Source: a virus. Taken from it: a stretch of DNA of 43,771 nucleotides. The notes beneath the pieces were generated by a model. That model did not search any database and was not told the origin of the DNA. It saw nothing but the letters and a program-made list of their open reading frames with translations. A program made the translations under genes and the position numbers. The stretch spans positions 1 to 43,771 of the IMG/VR virus record IMGVR_UViG_3300025769_000234; one strand, given 5' to 3'. Of the stretch, positions 1 through 43,771 are shown piece after piece (within the stretch, counting starts at the first letter, position 1; every line of letters starts with the position of its first letter).

Positions 1-2984
1 AACGCACCGGGATCGGTGGTGTCGCCAGAGCGGATGTTGCCGACGATGTCCGTGGTGGGGACATCAGCGTCTGCGTCAGGCCCGACGCCGCCGCCCAGGA
101 CATCGTTGTCGGGGTCGTCGATGAGGGCGCCGGTAGCGGCGTCGTAGATGGCCCAGTCGCCGGGGCCGGGGTCGAGATCCGTGGTCGGGGTGATCGGGTA
201 AGGCGAGCCTTGGAGGGCGAAGGGGAAAGAGTAGGTGCCGCCTAATCCGAAGTTGTTGGAACCCGACACATTTATTGTGCCTAAGCCGTCTGTAACCCAA
301 ACAGAACCGCTAACAAGCGCCAAGTTGTTTACAGCGTCAATGTTCATAACGCTGCCCGCAATGCCGTTTTGCCCGACGCGGATTGCCCTCGGGGAATCTA
401 GCAAGGTGCAGTTTCTGACCTTGTAATCTGCGGTACCCGCAATTGAAGGCGGCCGAACGTCTAGGGCAGCAAAGTTGGCGGATATGACGACGCAGTTTTC
501 AATTGTTATGGGCGCGACAGGAATTGAGGTGAGTGGTTGCGACAAAACTCCATAGTTCCCTGTGGCTGTAAGTATGAGGTTTCGGCATACGGTGCCACCG
601 GCGTTTACAAAGTTGTAGAAGCCATAGGTCCCTTTTAGGTTTAGGCCGTTGAAGACGGTGTAGTTTTCATTCTGCACCGTGACCGGATAAGTGCCCTGGA
701 TAATAACCCCAGCCGAAGAGTCGCCGCCATGCTCTGACCCCGCGGCAGGCTTGTAAGTCACATTGCGCGTGGCGTCGGTGGTCAGCGAACTAGAGAAGGT
801 CACATCCTCCGTGTAAGTCCCCGCATCCGCCTCAAACACGATAGCCCCGTTGTTCGCAACGAGGTCGGTGGACCCGAACTCTAGGGTAGCAATGCTTGCC
901 ACAGCGGCCTCGGCTGCCGTGAAGTCGATGTAGTCCCGCCCCTCACCAATCGTCTTCGTAACGACGGTCGGCCCCTGCGGGATCTCGAACGCACCGGGGT
1001 TGCTGATTTTTGCTCCGCGCGGGTTGCCGATGATGTCGTACCCAGGGACATCGCCCGCGCCGTCCAGAAAGCTCAGGCCCTGGCCGATGACATCGTTGTT
1101 CGGGCTGTCTAGCAGCGCGCCGTTCGAGGCGACATACAGCGCGTAGTCTCCGGCTCCGGGGTCGTAGGAGGTGCTGGCGGTGATCGTCGCGGGGCTGCCC
1201 TGGATGGCGACCGGGAAGGGTTGCGTCGCAGGGCCAAAGTTGTTGGAGCCGGTAGCCGAGGCGGCTCCAGCGCCACCTATTGCTTTGTCCGCAAGGCAGA
1301 GGGTGTTGATTAGCTCAAGGTTGATCGCGCCTGAGGCCGGAGCTGAATTGAGGAAATAACTGTAAGTTCCGACGACTGGGCCGAATGTGCAGTTGAGAAA
1401 TGATATGTCTACTGAGTAGCCACTTGTTTGCAGCCAAATGGCATACGCAAATCCCCAAGTTGCGCTAACCAAAAATGAGCAGTTTTTGACGCGGACAGGG
1501 TGACTTGCTGAGCCAACTGGGCCAGTCGCGCTAAGACCAGCTCTTAGGCAGCCACGATCCCCACCGGTGTAGACTATACAGTCTTCAAGGATGGTGCCTA
1601 CACCATCGCCAAGATAGACAACAGGGACCAAAGCGACCGCAGAGCTTTGTTGCAGCGACAAGCCCGAGAAAACGGTGAAGTCGTCAAAGAGCCGGATTAC
1701 GGATGCGGCGTTGAAGTCGATATTGACTCCGGCCCCAACGACCCCACCGTGCTCTGCCCCAGCGGCGGGCTTGTAGGTCACATTCCGAGTCGCATCCGTG
1801 ACCAGCGAGCTACTGAAGTTCACGCCCTCGTTGTAGGTGCCCGCATCCGCCTCGAAGACAATCCGCTCGTTGTTGAAGACAAGGTCGGCTGATGTGCCGA
1901 TGGTATCGACATAGGCCTCGGCGTCCGTGAAGTCGATGAAGTCTCCATCGGGCCCAATCGTCCGCGTAATCACCGTGGTCGCCTGCGGCACCTCAAACGC
2001 CCCAGGGTTTGCCAGAGCACCCGACCGCGCGTTGCCCAGGATATCCGTCGTCGGCACATCGCTGTTCACGGACGGGCCCACGCCGCCGCCAATCACATCG
2101 TTGTTGGGCGAGTCGAGCAGAGCCCCGTTCTTGCCCACATAGAGCGCGAAGTCGCCTGCGCCTGGGTCGTAGGCGGTTGAGGCGGTGATCGTCGCGGGGG
2201 TGCCTTGGAGCGCGACAGGGAACGGGTAATTGCTGACGCCGAAGTTGTTGGAGCCCGTGACGGTTACAGGCCCAACAGCCGTCGCTCTGTATGCGCGGTC
2301 ACTTATTGTCAAACAGTTGACGATCTCGGCGGTAATAGTTCCTCCTTGTGAGTTTAGGTTGTAGCCGTATCCGCCACTCGGAGCCCTGTTTATAGCGGTG
2401 CAGTTTCTGAATTTGCCGTCAGCCGTAAATCCGGAAAGAGTATAAAAGGCGAACCCGTACCTGTTGCCCTGATGAAAGGAAACGCAGTTTTCCGCCACAA
2501 TGCCCGCATTCTCGATTCCAAACAAACCTTGCTGGGTAGTGGACTCGAAGATGCAGTTCTGCGCCACGGTCCCTTGGACTTTTGTAGAGCAGGCATCGGA
2601 TATTGCACGCACACCTAGCCCGATCAGGTGAGTATTAGCGTCCTCAATAAAGAAACCCGGCGAACCCGTAAGCTGGTCGATGAAGACGCCCCCATCGAGG
2701 ATTCCTCCGTGCTCGCTACCTGCCGCAGCTTTGTAGGTCACATTGCGCGTAGCATCGGTCGTCAGGCTTGAACTAACGGCTATCTGACTAGGCTCGTTGT
2801 AGGTCCCCGCAGCCGCCTCGAAGACAATCGCCCCATCGCTAGCAACGAGGTCCGTAGAGCCAAACTCTGCGACGGCAATGTTCGCTACATCCGCTTCCGC
2901 GTCAGTAAAGTTGGTGTAGTCGTATTCCGGCGGCGCCGGAAGGGGCGGGTTAGGCCCAATCGTCTTCGTGATGACCGTGACCAT
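1..2984 (-). CDS. Modular beta-helix tail fibre/tailspike, N-terminal part (runs off left edge)
   Basis: The reading frame is open from the ATG at 2984 to the left edge (994 codons plus 2 nt, no stop). It contains three tandem modules of about 335 residues (roughly 2984-1985, 1984-975 and 974-1). Each has a TxTIG..(Y/F)xxFTDAEA start, an FGSTDLV..GAIVFEA strand, the core TDATRNVTYKxAAGxEHGG, a variable Cys/Asn-rich beta-rich middle, GSNNFG, and an end reading DPGxGDxALY..GALLDxPNNDV..DVPTTDI.GN.R..PGAF. Variable beta-rich middles between fixed ends fit a right-handed beta-helix fibre or spike that binds the host surface, but the fold is inferred. The start overlaps the upstream stop (TGATG at 2984). 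The 3' part lies at the right end of the window (43771-42431). In T7-like phages the fibre gene sits elsewhere, next to the ejection proteins. I am confident it is a structural receptor-binding-type protein, less so of its exact role. Confidence 0.8.
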   Translation of the reverse strand, partial: MVTVITKTIGPNPPLPAPPEYDYTNFTDAEADVANIAVAEFGSTDLVASDGAIVFEAAAGTYNEPSQIAVSSSLTTDATRNVTYKAAAGSEHGGILDGGVFIDQLTGSPGFFIEDANTHLIGLGVRAISDACSTKVQGTVAQNCIFESTTQQGLFGIENAGIVAENCVSFHQGNRYGFAFYTLSGFTADGKFRNCTAINRAPSGGYGYNLNSQGGTITAEIVNCLTISDRAYRATAVGPVTVTGSNNFGVSNYPFPVALQGTPATITASTAYDPGAGDFALYVGKNGALLDSPNNDVIGGGVGPSVNSDVPTTDILGNARSGALANPGAFEVPQATTVITRTIGPDGDFIDFTDAEAYVDTIGTSADLVFNNERIVFEADAGTYNEGVNFSSSLVTDATRNVTYKPAAGAEHGGVVGAGVNIDFNAASVIRLFDDFTVFSGLSLQQSSAVALVPVVYLGDGVGTILEDCIVYTGGDRGCLRAGLSATGPVGSASHPVRVKNCSFLVSATWGFAYAIWLQTSGYSVDISFLNCTFGPVVGTYSYFLNSAPASGAINLELINTLCLADKAIGGAGAASATGSNNFGPATQPFPVAIQGSPATITASTSYDPGAGDYALYVASNGALLDSPNNDVIGQGLSFLDGAGDVPGYDIIGNPRGAKISNPGAFEIPQGPTVVTKTIGEGRDYIDFTAAEAAVASIATLEFGSTDLVANNGAIVFEADAGTYTEDVTFSSSLTTDATRNVTYKPAAGSEHGGDSSAGVIIQGTYPVTVQNENYTVFNGLNLKGTYGFYNFVNAGGTVCRNLILTATGNYGVLSQPLTSIPVAPITIENCVVISANFAALDVRPPSIAGTADYKVRNCTLLDSPRAIRVGQNGIAGSVMNIDAVNNLALVSGSVWVTDGLGTINVSGSNNFGLGGTYSFPFALQGSPYPITPTTDLDPGPGDWAIYDAATGALIDDPDNDVLGGGVGPDADADVPTTDIVGNIRSGDTTDPGA

Positions 2985-3376
2985 CAGGCACCAGCTTTGT
3001 CGTGCATCGCCACCAGCACCGCTGACCACACCGCCTTCATGTCCTCAGGCGCCTCGTCCAGCGGGTGGTACTTGCGGTAACGCCCATCCGGCGTCTGCGG
3101 CAGGTTCTGGAGCGTGTAGCGCCGCTTGCCCAGCATCTCACGGCCTAGCTCCGGCTCGTTCGGGTCAATCAGGTCGCCCTCCCAAGGCGCAAGCAGAGCA
3201 CGCACTTCCGGGTCCGTAGGCTCACGGTCCACGATGTACAGGAAGGACCAGTCGCCACCCTCGTTAGCTACCAGCGCCTTACCAGGGAACGCTGCCGCGT
3301 CGTGGATGTTCACGATGTCGTGGTCGTCGTAGGTCAGACGACCGCCAGGGGTGCTGAAGCAGATGAGGGTAGCCAT
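2984..3376 (-). CDS. Unknown 130-residue virion-operon protein
   Basis: I do not recognise this family. The protein starts MATLICFSTPGGRLTYDD and is rich in acidic and aromatic residues, with no signal peptide or membrane segment. It lies between the probable decoration protein and the fibre, and its stop overlaps the fibre start (TGATG). It could be a small head-completion protein, or a fibre chaperone or attachment protein. Position is the only evidence for either. No clear Shine-Dalgarno precedes the ATG. The 11 nt around the start (GAACAATGGCT) are the same as at the decoration gene's start, and a strong hairpin lies just upstream. Confidence 0.75.
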   Translation of the reverse strand: MATLICFSTPGGRLTYDDHDIVNIHDAAAFPGKALVANEGGDWSFLYIVDREPTDPEVRALLAPWEGDLIDPNEPELGREMLGKRRYTLQNLPQTPDGRYRKYHPLDEAPEDMKAVWSAVLVAMHDKAGA

Positions 3377-3400
3377 TGTTCGTGTTGTGGGGGGTGGTGT

Positions 3401-3426
3401 GGCGCGGGAGCCGAAGCCCCCGCGCC
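3401..3426 (-). terminator. UUCG-capped hairpin after the decoration gene (attenuator or mRNA-stability element)
   Basis: On the minus strand an 11-bp stem (GGCGCGGGGGC / GCTCCCGCGCC, one G-T pair) encloses a TTCG tetraloop, 15 nt after the stop of the gene ending at 3441. No T-run follows (ACACCACC), so it is unlikely to be a full intrinsic terminator. It may slow polymerase, act as a partial terminator, or protect the 3' end of the abundant capsid mRNA. T7 has its terminator at the equivalent place after the capsid gene. Confidence 0.6.
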
Positions 3427-3440
3427 GTTTCTAGCTCAGA

Positions 3441-3911
3441 TCAGGCGAGCTTTTGGCCGAAGCCAGACACGCCGTCAAACATGACCCAGTCAAGCTCCGC
3501 GCCGTTGGAGCCTGTCTCAAGCATGAAGGCGACAATTTTGTCGCCAGCGGTAGGCGCAATAAGGTCGTTGGTGGTCACTTTGCCGGAGACGCCAACACCA
3601 ACAGCGGGAGTGCCGCTGACAAGGGCCTGGACGATGCCGGACAGAGCAAACAGGCCTTTTTCGCCCGAAGCCACACTCTCAAGAGCCACCGCCAGGATGC
3701 CGAACTCGTTGTCATCAACGGATGCGTCACCACTCGAGATGTTCTTGGTCTTGTAGAAGTGGGGGATGGTGTCTTCGTTGCTCGTAGACACTTCATCGGC
3801 CACAGCCACCACGTCACCTTTCGCAATGGCGGCGTGAGCCTCCAGTCGAACGGTGATGGTGCGAATGTCAAGGCCACCGCCGGGGCGGCCCATTCCAAAG
3901 AAATCAGCCAT
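3441..3911 (-). CDS. Probable capsid decoration/stabilisation protein
   Basis: This 156-residue protein is rich in Gly, Val and Ala and looks all-beta (DIRTITVRLEAHAAIAKGDV near the start, later SGKVTTNDLIAP). It begins 19 nt after the major capsid stop, behind a near-consensus Shine-Dalgarno (AAGGAGG at 3920-3926). The strong ribosome site, small size and place directly after the capsid gene suggest a protein made in many copies, such as a capsid decoration (cement) protein. Phage decoration proteins often hold this place. I assign the role from context and composition, not from a motif. A hairpin follows its stop. Confidence 0.65.
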   Translation of the reverse strand: MADFFGMGRPGGGLDIRTITVRLEAHAAIAKGDVVAVADEVSTSNEDTIPHFYKTKNISSGDASVDDNEFGILAVALESVASGEKGLFALSGIVQALVSGTPAVGVGVSGKVTTNDLIAPTAGDKIVAFMLETGSNGAELDWVMFDGVSGFGQKLA

Positions 3912-3919
3912 TGTTCAAT

Positions 3920-3926
3920 CCTCCTT
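3920..3926 (-). promoter_or_regulatory. Strong Shine-Dalgarno of the decoration gene
   Basis: AAGGAGG lies 8 nt before the ATG at 3911. It stands out because most genes of this operon lack a clear Shine-Dalgarno and rely on overlapping stop and start codons. Confidence 0.85.
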
Positions 3927-3929
3927 AGA

Positions 3930-5072
3930 TCAGGCGGTGTAGGTGTAACGCACACCATCGGGGGAAAGGATGCCGTGACGCTGACGCGAGCGGCAAACAA
4001 AGTTGTACCAGCTATCCACCGGGATGATGGTGGTGAAGGGCTGGTTCGGGTGACGCATCGACGGGTGCTGGTACATGTAGCGCGTGCTGTGGAACACATA
4101 CTTCATGTAGTTGCCGTTGATGAAATAGTACCGAGGGCCCTGGTTGGTCGCTTGCCCTTCCGTGGCGCTGCCCGCGTAGCCCGTGTAGGTGTCGAGCTTG
4201 GAGGCGTGCACCAGATCAATGCCAGCGTACTTAGGCGACTGGTAAGCAGGGTCTTGACGAGAGGCCGTAACAAAGGTGTCTTGGCTTTCGCGCAGAAGCT
4301 GCTGGTAAATCCGCAGACCGGCCTTCGAGCAGCCGATGAACATGGCGTTCAGCGACGGGTTCTCGAAATACTCCTGATGGCTCGGCGGCGGAGTGAACTG
4401 CACATCCAGGAACAGCTTGTCCATCTTGCTGATGATGTTGCCGCTGTTGTCAACATCAGTCGAGTTATAAGTTTCCTGCTGCGGAACCCACTTGGGGTAG
4501 GTCACAGGGGAAAGCCCTTGGACATCCGAGAAGCCGGTATACAGACCGTTAGACTCCTCGTTGAGGAAGGCCGGGATGCTGTAGGGGCGGGTGCCGGTGC
4601 TGTCCTCCATGTCCGTCTTGGACGGAATGGCGAACAGGGCGTCCTCCATGCCGTTCAGAATGGAAGTCCAGAGACGCTGCTCCTTAACGCGCTTGAGCCG
4701 CTTGTAGGCGTGGTGGCGCGCGCCGCGCGACAGGCCACCGCCCACATTCAGTTCCACTTCGGCATCGGTGTAGGCCATGTGGTCCACACAGAAGCGCCAG
4801 TGGATTTCCCAGTTCTCCAGCACCTGGGGGTTCTCCCAGGTGAAGGTCTGGTTCGGCTCGTAGTATTGGAAGGTGCTCTCCTCGTCAAACATGATGGTGT
4901 CTTTGATCGACGCACCACCCTGAATGGTTTCGGAGGGGCCCTTACCCCGCATGAAGCGACGCAGCAAGTAGTTGTTCTTGACTGCTTCGTTGACCACATC
5001 TTCGGCGCTCGTCAGGAACGCCGGTCCCGTGGTATCGACAAAGTCGGTGAAAGTAGAAAGTGCAGAAGCCAT
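3930..5072 (-). CDS. Major capsid protein
   Basis: This 380-residue protein starts MASALSTFTDFVDTTGPAFL. It follows the scaffold gene and precedes the decoration gene, the classic place for the major head protein. It has its own Shine-Dalgarno (AGGAG, 5079-5083), unlike most neighbours, which fits very high expression. The sequence is a soluble mixed alpha/beta protein with many aromatic residues and no membrane segment. I do not recognise a named capsid family from sequence alone; an HK97-type fold is expected but not shown. A 544-residue open frame on the opposite strand here is an antisense shadow. Confidence 0.85.
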   Translation of the reverse strand: MASALSTFTDFVDTTGPAFLTSAEDVVNEAVKNNYLLRRFMRGKGPSETIQGGASIKDTIMFDEESTFQYYEPNQTFTWENPQVLENWEIHWRFCVDHMAYTDAEVELNVGGGLSRGARHHAYKRLKRVKEQRLWTSILNGMEDALFAIPSKTDMEDSTGTRPYSIPAFLNEESNGLYTGFSDVQGLSPVTYPKWVPQQETYNSTDVDNSGNIISKMDKLFLDVQFTPPPSHQEYFENPSLNAMFIGCSKAGLRIYQQLLRESQDTFVTASRQDPAYQSPKYAGIDLVHASKLDTYTGYAGSATEGQATNQGPRYYFINGNYMKYVFHSTRYMYQHPSMRHPNQPFTTIIPVDSWYNFVCRSRQRHGILSPDGVRYTYTA

Positions 5073-5093
5073 CTCTTACTCCTATGAGATGCC

Positions 5094-6089
5094 CTAACGG
5101 CCCGTCAGCGCTCTTGCCTTTGCGATGCGGTCGGGATCGTCGCTTTCCAGCAATGCGAGGACTCGGTCCTCTACATCTTCGCCAGACAGCACCCCTTCCT
5201 CCATTCGCTCGCCAATCGCCCGTGACGGCGTACCGTTATTACGAAGGTTACGAAGTTTAGTGGTTGCCGACTCGGCCTCCCCTCGAAGCTGGTCACGGAA
5301 CTCGAACGCAATCGCGTCCTCCATCAGCTGCCCGATGTCGTTGTGCGAATCGGCGCTGTAGAGTTTGTTCATGCGTTGGATCACGCGGCCATACTCCTCG
5401 CTAGAGGTGTCGGCGACTTGCGGAAACCGATCCGCAAGCCGAGCGCGCGCTGCCTCAATCTGCTGCCCGGCAATGAAGTTTTGCAGCCCTTGCAACTGCT
5501 GCTGCAAAGGGGCCAACACTGCCGCATAGGATTTTGCCAGCATTTCGGTGCCTTCGTCGTCTAGCCCGGCATAGTCAGCAAACACTCGCGCAGCTTGTTG
5601 CAGGTCACCCGAGATGGGTTGACCGGTAGGCGCCTCTGCTGTGGTGGGCTCCTCCGGCTCCTCTTGGGTCTGCTCGTCTTCGCGGGCCTGCTTTGCCTTG
5701 GACTCAGAAAGCATCCGATCAACGTCGGACTGCACCTTCTTGCGATGGGCAGCCAGGCGCATAACGGCCTCGTCGCTCAAAGCTCCGAGGTCGTCTTTTG
5801 AAAACCCGTCGCGCCGCAAGACGCTCCAGGCCTCTGCGATTTCATCCGTGTCGATGTCTTCGCGTGCATCCCGCTCTTGGGCTTGCGGTTCGGAGGGTTG
5901 ACCCGTTTCAGCAATGGGCTCCTCGACCGGCTCAGGTGCAGGTTGTTCGTCGTCGTCAGCGCCGTCAATCTCCATGAGGTATGCGCTTTCGCGCTCCTCA
6001 ATGGCGCTAACCGTTTCGGGCGTCGTGCCCTCGGCAAAAGGCAGCTGGGGGTCGCTGCTTTGCGTGTCTTGTGTAGTCGTGTCAGTCAT
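5094..6089 (-). CDS. Capsid scaffolding protein
   Basis: This 331-residue protein is strongly acidic in its N-terminal half, with runs of E, P, Q and D. It then becomes a helical, coiled-coil-like segment (VLAPLQQQLQGLQNFIAGQQ, around residue 190), with a charged helical C-terminus that often binds coat protein in scaffolds. It lies between the portal cluster and the major capsid gene, as scaffolds do in T7 and P22. It would fill the procapsid and leave, or be cleaved, before packaging. The start at 6089 overlaps the previous stop (TGATG). The assignment rests on composition and position, which together are convincing. Confidence 0.8.
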   Translation of the reverse strand: MTDTTTQDTQSSDPQLPFAEGTTPETVSAIEERESAYLMEIDGADDDEQPAPEPVEEPIAETGQPSEPQAQERDAREDIDTDEIAEAWSVLRRDGFSKDDLGALSDEAVMRLAAHRKKVQSDVDRMLSESKAKQAREDEQTQEEPEEPTTAEAPTGQPISGDLQQAARVFADYAGLDDEGTEMLAKSYAAVLAPLQQQLQGLQNFIAGQQIEAARARLADRFPQVADTSSEEYGRVIQRMNKLYSADSHNDIGQLMEDAIAFEFRDQLRGEAESATTKLRNLRNNGTPSRAIGERMEEGVLSGEDVEDRVLALLESDDPDRIAKARALTGR

Positions 6090-6286
6090 CAGAGTTGGTC
6101 ATACTCGATGGTGATGCCCTCTTTGTCGCGGGCGCGAGCCATAGAGTTTTCGATCTCCCGGCGGCTCGTGAAAACCGGGCGACCCTGTTTGTCGAACTCG
6201 CCTTTATGGTGCTTCCAGTTGCGCGGAAGCTGGGTGCTGGCAAAGTTAGGCGTCTTCTTGACGATGATTCCGAATCGCTTGCTCAT
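6089..6286 (-). CDS. Small unknown structural-operon protein (65 aa)
   Basis: A basic 65-residue protein (MSKRFGIIVKKTPNFASTQL near the start) with many Lys, Arg and Asn and an acidic C-terminal end. The family is not recognised. It is coupled on both sides: its start lies in an ATGA overlap with the HNH-like gene and its stop in a TGATG overlap with the scaffold gene. It could be a minor head protein. Confidence 0.65.
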   Translation of the reverse strand: MSKRFGIIVKKTPNFASTQLPRNWKHHKGEFDKQGRPVFTSRREIENSMARARDKEGITIEYDQL

Positions 6287-6531
6287 TTGGATTTGGCTCC
6301 TTTGCTGCGGTTTGCGCGCCTGCTGACTATACGGGTGTTGCTGCGACTGTTGCTACCACCTTTACTGAGTGGCCGCTTGTGGTCAACCTCTTTGCCGTCG
6401 CCCTTGCGGACCTGACCGGCCTTTGCGGCGCGGCGGCGCGCTTGCACGCGCTTGGTGCGGTCTGCAATAGCCTTGGGTGAGGAGTGATCGCGGGCGTACT
6501 CCTTTTTGTAGTCTCGCTTGCGGCGGGCCAT
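6283..6531 (-). CDS. HNH-like small phage protein
   Basis: An 82-residue, very basic protein. Its C-terminal half has an HNH-like core, VDHKRPLSKGGSNSRSNTRI, followed by SRRANRSKG: a DH pair, an Asn-rich loop and a final Asn, as in HNH nucleases. Small proteins of the type 'RDYKKEYAR..KGDGKEVDHK' occur next to portal and scaffold genes in many phages. HNH proteins near terminase genes often assist DNA cleavage at packaging. Whether this short form is catalytic is unknown, because the two Cys pairs of larger HNH enzymes are absent. The start at 6531 (TAATG overlap) is preferred to an ATG five codons upstream. Confidence 0.8.
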   Translation of the reverse strand: MARRKRDYKKEYARDHSSPKAIADRTKRVQARRRAAKAGQVRKGDGKEVDHKRPLSKGGSNSRSNTRIVSRRANRSKGAKSK

Positions 6532-6812
6532 TACCACTTCTTGCACGACCAGTACCGTGCCGTCAGCTTGCTGGGGGGCCTAGAGTCGCAGCCGTGGCGG
6601 GCGCGGAAGTTCTTGCGGCGCCCAGGCTGATCTTTCTTGATGGTCATGTTGGGGTCGCCAAACCGAATGAGCTTCACCCGGCTGCCGTCTTTTGCCAGCA
6701 CGGCAAACTTCTTGCTCTTGCCGGGAGTGCGCTTGGGCTTGTTGTAGCCACTAAAGCACTCGCCAGCCCGACAGAGCTTGCTGCTTTTCTTTTTGCTCGC
6801 TTTCTTAGCCAT
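6531..6812 (-). CDS. Small basic conserved viral protein with FRARH-xC...YWSC motif
   Basis: A 93-residue Lys/Arg-rich protein with a conserved-looking core: VKLIRFGDPNMTIKKDQ, then RRKNFRARHGCDS and YWSCKKW at the C-terminus. Two Cys in the C-terminal part and two near residues 15-20 could bind zinc. I recall similar small proteins of unknown function in aquatic phages and large DNA viruses, but cannot give the family number with certainty. It is coupled to the portal gene by TGATG at 6812 and to the HNH-like gene by TAATG. A minor head or DNA-associated role is possible. Confidence 0.7.
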   Translation of the reverse strand: MAKKASKKKSSKLCRAGECFSGYNKPKRTPGKSKKFAVLAKDGSRVKLIRFGDPNMTIKKDQPGRRKNFRARHGCDSRPPSKLTARYWSCKKW

Positions 6813-8716
6813 CACATTGCGGAGTTCATGCCCTGCACTCGCTGGGGAGCGCCCGTGGCTGACGCTTGCTGCTGCATTGCTTGCAGCATTGCGGCCATGT
6901 CTTGCCCGGCCATCGGGATGGTCTTGCTCGGAGGCTTTCCGGTCTGGAGCCCTTTCGGGCCCGCGTCCTTCTCTAGGCGCGGCTGCATTGAGGCGGCCGC
7001 CACCATGGTTTGCTGCTGGCGTTGAGCGCTGAGATCCTGAGCAAGACGCTCCAGCAGTCGGTCGTCAATTAGCTCAATCATGTCGGGCGCGTTCATCGCG
7101 TTGCCAATCTTCGCAAAGTGATCTTTCCACGGGTAGTCCGGGAACACCTGCATGAGCTGCAAGCTGTTGAGCAACATTGAGTGCATTTCCAAGGCGCGCT
7201 TCTGCGCCATACCCTCGGACGCACGCTCCATGCTGTACGGCTCAATCTCAAGCTCCAGGTCGTCGAAGCTGTAGTCGCCGTCTTCATGACCGCCGCCTTG
7301 GAACATTGCGGTAATCTCGGGCGGCAGCCCAAGCTCCTTCATTGCGTCCTCGCCCAGAGGGAACACGATGTCGTCATCGTGATACATGTAGAAGGCTACG
7401 CGAGTTAGCGCTTCGCAGACGCTCGACGTAAACGACTGGCGAATGAACGCCATGCGGGTGTTGGCCGCTTCCGACGCAATGCTGTGTTCCGTCGCTGTGC
7501 CTGCACCAGAGATGCTGCCACGGAGGGCCTCGTCCATACCAAGGACGCGATCCGCGCGATGGCGGCATGTAGCAATCCAATTGGCTTGCTGGTCAGTCTG
7601 TCCGCCCATGACGAACTCCTGCACCAGTGCTTTGCCGTCCTCGAACGGCACAACCGCGACATAGTCGTGTTCGACATTTTTGACAAGCTGTGCTGTGCGC
7701 GGGTCGTTGACGCCAACGATGCGCTTGTGCTTCATCATGCTGTTGCTGGCAGCGATGACATGATCGTTGAGATCGCGAACCTGCGCCTCGACGGCGGTAA
7801 GCGGCGCAAGGGGGTAGACCTTTGACGGCACCTTGTACGCGCCAAACATTACATAGGGCCCAGTTGCCGGGCCGTAGTAGGGGCGCGGCTCGCGCACAAA
7901 ATGCGCTGAGCAGTCCTCTTCCGGGTCAATTGCGCCGAGAGGTTGATTGACGCCCAGCGTGTAGATCGTGCCGTAAAACCCCTGCTTTGGGCCGGGGCTG
8001 TCATCGAGCGTTACCTCGGGCACATAGATCTCGTAGCACCAGACCTCTTCGCGGTCGGGCGTCTTTTTGTGCCCCGTGCCCCACTTGCGGTTGGGGTCAT
8101 CAGACGCGCCTAGCTGTTGAATGCTCTCTAGGTTCCACCCCTGCTCTGGGCGGCTCTCGGCGAGGTCTTCCAGATCCTCCAGGTCCATGCGCCACATGTG
8201 CCCAGAAAAACGCGCATCAGCAAAGCGCTCGGCCTCGGGGTCAACAAAGAAGCGGCGCGGGTCAATGCGCTCGCATTGCGGCCACTTCTCATCGTGATCG
8301 CACCCAGGGCGCTTAGGGTACCCATACTTCTGCTTGTGGTCTGGGCGAATCAGGGCAACGCCAAACCCAAGCAGGATGTCAGAGGCCAGCTCTACGAGGA
8401 CGCTTCGGAGGTTAGTGTCGCGGCACCAGCGGTTGAGTCCGTGCCTAATGGCTTCGGCCACATCCTTCTGAGCCCCAGGCCTTCGCGTGTTGACGCGCAC
8501 GCGCGGGTTGTCGAACACAAGCCGGGGCACCATGAGCGACACGTACTCGTAGTAAGTGTTCTCTGGAGAGTAGTCTGCCGTGAAGTCGCCCTGCCGGTCA
8601 TAGAACGGCCCGTGATACTTCGCGATCTTTTCTTCGTAGCCTTCAAGGTGCTTGTCGCGATACAGGATCGCGGCATCCACCTCGGCCATTAGGTTGCTGG
8701 GCGTAGTCTTGAGCAT
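6812..8716 (-). CDS. Portal (head-tail connector) protein
   Basis: This 634-residue protein lies directly after the large terminase and before the scaffold and capsid genes, where portals normally are. Its N-terminal half has portal-like features (YEYVSLMVPRLVFDNPRVRV around residues 70-90), and it ends in a Gln/Met/Ala-rich tail (MAAMLQAMQQQ), like the barrel or C-terminal regions of several podovirus portals. Twelve copies would form the ring through which DNA is packaged and ejected. The start at 8716 overlaps the terminase stop (TGATG); an ATG 35 codons upstream would lie inside the terminase gene and is rejected. Confidence 0.85.
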   Translation of the reverse strand: MLKTTPSNLMAEVDAAILYRDKHLEGYEEKIAKYHGPFYDRQGDFTADYSPENTYYEYVSLMVPRLVFDNPRVRVNTRRPGAQKDVAEAIRHGLNRWCRDTNLRSVLVELASDILLGFGVALIRPDHKQKYGYPKRPGCDHDEKWPQCERIDPRRFFVDPEAERFADARFSGHMWRMDLEDLEDLAESRPEQGWNLESIQQLGASDDPNRKWGTGHKKTPDREEVWCYEIYVPEVTLDDSPGPKQGFYGTIYTLGVNQPLGAIDPEEDCSAHFVREPRPYYGPATGPYVMFGAYKVPSKVYPLAPLTAVEAQVRDLNDHVIAASNSMMKHKRIVGVNDPRTAQLVKNVEHDYVAVVPFEDGKALVQEFVMGGQTDQQANWIATCRHRADRVLGMDEALRGSISGAGTATEHSIASEAANTRMAFIRQSFTSSVCEALTRVAFYMYHDDDIVFPLGEDAMKELGLPPEITAMFQGGGHEDGDYSFDDLELEIEPYSMERASEGMAQKRALEMHSMLLNSLQLMQVFPDYPWKDHFAKIGNAMNAPDMIELIDDRLLERLAQDLSAQRQQQTMVAAASMQPRLEKDAGPKGLQTGKPPSKTIPMAGQDMAAMLQAMQQQASATGAPQRVQGMNSAM

Positions 8717-10155
8717 CAGTTGAACTGTGAGGCGTAAACTTCGGAATGGCCCAGCAGGTCGCCAAGACTGCCTTCCGGGTACTCGGGAATGTGGATCTCC
8801 ATGCTCATGTCGCGGTTCCACATGAACATTGCCGCATAGCGCAGGCAGTCAAGGGCGTGATCGCTGCATGTCGGGTCAGGCCGTTCCTTGACGGGTGAGC
8901 CGTCACGGCTTCGAGCCCAGACATAGCTCGGGATCTCCTCTTCCATGCACGACGGCTTTTTTGCGTCGGTGCGGGCTTTGTCGATCAGCAATTGGCTGCC
9001 TCGACAAACATAGATGCGGGGACCGTGATCCGCTTTACTCAAACCCCATCGCACCATGTCAATGCCGGTGCGGATGGCGTTCTTAGCCTTCCGGGCGATA
9101 CGGTTGCCGTCACGGCCCCGCGCTGATCCAAGGCGGTCATTGAACACCCGGATGTACTCGGGCTCGCTGGGGTCGCAAACCAGCGCAGACAGCGGGTAGT
9201 CCTCGTTGGCCTCAAGGACTTGCTCGGCCCACCAGTCCATCGTCTCGCCGGTCTTGTAGATCTCCAGGACTCGGTACATGCGGTCGTCGTTGACCCCCCA
9301 TACCTGCAAGCAACCGGGGTGCCGCAGGCCTTTGTCGTACGCTCCGAAGTACCATTTGGGCTCGGGCATGTCTTCGGGGTCAATGACGTGGATCGAAGGG
9401 TCCCAGTCCTCGTAGATCGTGCCTTCTTCGCTGGCCCACTTGCCCTCGTACAGGTTTGCGCGGCGCGCGCCAGTCAACTTGGACAGGATGCCAAGCACAT
9501 ACGACTCGCCGTTTTTTGTCCACGAACCGCGCTTGTGGTCAAAATAAGCGGGGTTGTCTTCGTGGCGCGACAGCAGGCGAATGCGCTTGTCCTGCTTGTG
9601 GCGATCCGGCACCTGCCGAAAGCCTTGGGGGAAGTGCGTGTTCAGCCAATGGAACTCGCCCGCGGGGTTGGTGTCAGCCACCCGCATTTGCCACGGCATC
9701 TTGAAGTTACGGTTCGCGCGAGCGAGCCATTCCCAAGTGTCCGCCGTAATCTCGCGTGCCTCGAAGACGCAGATCACATCGTACTGCGTCGAGAATGTCT
9801 TGGCAGGCTTGTCAAGACCGCCGACCACAACGTGGGAACCGTTGGGGTAGTGGTAGTTTTGCCGCGTGTTGCGGCTGCTGGTGCCGTGGATCGCGGGGTG
9901 CCCGTCCCACAGGACTTCTTGCTCCCACTCGACAAGCACGGATTCAGTCAGGGACTCTCGCGTTTGGCGCAGCATCAGCACGCGAATGCCCGCGTACTTC
10001 TCACAGAGGTAGTTGATCCACTCCAGCAGAGCGCGTGACTTGCCTGTACCGGCGGGCCCTTCAAGCAGAAGCTCGTTGGGCTGCAAGCTCCATAGCTCGC
10101 GCGCCGCGCCATACGGCGTGTACTCATGGACAATCTCTGTGGTTTGCTCGCTCAT
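8716..10155 (-). CDS. terL: Terminase large subunit
   Basis: This 479-residue DNA-packaging motor has an N-terminal ATPase with Walker A GPAGTGKS (about residues 34-41) and a Walker B-like strand VICVFEA (about 125-131). A C-terminal nuclease-like part follows, with acidic residues in FGAYDKG (about 260), SALVCDP and a late CSDHALDCLRYA motif typical of terminases. It cuts concatemeric DNA and drives it into the procapsid through the portal next door. The start lies in an ATGA overlap with the gene ending at 10152, and the stop overlaps the portal start. The length is normal for the family. The packaging mode (cos, pac or terminal repeat) cannot be told from the sequence. Confidence 0.95.
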   Translation of the reverse strand: MSEQTTEIVHEYTPYGAARELWSLQPNELLLEGPAGTGKSRALLEWINYLCEKYAGIRVLMLRQTRESLTESVLVEWEQEVLWDGHPAIHGTSSRNTRQNYHYPNGSHVVVGGLDKPAKTFSTQYDVICVFEAREITADTWEWLARANRNFKMPWQMRVADTNPAGEFHWLNTHFPQGFRQVPDRHKQDKRIRLLSRHEDNPAYFDHKRGSWTKNGESYVLGILSKLTGARRANLYEGKWASEEGTIYEDWDPSIHVIDPEDMPEPKWYFGAYDKGLRHPGCLQVWGVNDDRMYRVLEIYKTGETMDWWAEQVLEANEDYPLSALVCDPSEPEYIRVFNDRLGSARGRDGNRIARKAKNAIRTGIDMVRWGLSKADHGPRIYVCRGSQLLIDKARTDAKKPSCMEEEIPSYVWARSRDGSPVKERPDPTCSDHALDCLRYAAMFMWNRDMSMEIHIPEYPEGSLGDLLGHSEVYASQFN

Positions 10156-10610
10156 AGAGACAGAAGACTCTCCACATAGAACTGCTCGGCCCAGCGGATC
10201 TTGCCGTACCCAGCAGTGGTTGCGTCCAGCATGAACTCGATCTGGTAGCGGTGTCCAGCTTCAAAGGGAAAGCTGTCCACGCCGCTGGTCCCGCCGTTAT
10301 TGGCAAGCTGAAAGATGAAGTTGTACCCCTCGTCGTCGATCCCGTTCCAGTAACCGTCGCTGGTCAAGCTCGACGAGTCCGTGGCCGTCAGCAGAATCGT
10401 GTCAATAGCCGTCTTGTTGAACGACTTGGACAAGACCTCGCGCCCGTTCTGACCCGTGCCCAGGCTGGGCTTAGTCATGTCGTAGACGCGCACCTGGAAT
10501 GCGTCGTCGCCCGCGTTGATGTCGGCCCGCGACACAATCACATTGTCGGGCCGCAGCAAGCGTGACACGAACCAGATGTCGTTGCCTTCGGGTACGGATG
10601 AGGTCTTCAT
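10152..10610 (-). CDS. Unknown 152-residue protein upstream of terL
   Basis: I do not recognise the family. The protein (MKTSSVPEGNDIWFVSRLLR near the start) looks beta-rich and soluble, with motifs such as AFQVRVYDMTKP and GYNFIFQLANNGG that recall a jelly-roll or fibre-like domain. It is coupled by ATGA at both ends. Its place before the terminase suggests a minor virion protein, but no direct sign of function is visible. Confidence 0.75.
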   Translation of the reverse strand: MKTSSVPEGNDIWFVSRLLRPDNVIVSRADINAGDDAFQVRVYDMTKPSLGTGQNGREVLSKSFNKTAIDTILLTATDSSSLTSDGYWNGIDDEGYNFIFQLANNGGTSGVDSFPFEAGHRYQIEFMLDATTAGYGKIRWAEQFYVESLLSL

Positions 10611-10933
10611 GTGATCGAGGTGGTGGCCCCATTGCTGGGGCCACCGTTTGTCAGGCCGCCAATGCTGCTAAACGCAACAACCGCTCTAGCGGACACCCCC
10701 GCACAGCTACTACTTGCCTCTCCTCGCACAGAAGCTGTTGCCGATGACCGTCGGCCAACCGCCGCCTTCCCAACTCGCGTCGCCCCCCCATATCGAGACT
10801 GCGCGATTCGGCGGCGCGAAGGCACGCTGGCGGTCAGTCGCATTTGCGGCACCGACTGCCCAACACGGTGATGCGCAACGCTCATTACGCGGGAGTGCTG
10901 AGCATTGTTCGACTTGAATGCGGAATCAGCCAT
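10607..10933 (-). CDS. Low-complexity Ser/Arg/Ala/Gly protein (108 aa), function unknown
   Basis: A basic 108-residue frame rich in Ser, Ala, Arg and Gly with no recognisable domain. It is kept as a gene because its stop forms an exact ATGA overlap with the next gene at 10607-10610 and it fills the only gap in the operon. No good Shine-Dalgarno is visible. It may be disordered and bind nucleic acid. The low complexity leaves real doubt. Confidence 0.5.
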   Translation of the reverse strand: MADSAFKSNNAQHSRVMSVAHHRVGQSVPQMRLTASVPSRRRIAQSRYGGATRVGKAAVGRRSSATASVRGEASSSCAGVSARAVVAFSSIGGLTNGGPSNGATTSIT

Positions 10934-10957
10934 CGGCCCGGATGGTGAGGCCTAGCC

Positions 10958-11101
10958 TCACTTCTTGCGAGCGGCCTTTTTGCGCTGTTGCAGGCGCGCA
11001 GCAGCCGCGCGGCCAGACATTTTCTTGCCAGCGCCGCCAGCCATCATCTTGGCGCCCATTTTGCCGGCGACCTTCTTGGTGGCCTTCTTCTTGCCGTACA
11101 T
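10958..11101 (-). CDS. Tiny Lys/Ala-rich histone-H1-like protein (47 aa)
   Basis: A 47-codon gene, ATG at 11101 and TGA at 10958-10960. The product is almost only Lys, Ala, Gly, Arg and Met, beginning MYGKKKATKKVAGKMGAK and ending QQRKKAARKK. The start overlaps the upstream stop as TGATG. The composition is like the tail of histone H1 or small DNA-condensing proteins, so nucleic-acid binding is likely but not shown. Confidence 0.7.
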   Translation of the reverse strand: MYGKKKATKKVAGKMGAKMMAGGAGKKMSGRAAAARLQQRKKAARKK

Positions 11102-11475
11102 CAGTTTTCCTCGTTAGGGGTTTTGAGAACACCGACCGGGGTGGTCGGCGTGGGTTGCTCGAACAACTGGTTGAACCGATAAAGCGACGGAGTGTCGTCC
11201 GGGCGCATCATCATTTGGGTGGCCTTCTCTTGCAGCTGGCGCATCTGGTCCAGAGGCATGAAGTTCTTGGAGTCAGCGGGCTTGACGCTGCCGCCGCCCT
11301 GCTGGCCCCCGTAAGGCCCCCTGCCTCGCTGGGCTTGAGCGCTGACCAGCGCCTGCATTACAGGGGCCTGGCCCTCGTACAACGAGTTGGCGATGTTGAA
11401 GCCGGGTCCAAAGAAGCCGCCAAGGCCAAAGAGCCCGCCCTGGGTGCCGCTAAGGATGTTGCCAACGTTGTACAT
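11101..11475 (-). CDS. Gly/Gln-rich unknown protein (124 aa)
   Basis: A 124-residue protein with a hydrophobic Gly/Phe-rich N-terminus (GGLFGLGGFFGPGFNIANSL), a Gly/Gln-rich middle, then a helical, Met/Gln-rich part (LDQMRQLQEKATQMMM). It has no clear signal peptide. It starts 5 nt after the stop at 11481 and is coupled downstream. The family is not recognised. The hydrophobic head followed by helices is compatible with a minor virion or membrane-active protein. Confidence 0.7.
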   Translation of the reverse strand: MYNVGNILSGTQGGLFGLGGFFGPGFNIANSLYEGQAPVMQALVSAQAQRGRGPYGGQQGGGSVKPADSKNFMPLDQMRQLQEKATQMMMRPDDTPSLYRFNQLFEQPTPTTPVGVLKTPNEEN

Positions 11476-11480
11476 CGAGG

Positions 11481-11630
11481 TTATCGCCGCCTCTTGGGCT
11501 TGGCCGTTTTTGCGGAATCACGAAAGGCCTTGTCGGTGGGGGCGCCCTTCTCGCCCTTCTTGCGCATCTTTGCCCCGCGCTTCCGCTTGGCGTTGATGTT
11601 GGCGTACAGGCCCTGCTTAGGCTTCGGCAT
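11481..11630 (-). CDS. Conserved tiny basic phage protein (49 aa)
   Basis: The product starts MPKPKQGLYANINAKRKRG and contains KGAPTDKAFRDSAKTAK. The pattern 'GLYANI.AKRKR ... KGAPT..AF..SAKTAK' is, from memory, common in small hypothetical proteins of many phage packaging and head operons. The ATG at 11630 overlaps the previous gene by 14 nt. The function is unknown; the strong positive charge suggests nucleic-acid or capsid-interior contact. Confidence 0.8.
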   Translation of the reverse strand: MPKPKQGLYANINAKRKRGAKMRKKGEKGAPTDKAFRDSAKTAKPKRRR

Positions 11631-11943
11631 CTTGCTCCGGCTCCTCAATCTGGACGAGGCGAGGCTCCGCAAAGCCGTAGCGCTTGATGTGGTGTTCCGT
11701 TTCCACGACAGCCTTCTTTACGACGGCGCCGTCGATGCGGTCCCAGATCATCTCCAGCACCTTGTGATCGCCCATCCGCGCCTTGTGAACCATGCCCATG
11801 ATGATCTGCTCAAGGTACTCGGGGTTCTCCTTGAGGTAGCGCCGTAGGGCAGCGCCCAGGCTGGGGCCCCGGGTGTGCAGCTTGAGGCCTTTGTCCAACT
11901 CGGCTCCCGCTTTCGCCAGGCTCTGCTTGCGTGCCGCGCCCAT
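11617..11943 (-). CDS. Probable terminase small subunit / DUF5681-like DNA-packaging protein
   Basis: A 108-residue helical protein. Its centre (ALRRYLKENPEYLEQIIMGM, then ARMGDHKVLEMIWDRIDGAV) follows the pattern of short phage proteins that hold a 'A..GD.rAle.iwdRldGk' motif and often serve as, or sit beside, small terminase subunits. It lies upstream of the large terminase in the same operon. Small terminases recognise phage DNA and start packaging. Identity as the small subunit is an inference, since no helix-turn-helix is evident. The start directly follows the upstream stop (TGAATG). Confidence 0.6.
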   Translation of the reverse strand: MGAARKQSLAKAGAELDKGLKLHTRGPSLGAALRRYLKENPEYLEQIIMGMVHKARMGDHKVLEMIWDRIDGAVVKKAVVETEHHIKRYGFAEPRLVQIEEPEQDAEA

Positions 11944-12255
11944 TCAGTCCGCCTGGCCGTAGTTGCGCTTGGAGAGCATCCCGCCGGTCTTCTTGCGGGG
12001 CTTTGCCTTGAGCAGGTCGGTACTGCCCCGGGTGTATCTCTTGCTGCCCTGCGACTTGGCGGACGCCGGTTTTTCTTGGCTCAGGACCGAGCGCTTAGTG
12101 CGCACGGCGTTCATGCGCTTCGGCTCCTCTTTCGGCACCGGCTTAGAGGCGCGTTTTTGGCGGGCCACCCGCGCAGCGGCGCCGCCGTAAGAGCCAAGGC
12201 CGGGGATTAGGAAACCCCTGCCGCCAACAGTCCCGTCTTGCCTAGACTTCGGCAT
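11944..12255 (-). CDS. Basic unknown protein (103 aa)
   Basis: A Lys/Arg/Ser-rich 103-residue protein with a Gly-rich N-terminus (GGRGFLIPGLGSYGGAAARV) and a disordered-looking basic remainder. The family is not recognised. It overlaps the upstream gene by 14 nt and abuts the next start. With its neighbours it makes a cluster of very basic small proteins before the terminase. Confidence 0.65.
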   Translation of the reverse strand: MPKSRQDGTVGGRGFLIPGLGSYGGAAARVARQKRASKPVPKEEPKRMNAVRTKRSVLSQEKPASAKSQGSKRYTRGSTDLLKAKPRKKTGGMLSKRNYGQAD

Positions 12256-12490
12256 CTTCGTCTTCCATCAGCCGAGGCTCAGAGTCCAACTCGATGACCG
12301 GCACCTCAATGACTTGAGGCTCCGGCTCCGGCTCAGGTTCAGCCTCCGCCTGCTCAGCATATGCTGCGGCGATGTCAGCACCAGCAACTAGATCGTCAAT
12401 GATTTGGGCGATCTCCGCCGCGCGAGCCGCCTTCCAGGCGCGTCGATGGGTCCGGCGCCGAGGGCGCGGGCCGTTCGGGTCAATGTCCAT
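12242..12490 (-). CDS. First gene of late operon: bipolar Arg-rich/Glu-rich protein (82 aa)
   Basis: The N-terminal third is Arg-rich (RPRRRTHRRAWKAARAAE), the middle is a short helix, and the C-terminus is acidic with an EPEPEPEP run ending MEDEDAEV. Such a charge-split protein may bind both DNA and a basic partner, of which several follow it. The family is not recognised. It is the first gene after the divergent control region, so it marks the start of the long late unit. Confidence 0.65.
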   Translation of the reverse strand: MDIDPNGPRPRRRTHRRAWKAARAAEIAQIIDDLVAGADIAAAYAEQAEAEPEPEPEPQVIEVPVIELDSEPRLMEDEDAEV

Positions 12491-12503
12491 GACTCAGAGC
12501 TTG

Positions 12504-12545
12504 CCAAACCTGGGCAGCACATGCTAGGGTGCCTGGGCGGTTTGG
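12504..12545. promoter_or_regulatory. Inverted repeat in the divergent region between late operon and plus-strand block
   Basis: CCAAACC (12504-12510) is matched by GGTTTGG (12539-12545), with a nested GGCA/TGCC pair. It lies between the minus gene starting at 12490 and the plus gene at 12571, so it is a good candidate operator for one or both units. A weak plus-strand promoter can be drawn (TTGCCA at 12501, TAGGGT at 12525, 18-nt spacer). No good minus-strand promoter was seen, although the whole late operon should start here. Confidence 0.4.
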
Positions 12546-12570
12546 GGGGGTTCTTCCTCTGCCTCTGCTT

Positions 12571-12873
12571 ATGAGTAGTTACCAGAAGGAGCAACGGACA
12601 GCTTCTCTGATGCGCAGGCTTTACGGTCTGTGGGTCGGGCGCAGCCTAGATGACTCGCGCCACTACCAAGCCGGTAGCCTCTACTCGCCGCACATCCTGA
12701 CCTCTGAGGGCGAAGACCTCCCCAGGCAGTCCCTACGGGGCCTGGTAGACCGTGGATGGGTCCAGATGGTCAAGGAGCCGCACGGACCCGGAAAGCCGCC
12801 ACACGGCCTCCTGAGCCTGACTGACGAAGGCCGAGAAGTCGTCCTCGCTCTGCGCGCAGCAGAGAGTGACTGA
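12571..12873 (+). CDS. Winged-helix-like small regulator
   Basis: A 100-residue protein starting MSSYQKEQRTASLMRRLYGL. The second half reads as a winged helix: LPRQSLRGLVDRGWVQMV (recognition-helix-like), then a turn with HGPGKPPHG and GLLSLTDEGREVV (wing and helix), the pattern of MarR/PadR-type proteins. It would bind DNA, perhaps at the divergent region just upstream. The ATG at 12571 is chosen over an earlier start because the earlier residues are low-complexity and lie in the control region. No clear Shine-Dalgarno is seen. Confidence 0.65.
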   Translation: MSSYQKEQRTASLMRRLYGLWVGRSLDDSRHYQAGSLYSPHILTSEGEDLPRQSLRGLVDRGWVQMVKEPHGPGKPPHGLLSLTDEGREVVLALRAAESD

Positions 12874-13294
12874 GACGCACCGGACCAGGGGTTAGGCCCG
12901 TGTTGGTGTAAGAGGGGCAAGCTGTAATAGCAGCTTGTGAGCTCTCTTGCTCTTCGTGCGCCCCAGCCGTGCTGAGCATAAGCATAGCGTGGGGAAAGTA
13001 ATGTAAGCGGCTTGTATGGGAACCCGTGACTCGGGGCGACGCATGGGGGGGAGTGTATGGGTACCCACGCGCGCCAAATTCGGGATGGTGGGTGGGGGGG
13101 TACACCTGGTCAGCACCTGCATTGGGTCGCGCGTGCGAGCATACAAAGGCCAGAAAACATCGCGGGCGCCTGTGTGCGCGTGCGCCTGCCCAGCCCTGTG
13201 CGACAGGCCTGCGGCCCGGAGGGCCAGCCTAGGGTGGAGGCCCGGCACTCTGCTGAGGCCCCGCTTGAAAACCCCGTGCCCCCGGAGGCGCACC
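12874..13294. other. 421-bp non-coding control region with repeats
   Basis: No convincing gene lies here on either strand. It holds a 7-bp inverted repeat CAAGCTG-taatag-CAGCTTG (about 12919-12938), a 13-bp direct repeat TGTATGGG-N-ACCC at 13013-13025 and 13054-13066 (41-bp spacing, one difference) whose second copy includes the palindrome TGGGTACCCA, and a G-run tract at 13082-13100 that fits the G-quadruplex rule. It lies upstream of the gene at 13295 and could be its promoter/leader, an origin, or both. Confidence 0.55.
13284..13288 (+). promoter_or_regulatory. Shine-Dalgarno of the orphan Ala-rich gene
   Basis: GGAGG lies 6 nt before the ATG at 13295. It decides this start against longer upstream open frames. 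Confidence 0.8.
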
Positions 13295-13834
13295 ATGACG
13301 AACGACACCATCACCCTCACGCAAGAGCAACTCCAGTCCATCATCGCGCAGGGGATCGCGCAGGCCCTCGCGAAGGCCGCCGTGCCCGCGCCCGCGCCGG
13401 AGGCCGTTGCTGCGGCGCCTATCATCGCGCAGGAGGCTGGGCCCGATGCTGCGGCATTGCTTCGCGATATCGTGAAGGCCACGGCGGGCTTCGAGGATAT
13501 CGCGGGTCGCACGCTCGCGAACCCTGACAAGACTTGGGCGCGACGCCTCACCGGGCGCGTGTCCAAGGCGGGCAAGCCCTACGGCGGCTTCCTGCCCTTG
13601 CTCGATCGGGCGAGCGCGTTGCTGCACCACAAAACGGCGGGCTCGCTTGTTGCGAAGGCCAAGGCTGCGGGCGATGCGCGCGATGCGAGCGCGTTGGCGG
13701 CCGTCGGCATTGCGGTGGGCAAGGCCATCCTGACGCGTTCCGATGATGCGAACGCGCTTGCGGCCGCCGCGCAAGCTCGCTGCACCTCGTGGACCGATGC
13801 GCACTCCAAGGCGCTCGCCACGATGATCGGTTGA
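13295..13834 (+). CDS. Orphan Ala-rich helical protein (179 aa) with its own terminator
   Basis: The protein starts MTNDTITLTQEQLQSIIAQG. An N-terminal helix rich in Gln/Ala is followed by an Ala/Pro linker (AAVPAPAPEAV, about residues 28-40) and a long Ala-rich helical domain with KTWARRLTGRVSKAGKPYGG near its centre. It has no membrane segment and the family is not recognised. It stands alone between a long control region and a strong terminator 40 nt after its stop, with the best Shine-Dalgarno of the plus block, so it is probably transcribed separately and well expressed. The short N-terminal helix could serve oligomerisation. Confidence 0.75.
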   Translation: MTNDTITLTQEQLQSIIAQGIAQALAKAAVPAPAPEAVAAAPIIAQEAGPDAAALLRDIVKATAGFEDIAGRTLANPDKTWARRLTGRVSKAGKPYGGFLPLLDRASALLHHKTAGSLVAKAKAAGDARDASALAAVGIAVGKAILTRSDDANALAAAAQARCTSWTDAHSKALATMIG

Positions 13835-13873
13835 CGGCATCGCGGGTCAACCCGCTACAACACGACGCGCGAA

Positions 13874-13911
13874 GGGCGCCCTGGGCTTCGGCCCGGGGCG
13901 CCCTTTTTTTT
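13874..13911 (+). terminator. Strong intrinsic terminator
   Basis: A 13-bp stem (GGGCGCCCTGGGC / GCCCGGGGCGCCC, one G-T pair) with a TTCG loop is followed at once by eight T. It is the clearest terminator in the window and ends the transcript of the gene at 13295. Confidence 0.95.
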
Positions 13912-13925
13912 GTGTCCCGTGAGGC

Positions 13926-14432
13926 TTGCCTATCAACATCCTCACCCTCACCACCACCGTCGAACGCTCGTTCGACCCAACCATCCTCAACATCACCATG
14001 CTGAACTACCCCACCTACGAAAGGTCCATTTCCCCGTTCTTCCTGGTCGGGCTCGATGCCCAGAACCCCGACGGCAACTCCCGCGGCTTGCGCGTTGGCA
14101 TCAGCGCCATCTCCCGCCCGGGCTCGTCTTGGGTGGAGGTTGCCATCGTGATCGGTGGCATCGAGAACCCCGATACGGGCAAGCTCTACGCCAGGCTCAT
14201 CGACCCCTACGACTACGGGTACCGCCGCGACGCCGAACGCGATATGTGGGGCGGCGACAATGTGATGCGCATGTCGTGGAAAGCCTACGGCAATGCGATG
14301 CAGTACCTGACCGAGCATCAGCACGACAGTTGGAGCGGGTCGGCCCGCTACGGCCACAGCGCAATCTCCTGGGTCGCTCGCGTTCTCAGCGAGTGCGCCT
14401 ACACCGAAACCGAGCGCGAAGTGCGCTCCTGA
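13926..14432 (+). CDS. Unknown 168-residue protein (start uncertain)
   Basis: The family is not recognised. A TTG at 13926 gives 168 residues; the first ATG at 13998 gives 144 and starts MLNYPTYERSISPFFLVGLD. Neither has a good Shine-Dalgarno; I list the longer one. The protein looks like a compact alpha/beta domain (SSWVEVAIVIGGIENPDTGK) with many aromatic residues. It is the first gene after the strong terminator and no clear promoter is visible between them, so transcription must come from read-through or an unrecognised promoter. It begins the cassette that ends with the AAA+/VWA pair. Confidence 0.65.
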   Translation: MPINILTLTTTVERSFDPTILNITMLNYPTYERSISPFFLVGLDAQNPDGNSRGLRVGISAISRPGSSWVEVAIVIGGIENPDTGKLYARLIDPYDYGYRRDAERDMWGGDNVMRMSWKAYGNAMQYLTEHQHDSWSGSARYGHSAISWVARVLSECAYTETEREVRS

Positions 14433-14441
14433 CCTCAACAC

Positions 14442-14825
14442 ATGCTCAACATGACTTCAACACAACACGGACACATGCAAGACAACGGCAACGACTACGC
14501 ACTCTGGTACCGCCAGTTCTCGTACGAGGACTACGCGGACGCCCTCGACAACGGTGCATTGCGCAGCGCGGAGTGGAAGCTCATGGGCTGCGGCACCCTC
14601 ACCGAACTCAACCTGCTCCTGATGGGATATGGGTTTGAGATGCACACCGCTGAGGCCGAGGACGCCTCAGCCATGCCGCGCCGCATCGCCTACATCTGGG
14701 GCGACGACGAGTCGCCCCAGGTCGGGTGGTTGACGCAGCTCTGGTTGCAGCCTCACGGCCTCGACAAGCTGCCCCCTACGCGCTGCTCGTTTCCCGACGA
14801 CCACCCCGCATGGAGCGAGCAATGA
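14442..14825 (+). CDS. Unknown acidic 127-residue protein
   Basis: The family is not recognised. ATG codons at 14442, 14451 and 14475 are all possible; none has a clear Shine-Dalgarno. The protein is acidic and rich in Trp and Tyr (NDYALWYRQFSYEDYADAL; IAYIWGDDESPQVGWLTQLW). The stop overlaps the next start as ATGA at 14822. It is part of the cassette of unknown genes ahead of the AAA+ ATPase. Confidence 0.65.
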   Translation: MLNMTSTQHGHMQDNGNDYALWYRQFSYEDYADALDNGALRSAEWKLMGCGTLTELNLLLMGYGFEMHTAEAEDASAMPRRIAYIWGDDESPQVGWLTQLWLQPHGLDKLPPTRCSFPDDHPAWSEQ

Positions 14826-15055
14826 GCTACCGCAGCAATCGCTACCCCGAGTACATGCGAGCGGGCCTCAGCGCGAAAGCCGTTGAGGCCCGCTCTGCAT
14901 TGCAGGCCAACCCGGCCATCCCCCTCGCCAAGGTCCACGACTTGCTCGATGGCCTTAGCGACATGGAGTTGCGCGCTCTTGCCGTGCAACTCAACGGGAC
15001 GGCACGCATTCGCGTGCAAGCCCACCTTCGTTACCGCAACTACCTTCACGGGTGA
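14822..15055 (+). CDS. Unknown helical 77-residue protein
   Basis: A small helical basic protein (MSYRSNRYPEYMRAGLSAKA at the start, then HDLLDGLSDMELRALAVQL). The family is not recognised. The start forms ATGA with the previous stop, so translation is probably coupled. No motif suggests a function. Confidence 0.65.
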   Translation: MSYRSNRYPEYMRAGLSAKAVEARSALQANPAIPLAKVHDLLDGLSDMELRALAVQLNGTARIRVQAHLRYRNYLHG

Positions 15056-15060
15056 ACAAC

Positions 15061-15720
15061 ATGAGCAACAGCAACAACAACCTTCGTCCTACCCCCCTCA
15101 ACCCCATCGACAGCGACAACGCCATGCCTGAACACGACTTCAACAACCCGCCCAAGGTCCACAAGATCGACCAACCCGATGACTTCACGCTGTTTGCGGG
15201 CTGCGTGATGTCGCAGTTCCTCACCGCCGACAGCGTGGTGCGTTACACCAACAGCCGCGCTGGCGCAGCCTACATGCAGACCATCAACGCGGTGTTCCGC
15301 ATGGTGGACCTGCGCGGCCCGTTCGACGACATCGACAAGCTCATGGGCTTCATGATGCAGAGCCACCTCTTCCATTGCAGCCTGGCTACCTACGAGCGGT
15401 TGCATGAGGTTGCCCGTGCCAACCCTGACGCCAAGGCGTTCGCAAGCCTGCTCAAGCATGTGCCCAAGCCTGGCCCCGAAACCATGACCTACTGGGAAGA
15501 CCTCAGCGATGACCTGTCCGTGTTCTTTGGCACCGAGTGGGTCAATGCGTACGAGCGCAAGCTGTACTTCCTGTGGCGTGACATGGACAGCATCCGCGTC
15601 GTGCTTGACCGCTTCCTGCGGGACAAGCACCAATGCGACCACCTCGACTTCCACCTGACCCGCAGGTATCCCCGCCCCACGGGCAACAACAACGACAACA
15701 CCAGCAACGGGAGCAACTGA
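15061..15720 (+). CDS. Unknown 219-residue helical protein with Asn-rich ends
   Basis: The protein begins MSNSNNNLRPTPLN and ends in an Asn/Ser-rich tail (NNNDNTSNGSN). The body is helical and rich in aromatic and acidic residues (FDDIDKLMGFMMQSHLFHCS; LSVFFGTEWVNAYERKLYFL). A GTG at 15052 overlapping the previous stop would add three residues. The family is not recognised. The gene lies within the tightly spaced cassette, one base before the next ATG. Confidence 0.7.
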   Translation: MSNSNNNLRPTPLNPIDSDNAMPEHDFNNPPKVHKIDQPDDFTLFAGCVMSQFLTADSVVRYTNSRAGAAYMQTINAVFRMVDLRGPFDDIDKLMGFMMQSHLFHCSLATYERLHEVARANPDAKAFASLLKHVPKPGPETMTYWEDLSDDLSVFFGTEWVNAYERKLYFLWRDMDSIRVVLDRFLRDKHQCDHLDFHLTRRYPRPTGNNNDNTSNGSN

Positions 15721-15721
15721 C

Positions 15722-16120
15722 ATGGATTCCCCCACACTTACCAGCAGCCTCGAACACTGCCACTCGTACGCCGAATGGGTCATTTCCCAGTCGAGCGCAG
15801 ACTTTCACGACATCCAGCGTGTCAACCCTGGCGAGTACGCCGAAGCCGTTAGCGCCCGACTGATGGAGCGCATCACGGATCACATCGGCCACCCGTCTCA
15901 CGCATCGGCGGTCATCTGCACCGCAACCATTGAGGAGTACGCAATCGCTTGCTCCATGTGCTTCGGCATCAAGTTTGACGATTCAATCGACGCGTCGGCA
16001 TTGTCTGCGCTCATTGAGAAGCACAAGAACCTCAGCATGGGCATGTACCTCATGATCCTTGCTGCATCCATCATCATCCAACGACTCGACGCTAACCACA
16101 AGGAGAACTCCAATGGCTGA
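15722..16120 (+). CDS. Unknown 132-residue protein with hydrophobic C-terminal helix
   Basis: A mostly helical protein ending in a hydrophobic stretch (GMYLMILAASIIIQRL, about residues 107-122) that may be a membrane segment or a buried helix. It contains several Cys/His (ICTATIEEYAIACSMCFGIK). The family is not recognised. It overlaps the AAA+ gene by 8 nt, so the two are probably made together. Confidence 0.7.
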   Translation: MDSPTLTSSLEHCHSYAEWVISQSSADFHDIQRVNPGEYAEAVSARLMERITDHIGHPSHASAVICTATIEEYAIACSMCFGIKFDDSIDASALSALIEKHKNLSMGMYLMILAASIIIQRLDANHKENSNG

Positions 16121-17720
16121 CTACTACACCTGCGAACACAACTACGAGCTGTACACGGGCAGCGCCCTCAACTACACCAACTACTGCGGCATAGCGCACA
16201 GCACCATCGAGGCTGCTGAGGCGTGTTGCCACGACCACAACAGCTTATGCAAGCGTGATGGGGTCAACGCGCTCCGTCGTGTGAGGTGCAAGCCGCGAGC
16301 AAGTATGCACGACTCCGACCTCCATGTGGTGGGCGGCTTGCTCCGCGATATCGTGCCGCCTTCCACCAAGCAGGTGCCGCCGGTTACTTGGGATGACTAC
16401 ATCAACCAACGGCGCGCTACCGAGGGCGGCTCACCCCGCTCCTTTGAGGGCTTCCTTGAAGTGCTGCGCGCGACCTACATCGAGATTGGCGACCGTGGGA
16501 CATACACCCTGGCCCGTTGGGCAGAGAGGCTGTCTACCCAACCAGTACCACGCCTAAGGGCGGCCTTGATGGACGACATCGAGGACGCAAGGGGCAAGGC
16601 CGACAAAGCCCGCCCCGGTGGCAAGGCGTTCTGGAGGAACCATTCGCGGTTCATCTGCTTGGACTTCCTGAGGAGGTACCACGACGAAGCCTGCGTACTG
16701 CTCACCGCCCACCCCAAGCTGGACCACCTCGAACCCATCGTTGACCCCCAACCCCAACCCCAACTCGACCCCATGATCGACAACAACAAGACCGCCAACG
16801 AGATCGCCGCTGCCATCGCAGGTATCCTCACGCAAGGCCAGGGCCAGCAACAGGATGTGCAGGCACTCGCCAAGCAGGCTGCGCGTGACGCCATTGCGGA
16901 GGCAACCCGTGACGGCACCCTCACGATGTCCGTCGAGATCATCCGTCCCGACAAGGTGGTGATGCAGCTCCCCAAGGGTGAGGCCTTGCACGCTGCATTC
17001 ACCCCCACCATGCAAGCCATCGCCGCTGGCGAGTCACCTCTCCTCAAGGGCCCTGCGGGTACTGGCAAGTCCATGCTCGCCAGGCAAATCGCAACGGCGC
17101 TCGACCTGCCGTTCATGCACATGTCGTTGTCCGGCGGTACTGGCGAGCATCACTTCGTCGGCACGCGCTTGCCCAACAAGCGTGGTGAGTTCGAGCATGT
17201 CGGCACCCCGTTCCTCGATGCGTTCGAGAACGGTGGCGTGATGCTGCTCGACGAGATGGATGCCTGCGACGAGAATGTGTTGCTCTGCATCAACAACGGC
17301 CTCGCTAACGGCGAGCTGCCCGTGCCCGGTCGTGACGCCAAGCCGTACGCCACCAAGCACAAGGACTTCCGCCTCATTGCGGCGGCAAACACCTGGGGCT
17401 CTGGCCCCAACGCCATGTATGCAGGGCGCAACCAGCTTGACGCTGCAACGCTCGACCGCTTCATGTTGACCGAGGTGGATTACGACCGCGCCCTTGAGCG
17501 GTCACTTGTTCCGGACTTCCCGCTGCTTGTGAGTGCGTGGCACACGCTGCGTGACCAGGCCAGCCGAGCACAGCTGCGCCGCGTCGTGTCAATGCGTGGC
17601 CTCATTCGCTACGCCAAGATGATGCGCACCCACAACTGGGATGTCGAGAAGTGCCTCAAGCACGCAACGCAGTCGTGGTCTTCCGACGAGCGCAACGCCT
17701 GCAAGGTTCTGGAGGGTTGA
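16113..17720 (+). CDS. MoxR/CbbQ-type AAA+ ATPase with Cys/His-rich N-terminus
   Basis: A 535-residue protein. The C-terminal AAA+ domain has Walker A GPAGTGKS (about residues 313-320), Walker B VMLLDEMDA (about 376-384), sensor-1-like AAANT (about 423) and an arginine-finger-like ATLDRF (about 445), followed by a helical lid. The arrangement fits the MoxR/CbbQ/NorQ (dynein-related AAA_5) group, ring ATPases that remodel other proteins together with VWA-domain partners. The N-terminal 210 residues are unusual: a Cys/His-rich start (YTCEH...YCG.AH...CCHDH..LC) that may bind zinc, then a helical segment and a Pro/Gln linker (QPQPQLDP). A good Shine-Dalgarno (AAGGAG, 16100-16105) supports the ATG at 16113. 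The probable VWA-like partner follows 1 nt after the stop. Confidence 0.85.
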   Translation: MADYYTCEHNYELYTGSALNYTNYCGIAHSTIEAAEACCHDHNSLCKRDGVNALRRVRCKPRASMHDSDLHVVGGLLRDIVPPSTKQVPPVTWDDYINQRRATEGGSPRSFEGFLEVLRATYIEIGDRGTYTLARWAERLSTQPVPRLRAALMDDIEDARGKADKARPGGKAFWRNHSRFICLDFLRRYHDEACVLLTAHPKLDHLEPIVDPQPQPQLDPMIDNNKTANEIAAAIAGILTQGQGQQQDVQALAKQAARDAIAEATRDGTLTMSVEIIRPDKVVMQLPKGEALHAAFTPTMQAIAAGESPLLKGPAGTGKSMLARQIATALDLPFMHMSLSGGTGEHHFVGTRLPNKRGEFEHVGTPFLDAFENGGVMLLDEMDACDENVLLCINNGLANGELPVPGRDAKPYATKHKDFRLIAAANTWGSGPNAMYAGRNQLDAATLDRFMLTEVDYDRALERSLVPDFPLLVSAWHTLRDQASRAQLRRVVSMRGLIRYAKMMRTHNWDVEKCLKHATQSWSSDERNACKVLEG

Positions 17721-17721
17721 C

Positions 17722-18726
17722 ATGCCGAAGATGCTGCAACAGTTTCGCAATGACTCAACCCAATGGTTCACCCGCACGGTGTACGGGTACAACAAGAAGG
17801 ATGCGCGAGATGACTACGAGCGAGGCAAGGACGACAGCAAGCGTCAAGTTTACTGCGTCTACAACTACCGTACGGCGTCGGACTACATGGACATGTGGCA
17901 CCTCCCTGAGGACCATTCCGTGTGGCGCTGCGAGAAGTTCGGCGAGTTCGGCCGCGAGTATGTGCGCAAACACAAGAGCAAGGATCCGTTCTACCTGGGC
18001 AGGCAAACCCTTGAGAGCGTCGAGCAAGACTGGCTACGGGGCTGCAAGCAAGAGGAGATCAGGTCGATGTCCTCGAAGCTGCGGTCGAAGGCCGAGGGCA
18101 TGATCGTTAGCCGCAAGCGCAAGCGTCGCTACAACGGCGTCGTCGGCGAGGTTGACGCTGACCGTTGGGCTAACAGGCGATACGATCAGGCATTCGTTGA
18201 CCGCCCCCGCACGGGCAACAAGGGTGTCCCCATCGTCACGGTGCTGGCCCAGTTCGGCGGCAACGCCGGCAAAAGCCATGAGGAATTGCAATGGAACGGC
18301 GTCGCGGCCGTTGCCCTTTGCGACGCACTCACTAGCGCCGGGTGGTCTGTCGGGTTGCACATGTTTGCCGCCCACCAGAGCAACCACGACCGCAAGGTCA
18401 TGACGCTGCATTGTATGCCGATGAAGCGACCGGAGGACATGTTGAACCTGGGCATGGTTGGCGCAATGGCGTGCCACCCGTCAACCTACCGGGCTCACAT
18501 GTTTCGCCAGTACCAGGGCCTCGACTGGGTGAAGCCCGGCCCCGCCCATGGCACCCCCTTCACCATGGAGCGGTTTCGTGAAGAGCATTCCACCATGTTC
18601 GACCGACTGCGCGACACCATGCCGGGCAACACCATCGTGCTTGAGTCCAGCTACTCGGAGCGTGCCGCAGAGCAGCATGTGACCGATGCGCTCGACATCA
18701 TCAAGAATCCCATGATTCTGGGTTGA
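17722..18726 (+). CDS. Probable VWA-like partner of the AAA+ ATPase
   Basis: A 334-residue protein with a GGAGGG ribosome site inside the end of the AAA+ gene. The N-terminal half is charged and helical. The C-terminal half reads as a Rossmann/VWA-like fold: a strand VPIVTVLAQFGGNAGKS (about residue 169), a helix ending ALCDALTSAGWSV, a second strand VGLHMFAAHQS, later HCMPMKRPEDMLNLGMVGAM. MoxR/CbbQ ATPases are usually followed by VWA proteins, and the strand-helix-strand pattern agrees. The metal-site motif DxSxS of true VWA domains is not present at the first strand (LAQFGGNAGKS), so this would be a degenerate form. The partner role is inferred from context and fold pattern. Confidence 0.6.
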   Translation: MPKMLQQFRNDSTQWFTRTVYGYNKKDARDDYERGKDDSKRQVYCVYNYRTASDYMDMWHLPEDHSVWRCEKFGEFGREYVRKHKSKDPFYLGRQTLESVEQDWLRGCKQEEIRSMSSKLRSKAEGMIVSRKRKRRYNGVVGEVDADRWANRRYDQAFVDRPRTGNKGVPIVTVLAQFGGNAGKSHEELQWNGVAAVALCDALTSAGWSVGLHMFAAHQSNHDRKVMTLHCMPMKRPEDMLNLGMVGAMACHPSTYRAHMFRQYQGLDWVKPGPAHGTPFTMERFREEHSTMFDRLRDTMPGNTIVLESSYSERAAEQHVTDALDIIKNPMILG

Positions 18727-18734
18727 CGGGTAGG

Positions 18735-18767
18735 TGTAGCCATGCGTACAACCTGCGCATGGCTACA
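18735..18767 (+). promoter_or_regulatory. 12-bp inverted repeat spanning the start codon of the ribbon-helix-helix-like gene
   Basis: TGTAGCCATGCG (18735-18746) is perfectly repeated in inverse as CGCATGGCTACA (18756-18767) across a 9-nt loop. An outer pair GGGTAG (18728-18733) / CTACCC (18775-18780) adds to it. The right arm contains the ATG at 18759. In DNA it is a palindromic operator candidate; in RNA a hairpin that hides the start codon. Confidence 0.75.
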
Positions 18768-18998
18768 TCAAAATCTACCCGCCGTACTGCATCGCAGGGC
18801 CATGGCGGCTGGCGCCCCGGCGCTGGCCGCCCCAAGCTCTCACCCGAAAAGAAAGCAAGCGTCACCATCAGCATTCAGGTGTCGCCTGCGGAAGCCGACG
18901 CAATCCAGCGTGGGCAGGAATACTACGGGTACAGGGTTCGCTCCCCGTACCTGCGGCACATCATCATCAAGCACCTTGAGGAGGAGGGGCTGCGGTAG
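18759..18998 (+). CDS. Ribbon-helix-helix-like small DNA-binding protein
   Basis: A 79-residue protein. The basic N-terminal tail contains GGWRPGAGRPKL, a motif seen at the start of many small phage and plasmid DNA-binding proteins. The rest fits a ribbon-helix-helix: strand KASVTISIQV, helix A PAEADAIQRGQEYYG, helix B RSPYLRHIIIKHLEEEG. Such proteins repress transcription as dimers on short palindromes, and a 12-bp perfect palindrome lies on this gene's own start. A TTG at 18723 would add 12 residues inside the hairpin and is less likely. The 3' end overlaps the convergent nuclease gene by 32 bp. Confidence 0.7.
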   Translation: MATSKSTRRTASQGHGGWRPGAGRPKLSPEKKASVTISIQVSPAEADAIQRGQEYYGYRVRSPYLRHIIIKHLEEEGLR

Positions 18999-19275
18999 CG
19001 CACACTAAGCGCAACGCATCGTCCACCGACTCAACAACGGAGGCCTGGCCCGCCCATGCGGCGTGCCAGGCCTTTTCTTTTTCCGTCAACGCTCGCGCGC
19101 TTTTCGCCTTGCTGCCGTCCTTGATCTCGAACAGCAGGTTGACGCCCCGATAACCAACAACGACATCGGGGCACCCATTGCCAACGGTTGCGAGGCTAGT
19201 AACCGTTGCCCCGATCGCTCGCAATGCGCGGACGATCTCCGCCTGGTTCGCGTCCACCTTCGCTGCCCGCCGCAT
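18967..19275 (-). CDS. VRR-NUC-like PD-(D/E)xK nuclease
   Basis: A 102-residue protein (MRRAAKVDANQAEIVRALRA at the start). The core GCPDVVVGYRGVNLLFEIKDG holds the PD...(E)xK pattern of VRR-NUC and related phage nucleases: a D after GCP, then E and K in FEIKDG. Such small enzymes usually act as structure-specific or Holliday-junction-type nucleases in phage replication and recombination. The ATG at 19275 is preferred to an upstream ATG at 19416 because earlier residues do not fit the family. It overlaps the helicase-loader gene by 80 nt in another frame, an unusually long overlap, and its 3' end overlaps the convergent gene ending at 18998. Confidence 0.8.
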   Translation of the reverse strand: MRRAAKVDANQAEIVRALRAIGATVTSLATVGNGCPDVVVGYRGVNLLFEIKDGSKAKSARALTEKEKAWHAAWAGQASVVESVDDALRLVCATAAPPPQGA

Positions 19276-19786
19276 CGTCGATACGGTACTGGGCTGCAAT
19301 GGGCGCCGCAATGTGCAGCAAGTCTTGCGCTTGCCCGATTGCAACGACGGCATCGTCACGCTCGCCAATGTTGCGATACGCCTCCAGGAACCTCGCGCGT
19401 AGGCTGACAACCTCACCCGCTAGTAGGTTGCGGCACATCGCCTCCCAAGGCCCGCCAACCGCCTCGATCGCGCGGCGGGCAAGCGTTGATAGGTTTGGCT
19501 CGCCCGTGTACCCGACGCGCCCGATCTCCTTGCGCACGCTACCCCACGCTTCCTCAGCCGTCTCGCCTTGCGTTTTGCAAGTTTCTAGAAGCTGACCCGG
19601 GGTTGGCGGGAAAGGCTTGTTCGCACGCGACCACGCAATGGCCGCCGCAAGGATCATCTTGCCATCCGCATCGGACAGCAAAGCGTGCCACGCGCTAACG
19701 GTCGCGGCTGCATCGCCAGACCCAATGCGCTTGGGGTAGACCTCCGTGAGGATTGCCAGGACAGCTGCGGTTTCATCGCGGCTCAT
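19196..19786 (-). CDS. Replicative helicase loader (G39P-like)
   Basis: A 196-residue protein whose N-terminal domain follows the pattern of the loader of phage SPP1 helicase (G39P family): MSRDETAAVLAILTEVYPKR, then AATVSAWHALLSD, and a helix ending AIAWSRANKPFPPTPGQLLE. It would bring the host DnaB-type helicase to the initiator at the origin. The C-terminal region is longer than in short family members and ends in a Gly/Arg-rich tail. The start lies in an ATGA overlap with the DUF1376 gene, fitting joint synthesis of initiator and loader. No phage helicase gene is present, so the host helicase is probably recruited. Confidence 0.75.
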   Translation of the reverse strand: MSRDETAAVLAILTEVYPKRIGSGDAAATVSAWHALLSDADGKMILAAAIAWSRANKPFPPTPGQLLETCKTQGETAEEAWGSVRKEIGRVGYTGEPNLSTLARRAIEAVGGPWEAMCRNLLAGEVVSLRARFLEAYRNIGERDDAVVAIGQAQDLLHIAAPIAAQYRIDDAAGSEGGREPGGDRPRIASDRGNGY

Positions 19787-20514
19787 TGTGCGCCTCCGTT
19801 GAGCATGTTCTTGAAAGGGTTGGTCCCGTTAGTTCGGGGGGGTAGCGGTGTAGGTGTTGCGGATCGTTTGGGATGCACGGACTTCCATCCGCAACGCGAT
19901 GCGAGGTTGTACGCCTCGACCCATTGCGTTGCGGTCCAGTCCGCCGTGAGGTTCTTGAGCCACATCTCGCGGGTCCACATCGGCATGTTGCCGTCACGGC
20001 GGGTCGCGAGGTAGCCGTGCAAGGCTTGGTGCAGGTCATCCGGCATCGCGCCGTTGAGCCGCTCCCAATCCGTGATGGCCTTGGCAAGCTCGTCCTCGGC
20101 GTTACGCCGCCTCCTAGGCTTTGCCTCTGCCTTTGCTTCTGCCTTTGCATATGGCACCACACGCCCAGCATGTGCTGCGCTCTTCTTAGCGCGTGCTAAG
20201 CCAGCTTGGCGTCGCTTCTCGATAAGCTCCATCGCGTCGAGGCGCTCGTTGTGCAGCCTCGGGTTGTAGAGGTCGCCGTCCATGTCGGCCTCGAAGCACT
20301 CGCCAACGGGCCCCTCCAGCAGGGCGTCAACCTCAGCCTCGGTCATCTGGAGTAGCCCGCGCAGGTGTCGCCTGGGCACGGTGCCGTTCTCCCACTGCAA
20401 GGCGAGGATGCGGATGTACGCGCCCTGCTCGGCCAGCGTCATAAGCATGACCGAGGGCGATGCGAGCCAGTCGCGCGGGAAGAACTTGAAGTAGGGTAGG
20501 TAGTCATTCGCCAC
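19783..20514 (-). CDS. DUF1376 replication-initiator-like protein
   Basis: A 243-residue protein. The N-terminal domain YFKFFPRDWLASPSVMLMTL followed by EQGAYIRILALQWENGTVP is a clear DUF1376 (YdaU-type) sequence, found in phage replication proteins that play the role of lambda O. A basic linker with KAEAKAEAKPRRRR (about residues 122-135) and a second helical domain (GWKSVHPKRS near its end) follow. It probably binds the phage origin and, with the adjacent loader, recruits host helicase. It overlaps the Cro-like gene by 11 nt and the loader by 4 nt. Confidence 0.8.
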   Translation of the reverse strand: MANDYLPYFKFFPRDWLASPSVMLMTLAEQGAYIRILALQWENGTVPRRHLRGLLQMTEAEVDALLEGPVGECFEADMDGDLYNPRLHNERLDAMELIEKRRQAGLARAKKSAAHAGRVVPYAKAEAKAEAKPRRRRNAEDELAKAITDWERLNGAMPDDLHQALHGYLATRRDGNMPMWTREMWLKNLTADWTATQWVEAYNLASRCGWKSVHPKRSATPTPLPPRTNGTNPFKNMLNGGAQ

Positions 20515-20740
20515 GGATCAGATCCTCCGGGCTGACATCCAGGTTCCAGTAGTGCTTGGCCTCGTACGCCAGCAGACGCGCCGCCTGCTTGGGTACGCCA
20601 CCGCGCTTCTTCCAGTAACGGACGGCGCCCTCGGTCATGCCTAGGGCCGCGGCCAGCGAGGTGACTCCACCCGCCTTGGCGATGATGGTGTCCAGCGCGT
20701 CGAGCGGGCTCGGCGCGGGACTGGGGTTGGTGCTGTTCAT
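20504..20740 (-). CDS. Cro/YdaS-like helix-turn-helix repressor
   Basis: A 78-residue protein with a helix-turn-helix of the YdaS/Cro kind: GGVTSLAAALGMTEGAVRYW (about residues 24-43), then KKRGGVPKQAARLL, and an LDVSPEDLIRGE end common in this family. It is the first gene of the leftward unit and probably binds the divergent promoter region just upstream to control both units. The start codon sits 6 nt from a good -10 element, so its mRNA should be leaderless. No CI-type partner is seen. Confidence 0.85.
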   Translation of the reverse strand: MNSTNPSPAPSPLDALDTIIAKAGGVTSLAAALGMTEGAVRYWKKRGGVPKQAARLLAYEAKHYWNLDVSPEDLIRGE

Positions 20741-20748
20741 GTGCGCAC
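20741..20748. promoter_or_regulatory. Palindromic operator candidate GTGCGCAC
   Basis: A perfect 8-bp palindrome between the leftward -10 element and the start codon at 20740. The heptamer TGCGCAC recurs at 20793-20799 within the spacer of the rightward promoter, 51 bp away (about five helix turns). It is a plausible binding site for the Cro-like protein. Confidence 0.5.
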
Positions 20749-20774
20749 CATAAGCCTCTGCGAAAAAATGTCAA
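20747..20774 (-). promoter_or_regulatory. Leftward early promoter (leaderless)
   Basis: On the minus strand TTGACA (20774-20769), a 16-nt spacer and TATGGT (20752-20747) lie 6 nt from the ATG at 20740. Transcription should start at or next to the start codon. Confidence 0.75.
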
Positions 20775-20781
20775 CAGGCCC

Positions 20782-20809
20782 TTGACAGCGGCTGCGCACG
20801 CGCTACCGT
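20782..20809 (+). promoter_or_regulatory. Rightward early promoter (leaderless)
   Basis: TTGACA (20782-20787), a 16-nt spacer and TACCGT (20804-20809) lie 6 nt from the ATG at 20816. This mirrors the leftward promoter exactly; the two -35 boxes are back to back, 7 bp apart. Confidence 0.75.
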
Positions 20810-20815
20810 ACCCAT

Positions 20816-21649
20816 ATGACTGATAACTCCCTCTCCCCGGCACCGCACGGCCTTGAGGCTGGCGTGCCCATGGAGGTCTACCAGTCGTGGGAGGGCATCT
20901 CAGCGCATGATCTCATGCTGCTGAGCCGCAGCTACGCCCACTACCGGGAGGCCAAACTAAACCCCAAGGAGCCGACGCCTGCGATGCGCTTCGGCTCTGC
21001 GGCTCACACCTGGATTCTTGAGCCGGAGATTGCGCCCGACCAGATCGTGGTTGCGCCCACGGTAGACCGCCGCACCAAGGCGGGCAAGGAGGCTTGGGCA
21101 GACTTCCAGGCCATGTCGAACGGGCGCACGATCATCTCCGAGGAGGAGGCGCACCACCTCTCCAAGATGGCAAGCGCCGTCGCTTCATCGCCCGCTGCAA
21201 TGGATGCCCTCGGTGCGGCACCTTGGCGGGAACACTCATGTCGCTTCAAGCGGCATGGCGTTGCGGGGCGCTGCCGCCCCGACGCAGCGGGCCACGGCAT
21301 CATCGTGGACCTCAAGACTACGCAAGATGCCAGCCCGGCTGAGTTCCGCAGGACTGCGGCAACCTTCCGCTACCACTGGCAGGCCGCGTGGTACATCGAC
21401 AGCCTCAACCCCATCCTGGGCTCCAACCCGTTTGTGTGCGAGTTTGTCTTCGTTGTCGTCGAGCGCCAGCCCCCCTACAGCGTCGGGGTCTACACGCTTG
21501 ACGATCAGGCCCTGGACGCAGCGCGTCAGGGCATCGAGTCCGCACTTGAGGTGTACCGCTTGGGCGAAGAGTCCCCGGGCTACGCCAGCGCGGATGCTTG
21601 CCAAGAACTTTCTCTTCCCCGCTGGGCCATCGACCGTGACAATGCCTGA
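20816..21649 (+). CDS. recE: RecE-like exonuclease (exonuclease VIII type)
   Basis: A 277-residue protein. The family signature MRFGSAAHTWILEPE (about residue 57) is followed by the nuclease core: GRCRPDA (about 151) and IIVDLKTTQDASPAEFR (about 163), with the D and the D-x-K of a PD-(D/E)xK nuclease, then YHWQAAWYIDSL. It digests one strand from double-strand ends to give single-stranded DNA for the annealase encoded two genes on. It is close in size to phage-encoded RecE C-terminal domains. Its stop overlaps the next gene by 8 nt. The mRNA appears leaderless. Confidence 0.88.
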   Translation: MTDNSLSPAPHGLEAGVPMEVYQSWEGISAHDLMLLSRSYAHYREAKLNPKEPTPAMRFGSAAHTWILEPEIAPDQIVVAPTVDRRTKAGKEAWADFQAMSNGRTIISEEEAHHLSKMASAVASSPAAMDALGAAPWREHSCRFKRHGVAGRCRPDAAGHGIIVDLKTTQDASPAEFRRTAATFRYHWQAAWYIDSLNPILGSNPFVCEFVFVVVERQPPYSVGVYTLDDQALDAARQGIESALEVYRLGEESPGYASADACQELSLPRWAIDRDNA

Positions 21650-21824
21650 CCCCTCTAACGCCTGCTGCATCTGCGAACTCCCGATCCTTGGCTGGGGGCA
21701 CAACCCCTGGCCGTGGGCCAACCTCCAAGAAAACCCCGGGGCCAAATGCTGCTCCGCTTGCAACGACATGTATGTCATCCCCGCACGCATTGAACTTATC
21801 GTCGGGAGCCTGATGGTCAAATGA
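21642..21824 (+). CDS. Small C4 zinc-finger-like protein between recE and recT
   Basis: A 60-residue protein with two Cys pairs, CCIC (residues 8-11) and KCCSAC (about 36-41), and the spacer LGWGHNPWPWA, ending VIPARIELIVG. The pattern 'CxxC..G.(H/N)NP.P......CC..CN....ARI' occurs in many small phage proteins and predicts zinc binding. It overlaps both neighbours (8 nt with recE, ATGA with recT), so it is co-translated with the recombination enzymes and may assist them. Its function is not known. Confidence 0.8.
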   Translation: MPDPSNACCICELPILGWGHNPWPWANLQENPGAKCCSACNDMYVIPARIELIVGSLMVK

Positions 21825-22513
21825 ACGAACTCCAACAGCAACAGAACTCTCCCGTCCCCACGGACAAGGGCGCCGAGATGTGGCGCTACGCGCAAGCGTT
21901 GTCCAAAGCGAACATCATCCCCAAGACCTTCCAGGGCCACGCAGCCAACTGCTTCGTCGCCATGGATATGGCGAACCGCCTCGGCGTCGGCGTCATGGAG
22001 ATCATGCAGAACACCTATGTGGTGCATGGCACCCCTGGGTTCAGCGCCCGCTACACCATCGCCATGTGCAACAACAGTGGCGTGTTCAAGGGTCCGATCT
22101 GCTGGACCGAATCGGGCAAGGGTGACGACCTGAGCGTGACCGCGTACGCTTATGTCGCTGCAACTGGTGAGCGTGTTGAGTACACCGTCGATATGGCGAT
22201 GGCAAAGGCTGAGAAGTGGACAACCAATCCGAAATATCGGACCATGCCTAGCCTGATGCTAAAGTACCGCAGCGGTAGTACCCTCGTGAAGCTGTACAAC
22301 CCGGGGTGCCTGCTTGGAATGCAGACCGCCGAAGAGCTTGAAGATATGCGCCACGCAAGTGCCGCACCTGCGGTGATTGAGTACGCCCCTCAGATCGAGG
22401 AGGCGGAAGAAGAGAAAGCCCCTGCTGTTGCAGCATCCGGCGGGGGTGAGCCTGAGTTGTCCGACGAGCTTGAGCGAGCAGCGGACGAACTGTTCAGCAC
22501 GCCTCCCAACTGA
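21821..22513 (+). CDS. recT: RecT-family single-strand annealing protein
   Basis: A 230-residue protein with the RecT core: MWRYAQALSKANIIPKTFQG, NCFVAMDMANRLGVGVMEIM, QNTYVVHGTPGFSARYTIAM and later TNPKYRTMPSLMLKYRS. It coats single strands produced by the exonuclease and pairs them with complementary DNA, as needed to build concatemers or recombine. An acidic Glu/Ala tail (after residue 190) may bind a partner such as host SSB or the exonuclease. The start makes an ATGA overlap with the zinc protein. It is the last gene of the rightward unit. Confidence 0.9.
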   Translation: MNELQQQQNSPVPTDKGAEMWRYAQALSKANIIPKTFQGHAANCFVAMDMANRLGVGVMEIMQNTYVVHGTPGFSARYTIAMCNNSGVFKGPICWTESGKGDDLSVTAYAYVAATGERVEYTVDMAMAKAEKWTTNPKYRTMPSLMLKYRSGSTLVKLYNPGCLLGMQTAEELEDMRHASAAPAVIEYAPQIEEAEEEKAPAVAASGGGEPELSDELERAADELFSTPPN

Positions 22514-22743
22514 ACAGTTACTCGGGCCGGGAGGCGTGTTCGTGCGGGACGCGCCTCCCACCTACAACCGTGGCGTCTCGTTACTCCGTCACGGTTAGGG
22601 GGAGGGAGGTTTTTTTGCTGGCTTCCGCTCCCCCACCCACAACGGCATCCGCAGCCACTTCAAGCGATAAGACAAGGGGTCGAGTGGAGCAGGCGAGGAA
22701 CCCCATGGGGGGGAGCCTCACGCGGATGCCGCCTTACATGAAA
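22514..22743. other. Non-coding gap after recT with inverted repeats and G-rich tract
   Basis: No gene is supported. Two stems can be drawn on the plus strand: GGGAGGCG...CGCCTCCC (22530-22560 area, 15-nt loop) and AACCGTG...CACGGTT (22566-22596 area, 17-nt loop). The second is followed by a purine-rich tract and seven T, perhaps a weak terminator for the recET unit. A second G-run (GGGGGG near 22710) lies further on. Confidence 0.45.
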
Positions 22744-22775
22744 GAGCCCCCGGCAGCTTGCGCTGTCGGGGGCTC
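22744..22775 (-). terminator. Hairpin ending the late operon
   Basis: A 13-bp stem (GAGCCCCCGACAG / CTGCCGGGGGCTC on the minus strand, one G-T pair) with a 6-nt loop lies 17 nt after the stop of the last late gene. A short TTTC follows on the minus strand. It separates the late operon from the convergent recET unit. Confidence 0.7.
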
Positions 22776-22792
22776 GCAACATGACTACACCA

Positions 22793-23062
22793 CTACCTGC
22801 TCAGGAGTGCAACTCCGATCGCGGACAGCAGCCCAGCTAGGGCACCCCACAAGGATGCCCTGATCCTAAGATCGACCACACGCTCAGACATCTCGCCTTG
22901 CCTGTGGTTCAGCGACTCAATGGATCTGCCTAGGCGCTTTTCCATGGCGACTAGCAGCTTCTCCATCTGCTCGCTTTGTGCGTCAATCTTCTTGTCCAGC
23001 CTCTCAAGTTCAGACAATACGAGCCTCCGGTACTCTTCCCAGTCACCGGATTCCATCGTCAC
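22793..23062 (-). CDS. XhlA/holin-like protein: coiled coil plus C-terminal membrane helix
   Basis: An 89-residue protein. Residues about 10-60 form heptad-like coiled coil (LSELERLDKKIDAQSEQMEKL), and the C-terminus is one hydrophobic helix (SLWGALAGLLSAIGVALL). This layout is that of XhlA-type proteins, which sit in the inner membrane and take part in lysis. It overlaps the lipoprotein gene by ATGA and is the last gene of the late operon, where lysis genes are common. No separate endolysin gene is visible. A tail-tip or superinfection role cannot be excluded. Confidence 0.65.
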   Translation of the reverse strand: MTMESGDWEEYRRLVLSELERLDKKIDAQSEQMEKLLVAMEKRLGRSIESLNHRQGEMSERVVDLRIRASLWGALAGLLSAIGVALLSR

Positions 23063-23643
23063 GCCTCCGGCGCTTCCGGCGTTTCCGGCTGGTCTTGAGT
23101 GTGCTTTGCGCCTGCGGCTTTGAGCAGATCCTTGGCGGTCTGGCCGAGGTTGCCCACAAGCGTGTGGCGCGCAGCGTTCTTGGTGTGCATCCGCCCACGC
23201 TTGCTGAACAGCATAACAAGTAGCGTGCTGGCAAACGGCATTAGCGGTTGCAGCGGCACCGGGATGAGCGGGTCGAGCAGGGCAAGGATCCCGTGGACGC
23301 CACCGCTAAGGTGCTTCTCAATGATCCCCCGCTCTTGTTGAGCGATGCGCGTGTATTGCTCGGTCAGGAGTTTGTGTTGCTCCTGTCGCTGGTCCAGCTT
23401 GGCGAGAGTGATCTGCGCCCCCATCCAATCGGCAGCCTCGGCTTGCTCGCGCGCTTCTTCGGCAAGCGCTTTGATGTCTAGCTCGGCTTTGTCGATGGCC
23501 TGATCCCAGTCCGCAAGCGACTCTTCGTATGCCTGTAGAGTTGCTTGCGCCTCGGGGGAGAGCGACCGGTTGAGTAGTGAGTCCATGGCCTCGCAACCGG
23601 TCAGGGTTACGAGCATGGCTGCGATGCAGAGGGTTCGTTTCAT
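23059..23643 (-). CDS. Phage lipoprotein with coiled coil and internal hydrophobic segment
   Basis: A 194-residue protein beginning with a lipoprotein signal (MKRTLCIAAMLVTLTGC; lipobox LTGC, Cys17). A long charged coiled coil follows (residues 30-110), then a hydrophobic stretch (PLQPLMPFASTLLVMLFS, about 132-149) and a Gln/Glu/Pro-rich tail. Lipid attachment places it at the outer leaflet of the inner membrane or in the outer membrane, so the host is Gram-negative if this is a spanin-like part. It lies next to the XhlA-like gene, suggesting a lysis module. It could also be a superinfection-exclusion lipoprotein. The start overlaps the upstream stop as TAATG. Confidence 0.75.
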   Translation of the reverse strand: MKRTLCIAAMLVTLTGCEAMDSLLNRSLSPEAQATLQAYEESLADWDQAIDKAELDIKALAEEAREQAEAADWMGAQITLAKLDQRQEQHKLLTEQYTRIAQQERGIIEKHLSGGVHGILALLDPLIPVPLQPLMPFASTLLVMLFSKRGRMHTKNAARHTLVGNLGQTAKDLLKAAGAKHTQDQPETPEAPEA

Positions 23644-26600
23644 TAGTCAAAGTCCAGGAAGTAGGCCTTGTCGCGCTCCACGAAGTCCCGTTCAGGGTAG
23701 GTGCGCGTCATGTGCAATCCAAAGGTGTCGCCTATAAAGTCGAAGACGCTGTCTTCTCCGGCAAGCATATGGAGGAAAGACTGGCTCGCAATCGGCATGG
23801 TGCCTATAGCCATGTCCGCAGCGAGTGCAGGGAGTTTCCTAGGGTCAAGCGAGCCTCCAGGGTTGAACTCCCACTTCTTGAGCCCCGTGAACTGATACCC
23901 GCCATCGAGGTCGGGGATCATGATGGCGTCTTTGTTGAAGTAGTTGTCGGACACCAGGGTTTGCTTGTACGACTGCCCCTTCCAGTCCGTGCCGGACAGA
24001 AAGCCCAAACCCAACCGCGGGACAAAGCCCGCCTTGGCTTTTAGCGGACCGAACAGGTCAGAGCGCTCGATCGGATTCAGGATGGATGCGAACATGTCCG
24101 TGAGCCACTTACCGCCATCAAGGAAGTGGCCCAGTACGGAGAAGTAGACTCGGCTGTCCGGGTGGTGGGGCTTCTCCTTGCCGAACAGATCGTGCAGGTA
24201 GTCGTCCATCGCATTCGCGAGGAGCGTCACATCCGGGTTCAGCACATTGAGCCGGGCCTTGCCTCTCAGCTTGAGCGTGTCGATGTAGTGGTCGGCAATC
24301 GTCTTCTCGTCGTCAAGCCCAGCCATCAGCGCGTTCCACATCACCGTGATGATCTGGCTGCGCACCATCGCGTTCAGCATTAGGCTCCGGTACATGCTCG
24401 CCCTGACATTGCGAATGGCCTCCTCTTTGGTTTTGCCTAGGTAGCTGTAGTCCTTGCCGAGCTTTCGTTGCAGAAACTTGCTCTGGTTGATGAGCGTCGT
24501 GAAGTTCGATTCCGTCCAGTCGGTCGCAAGGAACAATATCCTGTTGTTCTTCTCGCTTGCGGCGCTGCGGGGTTTGCCGCCAAGGATCTGGCCGCCACGG
24601 TGCAAGTTGCGGCCACCGAAGTCGGCGTTGATCTTGCCAGCGACCTCAAACGCAATGTCGTCCGTCGTCAGTAGGCCGTCAGAAATCTTCTGCGCGTTCT
24701 TCTCCAGTTCGTGGCGGTAGTTCAGCAGGGCGGCGCGGACCTTGAGGGACGAGCCGAGCTTGGTGAACAGCAGGTGGTTGGCCCGGTTGCGGTAGTCCGC
24801 CATTGAGTTCGCTACCGCCAGCCCGACATCGGCTGCGCCGGGCACGCCCGCTTTGCCGAACATCTTTCCGAGGCCGACGGCCATGTCCTCGATGAAGGTG
24901 AACTTCCAAAGCTCCTCCCCGGCCATAGCCTGCTCGTATTGCAGGCCCATGCTTACGGTCAGTCCGTTAGCTTTGAGCTTTGCGAAGTCCGGGTGGTTCA
25001 TCGCAATATGCTCGGCGCCCGCCCGAACGCTGGGCGACTCCATCATGATGCGCTCGCCCCATTTCTTGGCGCCCTCGCCAACAAACGGCAGGGCGGCCAT
25101 GCCCGCGCCAAACATGACGCGCGGCGCCTCGAAGGTTAGCCCGGTAACGCCTTTGAATAGGCCGGGGATGCTAAAGAAGTAAGAGCGGTTGAAGGCGCCG
25201 TGGTGGAACAGCGAAGTGAAAAGCATCGAGGCCTTCGTCTTCGAGTTCAGGAAGTAGAGCCCCTTTTGAAACTGCGACCACCCCGTACCCGACCAGTCAA
25301 GACGGTTGGTGCGGTTGAACACCTCGGTCTTGAACTGCTCAAGAATGTAGATGTCGCGAAGCGCAGGCGCGTTGCTCCCCAGCGGCACATAGCCGTCCGG
25401 CACATCCTTGTGACCCTCATGCGCAATGCCCGTACGCAGCAGCACATTGCGGAAGAATGTGTTGCTCGTCATCTCTAGGGCGTCCGCGTGGACCCGCTTA
25501 CTGATCGCGGCGAAGTTGCTGTTGATGAGCTGCTGCCCCCTGGCCCAGCCAACAAGGGCGCTTTCATACTGCCTGGCTTTGGCGCGGCCACCCAGGCCAG
25601 TCTTGAAGCGCCCGCCAGCCCGTGTCGGGTCAGACTCAGCCCCGGACAGCGAGATGACGTTTTGCGCTTGCAGGGTTACTTTGTCCCTGGTCCAGATGCG
25701 AGGCGCATAGAACGCCCGCGGGTTCTGAATCAGGTTGCGTGCCTTGAGGTCGCGGCCAAGAAGCTCGTTGCGGTATGCACCCTCGCGCATGAGCTTCTCG
25801 ACCCCGGGAGGCAGATCGAGCGCTGTAGCAATGACGCGCTCCTGCTGCGCATTCCAGGGGTTGCCGTTCTTCTTGGCCTTGGCGCGGTACTCGTCAACAT
25901 GGGCCTCCATCGACACTCCAGTCTCGATCTGCATGTTCTCCAGATCGACGCGGTGGTAGATGGCGGCCATGGTTTCGCGGACCCATACGCCGGGCTTGAT
26001 GTTCTTGGGGCGAAGCTCTAGCAGGCGCTCCTCAAAGCGCGACCAGTAGTAGTCGTTGTCGGCTTTGTTGCTCTCGAACCGCGACTGGAAGTGGTCGTAG
26101 GCAGCCTCGTAGACCATTCGGGCCTCGTTGACTTCGCTGTCCGCCCCCACATGGGGAAACAGGCCAAACGCAAAGCGGTCATCGTTGTCCTCCCAGAGGC
26201 GGTACCCGGTTATGTGTTCATCGACCTCGCGCACAGCCTTGGCTGCACCGATGGCGTAGCGGTTGCCAAGACTACGGATCTTGGCGGGGAACACCGCTAC
26301 GGCTTGGCGGCCATCGCCAATGTCCTCGAAGTCGGACCCAAGCTGCTGCGCCAACTCCTCTGCCATGGCAATGTCGTCAACAACAATGTCGGCGACGCCC
26401 TCCATGGCGGCGTGGTGAATGACCTGCTTGGCGACGGCGGGAATGTCCGCCTCATCAAACTCGGGCATCTCGGGGAAGTATGCGAACGCGCCACCAGGCG
26501 TCGTGCGCATGGCGCCCCCAAGGACCATTGCGCGGTCACCGATCTCGAACATGCCTCGCACATGCACTTCGCCGCGAGGCCCATTGACGCGCTGCCGGAA

Positions 26601-29600
26601 CCCGTATCCGACGCCATCAACTCCGCTGTCGAACGACTGCGCAAGGTTGTACATGAACCGGGCGTTGGTGCCGTCGGTGTCCTGGCCGTGGAACACGGGG
26701 ACAAGCTGATCGGCGCTAAAGACCGCTACGCTTTGGGCGTACGCATCGCCGTCCTGGGAGCTTAGCCTTTCGGATACCGCAAAGGCGTCAAAGCCCGCAG
26801 CGCGAATAGCCTTCTGCACCGGAGGAAGTTCAACCCCAGTCCAGTTGTTGGGCGCGTTCAGGACCATGCCAGCGCGATCGACTTCATCGGCAATGCCGGT
26901 GGGTCGATCAAACTTGTGGTTGCCCGTCATGTGGTTTTCCACCTGGCCGGACATCCACCCAATCGCGCGGTTGCGAAGTTCTTCCGGCATGGTCGCCAGG
27001 CTGTCGCCAGGCTGCATGTACGGGTTCTCAATGACGAGGGTTGTGTATTGCAACTCTTCGTCAAGCCGCTCCATAACCCTGGGGTCGAGGGGGTCAGTCA
27101 CGCGCTCGCCGTTGATAGTTAGCGCGCCCTTGGTTTGCATGTACGCAAACCGGTTCTCCACCTCCGGCATTCCTTGGTCGAGGCCGCGAGAGGCCTCCAC
27201 CGCCGCGCCCACCAGAACGATTTGGTCAGCAAGGTTGCCAGTCTTGCTGGGCAGGTGGTCAATCAGTTCGGATGCGTCGCGCGCCCCGTCGAACATTTTG
27301 TCGTAAAGCACATAGTTCCAATACGTCTCGAGCATCGGCGAGCCGCGCTCGAGCATTTTGGACTCAAACCACGGGCGCAAGCGCTCTTGGAGCAGCCCGT
27401 CGGGGCTGACCATGATGTACGGATCTTGCTGCTTGAGGTCATATTCCCAGAATGCCGACGCGCTGGTGTGCATCGTCATGATGGGAGTGCCGCCGGGGTC
27501 GCTCAGGACATTGCGCCCGTCTTGAACCTGAGCGAGGTAAGCCTCGTTGCCCAGCTCCGCAATAGGCTTGCCGTTGAGCAGGTGGGGCATCAGGTTCGCG
27601 ACCGCGATTTTGCCGTGCGAAGCGGTGCTGAGGTCAATGATGGTGCGCAGGCTGTCCAGGTTCTGCTTGGACATGTACCCGGGGGTCAGGGCCGCGACCG
27701 CATTGACGGCAGTTGCGGCCATGATGCGCCGTTCGGCCTGCACATGGAACTCAATGAATGCCTTGTTGACCGTGCGGGCGACGGTGTTGATGTCGCGCTG
27801 CGTCAGCTCTGAGCGCGCTTTGGCGTAGTCGCGCCAAGCGTTGATTGCTACGGCGCCCAAGAGCCCAAGGTCGCGATCCACAGCTTCCTTGATGGTGCGC
27901 CCCTGGTCGGCTATGGCGTCGTTGGTGTCGAGGTTCGCAATGCTTCGGCCCCCCGCCGGGCGCGGCATCCTTTCTCGCATTTGCTCAAACGATGCGATGT
28001 TGTTCAGCATCGGCTCAAGACCGCGCAAGTACCCCTGCACTCCGAACTGGTACTCAGCGAGGAAGTCCCGAAGCACGTCGTGGGCCTCAGGGCGGATTGC
28101 GCCGTTGCGGTTTAGCGCCAGGGGCACGGTGTGCAGCAGCGCTTGAAGCTCAGCGTCTAGCTCAGCGGCGACGACATCAGCTTCCACCCCAATGCTGGAC
28201 CCGGTGCCCGGATCGAGCGTCAAGTTGAAGGCAAACCCCTGCTTCTTTTTCTCGGACAGTTCGGGGTCGTGAAGCTCTTGCCAGATCTCGTCAAGCGGGC
28301 GCAGCCAAGTGTCTAGCTCGGCGGTCGTCAGCCTGCTTTCGGTGACTGAGGTGGCGACTACGGCGGTCCAGCCCGAAGCGATCTTGTTCTGCTCCTCGAC
28401 AGTCAGGTCTTTCCAGAGCATGTCGGCGAAGGTGGCGACCGGAGCCGGTTTTCCCGTAGTCACCTTGCGCTTCTTGGACTTCATGAGCGGGTGGCTCAGC
28501 ATGTCGCCGAGATATCCACGAAGCGACTCCGGCGCGTTGCTCCACCATTCAAACGACAGCGGTTGAGTGGCAGGCACTCTGCTGTTGGCCTCACCGGCCT
28601 TTCGAGCCTGCCGACGCTCGGCGCGCGTCGGCTCCGCGGCAATTTCCTTGGCCCACGGGCGCGGCTCTTGCGGGAACTCTTCGCGCAAGATGTCAAAGAG
28701 CCCTTGGGCGTCAGTGTAGAGCGGCGTCCGCCCGCTTTCCTTTCGCTTTTTGTTCTCTAGGTATAGTTCGCGCTTTCGCGCGTCCCTGGCAAGGCGGCGT
28801 TGTTTCTCGCGCGCCCACCATTCCTGGTGCATCTTGCGCGCCGCCTCGCGCTGCGGCTTGCTGTCAAGTCGCTCCAGAGCCACTTCCAAGTAGGACGGTG
28901 CGTCGCGAATCACATCCGCCAGAAGGTTTGTCCGGGTCGGGTAGAAGCGGGGGATCCTGTTGCCCTTCTTGCCCTTGAGCCCGTAGATGTCGTACGGGAT
29001 AGACTGCGCATCCATCTCCGCGTCAAGCTCTGCGTACGCCATGGAGCGCAAGGCGGCTGTGGCGAATGCCACCCTGATTGGCGTCGCTGCCTCCCCGACA
29101 GGGAAGAGCATCTCCATGATCGCCTTGTCGAACTCGCTTTGCTCTTTGTACGGAATGCGCTCGCGCAGGATCTGCTTGGCTCGATCCAGCGCGTCTTGCA
29201 TTTCTACTTCTTCAACGCGGATGCCCATTCTTTCCGCAAGTACACGGGCAGCCTCCTTTTGGGCCTTAGCCAGCGCCTTGTTGGCGTCTTCGCCGACGAG
29301 CTGCTTGACCTGCTTGCGTCGCTGTGCGCGAGTTTTCGCCTTTGTGGGCTGGGCTTCCGTTTCGGCTGCCGGTGCCGCTTCGGCGGCAGGCTCAGCCACG
29401 GGCTCGGGCTCCGGCGCAACAGCCTCCTCTACGGCTTCGACAACCTGGGCCTCAACAAGCTCGTCAACAATGCGCTGCTGGTCAACCGTGAGTCCGGGCG
29501 CAGTCTCGACCTTGGGCCTTGCGTCTTCGGGCTTCTTTGCTTTGGGCTCGGCCTTGCGCGGCTCAACCTTGGGCACATTCTCCGGGGGGATGCCGCGCTC

Positions 29601-32600
29601 GATCTCGGCAAGCCTATGTTCCTGCGCCGCAAGCGTAGCGCGAAGGTCCCGCAGCCTCTTGACGACTCCCTTCTTGCGAACGACCTCAGGCTGCTTCTCA
29701 ATGCGGTCAATCTCCATCTGCGTATTGCGGATGGCATTGCGCTGCTCGTTGACTGCCCGCTGCTGCGCCTTGGTGCGGCGCAGTAGCTCACCGCCCTTGG
29801 TTTTGGTCGGGGGCACGGGCAGCTTCGCGTTAACAAGCTGGTCAATGAGCGCGCCGCGCGTGGCTCCGGCGCGACCAACGGCGAGTCCGCTGCGCTTTGC
29901 AAGGCTAACGAGGTCCGGCCACGCCAACTTGGCAAGCTCTTCGCGCGTCAGCGAAGTCGCGGGCTCCATCTCGACCGGCGCAGGTTCGCGAGACTCCTCT
30001 AGCGCTGTGAGCTTCTCTGCTGCGGTGGGCTTTGCCTTCTTGCGCGCAGCAGCCCGCTTCTGCGTTTCAAACTCATTCTTGAGCTGATTGACTAGTTTGC
30101 GCTGCTCGCGGTACCCCTCCGTGCCCCTCTCCATTGCGTCGAGCTTTTCTTGCTCTCGCTCAATGGCGAAGGTGTACCCCTTGCCGACAAACAGCATGAT
30201 GTTTGCTTTGCGCAGGGTCTTGAGGATCGGGCCATCAACGACCTCGCGGTCAGTAATGCCGGTCGTATCAACCGGCCCCTTCTTGGACTTGTCCTCTTTG
30301 GGTTTGGCTTCGGCTTTCGGCTCAGCCGGAGGCTTGGCCTTTGGCTCGGCTTTCTTGACGGGCTTAGGGGCTTTCGGGTCCTTGACGCCACGCTGGACAA
30401 GGTCTTCCTCGAGCGCCTTCTTGAGTTCCTGCCTGCGCTCGTTGAGGGTGGCAAGGGTTGCGCGCTCATCGTCTGTAAGGGCGCGCTTGGCCTTGATGTC
30501 GCGCATCGCTTTGCGCTCCCTGTTGACCTCGGCAAGCTCTTCCCGTGCCGCCTTCATTGCGGGGGGCGTCTGCGGCTCAGCAGCTTCGACCTTGGGCTTG
30601 GCCTTAGGCTTGGCCTTGGGCTGTTGCGCGGCGGGCTCCGGGGCAGGCTCTGCAACGGGTTCCGGGGCCGGGGTCGGCTCTGCGGCAACCGGCGCAGGTG
30701 CAGGCGCAGGTGCAGCAGGTGCGGGTGCAGGTGCAGGCTTTGCTTGGGCCTTGGCTTTAGGTTTAGCCTCGGCCTGGGGCTTAGCTTGGGCCTGGGGTTT
30801 AGGCTGAGCTTTGGGCTGCTGCTTCGCAGCCAGCTTGGCTTTGCGGCGCTCAAGCTCTTCCTCAAGCGCGGCAATCTCTTCTTGGTCGCGCGCCCGCTCA
30901 GCCTCGATCTCCGCATCGACCTCGGCTCCGGTTTCGGCGACCCCCGCGTCTAGCTCTCTAGTCTCTCGACGCTGCTCTCGGGCAGCCTCTTTGCGTAGGC
31001 CGGACAGCTCTTCGGTGAGATCTTTGATGCGCTTGCGTTGACGGGCGCGCAAAGCCTTGCGCTCACGCGCTTCTCGCCACGCAATGAGCGAAGCCTCGTT
31101 GGCGTCAAGGTTGGTGCCCGCGCCAACCCACGACTCCATAAACGCTTGCGTGAGCGCCGACTGTCCGACAATCTGCTCTTCGGTCAGATTGAGGTTGTCG
31201 AGCGCGGACATGCTCACCTCAATGGCCTTCACTCGCGGGTCTGCGTACGCCAAGCGCTTGCCAACCATCGGCAGGAAACTCAGGGCGTTTTTGAACCCGT
31301 CCACCAGGCGGCGCATCAGCCCACGCCCGTCCGGGGTAGACATGATGCGCTCAAATGCCCGCGCGTCGTTTTGCCTTGCAAGCGCTCCGAAGTAAGGCAC
31401 CAGCGCCTGCATCGTCACCGCCACGCCTTCTTCTTTGGCTTGGTCGGCGTCTAGGTCTTCGCCTGTGGACTGCTTGTAAGCAGCCGTGTACTTTGCCTCG
31501 TTTTTGACGCGGACTCCGGGCATAAGCATGTCCTGGAGTTGCGCAAGAAGGTTGACCGCGGTGCGCCGCAGAGGCTCTTGTTCCGGCAGGTTGCGGTGGG
31601 AGCCTTCGTGCAGCACATGCGAGTCCAGCGCCTGAATCGGCGACAGCGGCTCTTCCAGCACGGAACCGTCTGGCGCCAGCGTGCTGACAGACTTCTTGTG
31701 CAGGTTGATGTCAAACAGCACGACGCCGTTTGCCTTGTCGTACACCGCGGGCTGGCCCAGGCCCTTCACGAACGCAATAGACTTGCCTCCGCGCTGAGCA
31801 AGGTGGACCATTTGCTGTTGATAGCCCGTCAGTTCGTCGTACGGCACGACGGCTGGCTGCGCCTTGCCCGGTCGCCGCAGCACACTACGAGCCCCCTCAA
31901 GGCTTGCCTGGGCCGCTTCTTGGTTGCGCTTTGCGTTGTACTCAGACCGCGTGCGCTGGTTGGCTTCGTCGGTGAGCTGGAAAGTGCGCTCAAGGACGAC
32001 CTCTTGGCCGTTGATCTCAACAGTCAGCGGCTTGTTGCTGTCCTGCGTTTCATCAAGGTCGTAGAGCTGCGTGGACTCGACATCCACTTCGGGCTCTTCA
32101 ACCGTGTCAATCACCTCGGTTTCCGTTTCGGAAACCACCTCGGCTTGCGGGGCGATAACTTCGGGCTGCTGCGTGACCTCCTCGGCCTCCGGCGTGCCCC
32201 CCTCAACCTCTTGCGTGCCCTCTACAACAAGGTCGCCCGTCATGCGCAACCGTTCGGCTTCTGCGTCAAGCGCGGCCGGGTCCGACGACTTGAGTGCGGC
32301 CTCATAGTCGGCCAGGAGCCTGTCGTGTTCCTCCACCAGGGGGATCAACACCCTGGATCTGTCTTCGAGGGTAGCGCCCGCAGGGTCAATCCCGGCCTTT
32401 TCCAGGGCGAGGCGCTCAAGCTCGAAGCGGCGGGCGGCCAGGATCTGGTTGGGACCAACCTGCCCCTGGTTGAACAGGAACTGCGCACTGGCCGGGGGTT
32501 GCCCGTTTTCGTCGTATTGCTGCGCGTCGTCGCGCATCGCGGCTAGAGCAGCAGCGTCGTCGCCAACGCGCATAGCCGCGCGACCAAGCTCCAGCGTGGA

Positions 32601-34049
32601 GTCGAAAGTCTGCTTGTTGGGGTCAGTTAGGCCAAAGCCCTCCGCGAACTTGGCGCCCGCGTACCCCACGCCCTGCATCCCGTAGCCACCCGCAAGCAGG
32701 CCGGCCACGACGCCCTTGAGGTTTTCTGCTTCGTAGAAGTCGCGACGCGCGTTGCGCCACGCTTCATAGCCTTCAACATTGTCGCCAAACGCCTGCCTGG
32801 CTTCGGTGCCAATGACCTCTTCGGCAAACTCGATGAACGGGTTTTCAACGCCAGCGGCGCTCATGCCCTGCTGGATCTTGCCCATTGTCGCATAGCGACT
32901 CATGACTTTGCGCGCAGCCTCGGGGCTGTCGCCCGCAGCCTTGATCGCGCCCTTGAGCATTAGCAGCTTTGCCCCTTGCCCCAGCGCGGTGACGACCTCG
33001 CCTACGGGCTTGCCAAGCTGCTCGCTGACATCTTCGATGATGGAGTCAACGAGGTCTTGCGGGACAAAATCAATGAACGCAACGCCGTCGTTCTTTGTAA
33101 TGTCGAGCCCGAACTCGCTGGGGTGCAGGTTGTACTTCTCATGGAAGTACCGCGTCATCGCCGCATTTCCGAGGCGACCAGCCGACCTAAAGTTCTCGCC
33201 AAGGAAGGTCCCTTCGGTCGCGAGGTCAATTGCCCCGCCAATGCCTCGGCTCACGCCTTCGCGCGTGCCGGTGACAATGGCGCCAGCGCCAAGAGCTTGG
33301 GCACTGCGGTTGACTACCCATGACCCGCCAGCCACCGCATACTTGCCGAGCTTGTTCTTGGCAACCCGCTCTGCCGTCGAGCGGGCAAACTCGCCTAGTC
33401 CAACCGAGTACAAGCCATGCTTGCCGGTGCCGATCAGGCCTCGCGCAATGCCCGTCAGCACGGCTTTGGCTCCAATCTTGCCGCCAATGCCCGCAGCCCT
33501 CAGGCTGGCGGAAGCCCCCGCGCTCATACCGCCCGTGCCCACCGCGGCGACAGTTTCCTGCATGAATGCAGGCATCTCTCCGACAATGGTGCCCGCCGTG
33601 CTGGCCCAGTCGCGGGGCCGCGCTTGGTACTCCAGGAACTTGAACAGCTTGTCGAAGTCTTCCCGCGTGCCCTCGCCAGCCTCAATGCGGTCGCTAGACG
33701 CTTTGAGGCCAATCAGGTCAGCGGCGGTGCCAGCGTAGTTGATGAAGCCCAGGAACTTTTCCGGCGAAGTCTCGCCAAGCTCGTTGTCCCCAACCGACTC
33801 AAAGAAACCGACTACTGATTTGTCACGGGTGTTCCACCTGTGCCCAAAGCGCTGCTGCTCAGTAATCTCGGCGTCGTCTTGAGCAAGCGTTGCAGCGGAC
33901 ATGCGCCGCACCCTGGCCCGTGCGCGTTCAAGCGCACGGGAGTCCATTCCGCCAGGGCGACTAACCGGCTCCTCAATCTCCGAGGGCGTCATCGCCTCGG
34001 GGATGGGAGGGAGCGGCTTGTCCTCGAAGTAGGGCTGAGTGTCGGTCAT
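23643..34049 (-). CDS. Giant internal virion (ejection) protein with zincin and ADP-ribosyltransferase-like segments, 3468 aa
   Basis: This gene alone takes almost a quarter of the genome. It follows two smaller proteins in the order of T7 gp14, gp15 and gp16, so it should be injected with or ahead of the DNA. Parts in order (residues approximate): a Gly/Ala-rich amphipathic N-terminus (170-300); a metallopeptidase-like segment with HEGSH (814-818) and a later AKEEGVA that could give the third zinc ligand; a long helical charged region; a Lys/Ala/Pro-rich linker (1070-1160); a SAP-like helix pair LTREELAKLAWPDLVSLAKR (1366-1405); helical domains; an ADP-ribosyltransferase-like segment (2185-2455); and a large helical C-terminus with hydrophobic stretches (MLFTSLFHHGAFNRSYFFSI), recalling domains at the ends of large polyvalent proteins. 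No lysozyme or transglycosylase motif was found. The start at 34049 forms ATGA with the upstream stop. Domain calls are from motifs only. Confidence 0.85.
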   Translation of the reverse strand: MTDTQPYFEDKPLPPIPEAMTPSEIEEPVSRPGGMDSRALERARARVRRMSAATLAQDDAEITEQQRFGHRWNTRDKSVVGFFESVGDNELGETSPEKFLGFINYAGTAADLIGLKASSDRIEAGEGTREDFDKLFKFLEYQARPRDWASTAGTIVGEMPAFMQETVAAVGTGGMSAGASASLRAAGIGGKIGAKAVLTGIARGLIGTGKHGLYSVGLGEFARSTAERVAKNKLGKYAVAGGSWVVNRSAQALGAGAIVTGTREGVSRGIGGAIDLATEGTFLGENFRSAGRLGNAAMTRYFHEKYNLHPSEFGLDITKNDGVAFIDFVPQDLVDSIIEDVSEQLGKPVGEVVTALGQGAKLLMLKGAIKAAGDSPEAARKVMSRYATMGKIQQGMSAAGVENPFIEFAEEVIGTEARQAFGDNVEGYEAWRNARRDFYEAENLKGVVAGLLAGGYGMQGVGYAGAKFAEGFGLTDPNKQTFDSTLELGRAAMRVGDDAAALAAMRDDAQQYDENGQPPASAQFLFNQGQVGPNQILAARRFELERLALEKAGIDPAGATLEDRSRVLIPLVEEHDRLLADYEAALKSSDPAALDAEAERLRMTGDLVVEGTQEVEGGTPEAEEVTQQPEVIAPQAEVVSETETEVIDTVEEPEVDVESTQLYDLDETQDSNKPLTVEINGQEVVLERTFQLTDEANQRTRSEYNAKRNQEAAQASLEGARSVLRRPGKAQPAVVPYDELTGYQQQMVHLAQRGGKSIAFVKGLGQPAVYDKANGVVLFDINLHKKSVSTLAPDGSVLEEPLSPIQALDSHVLHEGSHRNLPEQEPLRRTAVNLLAQLQDMLMPGVRVKNEAKYTAAYKQSTGEDLDADQAKEEGVAVTMQALVPYFGALARQNDARAFERIMSTPDGRGLMRRLVDGFKNALSFLPMVGKRLAYADPRVKAIEVSMSALDNLNLTEEQIVGQSALTQAFMESWVGAGTNLDANEASLIAWREARERKALRARQRKRIKDLTEELSGLRKEAAREQRRETRELDAGVAETGAEVDAEIEAERARDQEEIAALEEELERRKAKLAAKQQPKAQPKPQAQAKPQAEAKPKAKAQAKPAPAPAPAAPAPAPAPVAAEPTPAPEPVAEPAPEPAAQQPKAKPKAKPKVEAAEPQTPPAMKAAREELAEVNRERKAMRDIKAKRALTDDERATLATLNERRQELKKALEEDLVQRGVKDPKAPKPVKKAEPKAKPPAEPKAEAKPKEDKSKKGPVDTTGITDREVVDGPILKTLRKANIMLFVGKGYTFAIEREQEKLDAMERGTEGYREQRKLVNQLKNEFETQKRAAARKKAKPTAAEKLTALEESREPAPVEMEPATSLTREELAKLAWPDLVSLAKRSGLAVGRAGATRGALIDQLVNAKLPVPPTKTKGGELLRRTKAQQRAVNEQRNAIRNTQMEIDRIEKQPEVVRKKGVVKRLRDLRATLAAQEHRLAEIERGIPPENVPKVEPRKAEPKAKKPEDARPKVETAPGLTVDQQRIVDELVEAQVVEAVEEAVAPEPEPVAEPAAEAAPAAETEAQPTKAKTRAQRRKQVKQLVGEDANKALAKAQKEAARVLAERMGIRVEEVEMQDALDRAKQILRERIPYKEQSEFDKAIMEMLFPVGEAATPIRVAFATAALRSMAYAELDAEMDAQSIPYDIYGLKGKKGNRIPRFYPTRTNLLADVIRDAPSYLEVALERLDSKPQREAARKMHQEWWAREKQRRLARDARKRELYLENKKRKESGRTPLYTDAQGLFDILREEFPQEPRPWAKEIAAEPTRAERRQARKAGEANSRVPATQPLSFEWWSNAPESLRGYLGDMLSHPLMKSKKRKVTTGKPAPVATFADMLWKDLTVEEQNKIASGWTAVVATSVTESRLTTAELDTWLRPLDEIWQELHDPELSEKKKQGFAFNLTLDPGTGSSIGVEADVVAAELDAELQALLHTVPLALNRNGAIRPEAHDVLRDFLAEYQFGVQGYLRGLEPMLNNIASFEQMRERMPRPAGGRSIANLDTNDAIADQGRTIKEAVDRDLGLLGAVAINAWRDYAKARSELTQRDINTVARTVNKAFIEFHVQAERRIMAATAVNAVAALTPGYMSKQNLDSLRTIIDLSTASHGKIAVANLMPHLLNGKPIAELGNEAYLAQVQDGRNVLSDPGGTPIMTMHTSASAFWEYDLKQQDPYIMVSPDGLLQERLRPWFESKMLERGSPMLETYWNYVLYDKMFDGARDASELIDHLPSKTGNLADQIVLVGAAVEASRGLDQGMPEVENRFAYMQTKGALTINGERVTDPLDPRVMERLDEELQYTTLVIENPYMQPGDSLATMPEELRNRAIGWMSGQVENHMTGNHKFDRPTGIADEVDRAGMVLNAPNNWTGVELPPVQKAIRAAGFDAFAVSERLSSQDGDAYAQSVAVFSADQLVPVFHGQDTDGTNARFMYNLAQSFDSGVDGVGYGFRQRVNGPRGEVHVRGMFEIGDRAMVLGGAMRTTPGGAFAYFPEMPEFDEADIPAVAKQVIHHAAMEGVADIVVDDIAMAEELAQQLGSDFEDIGDGRQAVAVFPAKIRSLGNRYAIGAAKAVREVDEHITGYRLWEDNDDRFAFGLFPHVGADSEVNEARMVYEAAYDHFQSRFESNKADNDYYWSRFEERLLELRPKNIKPGVWVRETMAAIYHRVDLENMQIETGVSMEAHVDEYRAKAKKNGNPWNAQQERVIATALDLPPGVEKLMREGAYRNELLGRDLKARNLIQNPRAFYAPRIWTRDKVTLQAQNVISLSGAESDPTRAGGRFKTGLGGRAKARQYESALVGWARGQQLINSNFAAISKRVHADALEMTSNTFFRNVLLRTGIAHEGHKDVPDGYVPLGSNAPALRDIYILEQFKTEVFNRTNRLDWSGTGWSQFQKGLYFLNSKTKASMLFTSLFHHGAFNRSYFFSIPGLFKGVTGLTFEAPRVMFGAGMAALPFVGEGAKKWGERIMMESPSVRAGAEHIAMNHPDFAKLKANGLTVSMGLQYEQAMAGEELWKFTFIEDMAVGLGKMFGKAGVPGAADVGLAVANSMADYRNRANHLLFTKLGSSLKVRAALLNYRHELEKNAQKISDGLLTTDDIAFEVAGKINADFGGRNLHRGGQILGGKPRSAASEKNNRILFLATDWTESNFTTLINQSKFLQRKLGKDYSYLGKTKEEAIRNVRASMYRSLMLNAMVRSQIITVMWNALMAGLDDEKTIADHYIDTLKLRGKARLNVLNPDVTLLANAMDDYLHDLFGKEKPHHPDSRVYFSVLGHFLDGGKWLTDMFASILNPIERSDLFGPLKAKAGFVPRLGLGFLSGTDWKGQSYKQTLVSDNYFNKDAIMIPDLDGGYQFTGLKKWEFNPGGSLDPRKLPALAADMAIGTMPIASQSFLHMLAGEDSVFDFIGDTFGLHMTRTYPERDFVERDKAYFLDFD

Positions 34050-35785
34050 TCGGGAAGCTCCGAGATCTTCGCTGCCCACTTTTTGAAGTGGCTGTTCGGG
34101 GGCAGGCTAAGTAGCTGCTGTGTTGTAACGGCCAGGGTAGCGAAGTCTTCCGGCGTCATTCCGTTCTCGGCCAAGTAGTTGATCTGGTAGTCAAAGGTGG
34201 TGCGGAACCCTTCCGGGCGCCCGCTGCCATCGCCGGGCCCTGTTCGGGTGCCGGTCATTTCCGGCAGACGGTCGTAGAGCATCACGGCCTCTTCAAGGTT
34301 GGCTGCAAACTCTGTCATGGTGTCATTCCAGCCCTCGACTCGCATACCCCCGACTTCTTGCCCGGCAGACCATTGGTCGCCGTGCTCTTGCATGTAAGCA
34401 ATAGCAAGCTGAGTCGCCGGATCGCTCAAACCCACGGACACGCCGGGAGGCAGTTGCTGCAACGCTGCCCGCTCGTACTCCATGGTGCGCATCGAGTTTT
34501 GCGCTTGCTGCTGCTGGACATTAGCCTGCTGCTCTCTAGCGGCAAGTACGCCCATGGTGGGTTCGTCCATGCGCGATATAGCCATCATTTTCCTGAGGGC
34601 GTCCGCTTCTTGCTGCTGCGTTTTGGCCCCGTGGTACTCTTCGTACGCTCTCGCAAACTCTCGTTGCTTCCAGGCGTCGTTGTAGCCTGGGCTGCCAATC
34701 TCCTGATTAGCTATTTTGGCGTCCAGCAGTTTGATGCCTTTGCCCTTCTTTTCTAGCTCATGGACATGGGTGTCTTCGGCTTGCCTCAAGAGGCTGCGGT
34801 ACATATCCCCCTCGGCGGTCCCCCCAGTAAGGAGCTGCCCCTGCAACACCTCGGCTTCTTGCAAATCCGCAGCCCCGTTGCGCCTCAGCCTCAAAACCTC
34901 TGCGCGCTCTTCTTGGCTGTAGTTGCCGTTGCTCAGCACCTCGTCAATGTCGCTCTGGGGTACGCCCGCAGCAAGGGCCGCCTGAGCGTTGCTGTCAACG
35001 CGGCGATTGACTACCGCAGCGGCGCGGGCCTCATCGGCCTGCGTCATCGAGTTTTCGATGTCTTTGAGAAGTTTGGTCTGCTGCGAAAGCAGATCCTCAA
35101 ACTCTTTGTCGGTCGTTGCGCCTTCAAGAGCGGCGGCAAGGCCAGACAGGGCCGTTTTGTGCCCTTCGTACTCAGACTGCGACATGCGCAGTTCGACGGG
35201 CTTGTTATTGTTGCGCCGCAGAAGCACATCGACAGAGCGCTCCAGCCCACCCAGCGCTGCTTTGCGGCGCGCTTCAAGCTCCGCCTGATCCTTCTCTGCT
35301 TCCGCCGTGGCTGCGGCTTGTGCCCCGCCGACGCGGATTCTTGCCGCCTCTTCCGTAGCTTCGGCTGTCCGCTCGGTTCGGGTTTCAAACGACGCGCGGT
35401 CCAATGCGCTTTCCCGTGCAGCTTGCGCACGCGCCGCTCGATCCTGTTGCTCCTTGACGAGGTTGGCTCGGCGCGTCTCGACAAGACCCTTGAGCCGCAA
35501 ATCCAGATCTTGGCCCGCGATCTTTTCGCGCGACGCAAGCGTCTTGTCGAGCTGTTCGCGTTGCAACGAGCGCAGCTCTTTGTTCATCTCGATCTGCGCC
35601 TCTAGCTGCTGGCCGGACAGCTCTAGCTGCTTTTCCCGCAGGCCGATCTCTTCCCTAAAGCGCGCCTGTTGCTGTTGCAGCTCCCGCTGCTTGAGCTGAA
35701 ACGAGGCGTATCCCGCCAAAGCGTCGCCAACGCCCGCGCCGGGGCGCTGGGACTTTTCGGTGAATGCCGTAAAGATGCGTGCCAT
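34046..35785 (-). CDS. Internal virion (ejection) protein, coiled-coil, 579 aa
   Basis: The N-terminal 200 residues are almost continuous coiled coil (QQQQARFREEIGLREKQLEL and on), rich in Gln, Glu, Arg and Ala; the rest is helical and acidic, ending AAKISELPE. It holds the place of T7 gp15 between gp14-like and gp16-like genes. T7 gp15 forms a tube across the periplasm at DNA entry. No membrane helix is seen. The start at 35785, one base after the previous stop, is chosen over an upstream ATG inside the neighbour. Role inferred from order and structure. Confidence 0.7.
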   Translation of the reverse strand: MARIFTAFTEKSQRPGAGVGDALAGYASFQLKQRELQQQQARFREEIGLREKQLELSGQQLEAQIEMNKELRSLQREQLDKTLASREKIAGQDLDLRLKGLVETRRANLVKEQQDRAARAQAARESALDRASFETRTERTAEATEEAARIRVGGAQAAATAEAEKDQAELEARRKAALGGLERSVDVLLRRNNNKPVELRMSQSEYEGHKTALSGLAAALEGATTDKEFEDLLSQQTKLLKDIENSMTQADEARAAAVVNRRVDSNAQAALAAGVPQSDIDEVLSNGNYSQEERAEVLRLRRNGAADLQEAEVLQGQLLTGGTAEGDMYRSLLRQAEDTHVHELEKKGKGIKLLDAKIANQEIGSPGYNDAWKQREFARAYEEYHGAKTQQQEADALRKMMAISRMDEPTMGVLAAREQQANVQQQQAQNSMRTMEYERAALQQLPPGVSVGLSDPATQLAIAYMQEHGDQWSAGQEVGGMRVEGWNDTMTEFAANLEEAVMLYDRLPEMTGTRTGPGDGSGRPEGFRTTFDYQINYLAENGMTPEDFATLAVTTQQLLSLPPNSHFKKWAAKISELPE

Positions 35786-35786
35786 A

Positions 35787-36350
35787 TCAGAAGGGCATGT
35801 ATTGGCCGTAGTTAGTGCTTGCGGCTTGAGCGGGCAGGTTCCTAGCCATTGAGCCCGCAATGGTGCCCGCTAGGCCAGACGAACCAGCGCCCGACATTGC
35901 GTTTGCCATGTACGCTCCAGAGACAGCGCTAGCAAAATCGCCAGCCATCCCTTGCGGAGCTTCCTGCATGACCATGGGGAACTCGGCTCCAGAGCGAACG
36001 GCGGCAAGGGCTTGCCCGTACTTGTACTCCAGTTCCTGCGCCGCGTCGGCTGCGTCGCGATATGCAGCGCGTTCCACGCCAAGGCCAACGCTTCCGGTCG
36101 GATCCATTCCGCGATCAGCCATGCGAGCTTTTGCGTCGCCAGCCATCTTGGTGGCTAGGCGCGTGCCAACCCTAACGGCGTCCAGCTTGGAACCTTTGAG
36201 GTAGCCCTCCGAGATGCCGAAGTTTTTCTCCTGAAAGGCCAGGGCCTGGGCCTGCTGACCCAGGTTGCCTTTCATGGCCTCTTTTGCGGCCTGGTTTTGC
36301 ATGATGCCGCCAACAACGGCGGCGCCTAGCGTTGCGGAAACGACGCCCAT
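35787..36350 (-). CDS. Internal virion (ejection) protein, gp14-like, 187 aa
   Basis: The start MGVVSATLGAAVVGGIMQNQ is a Gly/Ala hydrophobic helix as in T7 gp14-type proteins, followed by helical Ala/Gly-rich sequence (LGVERAAYRDAADAAQELEY) and a Gly/Ala-rich hydrophobic C-terminal third. Such proteins leave the capsid first and enter the outer membrane. Its place before the gp15-like and giant genes supports this. The start overlaps the preceding stop (TGATG). Confidence 0.72.
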   Translation of the reverse strand: MGVVSATLGAAVVGGIMQNQAAKEAMKGNLGQQAQALAFQEKNFGISEGYLKGSKLDAVRVGTRLATKMAGDAKARMADRGMDPTGSVGLGVERAAYRDAADAAQELEYKYGQALAAVRSGAEFPMVMQEAPQGMAGDFASAVSGAYMANAMSGAGSSGLAGTIAGSMARNLPAQAASTNYGQYMPF

Positions 36351-36832
36351 CAGTTCAACTCCTTTGAGTAGTACAGTTCTAGTGGTTGATATCCAAACCG
36401 GGGCAGAATGGAGCGCAGCCGGTCGCCGGTCTTGTTGTTGAGGTGCGTCACCAGGATGCGCTTTGCGCCAATCTCGCGCGACCAGGACTCAAGCTCACGC
36501 ATCAAGACCCAGCCATGCGGATCCGTGCGGGCGGCAGCCTGGACATACCACGCCTGCTCTTGAACCTGGATGTCGCCGTTGAACAGGTTGCAGCTTATGT
36601 ACGCCGCCATGAACGCGGCGGGCTGCGAGTCTTCGCGGCTGTCGTGCGTAGTGTATGTAATGCGAGCCAGCCCCTGCTCGTACAGCGACCGCATCGCGCC
36701 CAGCCACACCTCTTCGTCAAACTGAGAGACGACGGTGTGCCCTGACTCAGCGTGAAACGCGCGCATGAGCGGCAGGATGCGATCCACCGTGTCGGTGTCG
36801 CACTCAAAGACGGTGATGCTTTCGCTAATCAT
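36350..36832 (-). CDS. GNAT-like acetyltransferase-type protein (gp13 position)
   Basis: A 160-residue protein with the GNAT outline: an N-terminal TVDRILPLMRAFHAES helix, a central beta sheet, a motif-A-like helix after ARTDPHGWVLMRELESW, and a late RSILPRFGYQPLELYYSKEL, typical of the last helix and strands of GNAT enzymes. GNAT-like proteins occur between tail-tube and ejection-protein genes in many podoviruses, as at T7 gene 13. Catalysis is uncertain because the pyrophosphate loop is weak. The start at 36832 overlaps the previous gene by 8 nt. Confidence 0.75.
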   Translation of the reverse strand: MISESITVFECDTDTVDRILPLMRAFHAESGHTVVSQFDEEVWLGAMRSLYEQGLARITYTTHDSREDSQPAAFMAAYISCNLFNGDIQVQEQAWYVQAAARTDPHGWVLMRELESWSREIGAKRILVTHLNNKTGDRLRSILPRFGYQPLELYYSKELN

Positions 36833-37496
36833 GTGCGTGAGTGGTGTAGTCTCGGGAGCCCACGGCAACGGTTACAAGCTGCAACGAGCTACCCCCTGCC
36901 GTTGTAAGAGCGTCAACAGTAATGCGCCAATGGATCTCGTCGTATCCGCGATCCTCTGGCTGAACCGCAAACACCCGCTCCTCTATTACGAGCGGCGTTA
37001 GCAGGTCAAAGGTTTGCGAGTCGTCAACATCTGCCGTTCCAGACGCAAGTTCACCGTGCTTGCGGAAAAACGATTCGACGCTAACCGTGACATCCGTAAC
37101 TTGGCCCGTAACCGCCCACCAGTGAGTGTGCAGGTAGACCGGGGTTGCCGTGTCAGTTCTGTCGCTGCGATGCCATGAGAAGTAGGCCTGGTCGTTCGCG
37201 GTAAACTCCAGAGTCAGGCTGCCCGATTCGGTTCGCACGGTTGGGCTTGACCCGCCTGTGTAGTGCCCGTGCATGGGCAGCGTGTCCCATTGGCGCAGTC
37301 TCTGGCTGTACAGTTTTAGGCTGGTTAGGCCGTTTTTGTCGGCGGCAAACTGGCGTTGATTGTATTGCAGGTTGTATTGCGCGTCAGCGTTGGCGCTGCG
37401 CCTTACGCGCGGATTGGAGTCCGTGTTGCGCTCACGCCCAAACTGCCGCGTGTACAGAAACGAGTTGCGGCGCTCAAACGGTTTACGGCGCGTCAT
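36825..37496 (-). CDS. Unknown beta-rich tail-operon protein (223 aa)
   Basis: A basic N-terminus (MTRRKPFERRNSFLYTRQFG) leads to a beta-rich domain with sequences such as SLTLEFTANDQAYFSW and QVTDVTVSVESFFRKHGE. The family is not recognised. It starts in an ATGA overlap with the nozzle gene and stops inside the GNAT-like gene. A tail accessory or fibre-attachment role is possible from place and fold, not from a motif. Confidence 0.72.
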   Translation of the reverse strand: MTRRKPFERRNSFLYTRQFGRERNTDSNPRVRRSANADAQYNLQYNQRQFAADKNGLTSLKLYSQRLRQWDTLPMHGHYTGGSSPTVRTESGSLTLEFTANDQAYFSWHRSDRTDTATPVYLHTHWWAVTGQVTDVTVSVESFFRKHGELASGTADVDDSQTFDLLTPLVIEERVFAVQPEDRGYDEIHWRITVDALTTAGGSSLQLVTVAVGSRDYTTHAHD

Positions 37497-40400
37497 CGTC
37501 GCACCTCTCCGCCGTAAGCGACATTTATGCTGCCACCCTCGTATGCCCACGATTGCCCCGCGCGGGCGTTGCGCAATCGCAGGTACACATGGTCGTTGTT
37601 GACGCGCACAAGGCGGCGGTCGTTGCGCCCTGCTCGAAGTTCGCCGCTCGACACAGCCGCGCCCAAGTCCTCTGGGTTGTCGCTGGCAAAGAACTCGTAG
37701 TTGCACCCATCCTGAGAGGAGGACAGCACAGCCGCGAACTCAGACACCTGCTGTGAGTTTGTCACGGGGTTGCTGACAAGCGGGCCCATCAGGACGTAGC
37801 TGTCAATGGCAATGTCTTCTGACGCCGTGCGCTGATCTGACTTGCGGGCGGTAGTGGCCCCAACGGGCAGCACGCGCATTCGACCGTCTTCCCCAGCAAC
37901 TAGCGTTGTTCTGTCTGCGGGCAAATCGCCGTCAATGCGCAGCGTCGCGGTCGGCTGTATAAGGTCGGTGGCCTTGGCGCCGAAGCGGTCTTTGTGCCAC
38001 GCCCCGGTGGGCACCTCGTAAAACCAATGATCTACAATGGCGCCCCCGGAGCCGAAAGGCAGCTGAAAGATGTGAACGCCCTCGTCGATGGGGTTCCATT
38101 GCAGCTGGATGTAATAGCTACTAAGGTCAACGCTGCGCAGTTGCGCTTCAACGCGGCCAAGACTGACGCGCGTGGGAACTGACCCGCGCTGCATGTAGTA
38201 CAGGCCTCCGTTGCTGCCAAAGAACCACAGGCCGCCCTCGGGGTCTTTGCAGTACGGACGACCAAACGACATTCCCGTCTCGTCGCTAATAAGGTCAAGA
38301 ACGCCACCAGCGGCAGGATCACCCGTTAGCTGCCACAAGCTGCGGTCGCCGCCAAAGATCAGCAGGTCTTCGCTCCAAGGGCAGATGGCGTTGACTACAT
38401 CTGGAACTCGCCCAGCCTTAGTAGCTGTTGCAGTGACGGCCTTGGCAGAGGTGTCGATTTGCGGGAAAAAGTCCCAGTCGGTTGCGTTACCAATGGCGCT
38501 CATGTGCCATCGGCCGGGATCTGCCGGGTCGCGACCAATTACAACGCGGTCGCGCCATGTCTCAATGAGTCGGCAGCGCGGGGGGATTAGCCCCAGGCTT
38601 TGCGCGACAAGCTGGGACACCTCGCCGTTAGCGCTGTTGTCGGTCTTGAGCGGATCGTAGATCCAATACTTGTTGCCGTCCGCAATGTACAGCTTCTCAA
38701 AACCGGTTGCGATCTGCACATACGGCGCACTCGAGTCGATAACAGTGCCGTTGTGAACATCGGCTGGGCCACCGCTGGTCAGCTTGCGGATCTTTGTTCC
38801 CGCGACGGCAATACGGTGCACGTCGCGCGGCGATTGCGCGCCAGACTGCGTAATAGACACAATCCGATACCAGTACGCTGACGGGTTGCCAGTTACGCCA
38901 GTATCGCGCAGGCCAGCCACGACAATGAAATCGGTGTGCGGGATGCTGTCGGGGATGTCTTCGGGAACTTGCAGGTGCGGAGCAACGCCATAGCAAGAAG
39001 CGGGATTTGAGGCGTCAATAGCTGTCCAGCTGCCTGTGCCATCGTCGTCGTCATGTATCAGGACGGGTTTGCCGCTGTACGCTGCAACATCGCTAGTTTC
39101 GCCCCACGGAAAGTACATGCGGTACTTGCTGTCGGAGCTAATGTACCGCTTGCGCTGCGGCACCGTCGTTGCGCTTTGAACAAACTCGTTGCCGAAGTCG
39201 TGTGACCAGCCAGCCAAAATGGTGCCGAACCAAGCCGAAAAGACGTTCCACTTTTGAAGCGACTTGCGAGTCACATCGGTGAATGCGTTGCTGACCATGG
39301 GGGGTGTGTTTGTCCACGATCCGCCGCTGTGATCGACTCTCCAGTACGCCTCGCTGACGCTTAGAGATTCCGCTGGCTTGGGGTGCGTGACGGCAACCGT
39401 GGCCGTTTCTGAGCCGGGGGTACTCGGCGCCAGCCACACATTGGGGCCGGTGTAGTTAGCGCAGAAGGTCGTGTCGGTTCGTGCGAGAGTGGCGTACCAA
39501 CACAAAAGGTAGCGCCATTGCCAAGGCTGCGTTTGCGGGGCCCAGCCAACGGGGATGTTGACGTTGATAGTGGAGGTGCCGCTGCCCGTGCAGGATGGAG
39601 CGGCTGTGCCCGCAATCCAGTTGATGTTCAGGGTGGCGTTGGCGGCGGGGTTATCGTAACGCGGGCCATAGATGGTCAGTTTGTCGCCAGCCAAAGGCGT
39701 GGCGTCAATCGAGAACATCGTCTGTTTGCCAACCCAAGTATCGCCAATGGTGTAAAACCCTAGCCCGCTGCCGCCCGTAGGCCTGCCAGAAAAGTCTATC
39801 CCAACGCAAGTTCCGTTGGATAGAGCGAGGTCGTAGTAAAGCTGGTTGGACCCGCCGAAGGGCAGAGGGTTGCGCTCGTAATAGTGCTGAGCTTTCCAGC
39901 TGCTGTATGTGCTACCGTTGCCGTCGGTGCCGTATAGGGGGGGCACCGGAGACATGCTAAAAGTGTGGCCGAACTCAAGGTCGCCGTTGTCTGTCCACCC
40001 TGCGTAGAAGCCACAAATGTTGCCGTCAGGGCCAATCTCAAGTTGTCCGGTGTACGCGCTCCAGTTGAGGGTCATGGGCACGCCAAAGCCATCGCCGTTT
40101 TCGCTGATGGGAACGCCGCTGCCCGGAGTAGTGCCCGTCTGTACCTTTCGTGGAATTCGCCAGGCATTGCGTTTAGTAAACCCGTCGTCGCCCTGCGCAA
40201 GGTAGTCGGTGTATTTTGCAAGGATAACCGTTTCGTATGCGTTGGTCGGCGACCCCGACCATTGCAGAGCGTACTCCACATTTGTTAGGTTTTTTTCGGT
40301 CCACAGCGCGTACAGGATGTCGTTGTCGCTGTCATCGACGACAGCGCACACGCCAATGACTTGCCCGGAATTGGTGCTGCCGTATGTCTGCTGCTCGCTG

Positions 40401-40984
40401 CCATAGGCGTTGATTGCATAAGACCCATCAAGTTGCAGCTCAAAGGCCAGCACCGCGCGAGGCACACCAGACGGATAGCCAACGTCTGCGGGCGCAACAA
40501 AAACATTTTGATACCGGTCAACGCAGAAGTCGGCAATGTAGCTGCCGTCGGTCCATGCCTCGCTAGGGATTGTCAGCGTGTGCAGCAGGCTGCCCGCCGA
40601 GTTGTGAACCGTAATAACCCCGTTGTCGTACGCGACATAGTAGTTGTCAAACCGGTCGTACCGAACGCCGACCGCGTTGGCCGACTCGTTATCGCCAGCG
40701 TTAGTGGCCTCCTCAAACGGACCGCCGCTGCCGTATGTAATCTGGGATCTTGCGCTGCTTACCTGCCCAAGCGCCGTCACCTTTTCTGATCCGTTGACGG
40801 GCGTGTCGTCGTCGTTGAACAGCGACATGCCCCCGCGTTGCGCGCCACGCAGGCGACCTGTGCGCGGATCGCGCACGCGCATGTTGCGCTCATCCCGACA
40901 GGTCAGCTCCTCTTGGTAGCTAAACCCGTAGTTCTCGCTGATACCCTTTGCCGGGTACGGGATCGGAACGCGCTTGTCAGCCAT
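37493..40984 (-). CDS. Tail nozzle / tail tubular protein B-like
   Basis: A 1163-residue protein, mostly beta strands, with an N-terminus VPIPYPAKGISENYGFSYQE (preceded by MADKR) that resembles the starts of T7 gp12-like tail tubular proteins. Repeated WxxDxxG-like and D-rich strands (for example YDRFDNYYVAYDNGVITV) suggest a beta-propeller, as in T7 gp12. Late motifs RLIETWRDRVVIGR and ICPWSEDLLIFGG are typical of this family. Six copies would close the tail tip. It is longer than T7 gp12 (about 790), so extra domains are present. It lies after the adaptor and before the ejection genes. The start overlaps the adaptor stop (TAATG). Confidence 0.8.
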   Translation of the reverse strand: MADKRVPIPYPAKGISENYGFSYQEELTCRDERNMRVRDPRTGRLRGAQRGGMSLFNDDDTPVNGSEKVTALGQVSSARSQITYGSGGPFEEATNAGDNESANAVGVRYDRFDNYYVAYDNGVITVHNSAGSLLHTLTIPSEAWTDGSYIADFCVDRYQNVFVAPADVGYPSGVPRAVLAFELQLDGSYAINAYGSEQQTYGSTNSGQVIGVCAVVDDSDNDILYALWTEKNLTNVEYALQWSGSPTNAYETVILAKYTDYLAQGDDGFTKRNAWRIPRKVQTGTTPGSGVPISENGDGFGVPMTLNWSAYTGQLEIGPDGNICGFYAGWTDNGDLEFGHTFSMSPVPPLYGTDGNGSTYSSWKAQHYYERNPLPFGGSNQLYYDLALSNGTCVGIDFSGRPTGGSGLGFYTIGDTWVGKQTMFSIDATPLAGDKLTIYGPRYDNPAANATLNINWIAGTAAPSCTGSGTSTINVNIPVGWAPQTQPWQWRYLLCWYATLARTDTTFCANYTGPNVWLAPSTPGSETATVAVTHPKPAESLSVSEAYWRVDHSGGSWTNTPPMVSNAFTDVTRKSLQKWNVFSAWFGTILAGWSHDFGNEFVQSATTVPQRKRYISSDSKYRMYFPWGETSDVAAYSGKPVLIHDDDDGTGSWTAIDASNPASCYGVAPHLQVPEDIPDSIPHTDFIVVAGLRDTGVTGNPSAYWYRIVSITQSGAQSPRDVHRIAVAGTKIRKLTSGGPADVHNGTVIDSSAPYVQIATGFEKLYIADGNKYWIYDPLKTDNSANGEVSQLVAQSLGLIPPRCRLIETWRDRVVIGRDPADPGRWHMSAIGNATDWDFFPQIDTSAKAVTATATKAGRVPDVVNAICPWSEDLLIFGGDRSLWQLTGDPAAGGVLDLISDETGMSFGRPYCKDPEGGLWFFGSNGGLYYMQRGSVPTRVSLGRVEAQLRSVDLSSYYIQLQWNPIDEGVHIFQLPFGSGGAIVDHWFYEVPTGAWHKDRFGAKATDLIQPTATLRIDGDLPADRTTLVAGEDGRMRVLPVGATTARKSDQRTASEDIAIDSYVLMGPLVSNPVTNSQQVSEFAAVLSSSQDGCNYEFFASDNPEDLGAAVSSGELRAGRNDRRLVRVNNDHVYLRLRNARAGQSWAYEGGSINVAYGGEVRR

Positions 40985-42054
40985 TAGCTAGGGGCAGATA
41001 CGCCAGTAAAGTTCCACAGGTGGTCGTAAGTGCGGCGCGTCGTTTGCGCTGCGCCGCCACGCATGGGCCCAATGTTGGGCATCATCTCTTTGTCGCGCAG
41101 CTTGGCTGCGGCAACAAGGCTTCCCTGAGCGATAAGCATGAGCCGCTGATCGACCGCGGCTTCGCTTTCGCGCTCGTACCCGCGAGCAAACGCGCGCACG
41201 ATTTGCAGGTACAACGACTCAATCCAGTCGGGAATGGGAATGAGTTGTCCGTCGCTTTCAATTTCGCCCCAGCCCGCCCGGTAGTACACCATCAAGCGAT
41301 CTAGCTCGTCTTGGCCGGGCGTCGGCCACAAGTCTAGGCGTGGACGCACGGGGCCGCCATCGACGCCAACTTGCTGCACCCCAAGAGTCCAGGTGCCGCT
41401 GTTGTCACCGTTGGGGTCGCCGTCAAAGGTCAGGCCATTGCCGCGAGTACCGGGGCGCTGGTGCGTAACCGTGACAAGATTGCTGCTGACGGTGGCGCGC
41501 AGGTAGAGCGATGGCGCGTCGTTGATTGCCTCGCTAAGACTTGCGGCCACCTCGGCTGCGGTGGCTCCGCCAGTGTAGTACCGTTGCGTTGCCGTGCTTT
41601 GCCCGCTGCCAAAAGTGAATGTAACCGTTGGGTTGTAAGCGTCCGAGATTGCCAGGTCATCGCCCGACACGATGCTGTTGGGTTGAATCGAGCCTGTTGC
41701 GGCAACCGCTCGAGGCGCGTGGACAATCGCCGCGTTGAACTCAAACGAGTTTGTAACCGCGAGCGCCCGAAGCTCTAGCAGGCGGTCTTGCGTAGTAATG
41801 CGAAAGCCCTGGTTGAGTCCATTGACGGGCTGAACTGCAATGAGTTCGCGAAAGTTGTCCGGCAGCCAAACATAGTCCTGATTTGCCGTCAGCGACAAAT
41901 TCGACTGCGCGCCTTCACACCATTGCCAGTTGTGCATGTTGACAAGGTGCTGCCCGGCATCGTTGAGAATGCGAAGCGCCCCAACATCGGGCACATCTTC
42001 TGAGGCTAGAGTGTGCTTGATGTGGGCAATGGCGTCGGAGGCGAGCAGGGTCAT
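40984..42054 (-). CDS. Head-tail adaptor / tail tubular protein A-like, with inserted beta domain
   Basis: A 356-residue protein. Its N-terminal part (MTLLASDAIAHIKHTLASED, then LRILNDAGQHLVNMHNWQWC and YVWLPDNFRELIAVQPV) matches the layout of T7 gp11-like adaptors: two helices with a 'W.W' segment, then the 'LP.dF.el..v' motif. T7 gp11 is about 196 residues; this one has an extra beta-rich region in its middle (about residues 130-240) before the helical end (SLYLQIVRAFARGYERESEA). It joins portal and nozzle. The start is in an ATGA overlap with the gene ending at 42051. Confidence 0.8.
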   Translation of the reverse strand: MTLLASDAIAHIKHTLASEDVPDVGALRILNDAGQHLVNMHNWQWCEGAQSNLSLTANQDYVWLPDNFRELIAVQPVNGLNQGFRITTQDRLLELRALAVTNSFEFNAAIVHAPRAVAATGSIQPNSIVSGDDLAISDAYNPTVTFTFGSGQSTATQRYYTGGATAAEVAASLSEAINDAPSLYLRATVSSNLVTVTHQRPGTRGNGLTFDGDPNGDNSGTWTLGVQQVGVDGGPVRPRLDLWPTPGQDELDRLMVYYRAGWGEIESDGQLIPIPDWIESLYLQIVRAFARGYERESEAAVDQRLMLIAQGSLVAAAKLRDKEMMPNIGPMRGGAAQTTRRTYDHLWNFTGVSAPS

Positions 42055-42434
42055 GCGTAGAACCAAAGGTGGACGGTCTGCGAGTTCGAGCCGTCTTTGT
42101 TCAACAGCTTCAACTTGGGATAGGTGCCGTCACTCGTCACGCTGGACATCGGGAACACGCGAACCCGCCCAGGGCCAATGATGCTGCCACCCCATCTGTC
42201 GATGAGCGTTTCCCCGCCGTCGTACTCGATGTACGCCTCTACAACCCTAGATGGATCCTGCGTCTGCATCACGATGGTCGTCGTGGTGTCAGGGATGGTC
42301 GTGGACACCGTGTCACCCCCACCTAGGGCGCCCGAAACAGCAAGGTTGACCTGGGTGTAGGTGACATTGTCCGAACCAGACGAAGTAATGTTGAGGGACC
42401 CTTGCGGGGCCGTGAGTTTGTAGATCTGTCTCAT
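42051..42434 (-). CDS. Stand-alone paralogue of the fibre C-terminal domain (127 aa)
   Basis: The start MRQIYKLTAP and end SVTSDGTYPKLKLLNKDG...HLWFYA correspond to MTQIYQHDAP and SVASDGAYPRVKIEYDG...YLWWHLA at the C-terminus of the fibre gene just upstream. Both domains are about 130 residues and beta-rich, so one arose by duplication of the other. The protein may be a tail-fibre tip, a trimerisation domain or an attachment piece. The start overlaps the fibre stop (ATGA, 42431-42434). Confidence 0.78.
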   Translation of the reverse strand: MRQIYKLTAPQGSLNITSSGSDNVTYTQVNLAVSGALGGGDTVSTTIPDTTTTIVMQTQDPSRVVEAYIEYDGGETLIDRWGGSIIGPGRVRVFPMSSVTSDGTYPKLKLLNKDGSNSQTVHLWFYA

Positions 42435-43771
42435 GCTAGGTGCCACCAAAGGTAGACTTGTTGATCGCCGCTAAAGACGCCGTCGTATTCAATCTTCACG
42501 CGCGGGTAGGCCCCGTCGCTTGCAACACTCGCAAAGCTCCAGAAATAGTCGATATCGGCCTGAACCGATGCGATCCCGCCAATGGTGCCGAGGTACACGC
42601 TATTGCTGGCGTCCAGCTCCAGCGTGACATCGCAGGCTTTGACGGCGAAAACGCAGGCAATCCGCATGGCGTGCGCCGTGCGCGGAACCGTGATGATCGC
42701 GGAGGTGGTCGAGTTGATCGTGAAGTAATCCAGCGCCGCAGGGCCAGGCTGGTGGGTGATCTTGCTTACACCTGACGGAGACGCGCCGATAGCGAAGGGA
42801 GCGTCGTGCTGGTAGATCTGTGTCATGGTCGTGTCGAGTGCAGGTCGTTGGAACGCACCGGGATCGGTGGTGTCGCCAGAGCGGATGTTGCCGACGATGT
42901 CCGTGGTGGGGACATCAGCGTTTGCGTCAGGCCCGACGCCGCCGCCCAGGACATCGTTGTCGGGGTCGTCGATGAGAGCGCCGGTAGCGGCGTCGTAGAT
43001 GGCCCAGTCGCCGGGGCCGGGGTCGGTGTCCGTGGTTGCGGTAACCGGGTAGGGCGTGCCCCGGAGCGCGACGGGGAACGGGTTCTTGCTGACCCCAAAG
43101 TTGTTAGAGCCGGTGACTGTGACGGTGCCGGTCGTAGACGCTGCATAGGCGTCATCGCAGTTGCCTGACCAGTTGTTGACCAAAGTTAGGCTGGTAGTCG
43201 ATGCCGCGTTTGCTCCAGCAGCGTGACGGAATGCGATGTCGCCATCGAATGCAGAGCAGTTAGCCACTACATACGAAACGGTAGCCCCAGCCGCACCTCT
43301 TGTGTCGTACCCTACTGCCGTAGAACTCAGCGCACGGAAAACGCAGTTTCTGATGTAGTAGGTTGCGTTTGTGGCCGAGGCGATCGGAAATGTAATGAAC
43401 CCGTAGATGAAACTGGTCAGGATGCAGTTGTCTACGGTCACACCCTCGCCGCCATTTCGAGGATGGATAGACGAGCTAATGGGGCTCACGACCTCAAGGT
43501 CGCTAAAGCTCACAAACTTGTCCTCGACCATGAGGGTGTAGGTGCCAGTAGAGACGATCTTGACCCCCGCGCCAACAACTCCGCCATGCTCGCTACCAGC
43601 GGCAGCCTTGTAGGTCACATTGCGCGTCTGGTCCGTCGTCAGCGTGCTGTTGAAAATCACGCTCTCCTTGTAGAGCCCCGCATCCGCCTCGAACACGATA
43701 GCCCCGTTGTTCGCCACAAGATCCGTGGACCCGAACTCTAGGGTAGCAATGCTTGCCACAGCGGCCTCGGC
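42431..43771 (-). CDS. Modular beta-helix tail fibre/tailspike, C-terminal part (enters from right edge)
   Basis: The frame is open from the right edge (first codon at 43771, reading AEAAVASIATLEFG) to the stop at 42431: 446 residues, no true start. Residues 1 to about 310 form another copy of the fibre module, with the core TYKAAAGSEHGG and the usual GSNNFG and DVPTTDIVGN ends. A different C-terminal domain of about 131 residues follows, beginning MTQIYQHDAPF (42826) and ending VYLWWHLA. That domain resembles the whole protein encoded next door (42434-42051). The fragment is in frame with the left-edge fragment if a gap of 73 nt, or 73 plus a multiple of 3, is inserted. It is therefore most simply the end of the same gene on a circular map. 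The internal ATG at 42826 might also allow separate production of the C-terminal domain. Confidence 0.78.
   Translation of the reverse strand, partial: AEAAVASIATLEFGSTDLVANNGAIVFEADAGLYKESVIFNSTLTTDQTRNVTYKAAAGSEHGGVVGAGVKIVSTGTYTLMVEDKFVSFSDLEVVSPISSSIHPRNGGEGVTVDNCILTSFIYGFITFPIASATNATYYIRNCVFRALSSTAVGYDTRGAAGATVSYVVANCSAFDGDIAFRHAAGANAASTTSLTLVNNWSGNCDDAYAASTTGTVTVTGSNNFGVSKNPFPVALRGTPYPVTATTDTDPGPGDWAIYDAATGALIDDPDNDVLGGGVGPDANADVPTTDIVGNIRSGDTTDPGAFQRPALDTTMTQIYQHDAPFAIGASPSGVSKITHQPGPAALDYFTINSTTSAIITVPRTAHAMRIACVFAVKACDVTLELDASNSVYLGTIGGIASVQADIDYFWSFASVASDGAYPRVKIEYDGVFSGDQQVYLWWHLA
42826..43771 (-). repeat. Right-edge copy of the fibre repeat module
   Basis: Bases 42852-43025 match bases 1-174 with only two differences, and 43728-43771 match 871-914 exactly (44 nt). 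The middle of the module is unrelated at base level. This copy therefore has the same two ends as the third module at the left edge but a different core. Confidence 0.85.

What the first reader, a model, noticed from the sequence alone, without database searches (positions are those of the whole stretch)
13926..18998. Uncharacterised cassette: five unknown genes, a MoxR-type AAA+ ATPase, a VWA-like protein and an RHH-like regulator
AAA+ (MoxR/CbbQ) and VWA pairs act in cells as remodelling machines, and related pairs occur in defence or stress systems. Here the pair is in a phage early/middle block with five tightly linked unknown genes and its own possible repressor. The ATPase has an added Cys/His-rich N-terminus and the partner seems to have lost the usual metal site. 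This is the best candidate in the window for an undescribed system, perhaps host takeover, counter-defence or remodelling of a replication complex.
Basis: inference. Interest (0 to 1): 0.75.

Follow-up and report, generated by a model that had tools for sequence, protein, structure and literature searches.

The report
Widespread phage AAA+/metal-less VWA pair
The two large genes encode a widespread but uncharacterised phage protein machine, an ATP-driven ring plus a stripped-down partner that has lost its metal site, while the five small genes around it appear to be fast-changing local passengers rather than parts of a new system.

Summary
At 13926-18998 (+) lie five tightly packed ORFans, an AAA+ ATPase (16113-17720), its partner (17722-18726) and a short RHH-like gene.

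The ATPase/partner pair (PHROG 249 + Pfam DUF7192) is not private to this phage. It recurs in hundreds of phages, including Kayvirus, Listeria A511 and Acinetobacter Herod. Of 166 AAA+ loci examined, 160 carry the partner; five of the six exceptions end at or near a contig edge. In reverse, 39 of 39 partner loci carry the AAA+.

The partner is a degenerate VWA domain homologous to phage CobT, without CobT's metallopeptidase domain and, family-wide, without the MIDAS metal motif. Independent fold searches put the ATPase nearest CbbQ/NorQ and the partner nearest NorD, two halves of one solved machine. Best reading: a NorQD/CbbQO-type remodeller without a metal site.

Only 4 of 50 genomes holding the pair have CobN, so a cobalamin role is unlikely in general. 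The five small genes are not conserved with the pair, and the RHH gene persists in a sister phage lacking it, so it is backbone. The pair is an accessory module in a variable early-region island.

Verdict: new variant of a known kind; client unknown.

The parts
12571..12873 (+). gm1, small gene on the + strand (100 aa); backbone gene at the left edge of the variable island
   Evidence: Homologues in L224 99%, L232/L233 58%, L226/L237 27% at the same place
13295..13834 (+). g0, 179 aa, unknown, separate transcription unit upstream of the cassette
   Evidence: Coding by codon usage; no convincing family; in-order counterpart in L232
13871..13906 (+). Strong intrinsic-terminator hairpin (16 pairs, then a T run) between g0 and g1
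   Evidence: z -6.0
13926..14432 (+). g1, unknown gene (168 aa from TTG; 144 aa from ATG at 13998)
   Evidence: no homologue
14442..14825 (+). g2, unknown gene, 127 aa
   Evidence: no homologue
14822..15055 (+). g3, unknown gene, 77 aa, overlaps g2 by ATGA
   Evidence: no homologue
15061..15720 (+). g4, unknown gene, 219 aa
   Evidence: no hit in phages or viral contigs
15722..16120 (+). g5, unknown gene, 132 aa, overlaps the start of the AAA+ gene
   Evidence: Distant homologue directly before the AAA+ gene in sister phage L232 (27%, E 4e-7)
16113..17720 (+). AAA+ ATPase, 535 aa: Cys/His N-terminal motif (residues about 6-39), mostly helical low-confidence middle, CbbQ/NorQ/CobS-like AAA+ core (about 290-535)
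   Evidence: AAA_5 1.5e-17; phrog_249 2.5e-51; Foldseek top CbbQ2/NorQ, E about 1e-13; active-site residues invariant
17722..18726 (+). DUF7192 partner, 334 aa: degenerate VWA domain without MIDAS (QFGGN in place of DxSxS at residues 177-181)
   Evidence: DUF7192 7.1e-19; AF2 pLDDT 76; Foldseek top NorD VWA; hhalign to phage CobT VWA, prob 93.5
18759..18998 (+). RHH-like small gene (79 aa; HGGWRPGAGRP motif, then a strand-helix-helix pattern); backbone gene at the right edge of the island
   Evidence: Homologues in L232 (40%) and in L226, which lacks the pair (35%)
19042..19082 (+). Terminator-like hairpin and T-rich tail after the RHH-like gene, inside the opposing nuclease ORF
   Evidence: z -4.3

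Best explanation
The pair is a phage-encoded remodelling machine of the NorQD/CbbQO/CobST kind. By inference the AAA+ forms a hexameric ring and the DUF7192 protein docks on it as a VWA adaptor, so that ATP hydrolysis moves the adaptor and remodels a client protein complex. The adaptor descends from, or shares an ancestor with, phage CobT. It lacks the metallopeptidase domain and the metal-binding MIDAS motif, so it must hold its client without the usual metal bridge. The gene context (replication and DNA-modification genes) suggests that the client acts in the early or replication phase. Shown here by computation: near-obligate pairing, homology to CobT, VWA-like fold, absence of MIDAS, conserved ATPase residues, accessory status. 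Inferred: hexamer, docking, client and timing. g1-g5 sit in the same block but are not part of the conserved machine.
For: Co-occurrence: 84 of 86 AAA+ loci (window, phage records and 80 viral contigs) carry DUF7192, nearly always as the next gene, and the other two stop at or near a contig edge. In bacterial genome contigs the count is 76 of 80. In the reverse search it is 39 of 39. Fold: the AAA+ model's best PDB matches are CbbQ2 and NorQ (E about 1e-13, TM to target 0.78). The partner model's four best are all the G chains of NorQ-NorD VWA complexes, taken to be NorD (best E 2.6e-3, prob 0.99). In the viral library, DUF7192 proteins are followed by viral CobT and VWFA proteins (E about 1e-4). 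Homology: DUF7192 versus phage CobT VWA by hhalign gives prob 93.5, E 2.2e-7, including the G-x-LD-x2-R motif before the domain; 30 column-shuffled controls reach at most prob 0.57 and E 0.1. Loss: CobT has HExxH in 52/52 and DxSxS in 49/52; DUF7192 has HExxH in 0/84 and DxSxS in 0/59. AAA+ proteins split by partner type on one branch, SH-aLRT 99. Active site conserved. Helicase-loader, primosomal and exonuclease genes lie next door; named neighbours elsewhere are mostly replication, methyltransferase and terminase families. In NorQD, MIDAS mutants still bind the ATPase but lose client function (PMC9976466), so a MIDAS-less adaptor could still dock.
Against: No experiment and no complex model. 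The partner's PDB match is weak (E 2.6e-3, TM to query below 0.3) and its N-terminal third is low confidence. With only two CobT sequences the profile comparison was poor (prob 5.6). The two AAA+ groups in the tree were collected with different queries, which could exaggerate the split. Co-occurrence was measured on the 80 closest relatives per collection, not on all. One genome locus (L144) has a truncated AAA+ ORF and no partner within 5 kb. Terminase neighbours leave a late role possible.
Confidence: 0.7

Rival explanations
1. Virion-assembly chaperone: the AAA+/VWA pair folds or assembles tail or head proteins, as proposed for the MoxR-vWA pair of jumbo phages and for the two-tailed archaeal virus ATV.
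For: Published proposal for a related phage MoxR-vWA pair (PMC7824862). Some pair loci lie near terminase genes.
Against: In the window the pair is in an early-type island next to replication genes. It is absent from a sister phage with an 89% identical terminase and a shared structural region, so that virion type does not need it. The jumbo-phage pair's partner has a metallopeptidase domain; DUF7192 does not.
Confidence: 0.17
2. Cobaltochelatase subunits that hijack host CobN to raise cobalamin production, as proposed for viral cobST clusters.
For: Proposal in PMC8651126. The partner is homologous to CobT, and the AAA+ family is annotated 'porphyrin biosynthesis'.
Against: CobN/ChlH family PF02514 is found in only 4 of 50 genomes that hold the pair. 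The AAA+ is far below the CobS cut-off (29 vs 558.55 bits). MIDAS and peptidase are absent. Kayviruses infect S. aureus, which makes no cobalamin (own knowledge, not tested).
Confidence: 0.04
3. Counter-defence or host-takeover effector: the machine dismantles a host defence or transcription complex.
For: It is an accessory module in a variable early island bounded by terminator hairpins, a typical place for such genes. PHROGs files the AAA+ family under 'moron, auxiliary metabolic gene and host takeover'.
Against: No defence-family match beyond generic AAA+ similarity to IetA. Conservation across many unrelated phages and hosts suggests a general client rather than one specific defence.
Confidence: 0.2
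4. The eight genes form one dedicated system with its own repressor.
For: Operon-like packing between two terminator hairpins. g5 has a distant homologue at the same place in L232.
Against: g1-g4 have no homologue in any of 85 other pair loci or in sister phages. The RHH-like gene is kept where the pair is absent.
Confidence: 0.06

Closest known systems
NorQ/NorD (nitric-oxide reductase maturation; MoxR-class AAA+ with VWA partner)
   Same: Both halves are top fold matches; AAA+ gene next to a VWA-partner gene
   Different: DUF7192 lacks MIDAS and the NorD N-terminal domain; no NOR client known in phages; the AAA+ carries a Cys/His motif and a long extension
CobS/CobT, including phage cobST clusters (PMC8651126)
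   Same: Adjacent AAA+/VWA genes in tailed phages; partner VWA homologous, including the G-x-LD-x2-R motif
   Different: Partner half the size, no HExxH, no DxSxS; AAA+ on the other side of a supported branch; pair found where CobN is absent
MoxR-vWA pair of group 2.2 jumbo phages (PMC7824862)
   Same: Phage-encoded AAA+/VWA pair proposed to be a chaperone system
   Different: There the vWA is fused to a metallopeptidase; here it is not
PHROG 249 + PHROG 1909/35469 (Pfam DUF7192), e.g. Kayvirus SaGU1, Listeria A511, Acinetobacter Herod
   Same: This is the family: same pair, same order (A511 by adjacency in its annotation)
   Different: The window's AAA+ has an extra Cys/His N-terminus; identities to these are about 40% or less

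Membership tests
Pfam DUF7192 / phage AAA+-DUF7192 pair | Partner matches DUF7192 above the curated cut-off | tested here: met
   68.7 bits vs cut-off 27
Pfam DUF7192 / phage AAA+-DUF7192 pair | Adjacent AAA+ of the PHROG 249 family | tested here: met
   2.5e-51; partner present in 84/86 AAA+ loci
MoxR-class AAA+/VWA remodellers (NorQD, CbbQO) | AAA+ core with CbbQ/NorQ-like fold and intact Walker A/B, sensor 1 and Arg finger | tested here: met
MoxR-class AAA+/VWA remodellers (NorQD, CbbQO) | Partner with a VWA fold | tested here: met
   NorD VWA top match but weak, E 2.6e-3; viral VWFA/CobT about 1e-4; hhalign to CobT, prob 93.5
MoxR-class AAA+/VWA remodellers (NorQD, CbbQO) | MIDAS (DxSxS) in the VWA | tested here: not met
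   0 of 59 members; window has QFGGN
MoxR-class AAA+/VWA remodellers (NorQD, CbbQO) | AAA+ ring binds the VWA partner and ATP hydrolysis remodels a client | not testable with these tools
   No complex prediction offered; no experiment
Cobaltochelatase CobS/CobT | Score over the curated CobS (TIGR01650) cut-off | tested here: not met
   29 vs 558.55 bits
Cobaltochelatase CobS/CobT | CobT with metallopeptidase-like HExxH domain and MIDAS | tested here: not met
   0/84 HExxH, 0/59 DxSxS
Cobaltochelatase CobS/CobT | CobN in the same cell | tested here: not met
   4 of 50 genomes holding the pair have it; the window's own host is unknown
RHH regulators | Ribbon-helix-helix fold binding operator DNA | tested here: inconclusive
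   Sequence pattern and sister homologues only; no family match

The most novel reading that the evidence does not exclude
DUF7192/PHROG 249 is an undescribed, very widespread viral AAA+ machine. Its pseudo-VWA adaptor, related to CobT, works without metal and remodels a conserved host or phage complex early in infection. To my knowledge it would be a rare or first AAA+/VWA system shown to work without a MIDAS.
Probability: 0.45. Interest if true: 0.7.

Novelty: new variant of a known kind. Interest (0 to 1): 0.5.

Why it matters
The pair is carried by model phages (Kayvirus, Listeria A511, mycobacteriophage LeBron) and is labelled 'porphyrin biosynthesis' or 'hypothetical'. Reading DUF7192 as a metal-less CobT/NorD-type VWA corrects that label. 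It argues against a cobalamin role and gives a concrete, testable mechanism in tractable phages. It also offers a natural test of whether MIDAS metal is needed for AAA+/VWA machines.

Tried and rejected
Single-protein scans for close relatives of the partner, the AAA+ and g4 in viral contigs found none; alignments were needed. The full DUF7192 alignment was too diverse to scan with, so one subfamily was used. The DUF7192/CobT comparison with two CobT sequences was inconclusive and was repeated with 49. DNA similarity of 13000-20000 to named phages gave one 173-base hit, outside the cassette at the replication-gene end. Rejected: cobaltochelatase, known defence system, a unique eight-gene system, RHH as a dedicated repressor. 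Papers on DUF7192: none held. No structures were predicted for g1-g5: without homologues they would have been unreliable. A survey of only the immediate neighbours was prepared but not scanned, because the wider survey already answered the question as far as it could.
Full report
WHAT IS THERE. The window is a 43.8-kb IMG/VR virus record. On the + strand, 13926-18998 holds five small genes, an AAA+ ATPase, a partner and a small RHH-like gene. From g1 to the partner, neighbouring genes overlap by up to 8 nt or are separated by at most 9 nt. Codon usage supports all of them in their own frames. A strong terminator hairpin lies at 13871-13906, between g0 and g1, and a second hairpin with a T-rich tail at 19042-19082; the second overlaps the opposing nuclease ORF. 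The block is an island of + strand genes. On its right are minus-strand replication genes (helicase loader, primosomal protein) and then an exonuclease VIII gene on the + strand. On its left are minus-strand genes leading to terminase, portal and capsid.

THE PAIR IS WIDESPREAD. The ATPase matches AAA_5 and PHROG 249, and the partner matches DUF7192. Using the ATPase as bait, 345 phage records matched at E 1e-15, and at least 543 viral-contig stretches encode relatives. I took the 80 best and looked for DUF7192 in each. Counting the window and five phage records, 84 of 86 have it, and the other two end at or near a contig edge. In bacterial genome contigs the count is 76 of 80; three of the four exceptions end within about 0.8 kb of the ATPase or inside it, and one (L144) has a truncated ATPase ORF. 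Starting from DUF7192 instead, 39 of 39 loci have the ATPase; this set covers one subfamily and partly the same contigs. The partner is usually the next gene, but it lies upstream in L004, 0.8 kb away in L015 and 4 kb away in L009. That argues against an accident of shared neighbourhood.

WHAT THE PARTNER IS. An AlphaFold model built from 59 relatives (pLDDT 76) has a VWA-like strand/helix order. The four best PDB matches are all the G chains of NorQ-NorD VWA complexes, though at weak scores (best E 2.6e-3, prob 0.99). Viral CobT and VWFA proteins follow DUF7192 itself in the viral library. Independently, the DUF7192 profile aligns to the VWA region of 49 phage CobT proteins with hhalign prob 93.5 and E 2.2e-7; 30 column-shuffled controls reached at most prob 0.57 and E 0.1. 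Earlier, a PDB sequence search with the profile had CobT as its top, non-significant, hit, on the same region.

WHAT IT LACKS. Phage CobT proteins have a median of 602 aa, an HExxH motif in 52 of 52 and a DxSxS motif in 49 of 52. DUF7192 proteins have a median of 302 aa, HExxH in 0 of 84 and DxSxS at the aligned site in 0 of 59. The first Asp is still D in 23 of 59 and N in 25; in the window it is Q. The lack of MIDAS is therefore a family trait, not a peculiarity of this phage. That it is a loss rather than the ancestral state is inferred from the intact site in CobT and NorD.

WHAT THE ATPASE IS. Its catalytic residues are invariant in 42 relatives. The AAA+ core is modelled with high confidence; the N-terminal 225 residues are mostly not. 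Best PDB folds are CbbQ2 and NorQ. It scores far below the curated CobS cut-off. In a tree of 55 AAA+ cores, DUF7192-paired and CobT-paired proteins separate on one branch with SH-aLRT 99. The two groups were gathered with different queries, so this is supportive rather than final. The N-terminal Cys/His motif (YTC...CGxxHxTxExAExCC) recurs in sister phage L232, in L007/L008 and on a different AAA+ in L267, so it looks like a portable metal-binding tag; metal binding is inferred.

THE ISLAND IS VARIABLE. Terminase relatives led to sister contigs. L232 has the same order: gm1, other genes, a distant g5, AAA+ (46% in the core), partner (35%), RHH-like (40%), nuclease, helicase loader, primosomal gene. 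L226, with an 89% identical terminase, has gm1 and the RHH-like gene at the same places but neither AAA+ nor DUF7192 between them. So the pair is an accessory module, and the RHH-like gene is backbone rather than the pair's repressor. g1-g4 have no detectable relatives in L232 or in any pair locus.

MECHANISM. The best-supported reading is a NorQD/CbbQO-type machine. In NorQD, a finger of the VWA sits in the ATPase pore and ATP-driven rotation strains the partner and its client (PMC13036017). MIDAS mutants of NorD still bind NorQ but lose client function (PMC9976466). A MIDAS-less adaptor should therefore still dock, but must hold its client some other way. That is inference. The client is unknown. 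Replication, methyltransferase and terminase families are the commonest named neighbours elsewhere, and the window's pair lies beside replication genes, so an early client is favoured.

ALTERNATIVES. The cobalamin proposal for viral cobST (PMC8651126) does not carry over in general: only 4 of 50 genomes that hold the pair encode a CobN-family protein. Many of these are draft or metagenome-assembled genomes, so single absences are soft, but 46 of 50 is not. The virion-assembly proposal for jumbo-phage MoxR-vWA (PMC7824862) remains open. Counter-defence is possible but has no direct support; no defence family matched beyond generic AAA+ similarity.

NOVELTY. A phage AAA+/VWA pair is a known kind of thing. 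What I did not find described is that DUF7192 is a CobT-like VWA without peptidase and metal site, in near-obligate pairing with PHROG 249. No paper in the held library names DUF7192; that library is incomplete.

Noticed in passing
window 23643-34079 (-): A single 3478-aa ORF, about a quarter of the window, without any Pfam match.
   Followed up: partly
window 37493-40984 (-) and 34046-35860 (-): Two more large ORFs (1163 and 604 aa) without Pfam or PHROG match.
   Followed up: partly
window 1-2970 and 41919-43771: Stretches at both ends of the window hit the same places in sister contigs L226, L245 and L253 repeatedly, which suggests repeated domains, perhaps in a large structural gene.
   Followed up: no
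L267:1-1251 (-): A different AAA+ protein in a sister phage carries the same N-terminal Cys/His motif, suggesting a small swappable metal-binding tag.
   Followed up: partly
L224 against window 10914 and 11944-12257: A near-identical sister (terminase 99%) has about 1.6 kb extra at window position 10914 and lacks the 103-aa ORF at 11944-12255.
   Followed up: no
L226, between its gm1 and RHH-like genes: In place of the pair this sister phage carries other genes, among them a pentapeptide-repeat-like protein: the island swaps content.
   Followed up: partly
window 18967-19416 (-): Nuclease-like ORF (weak Hjc match, below cut-off) whose 3' end overlaps the RHH-like gene and which contains the downstream hairpin.
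   Followed up: partly
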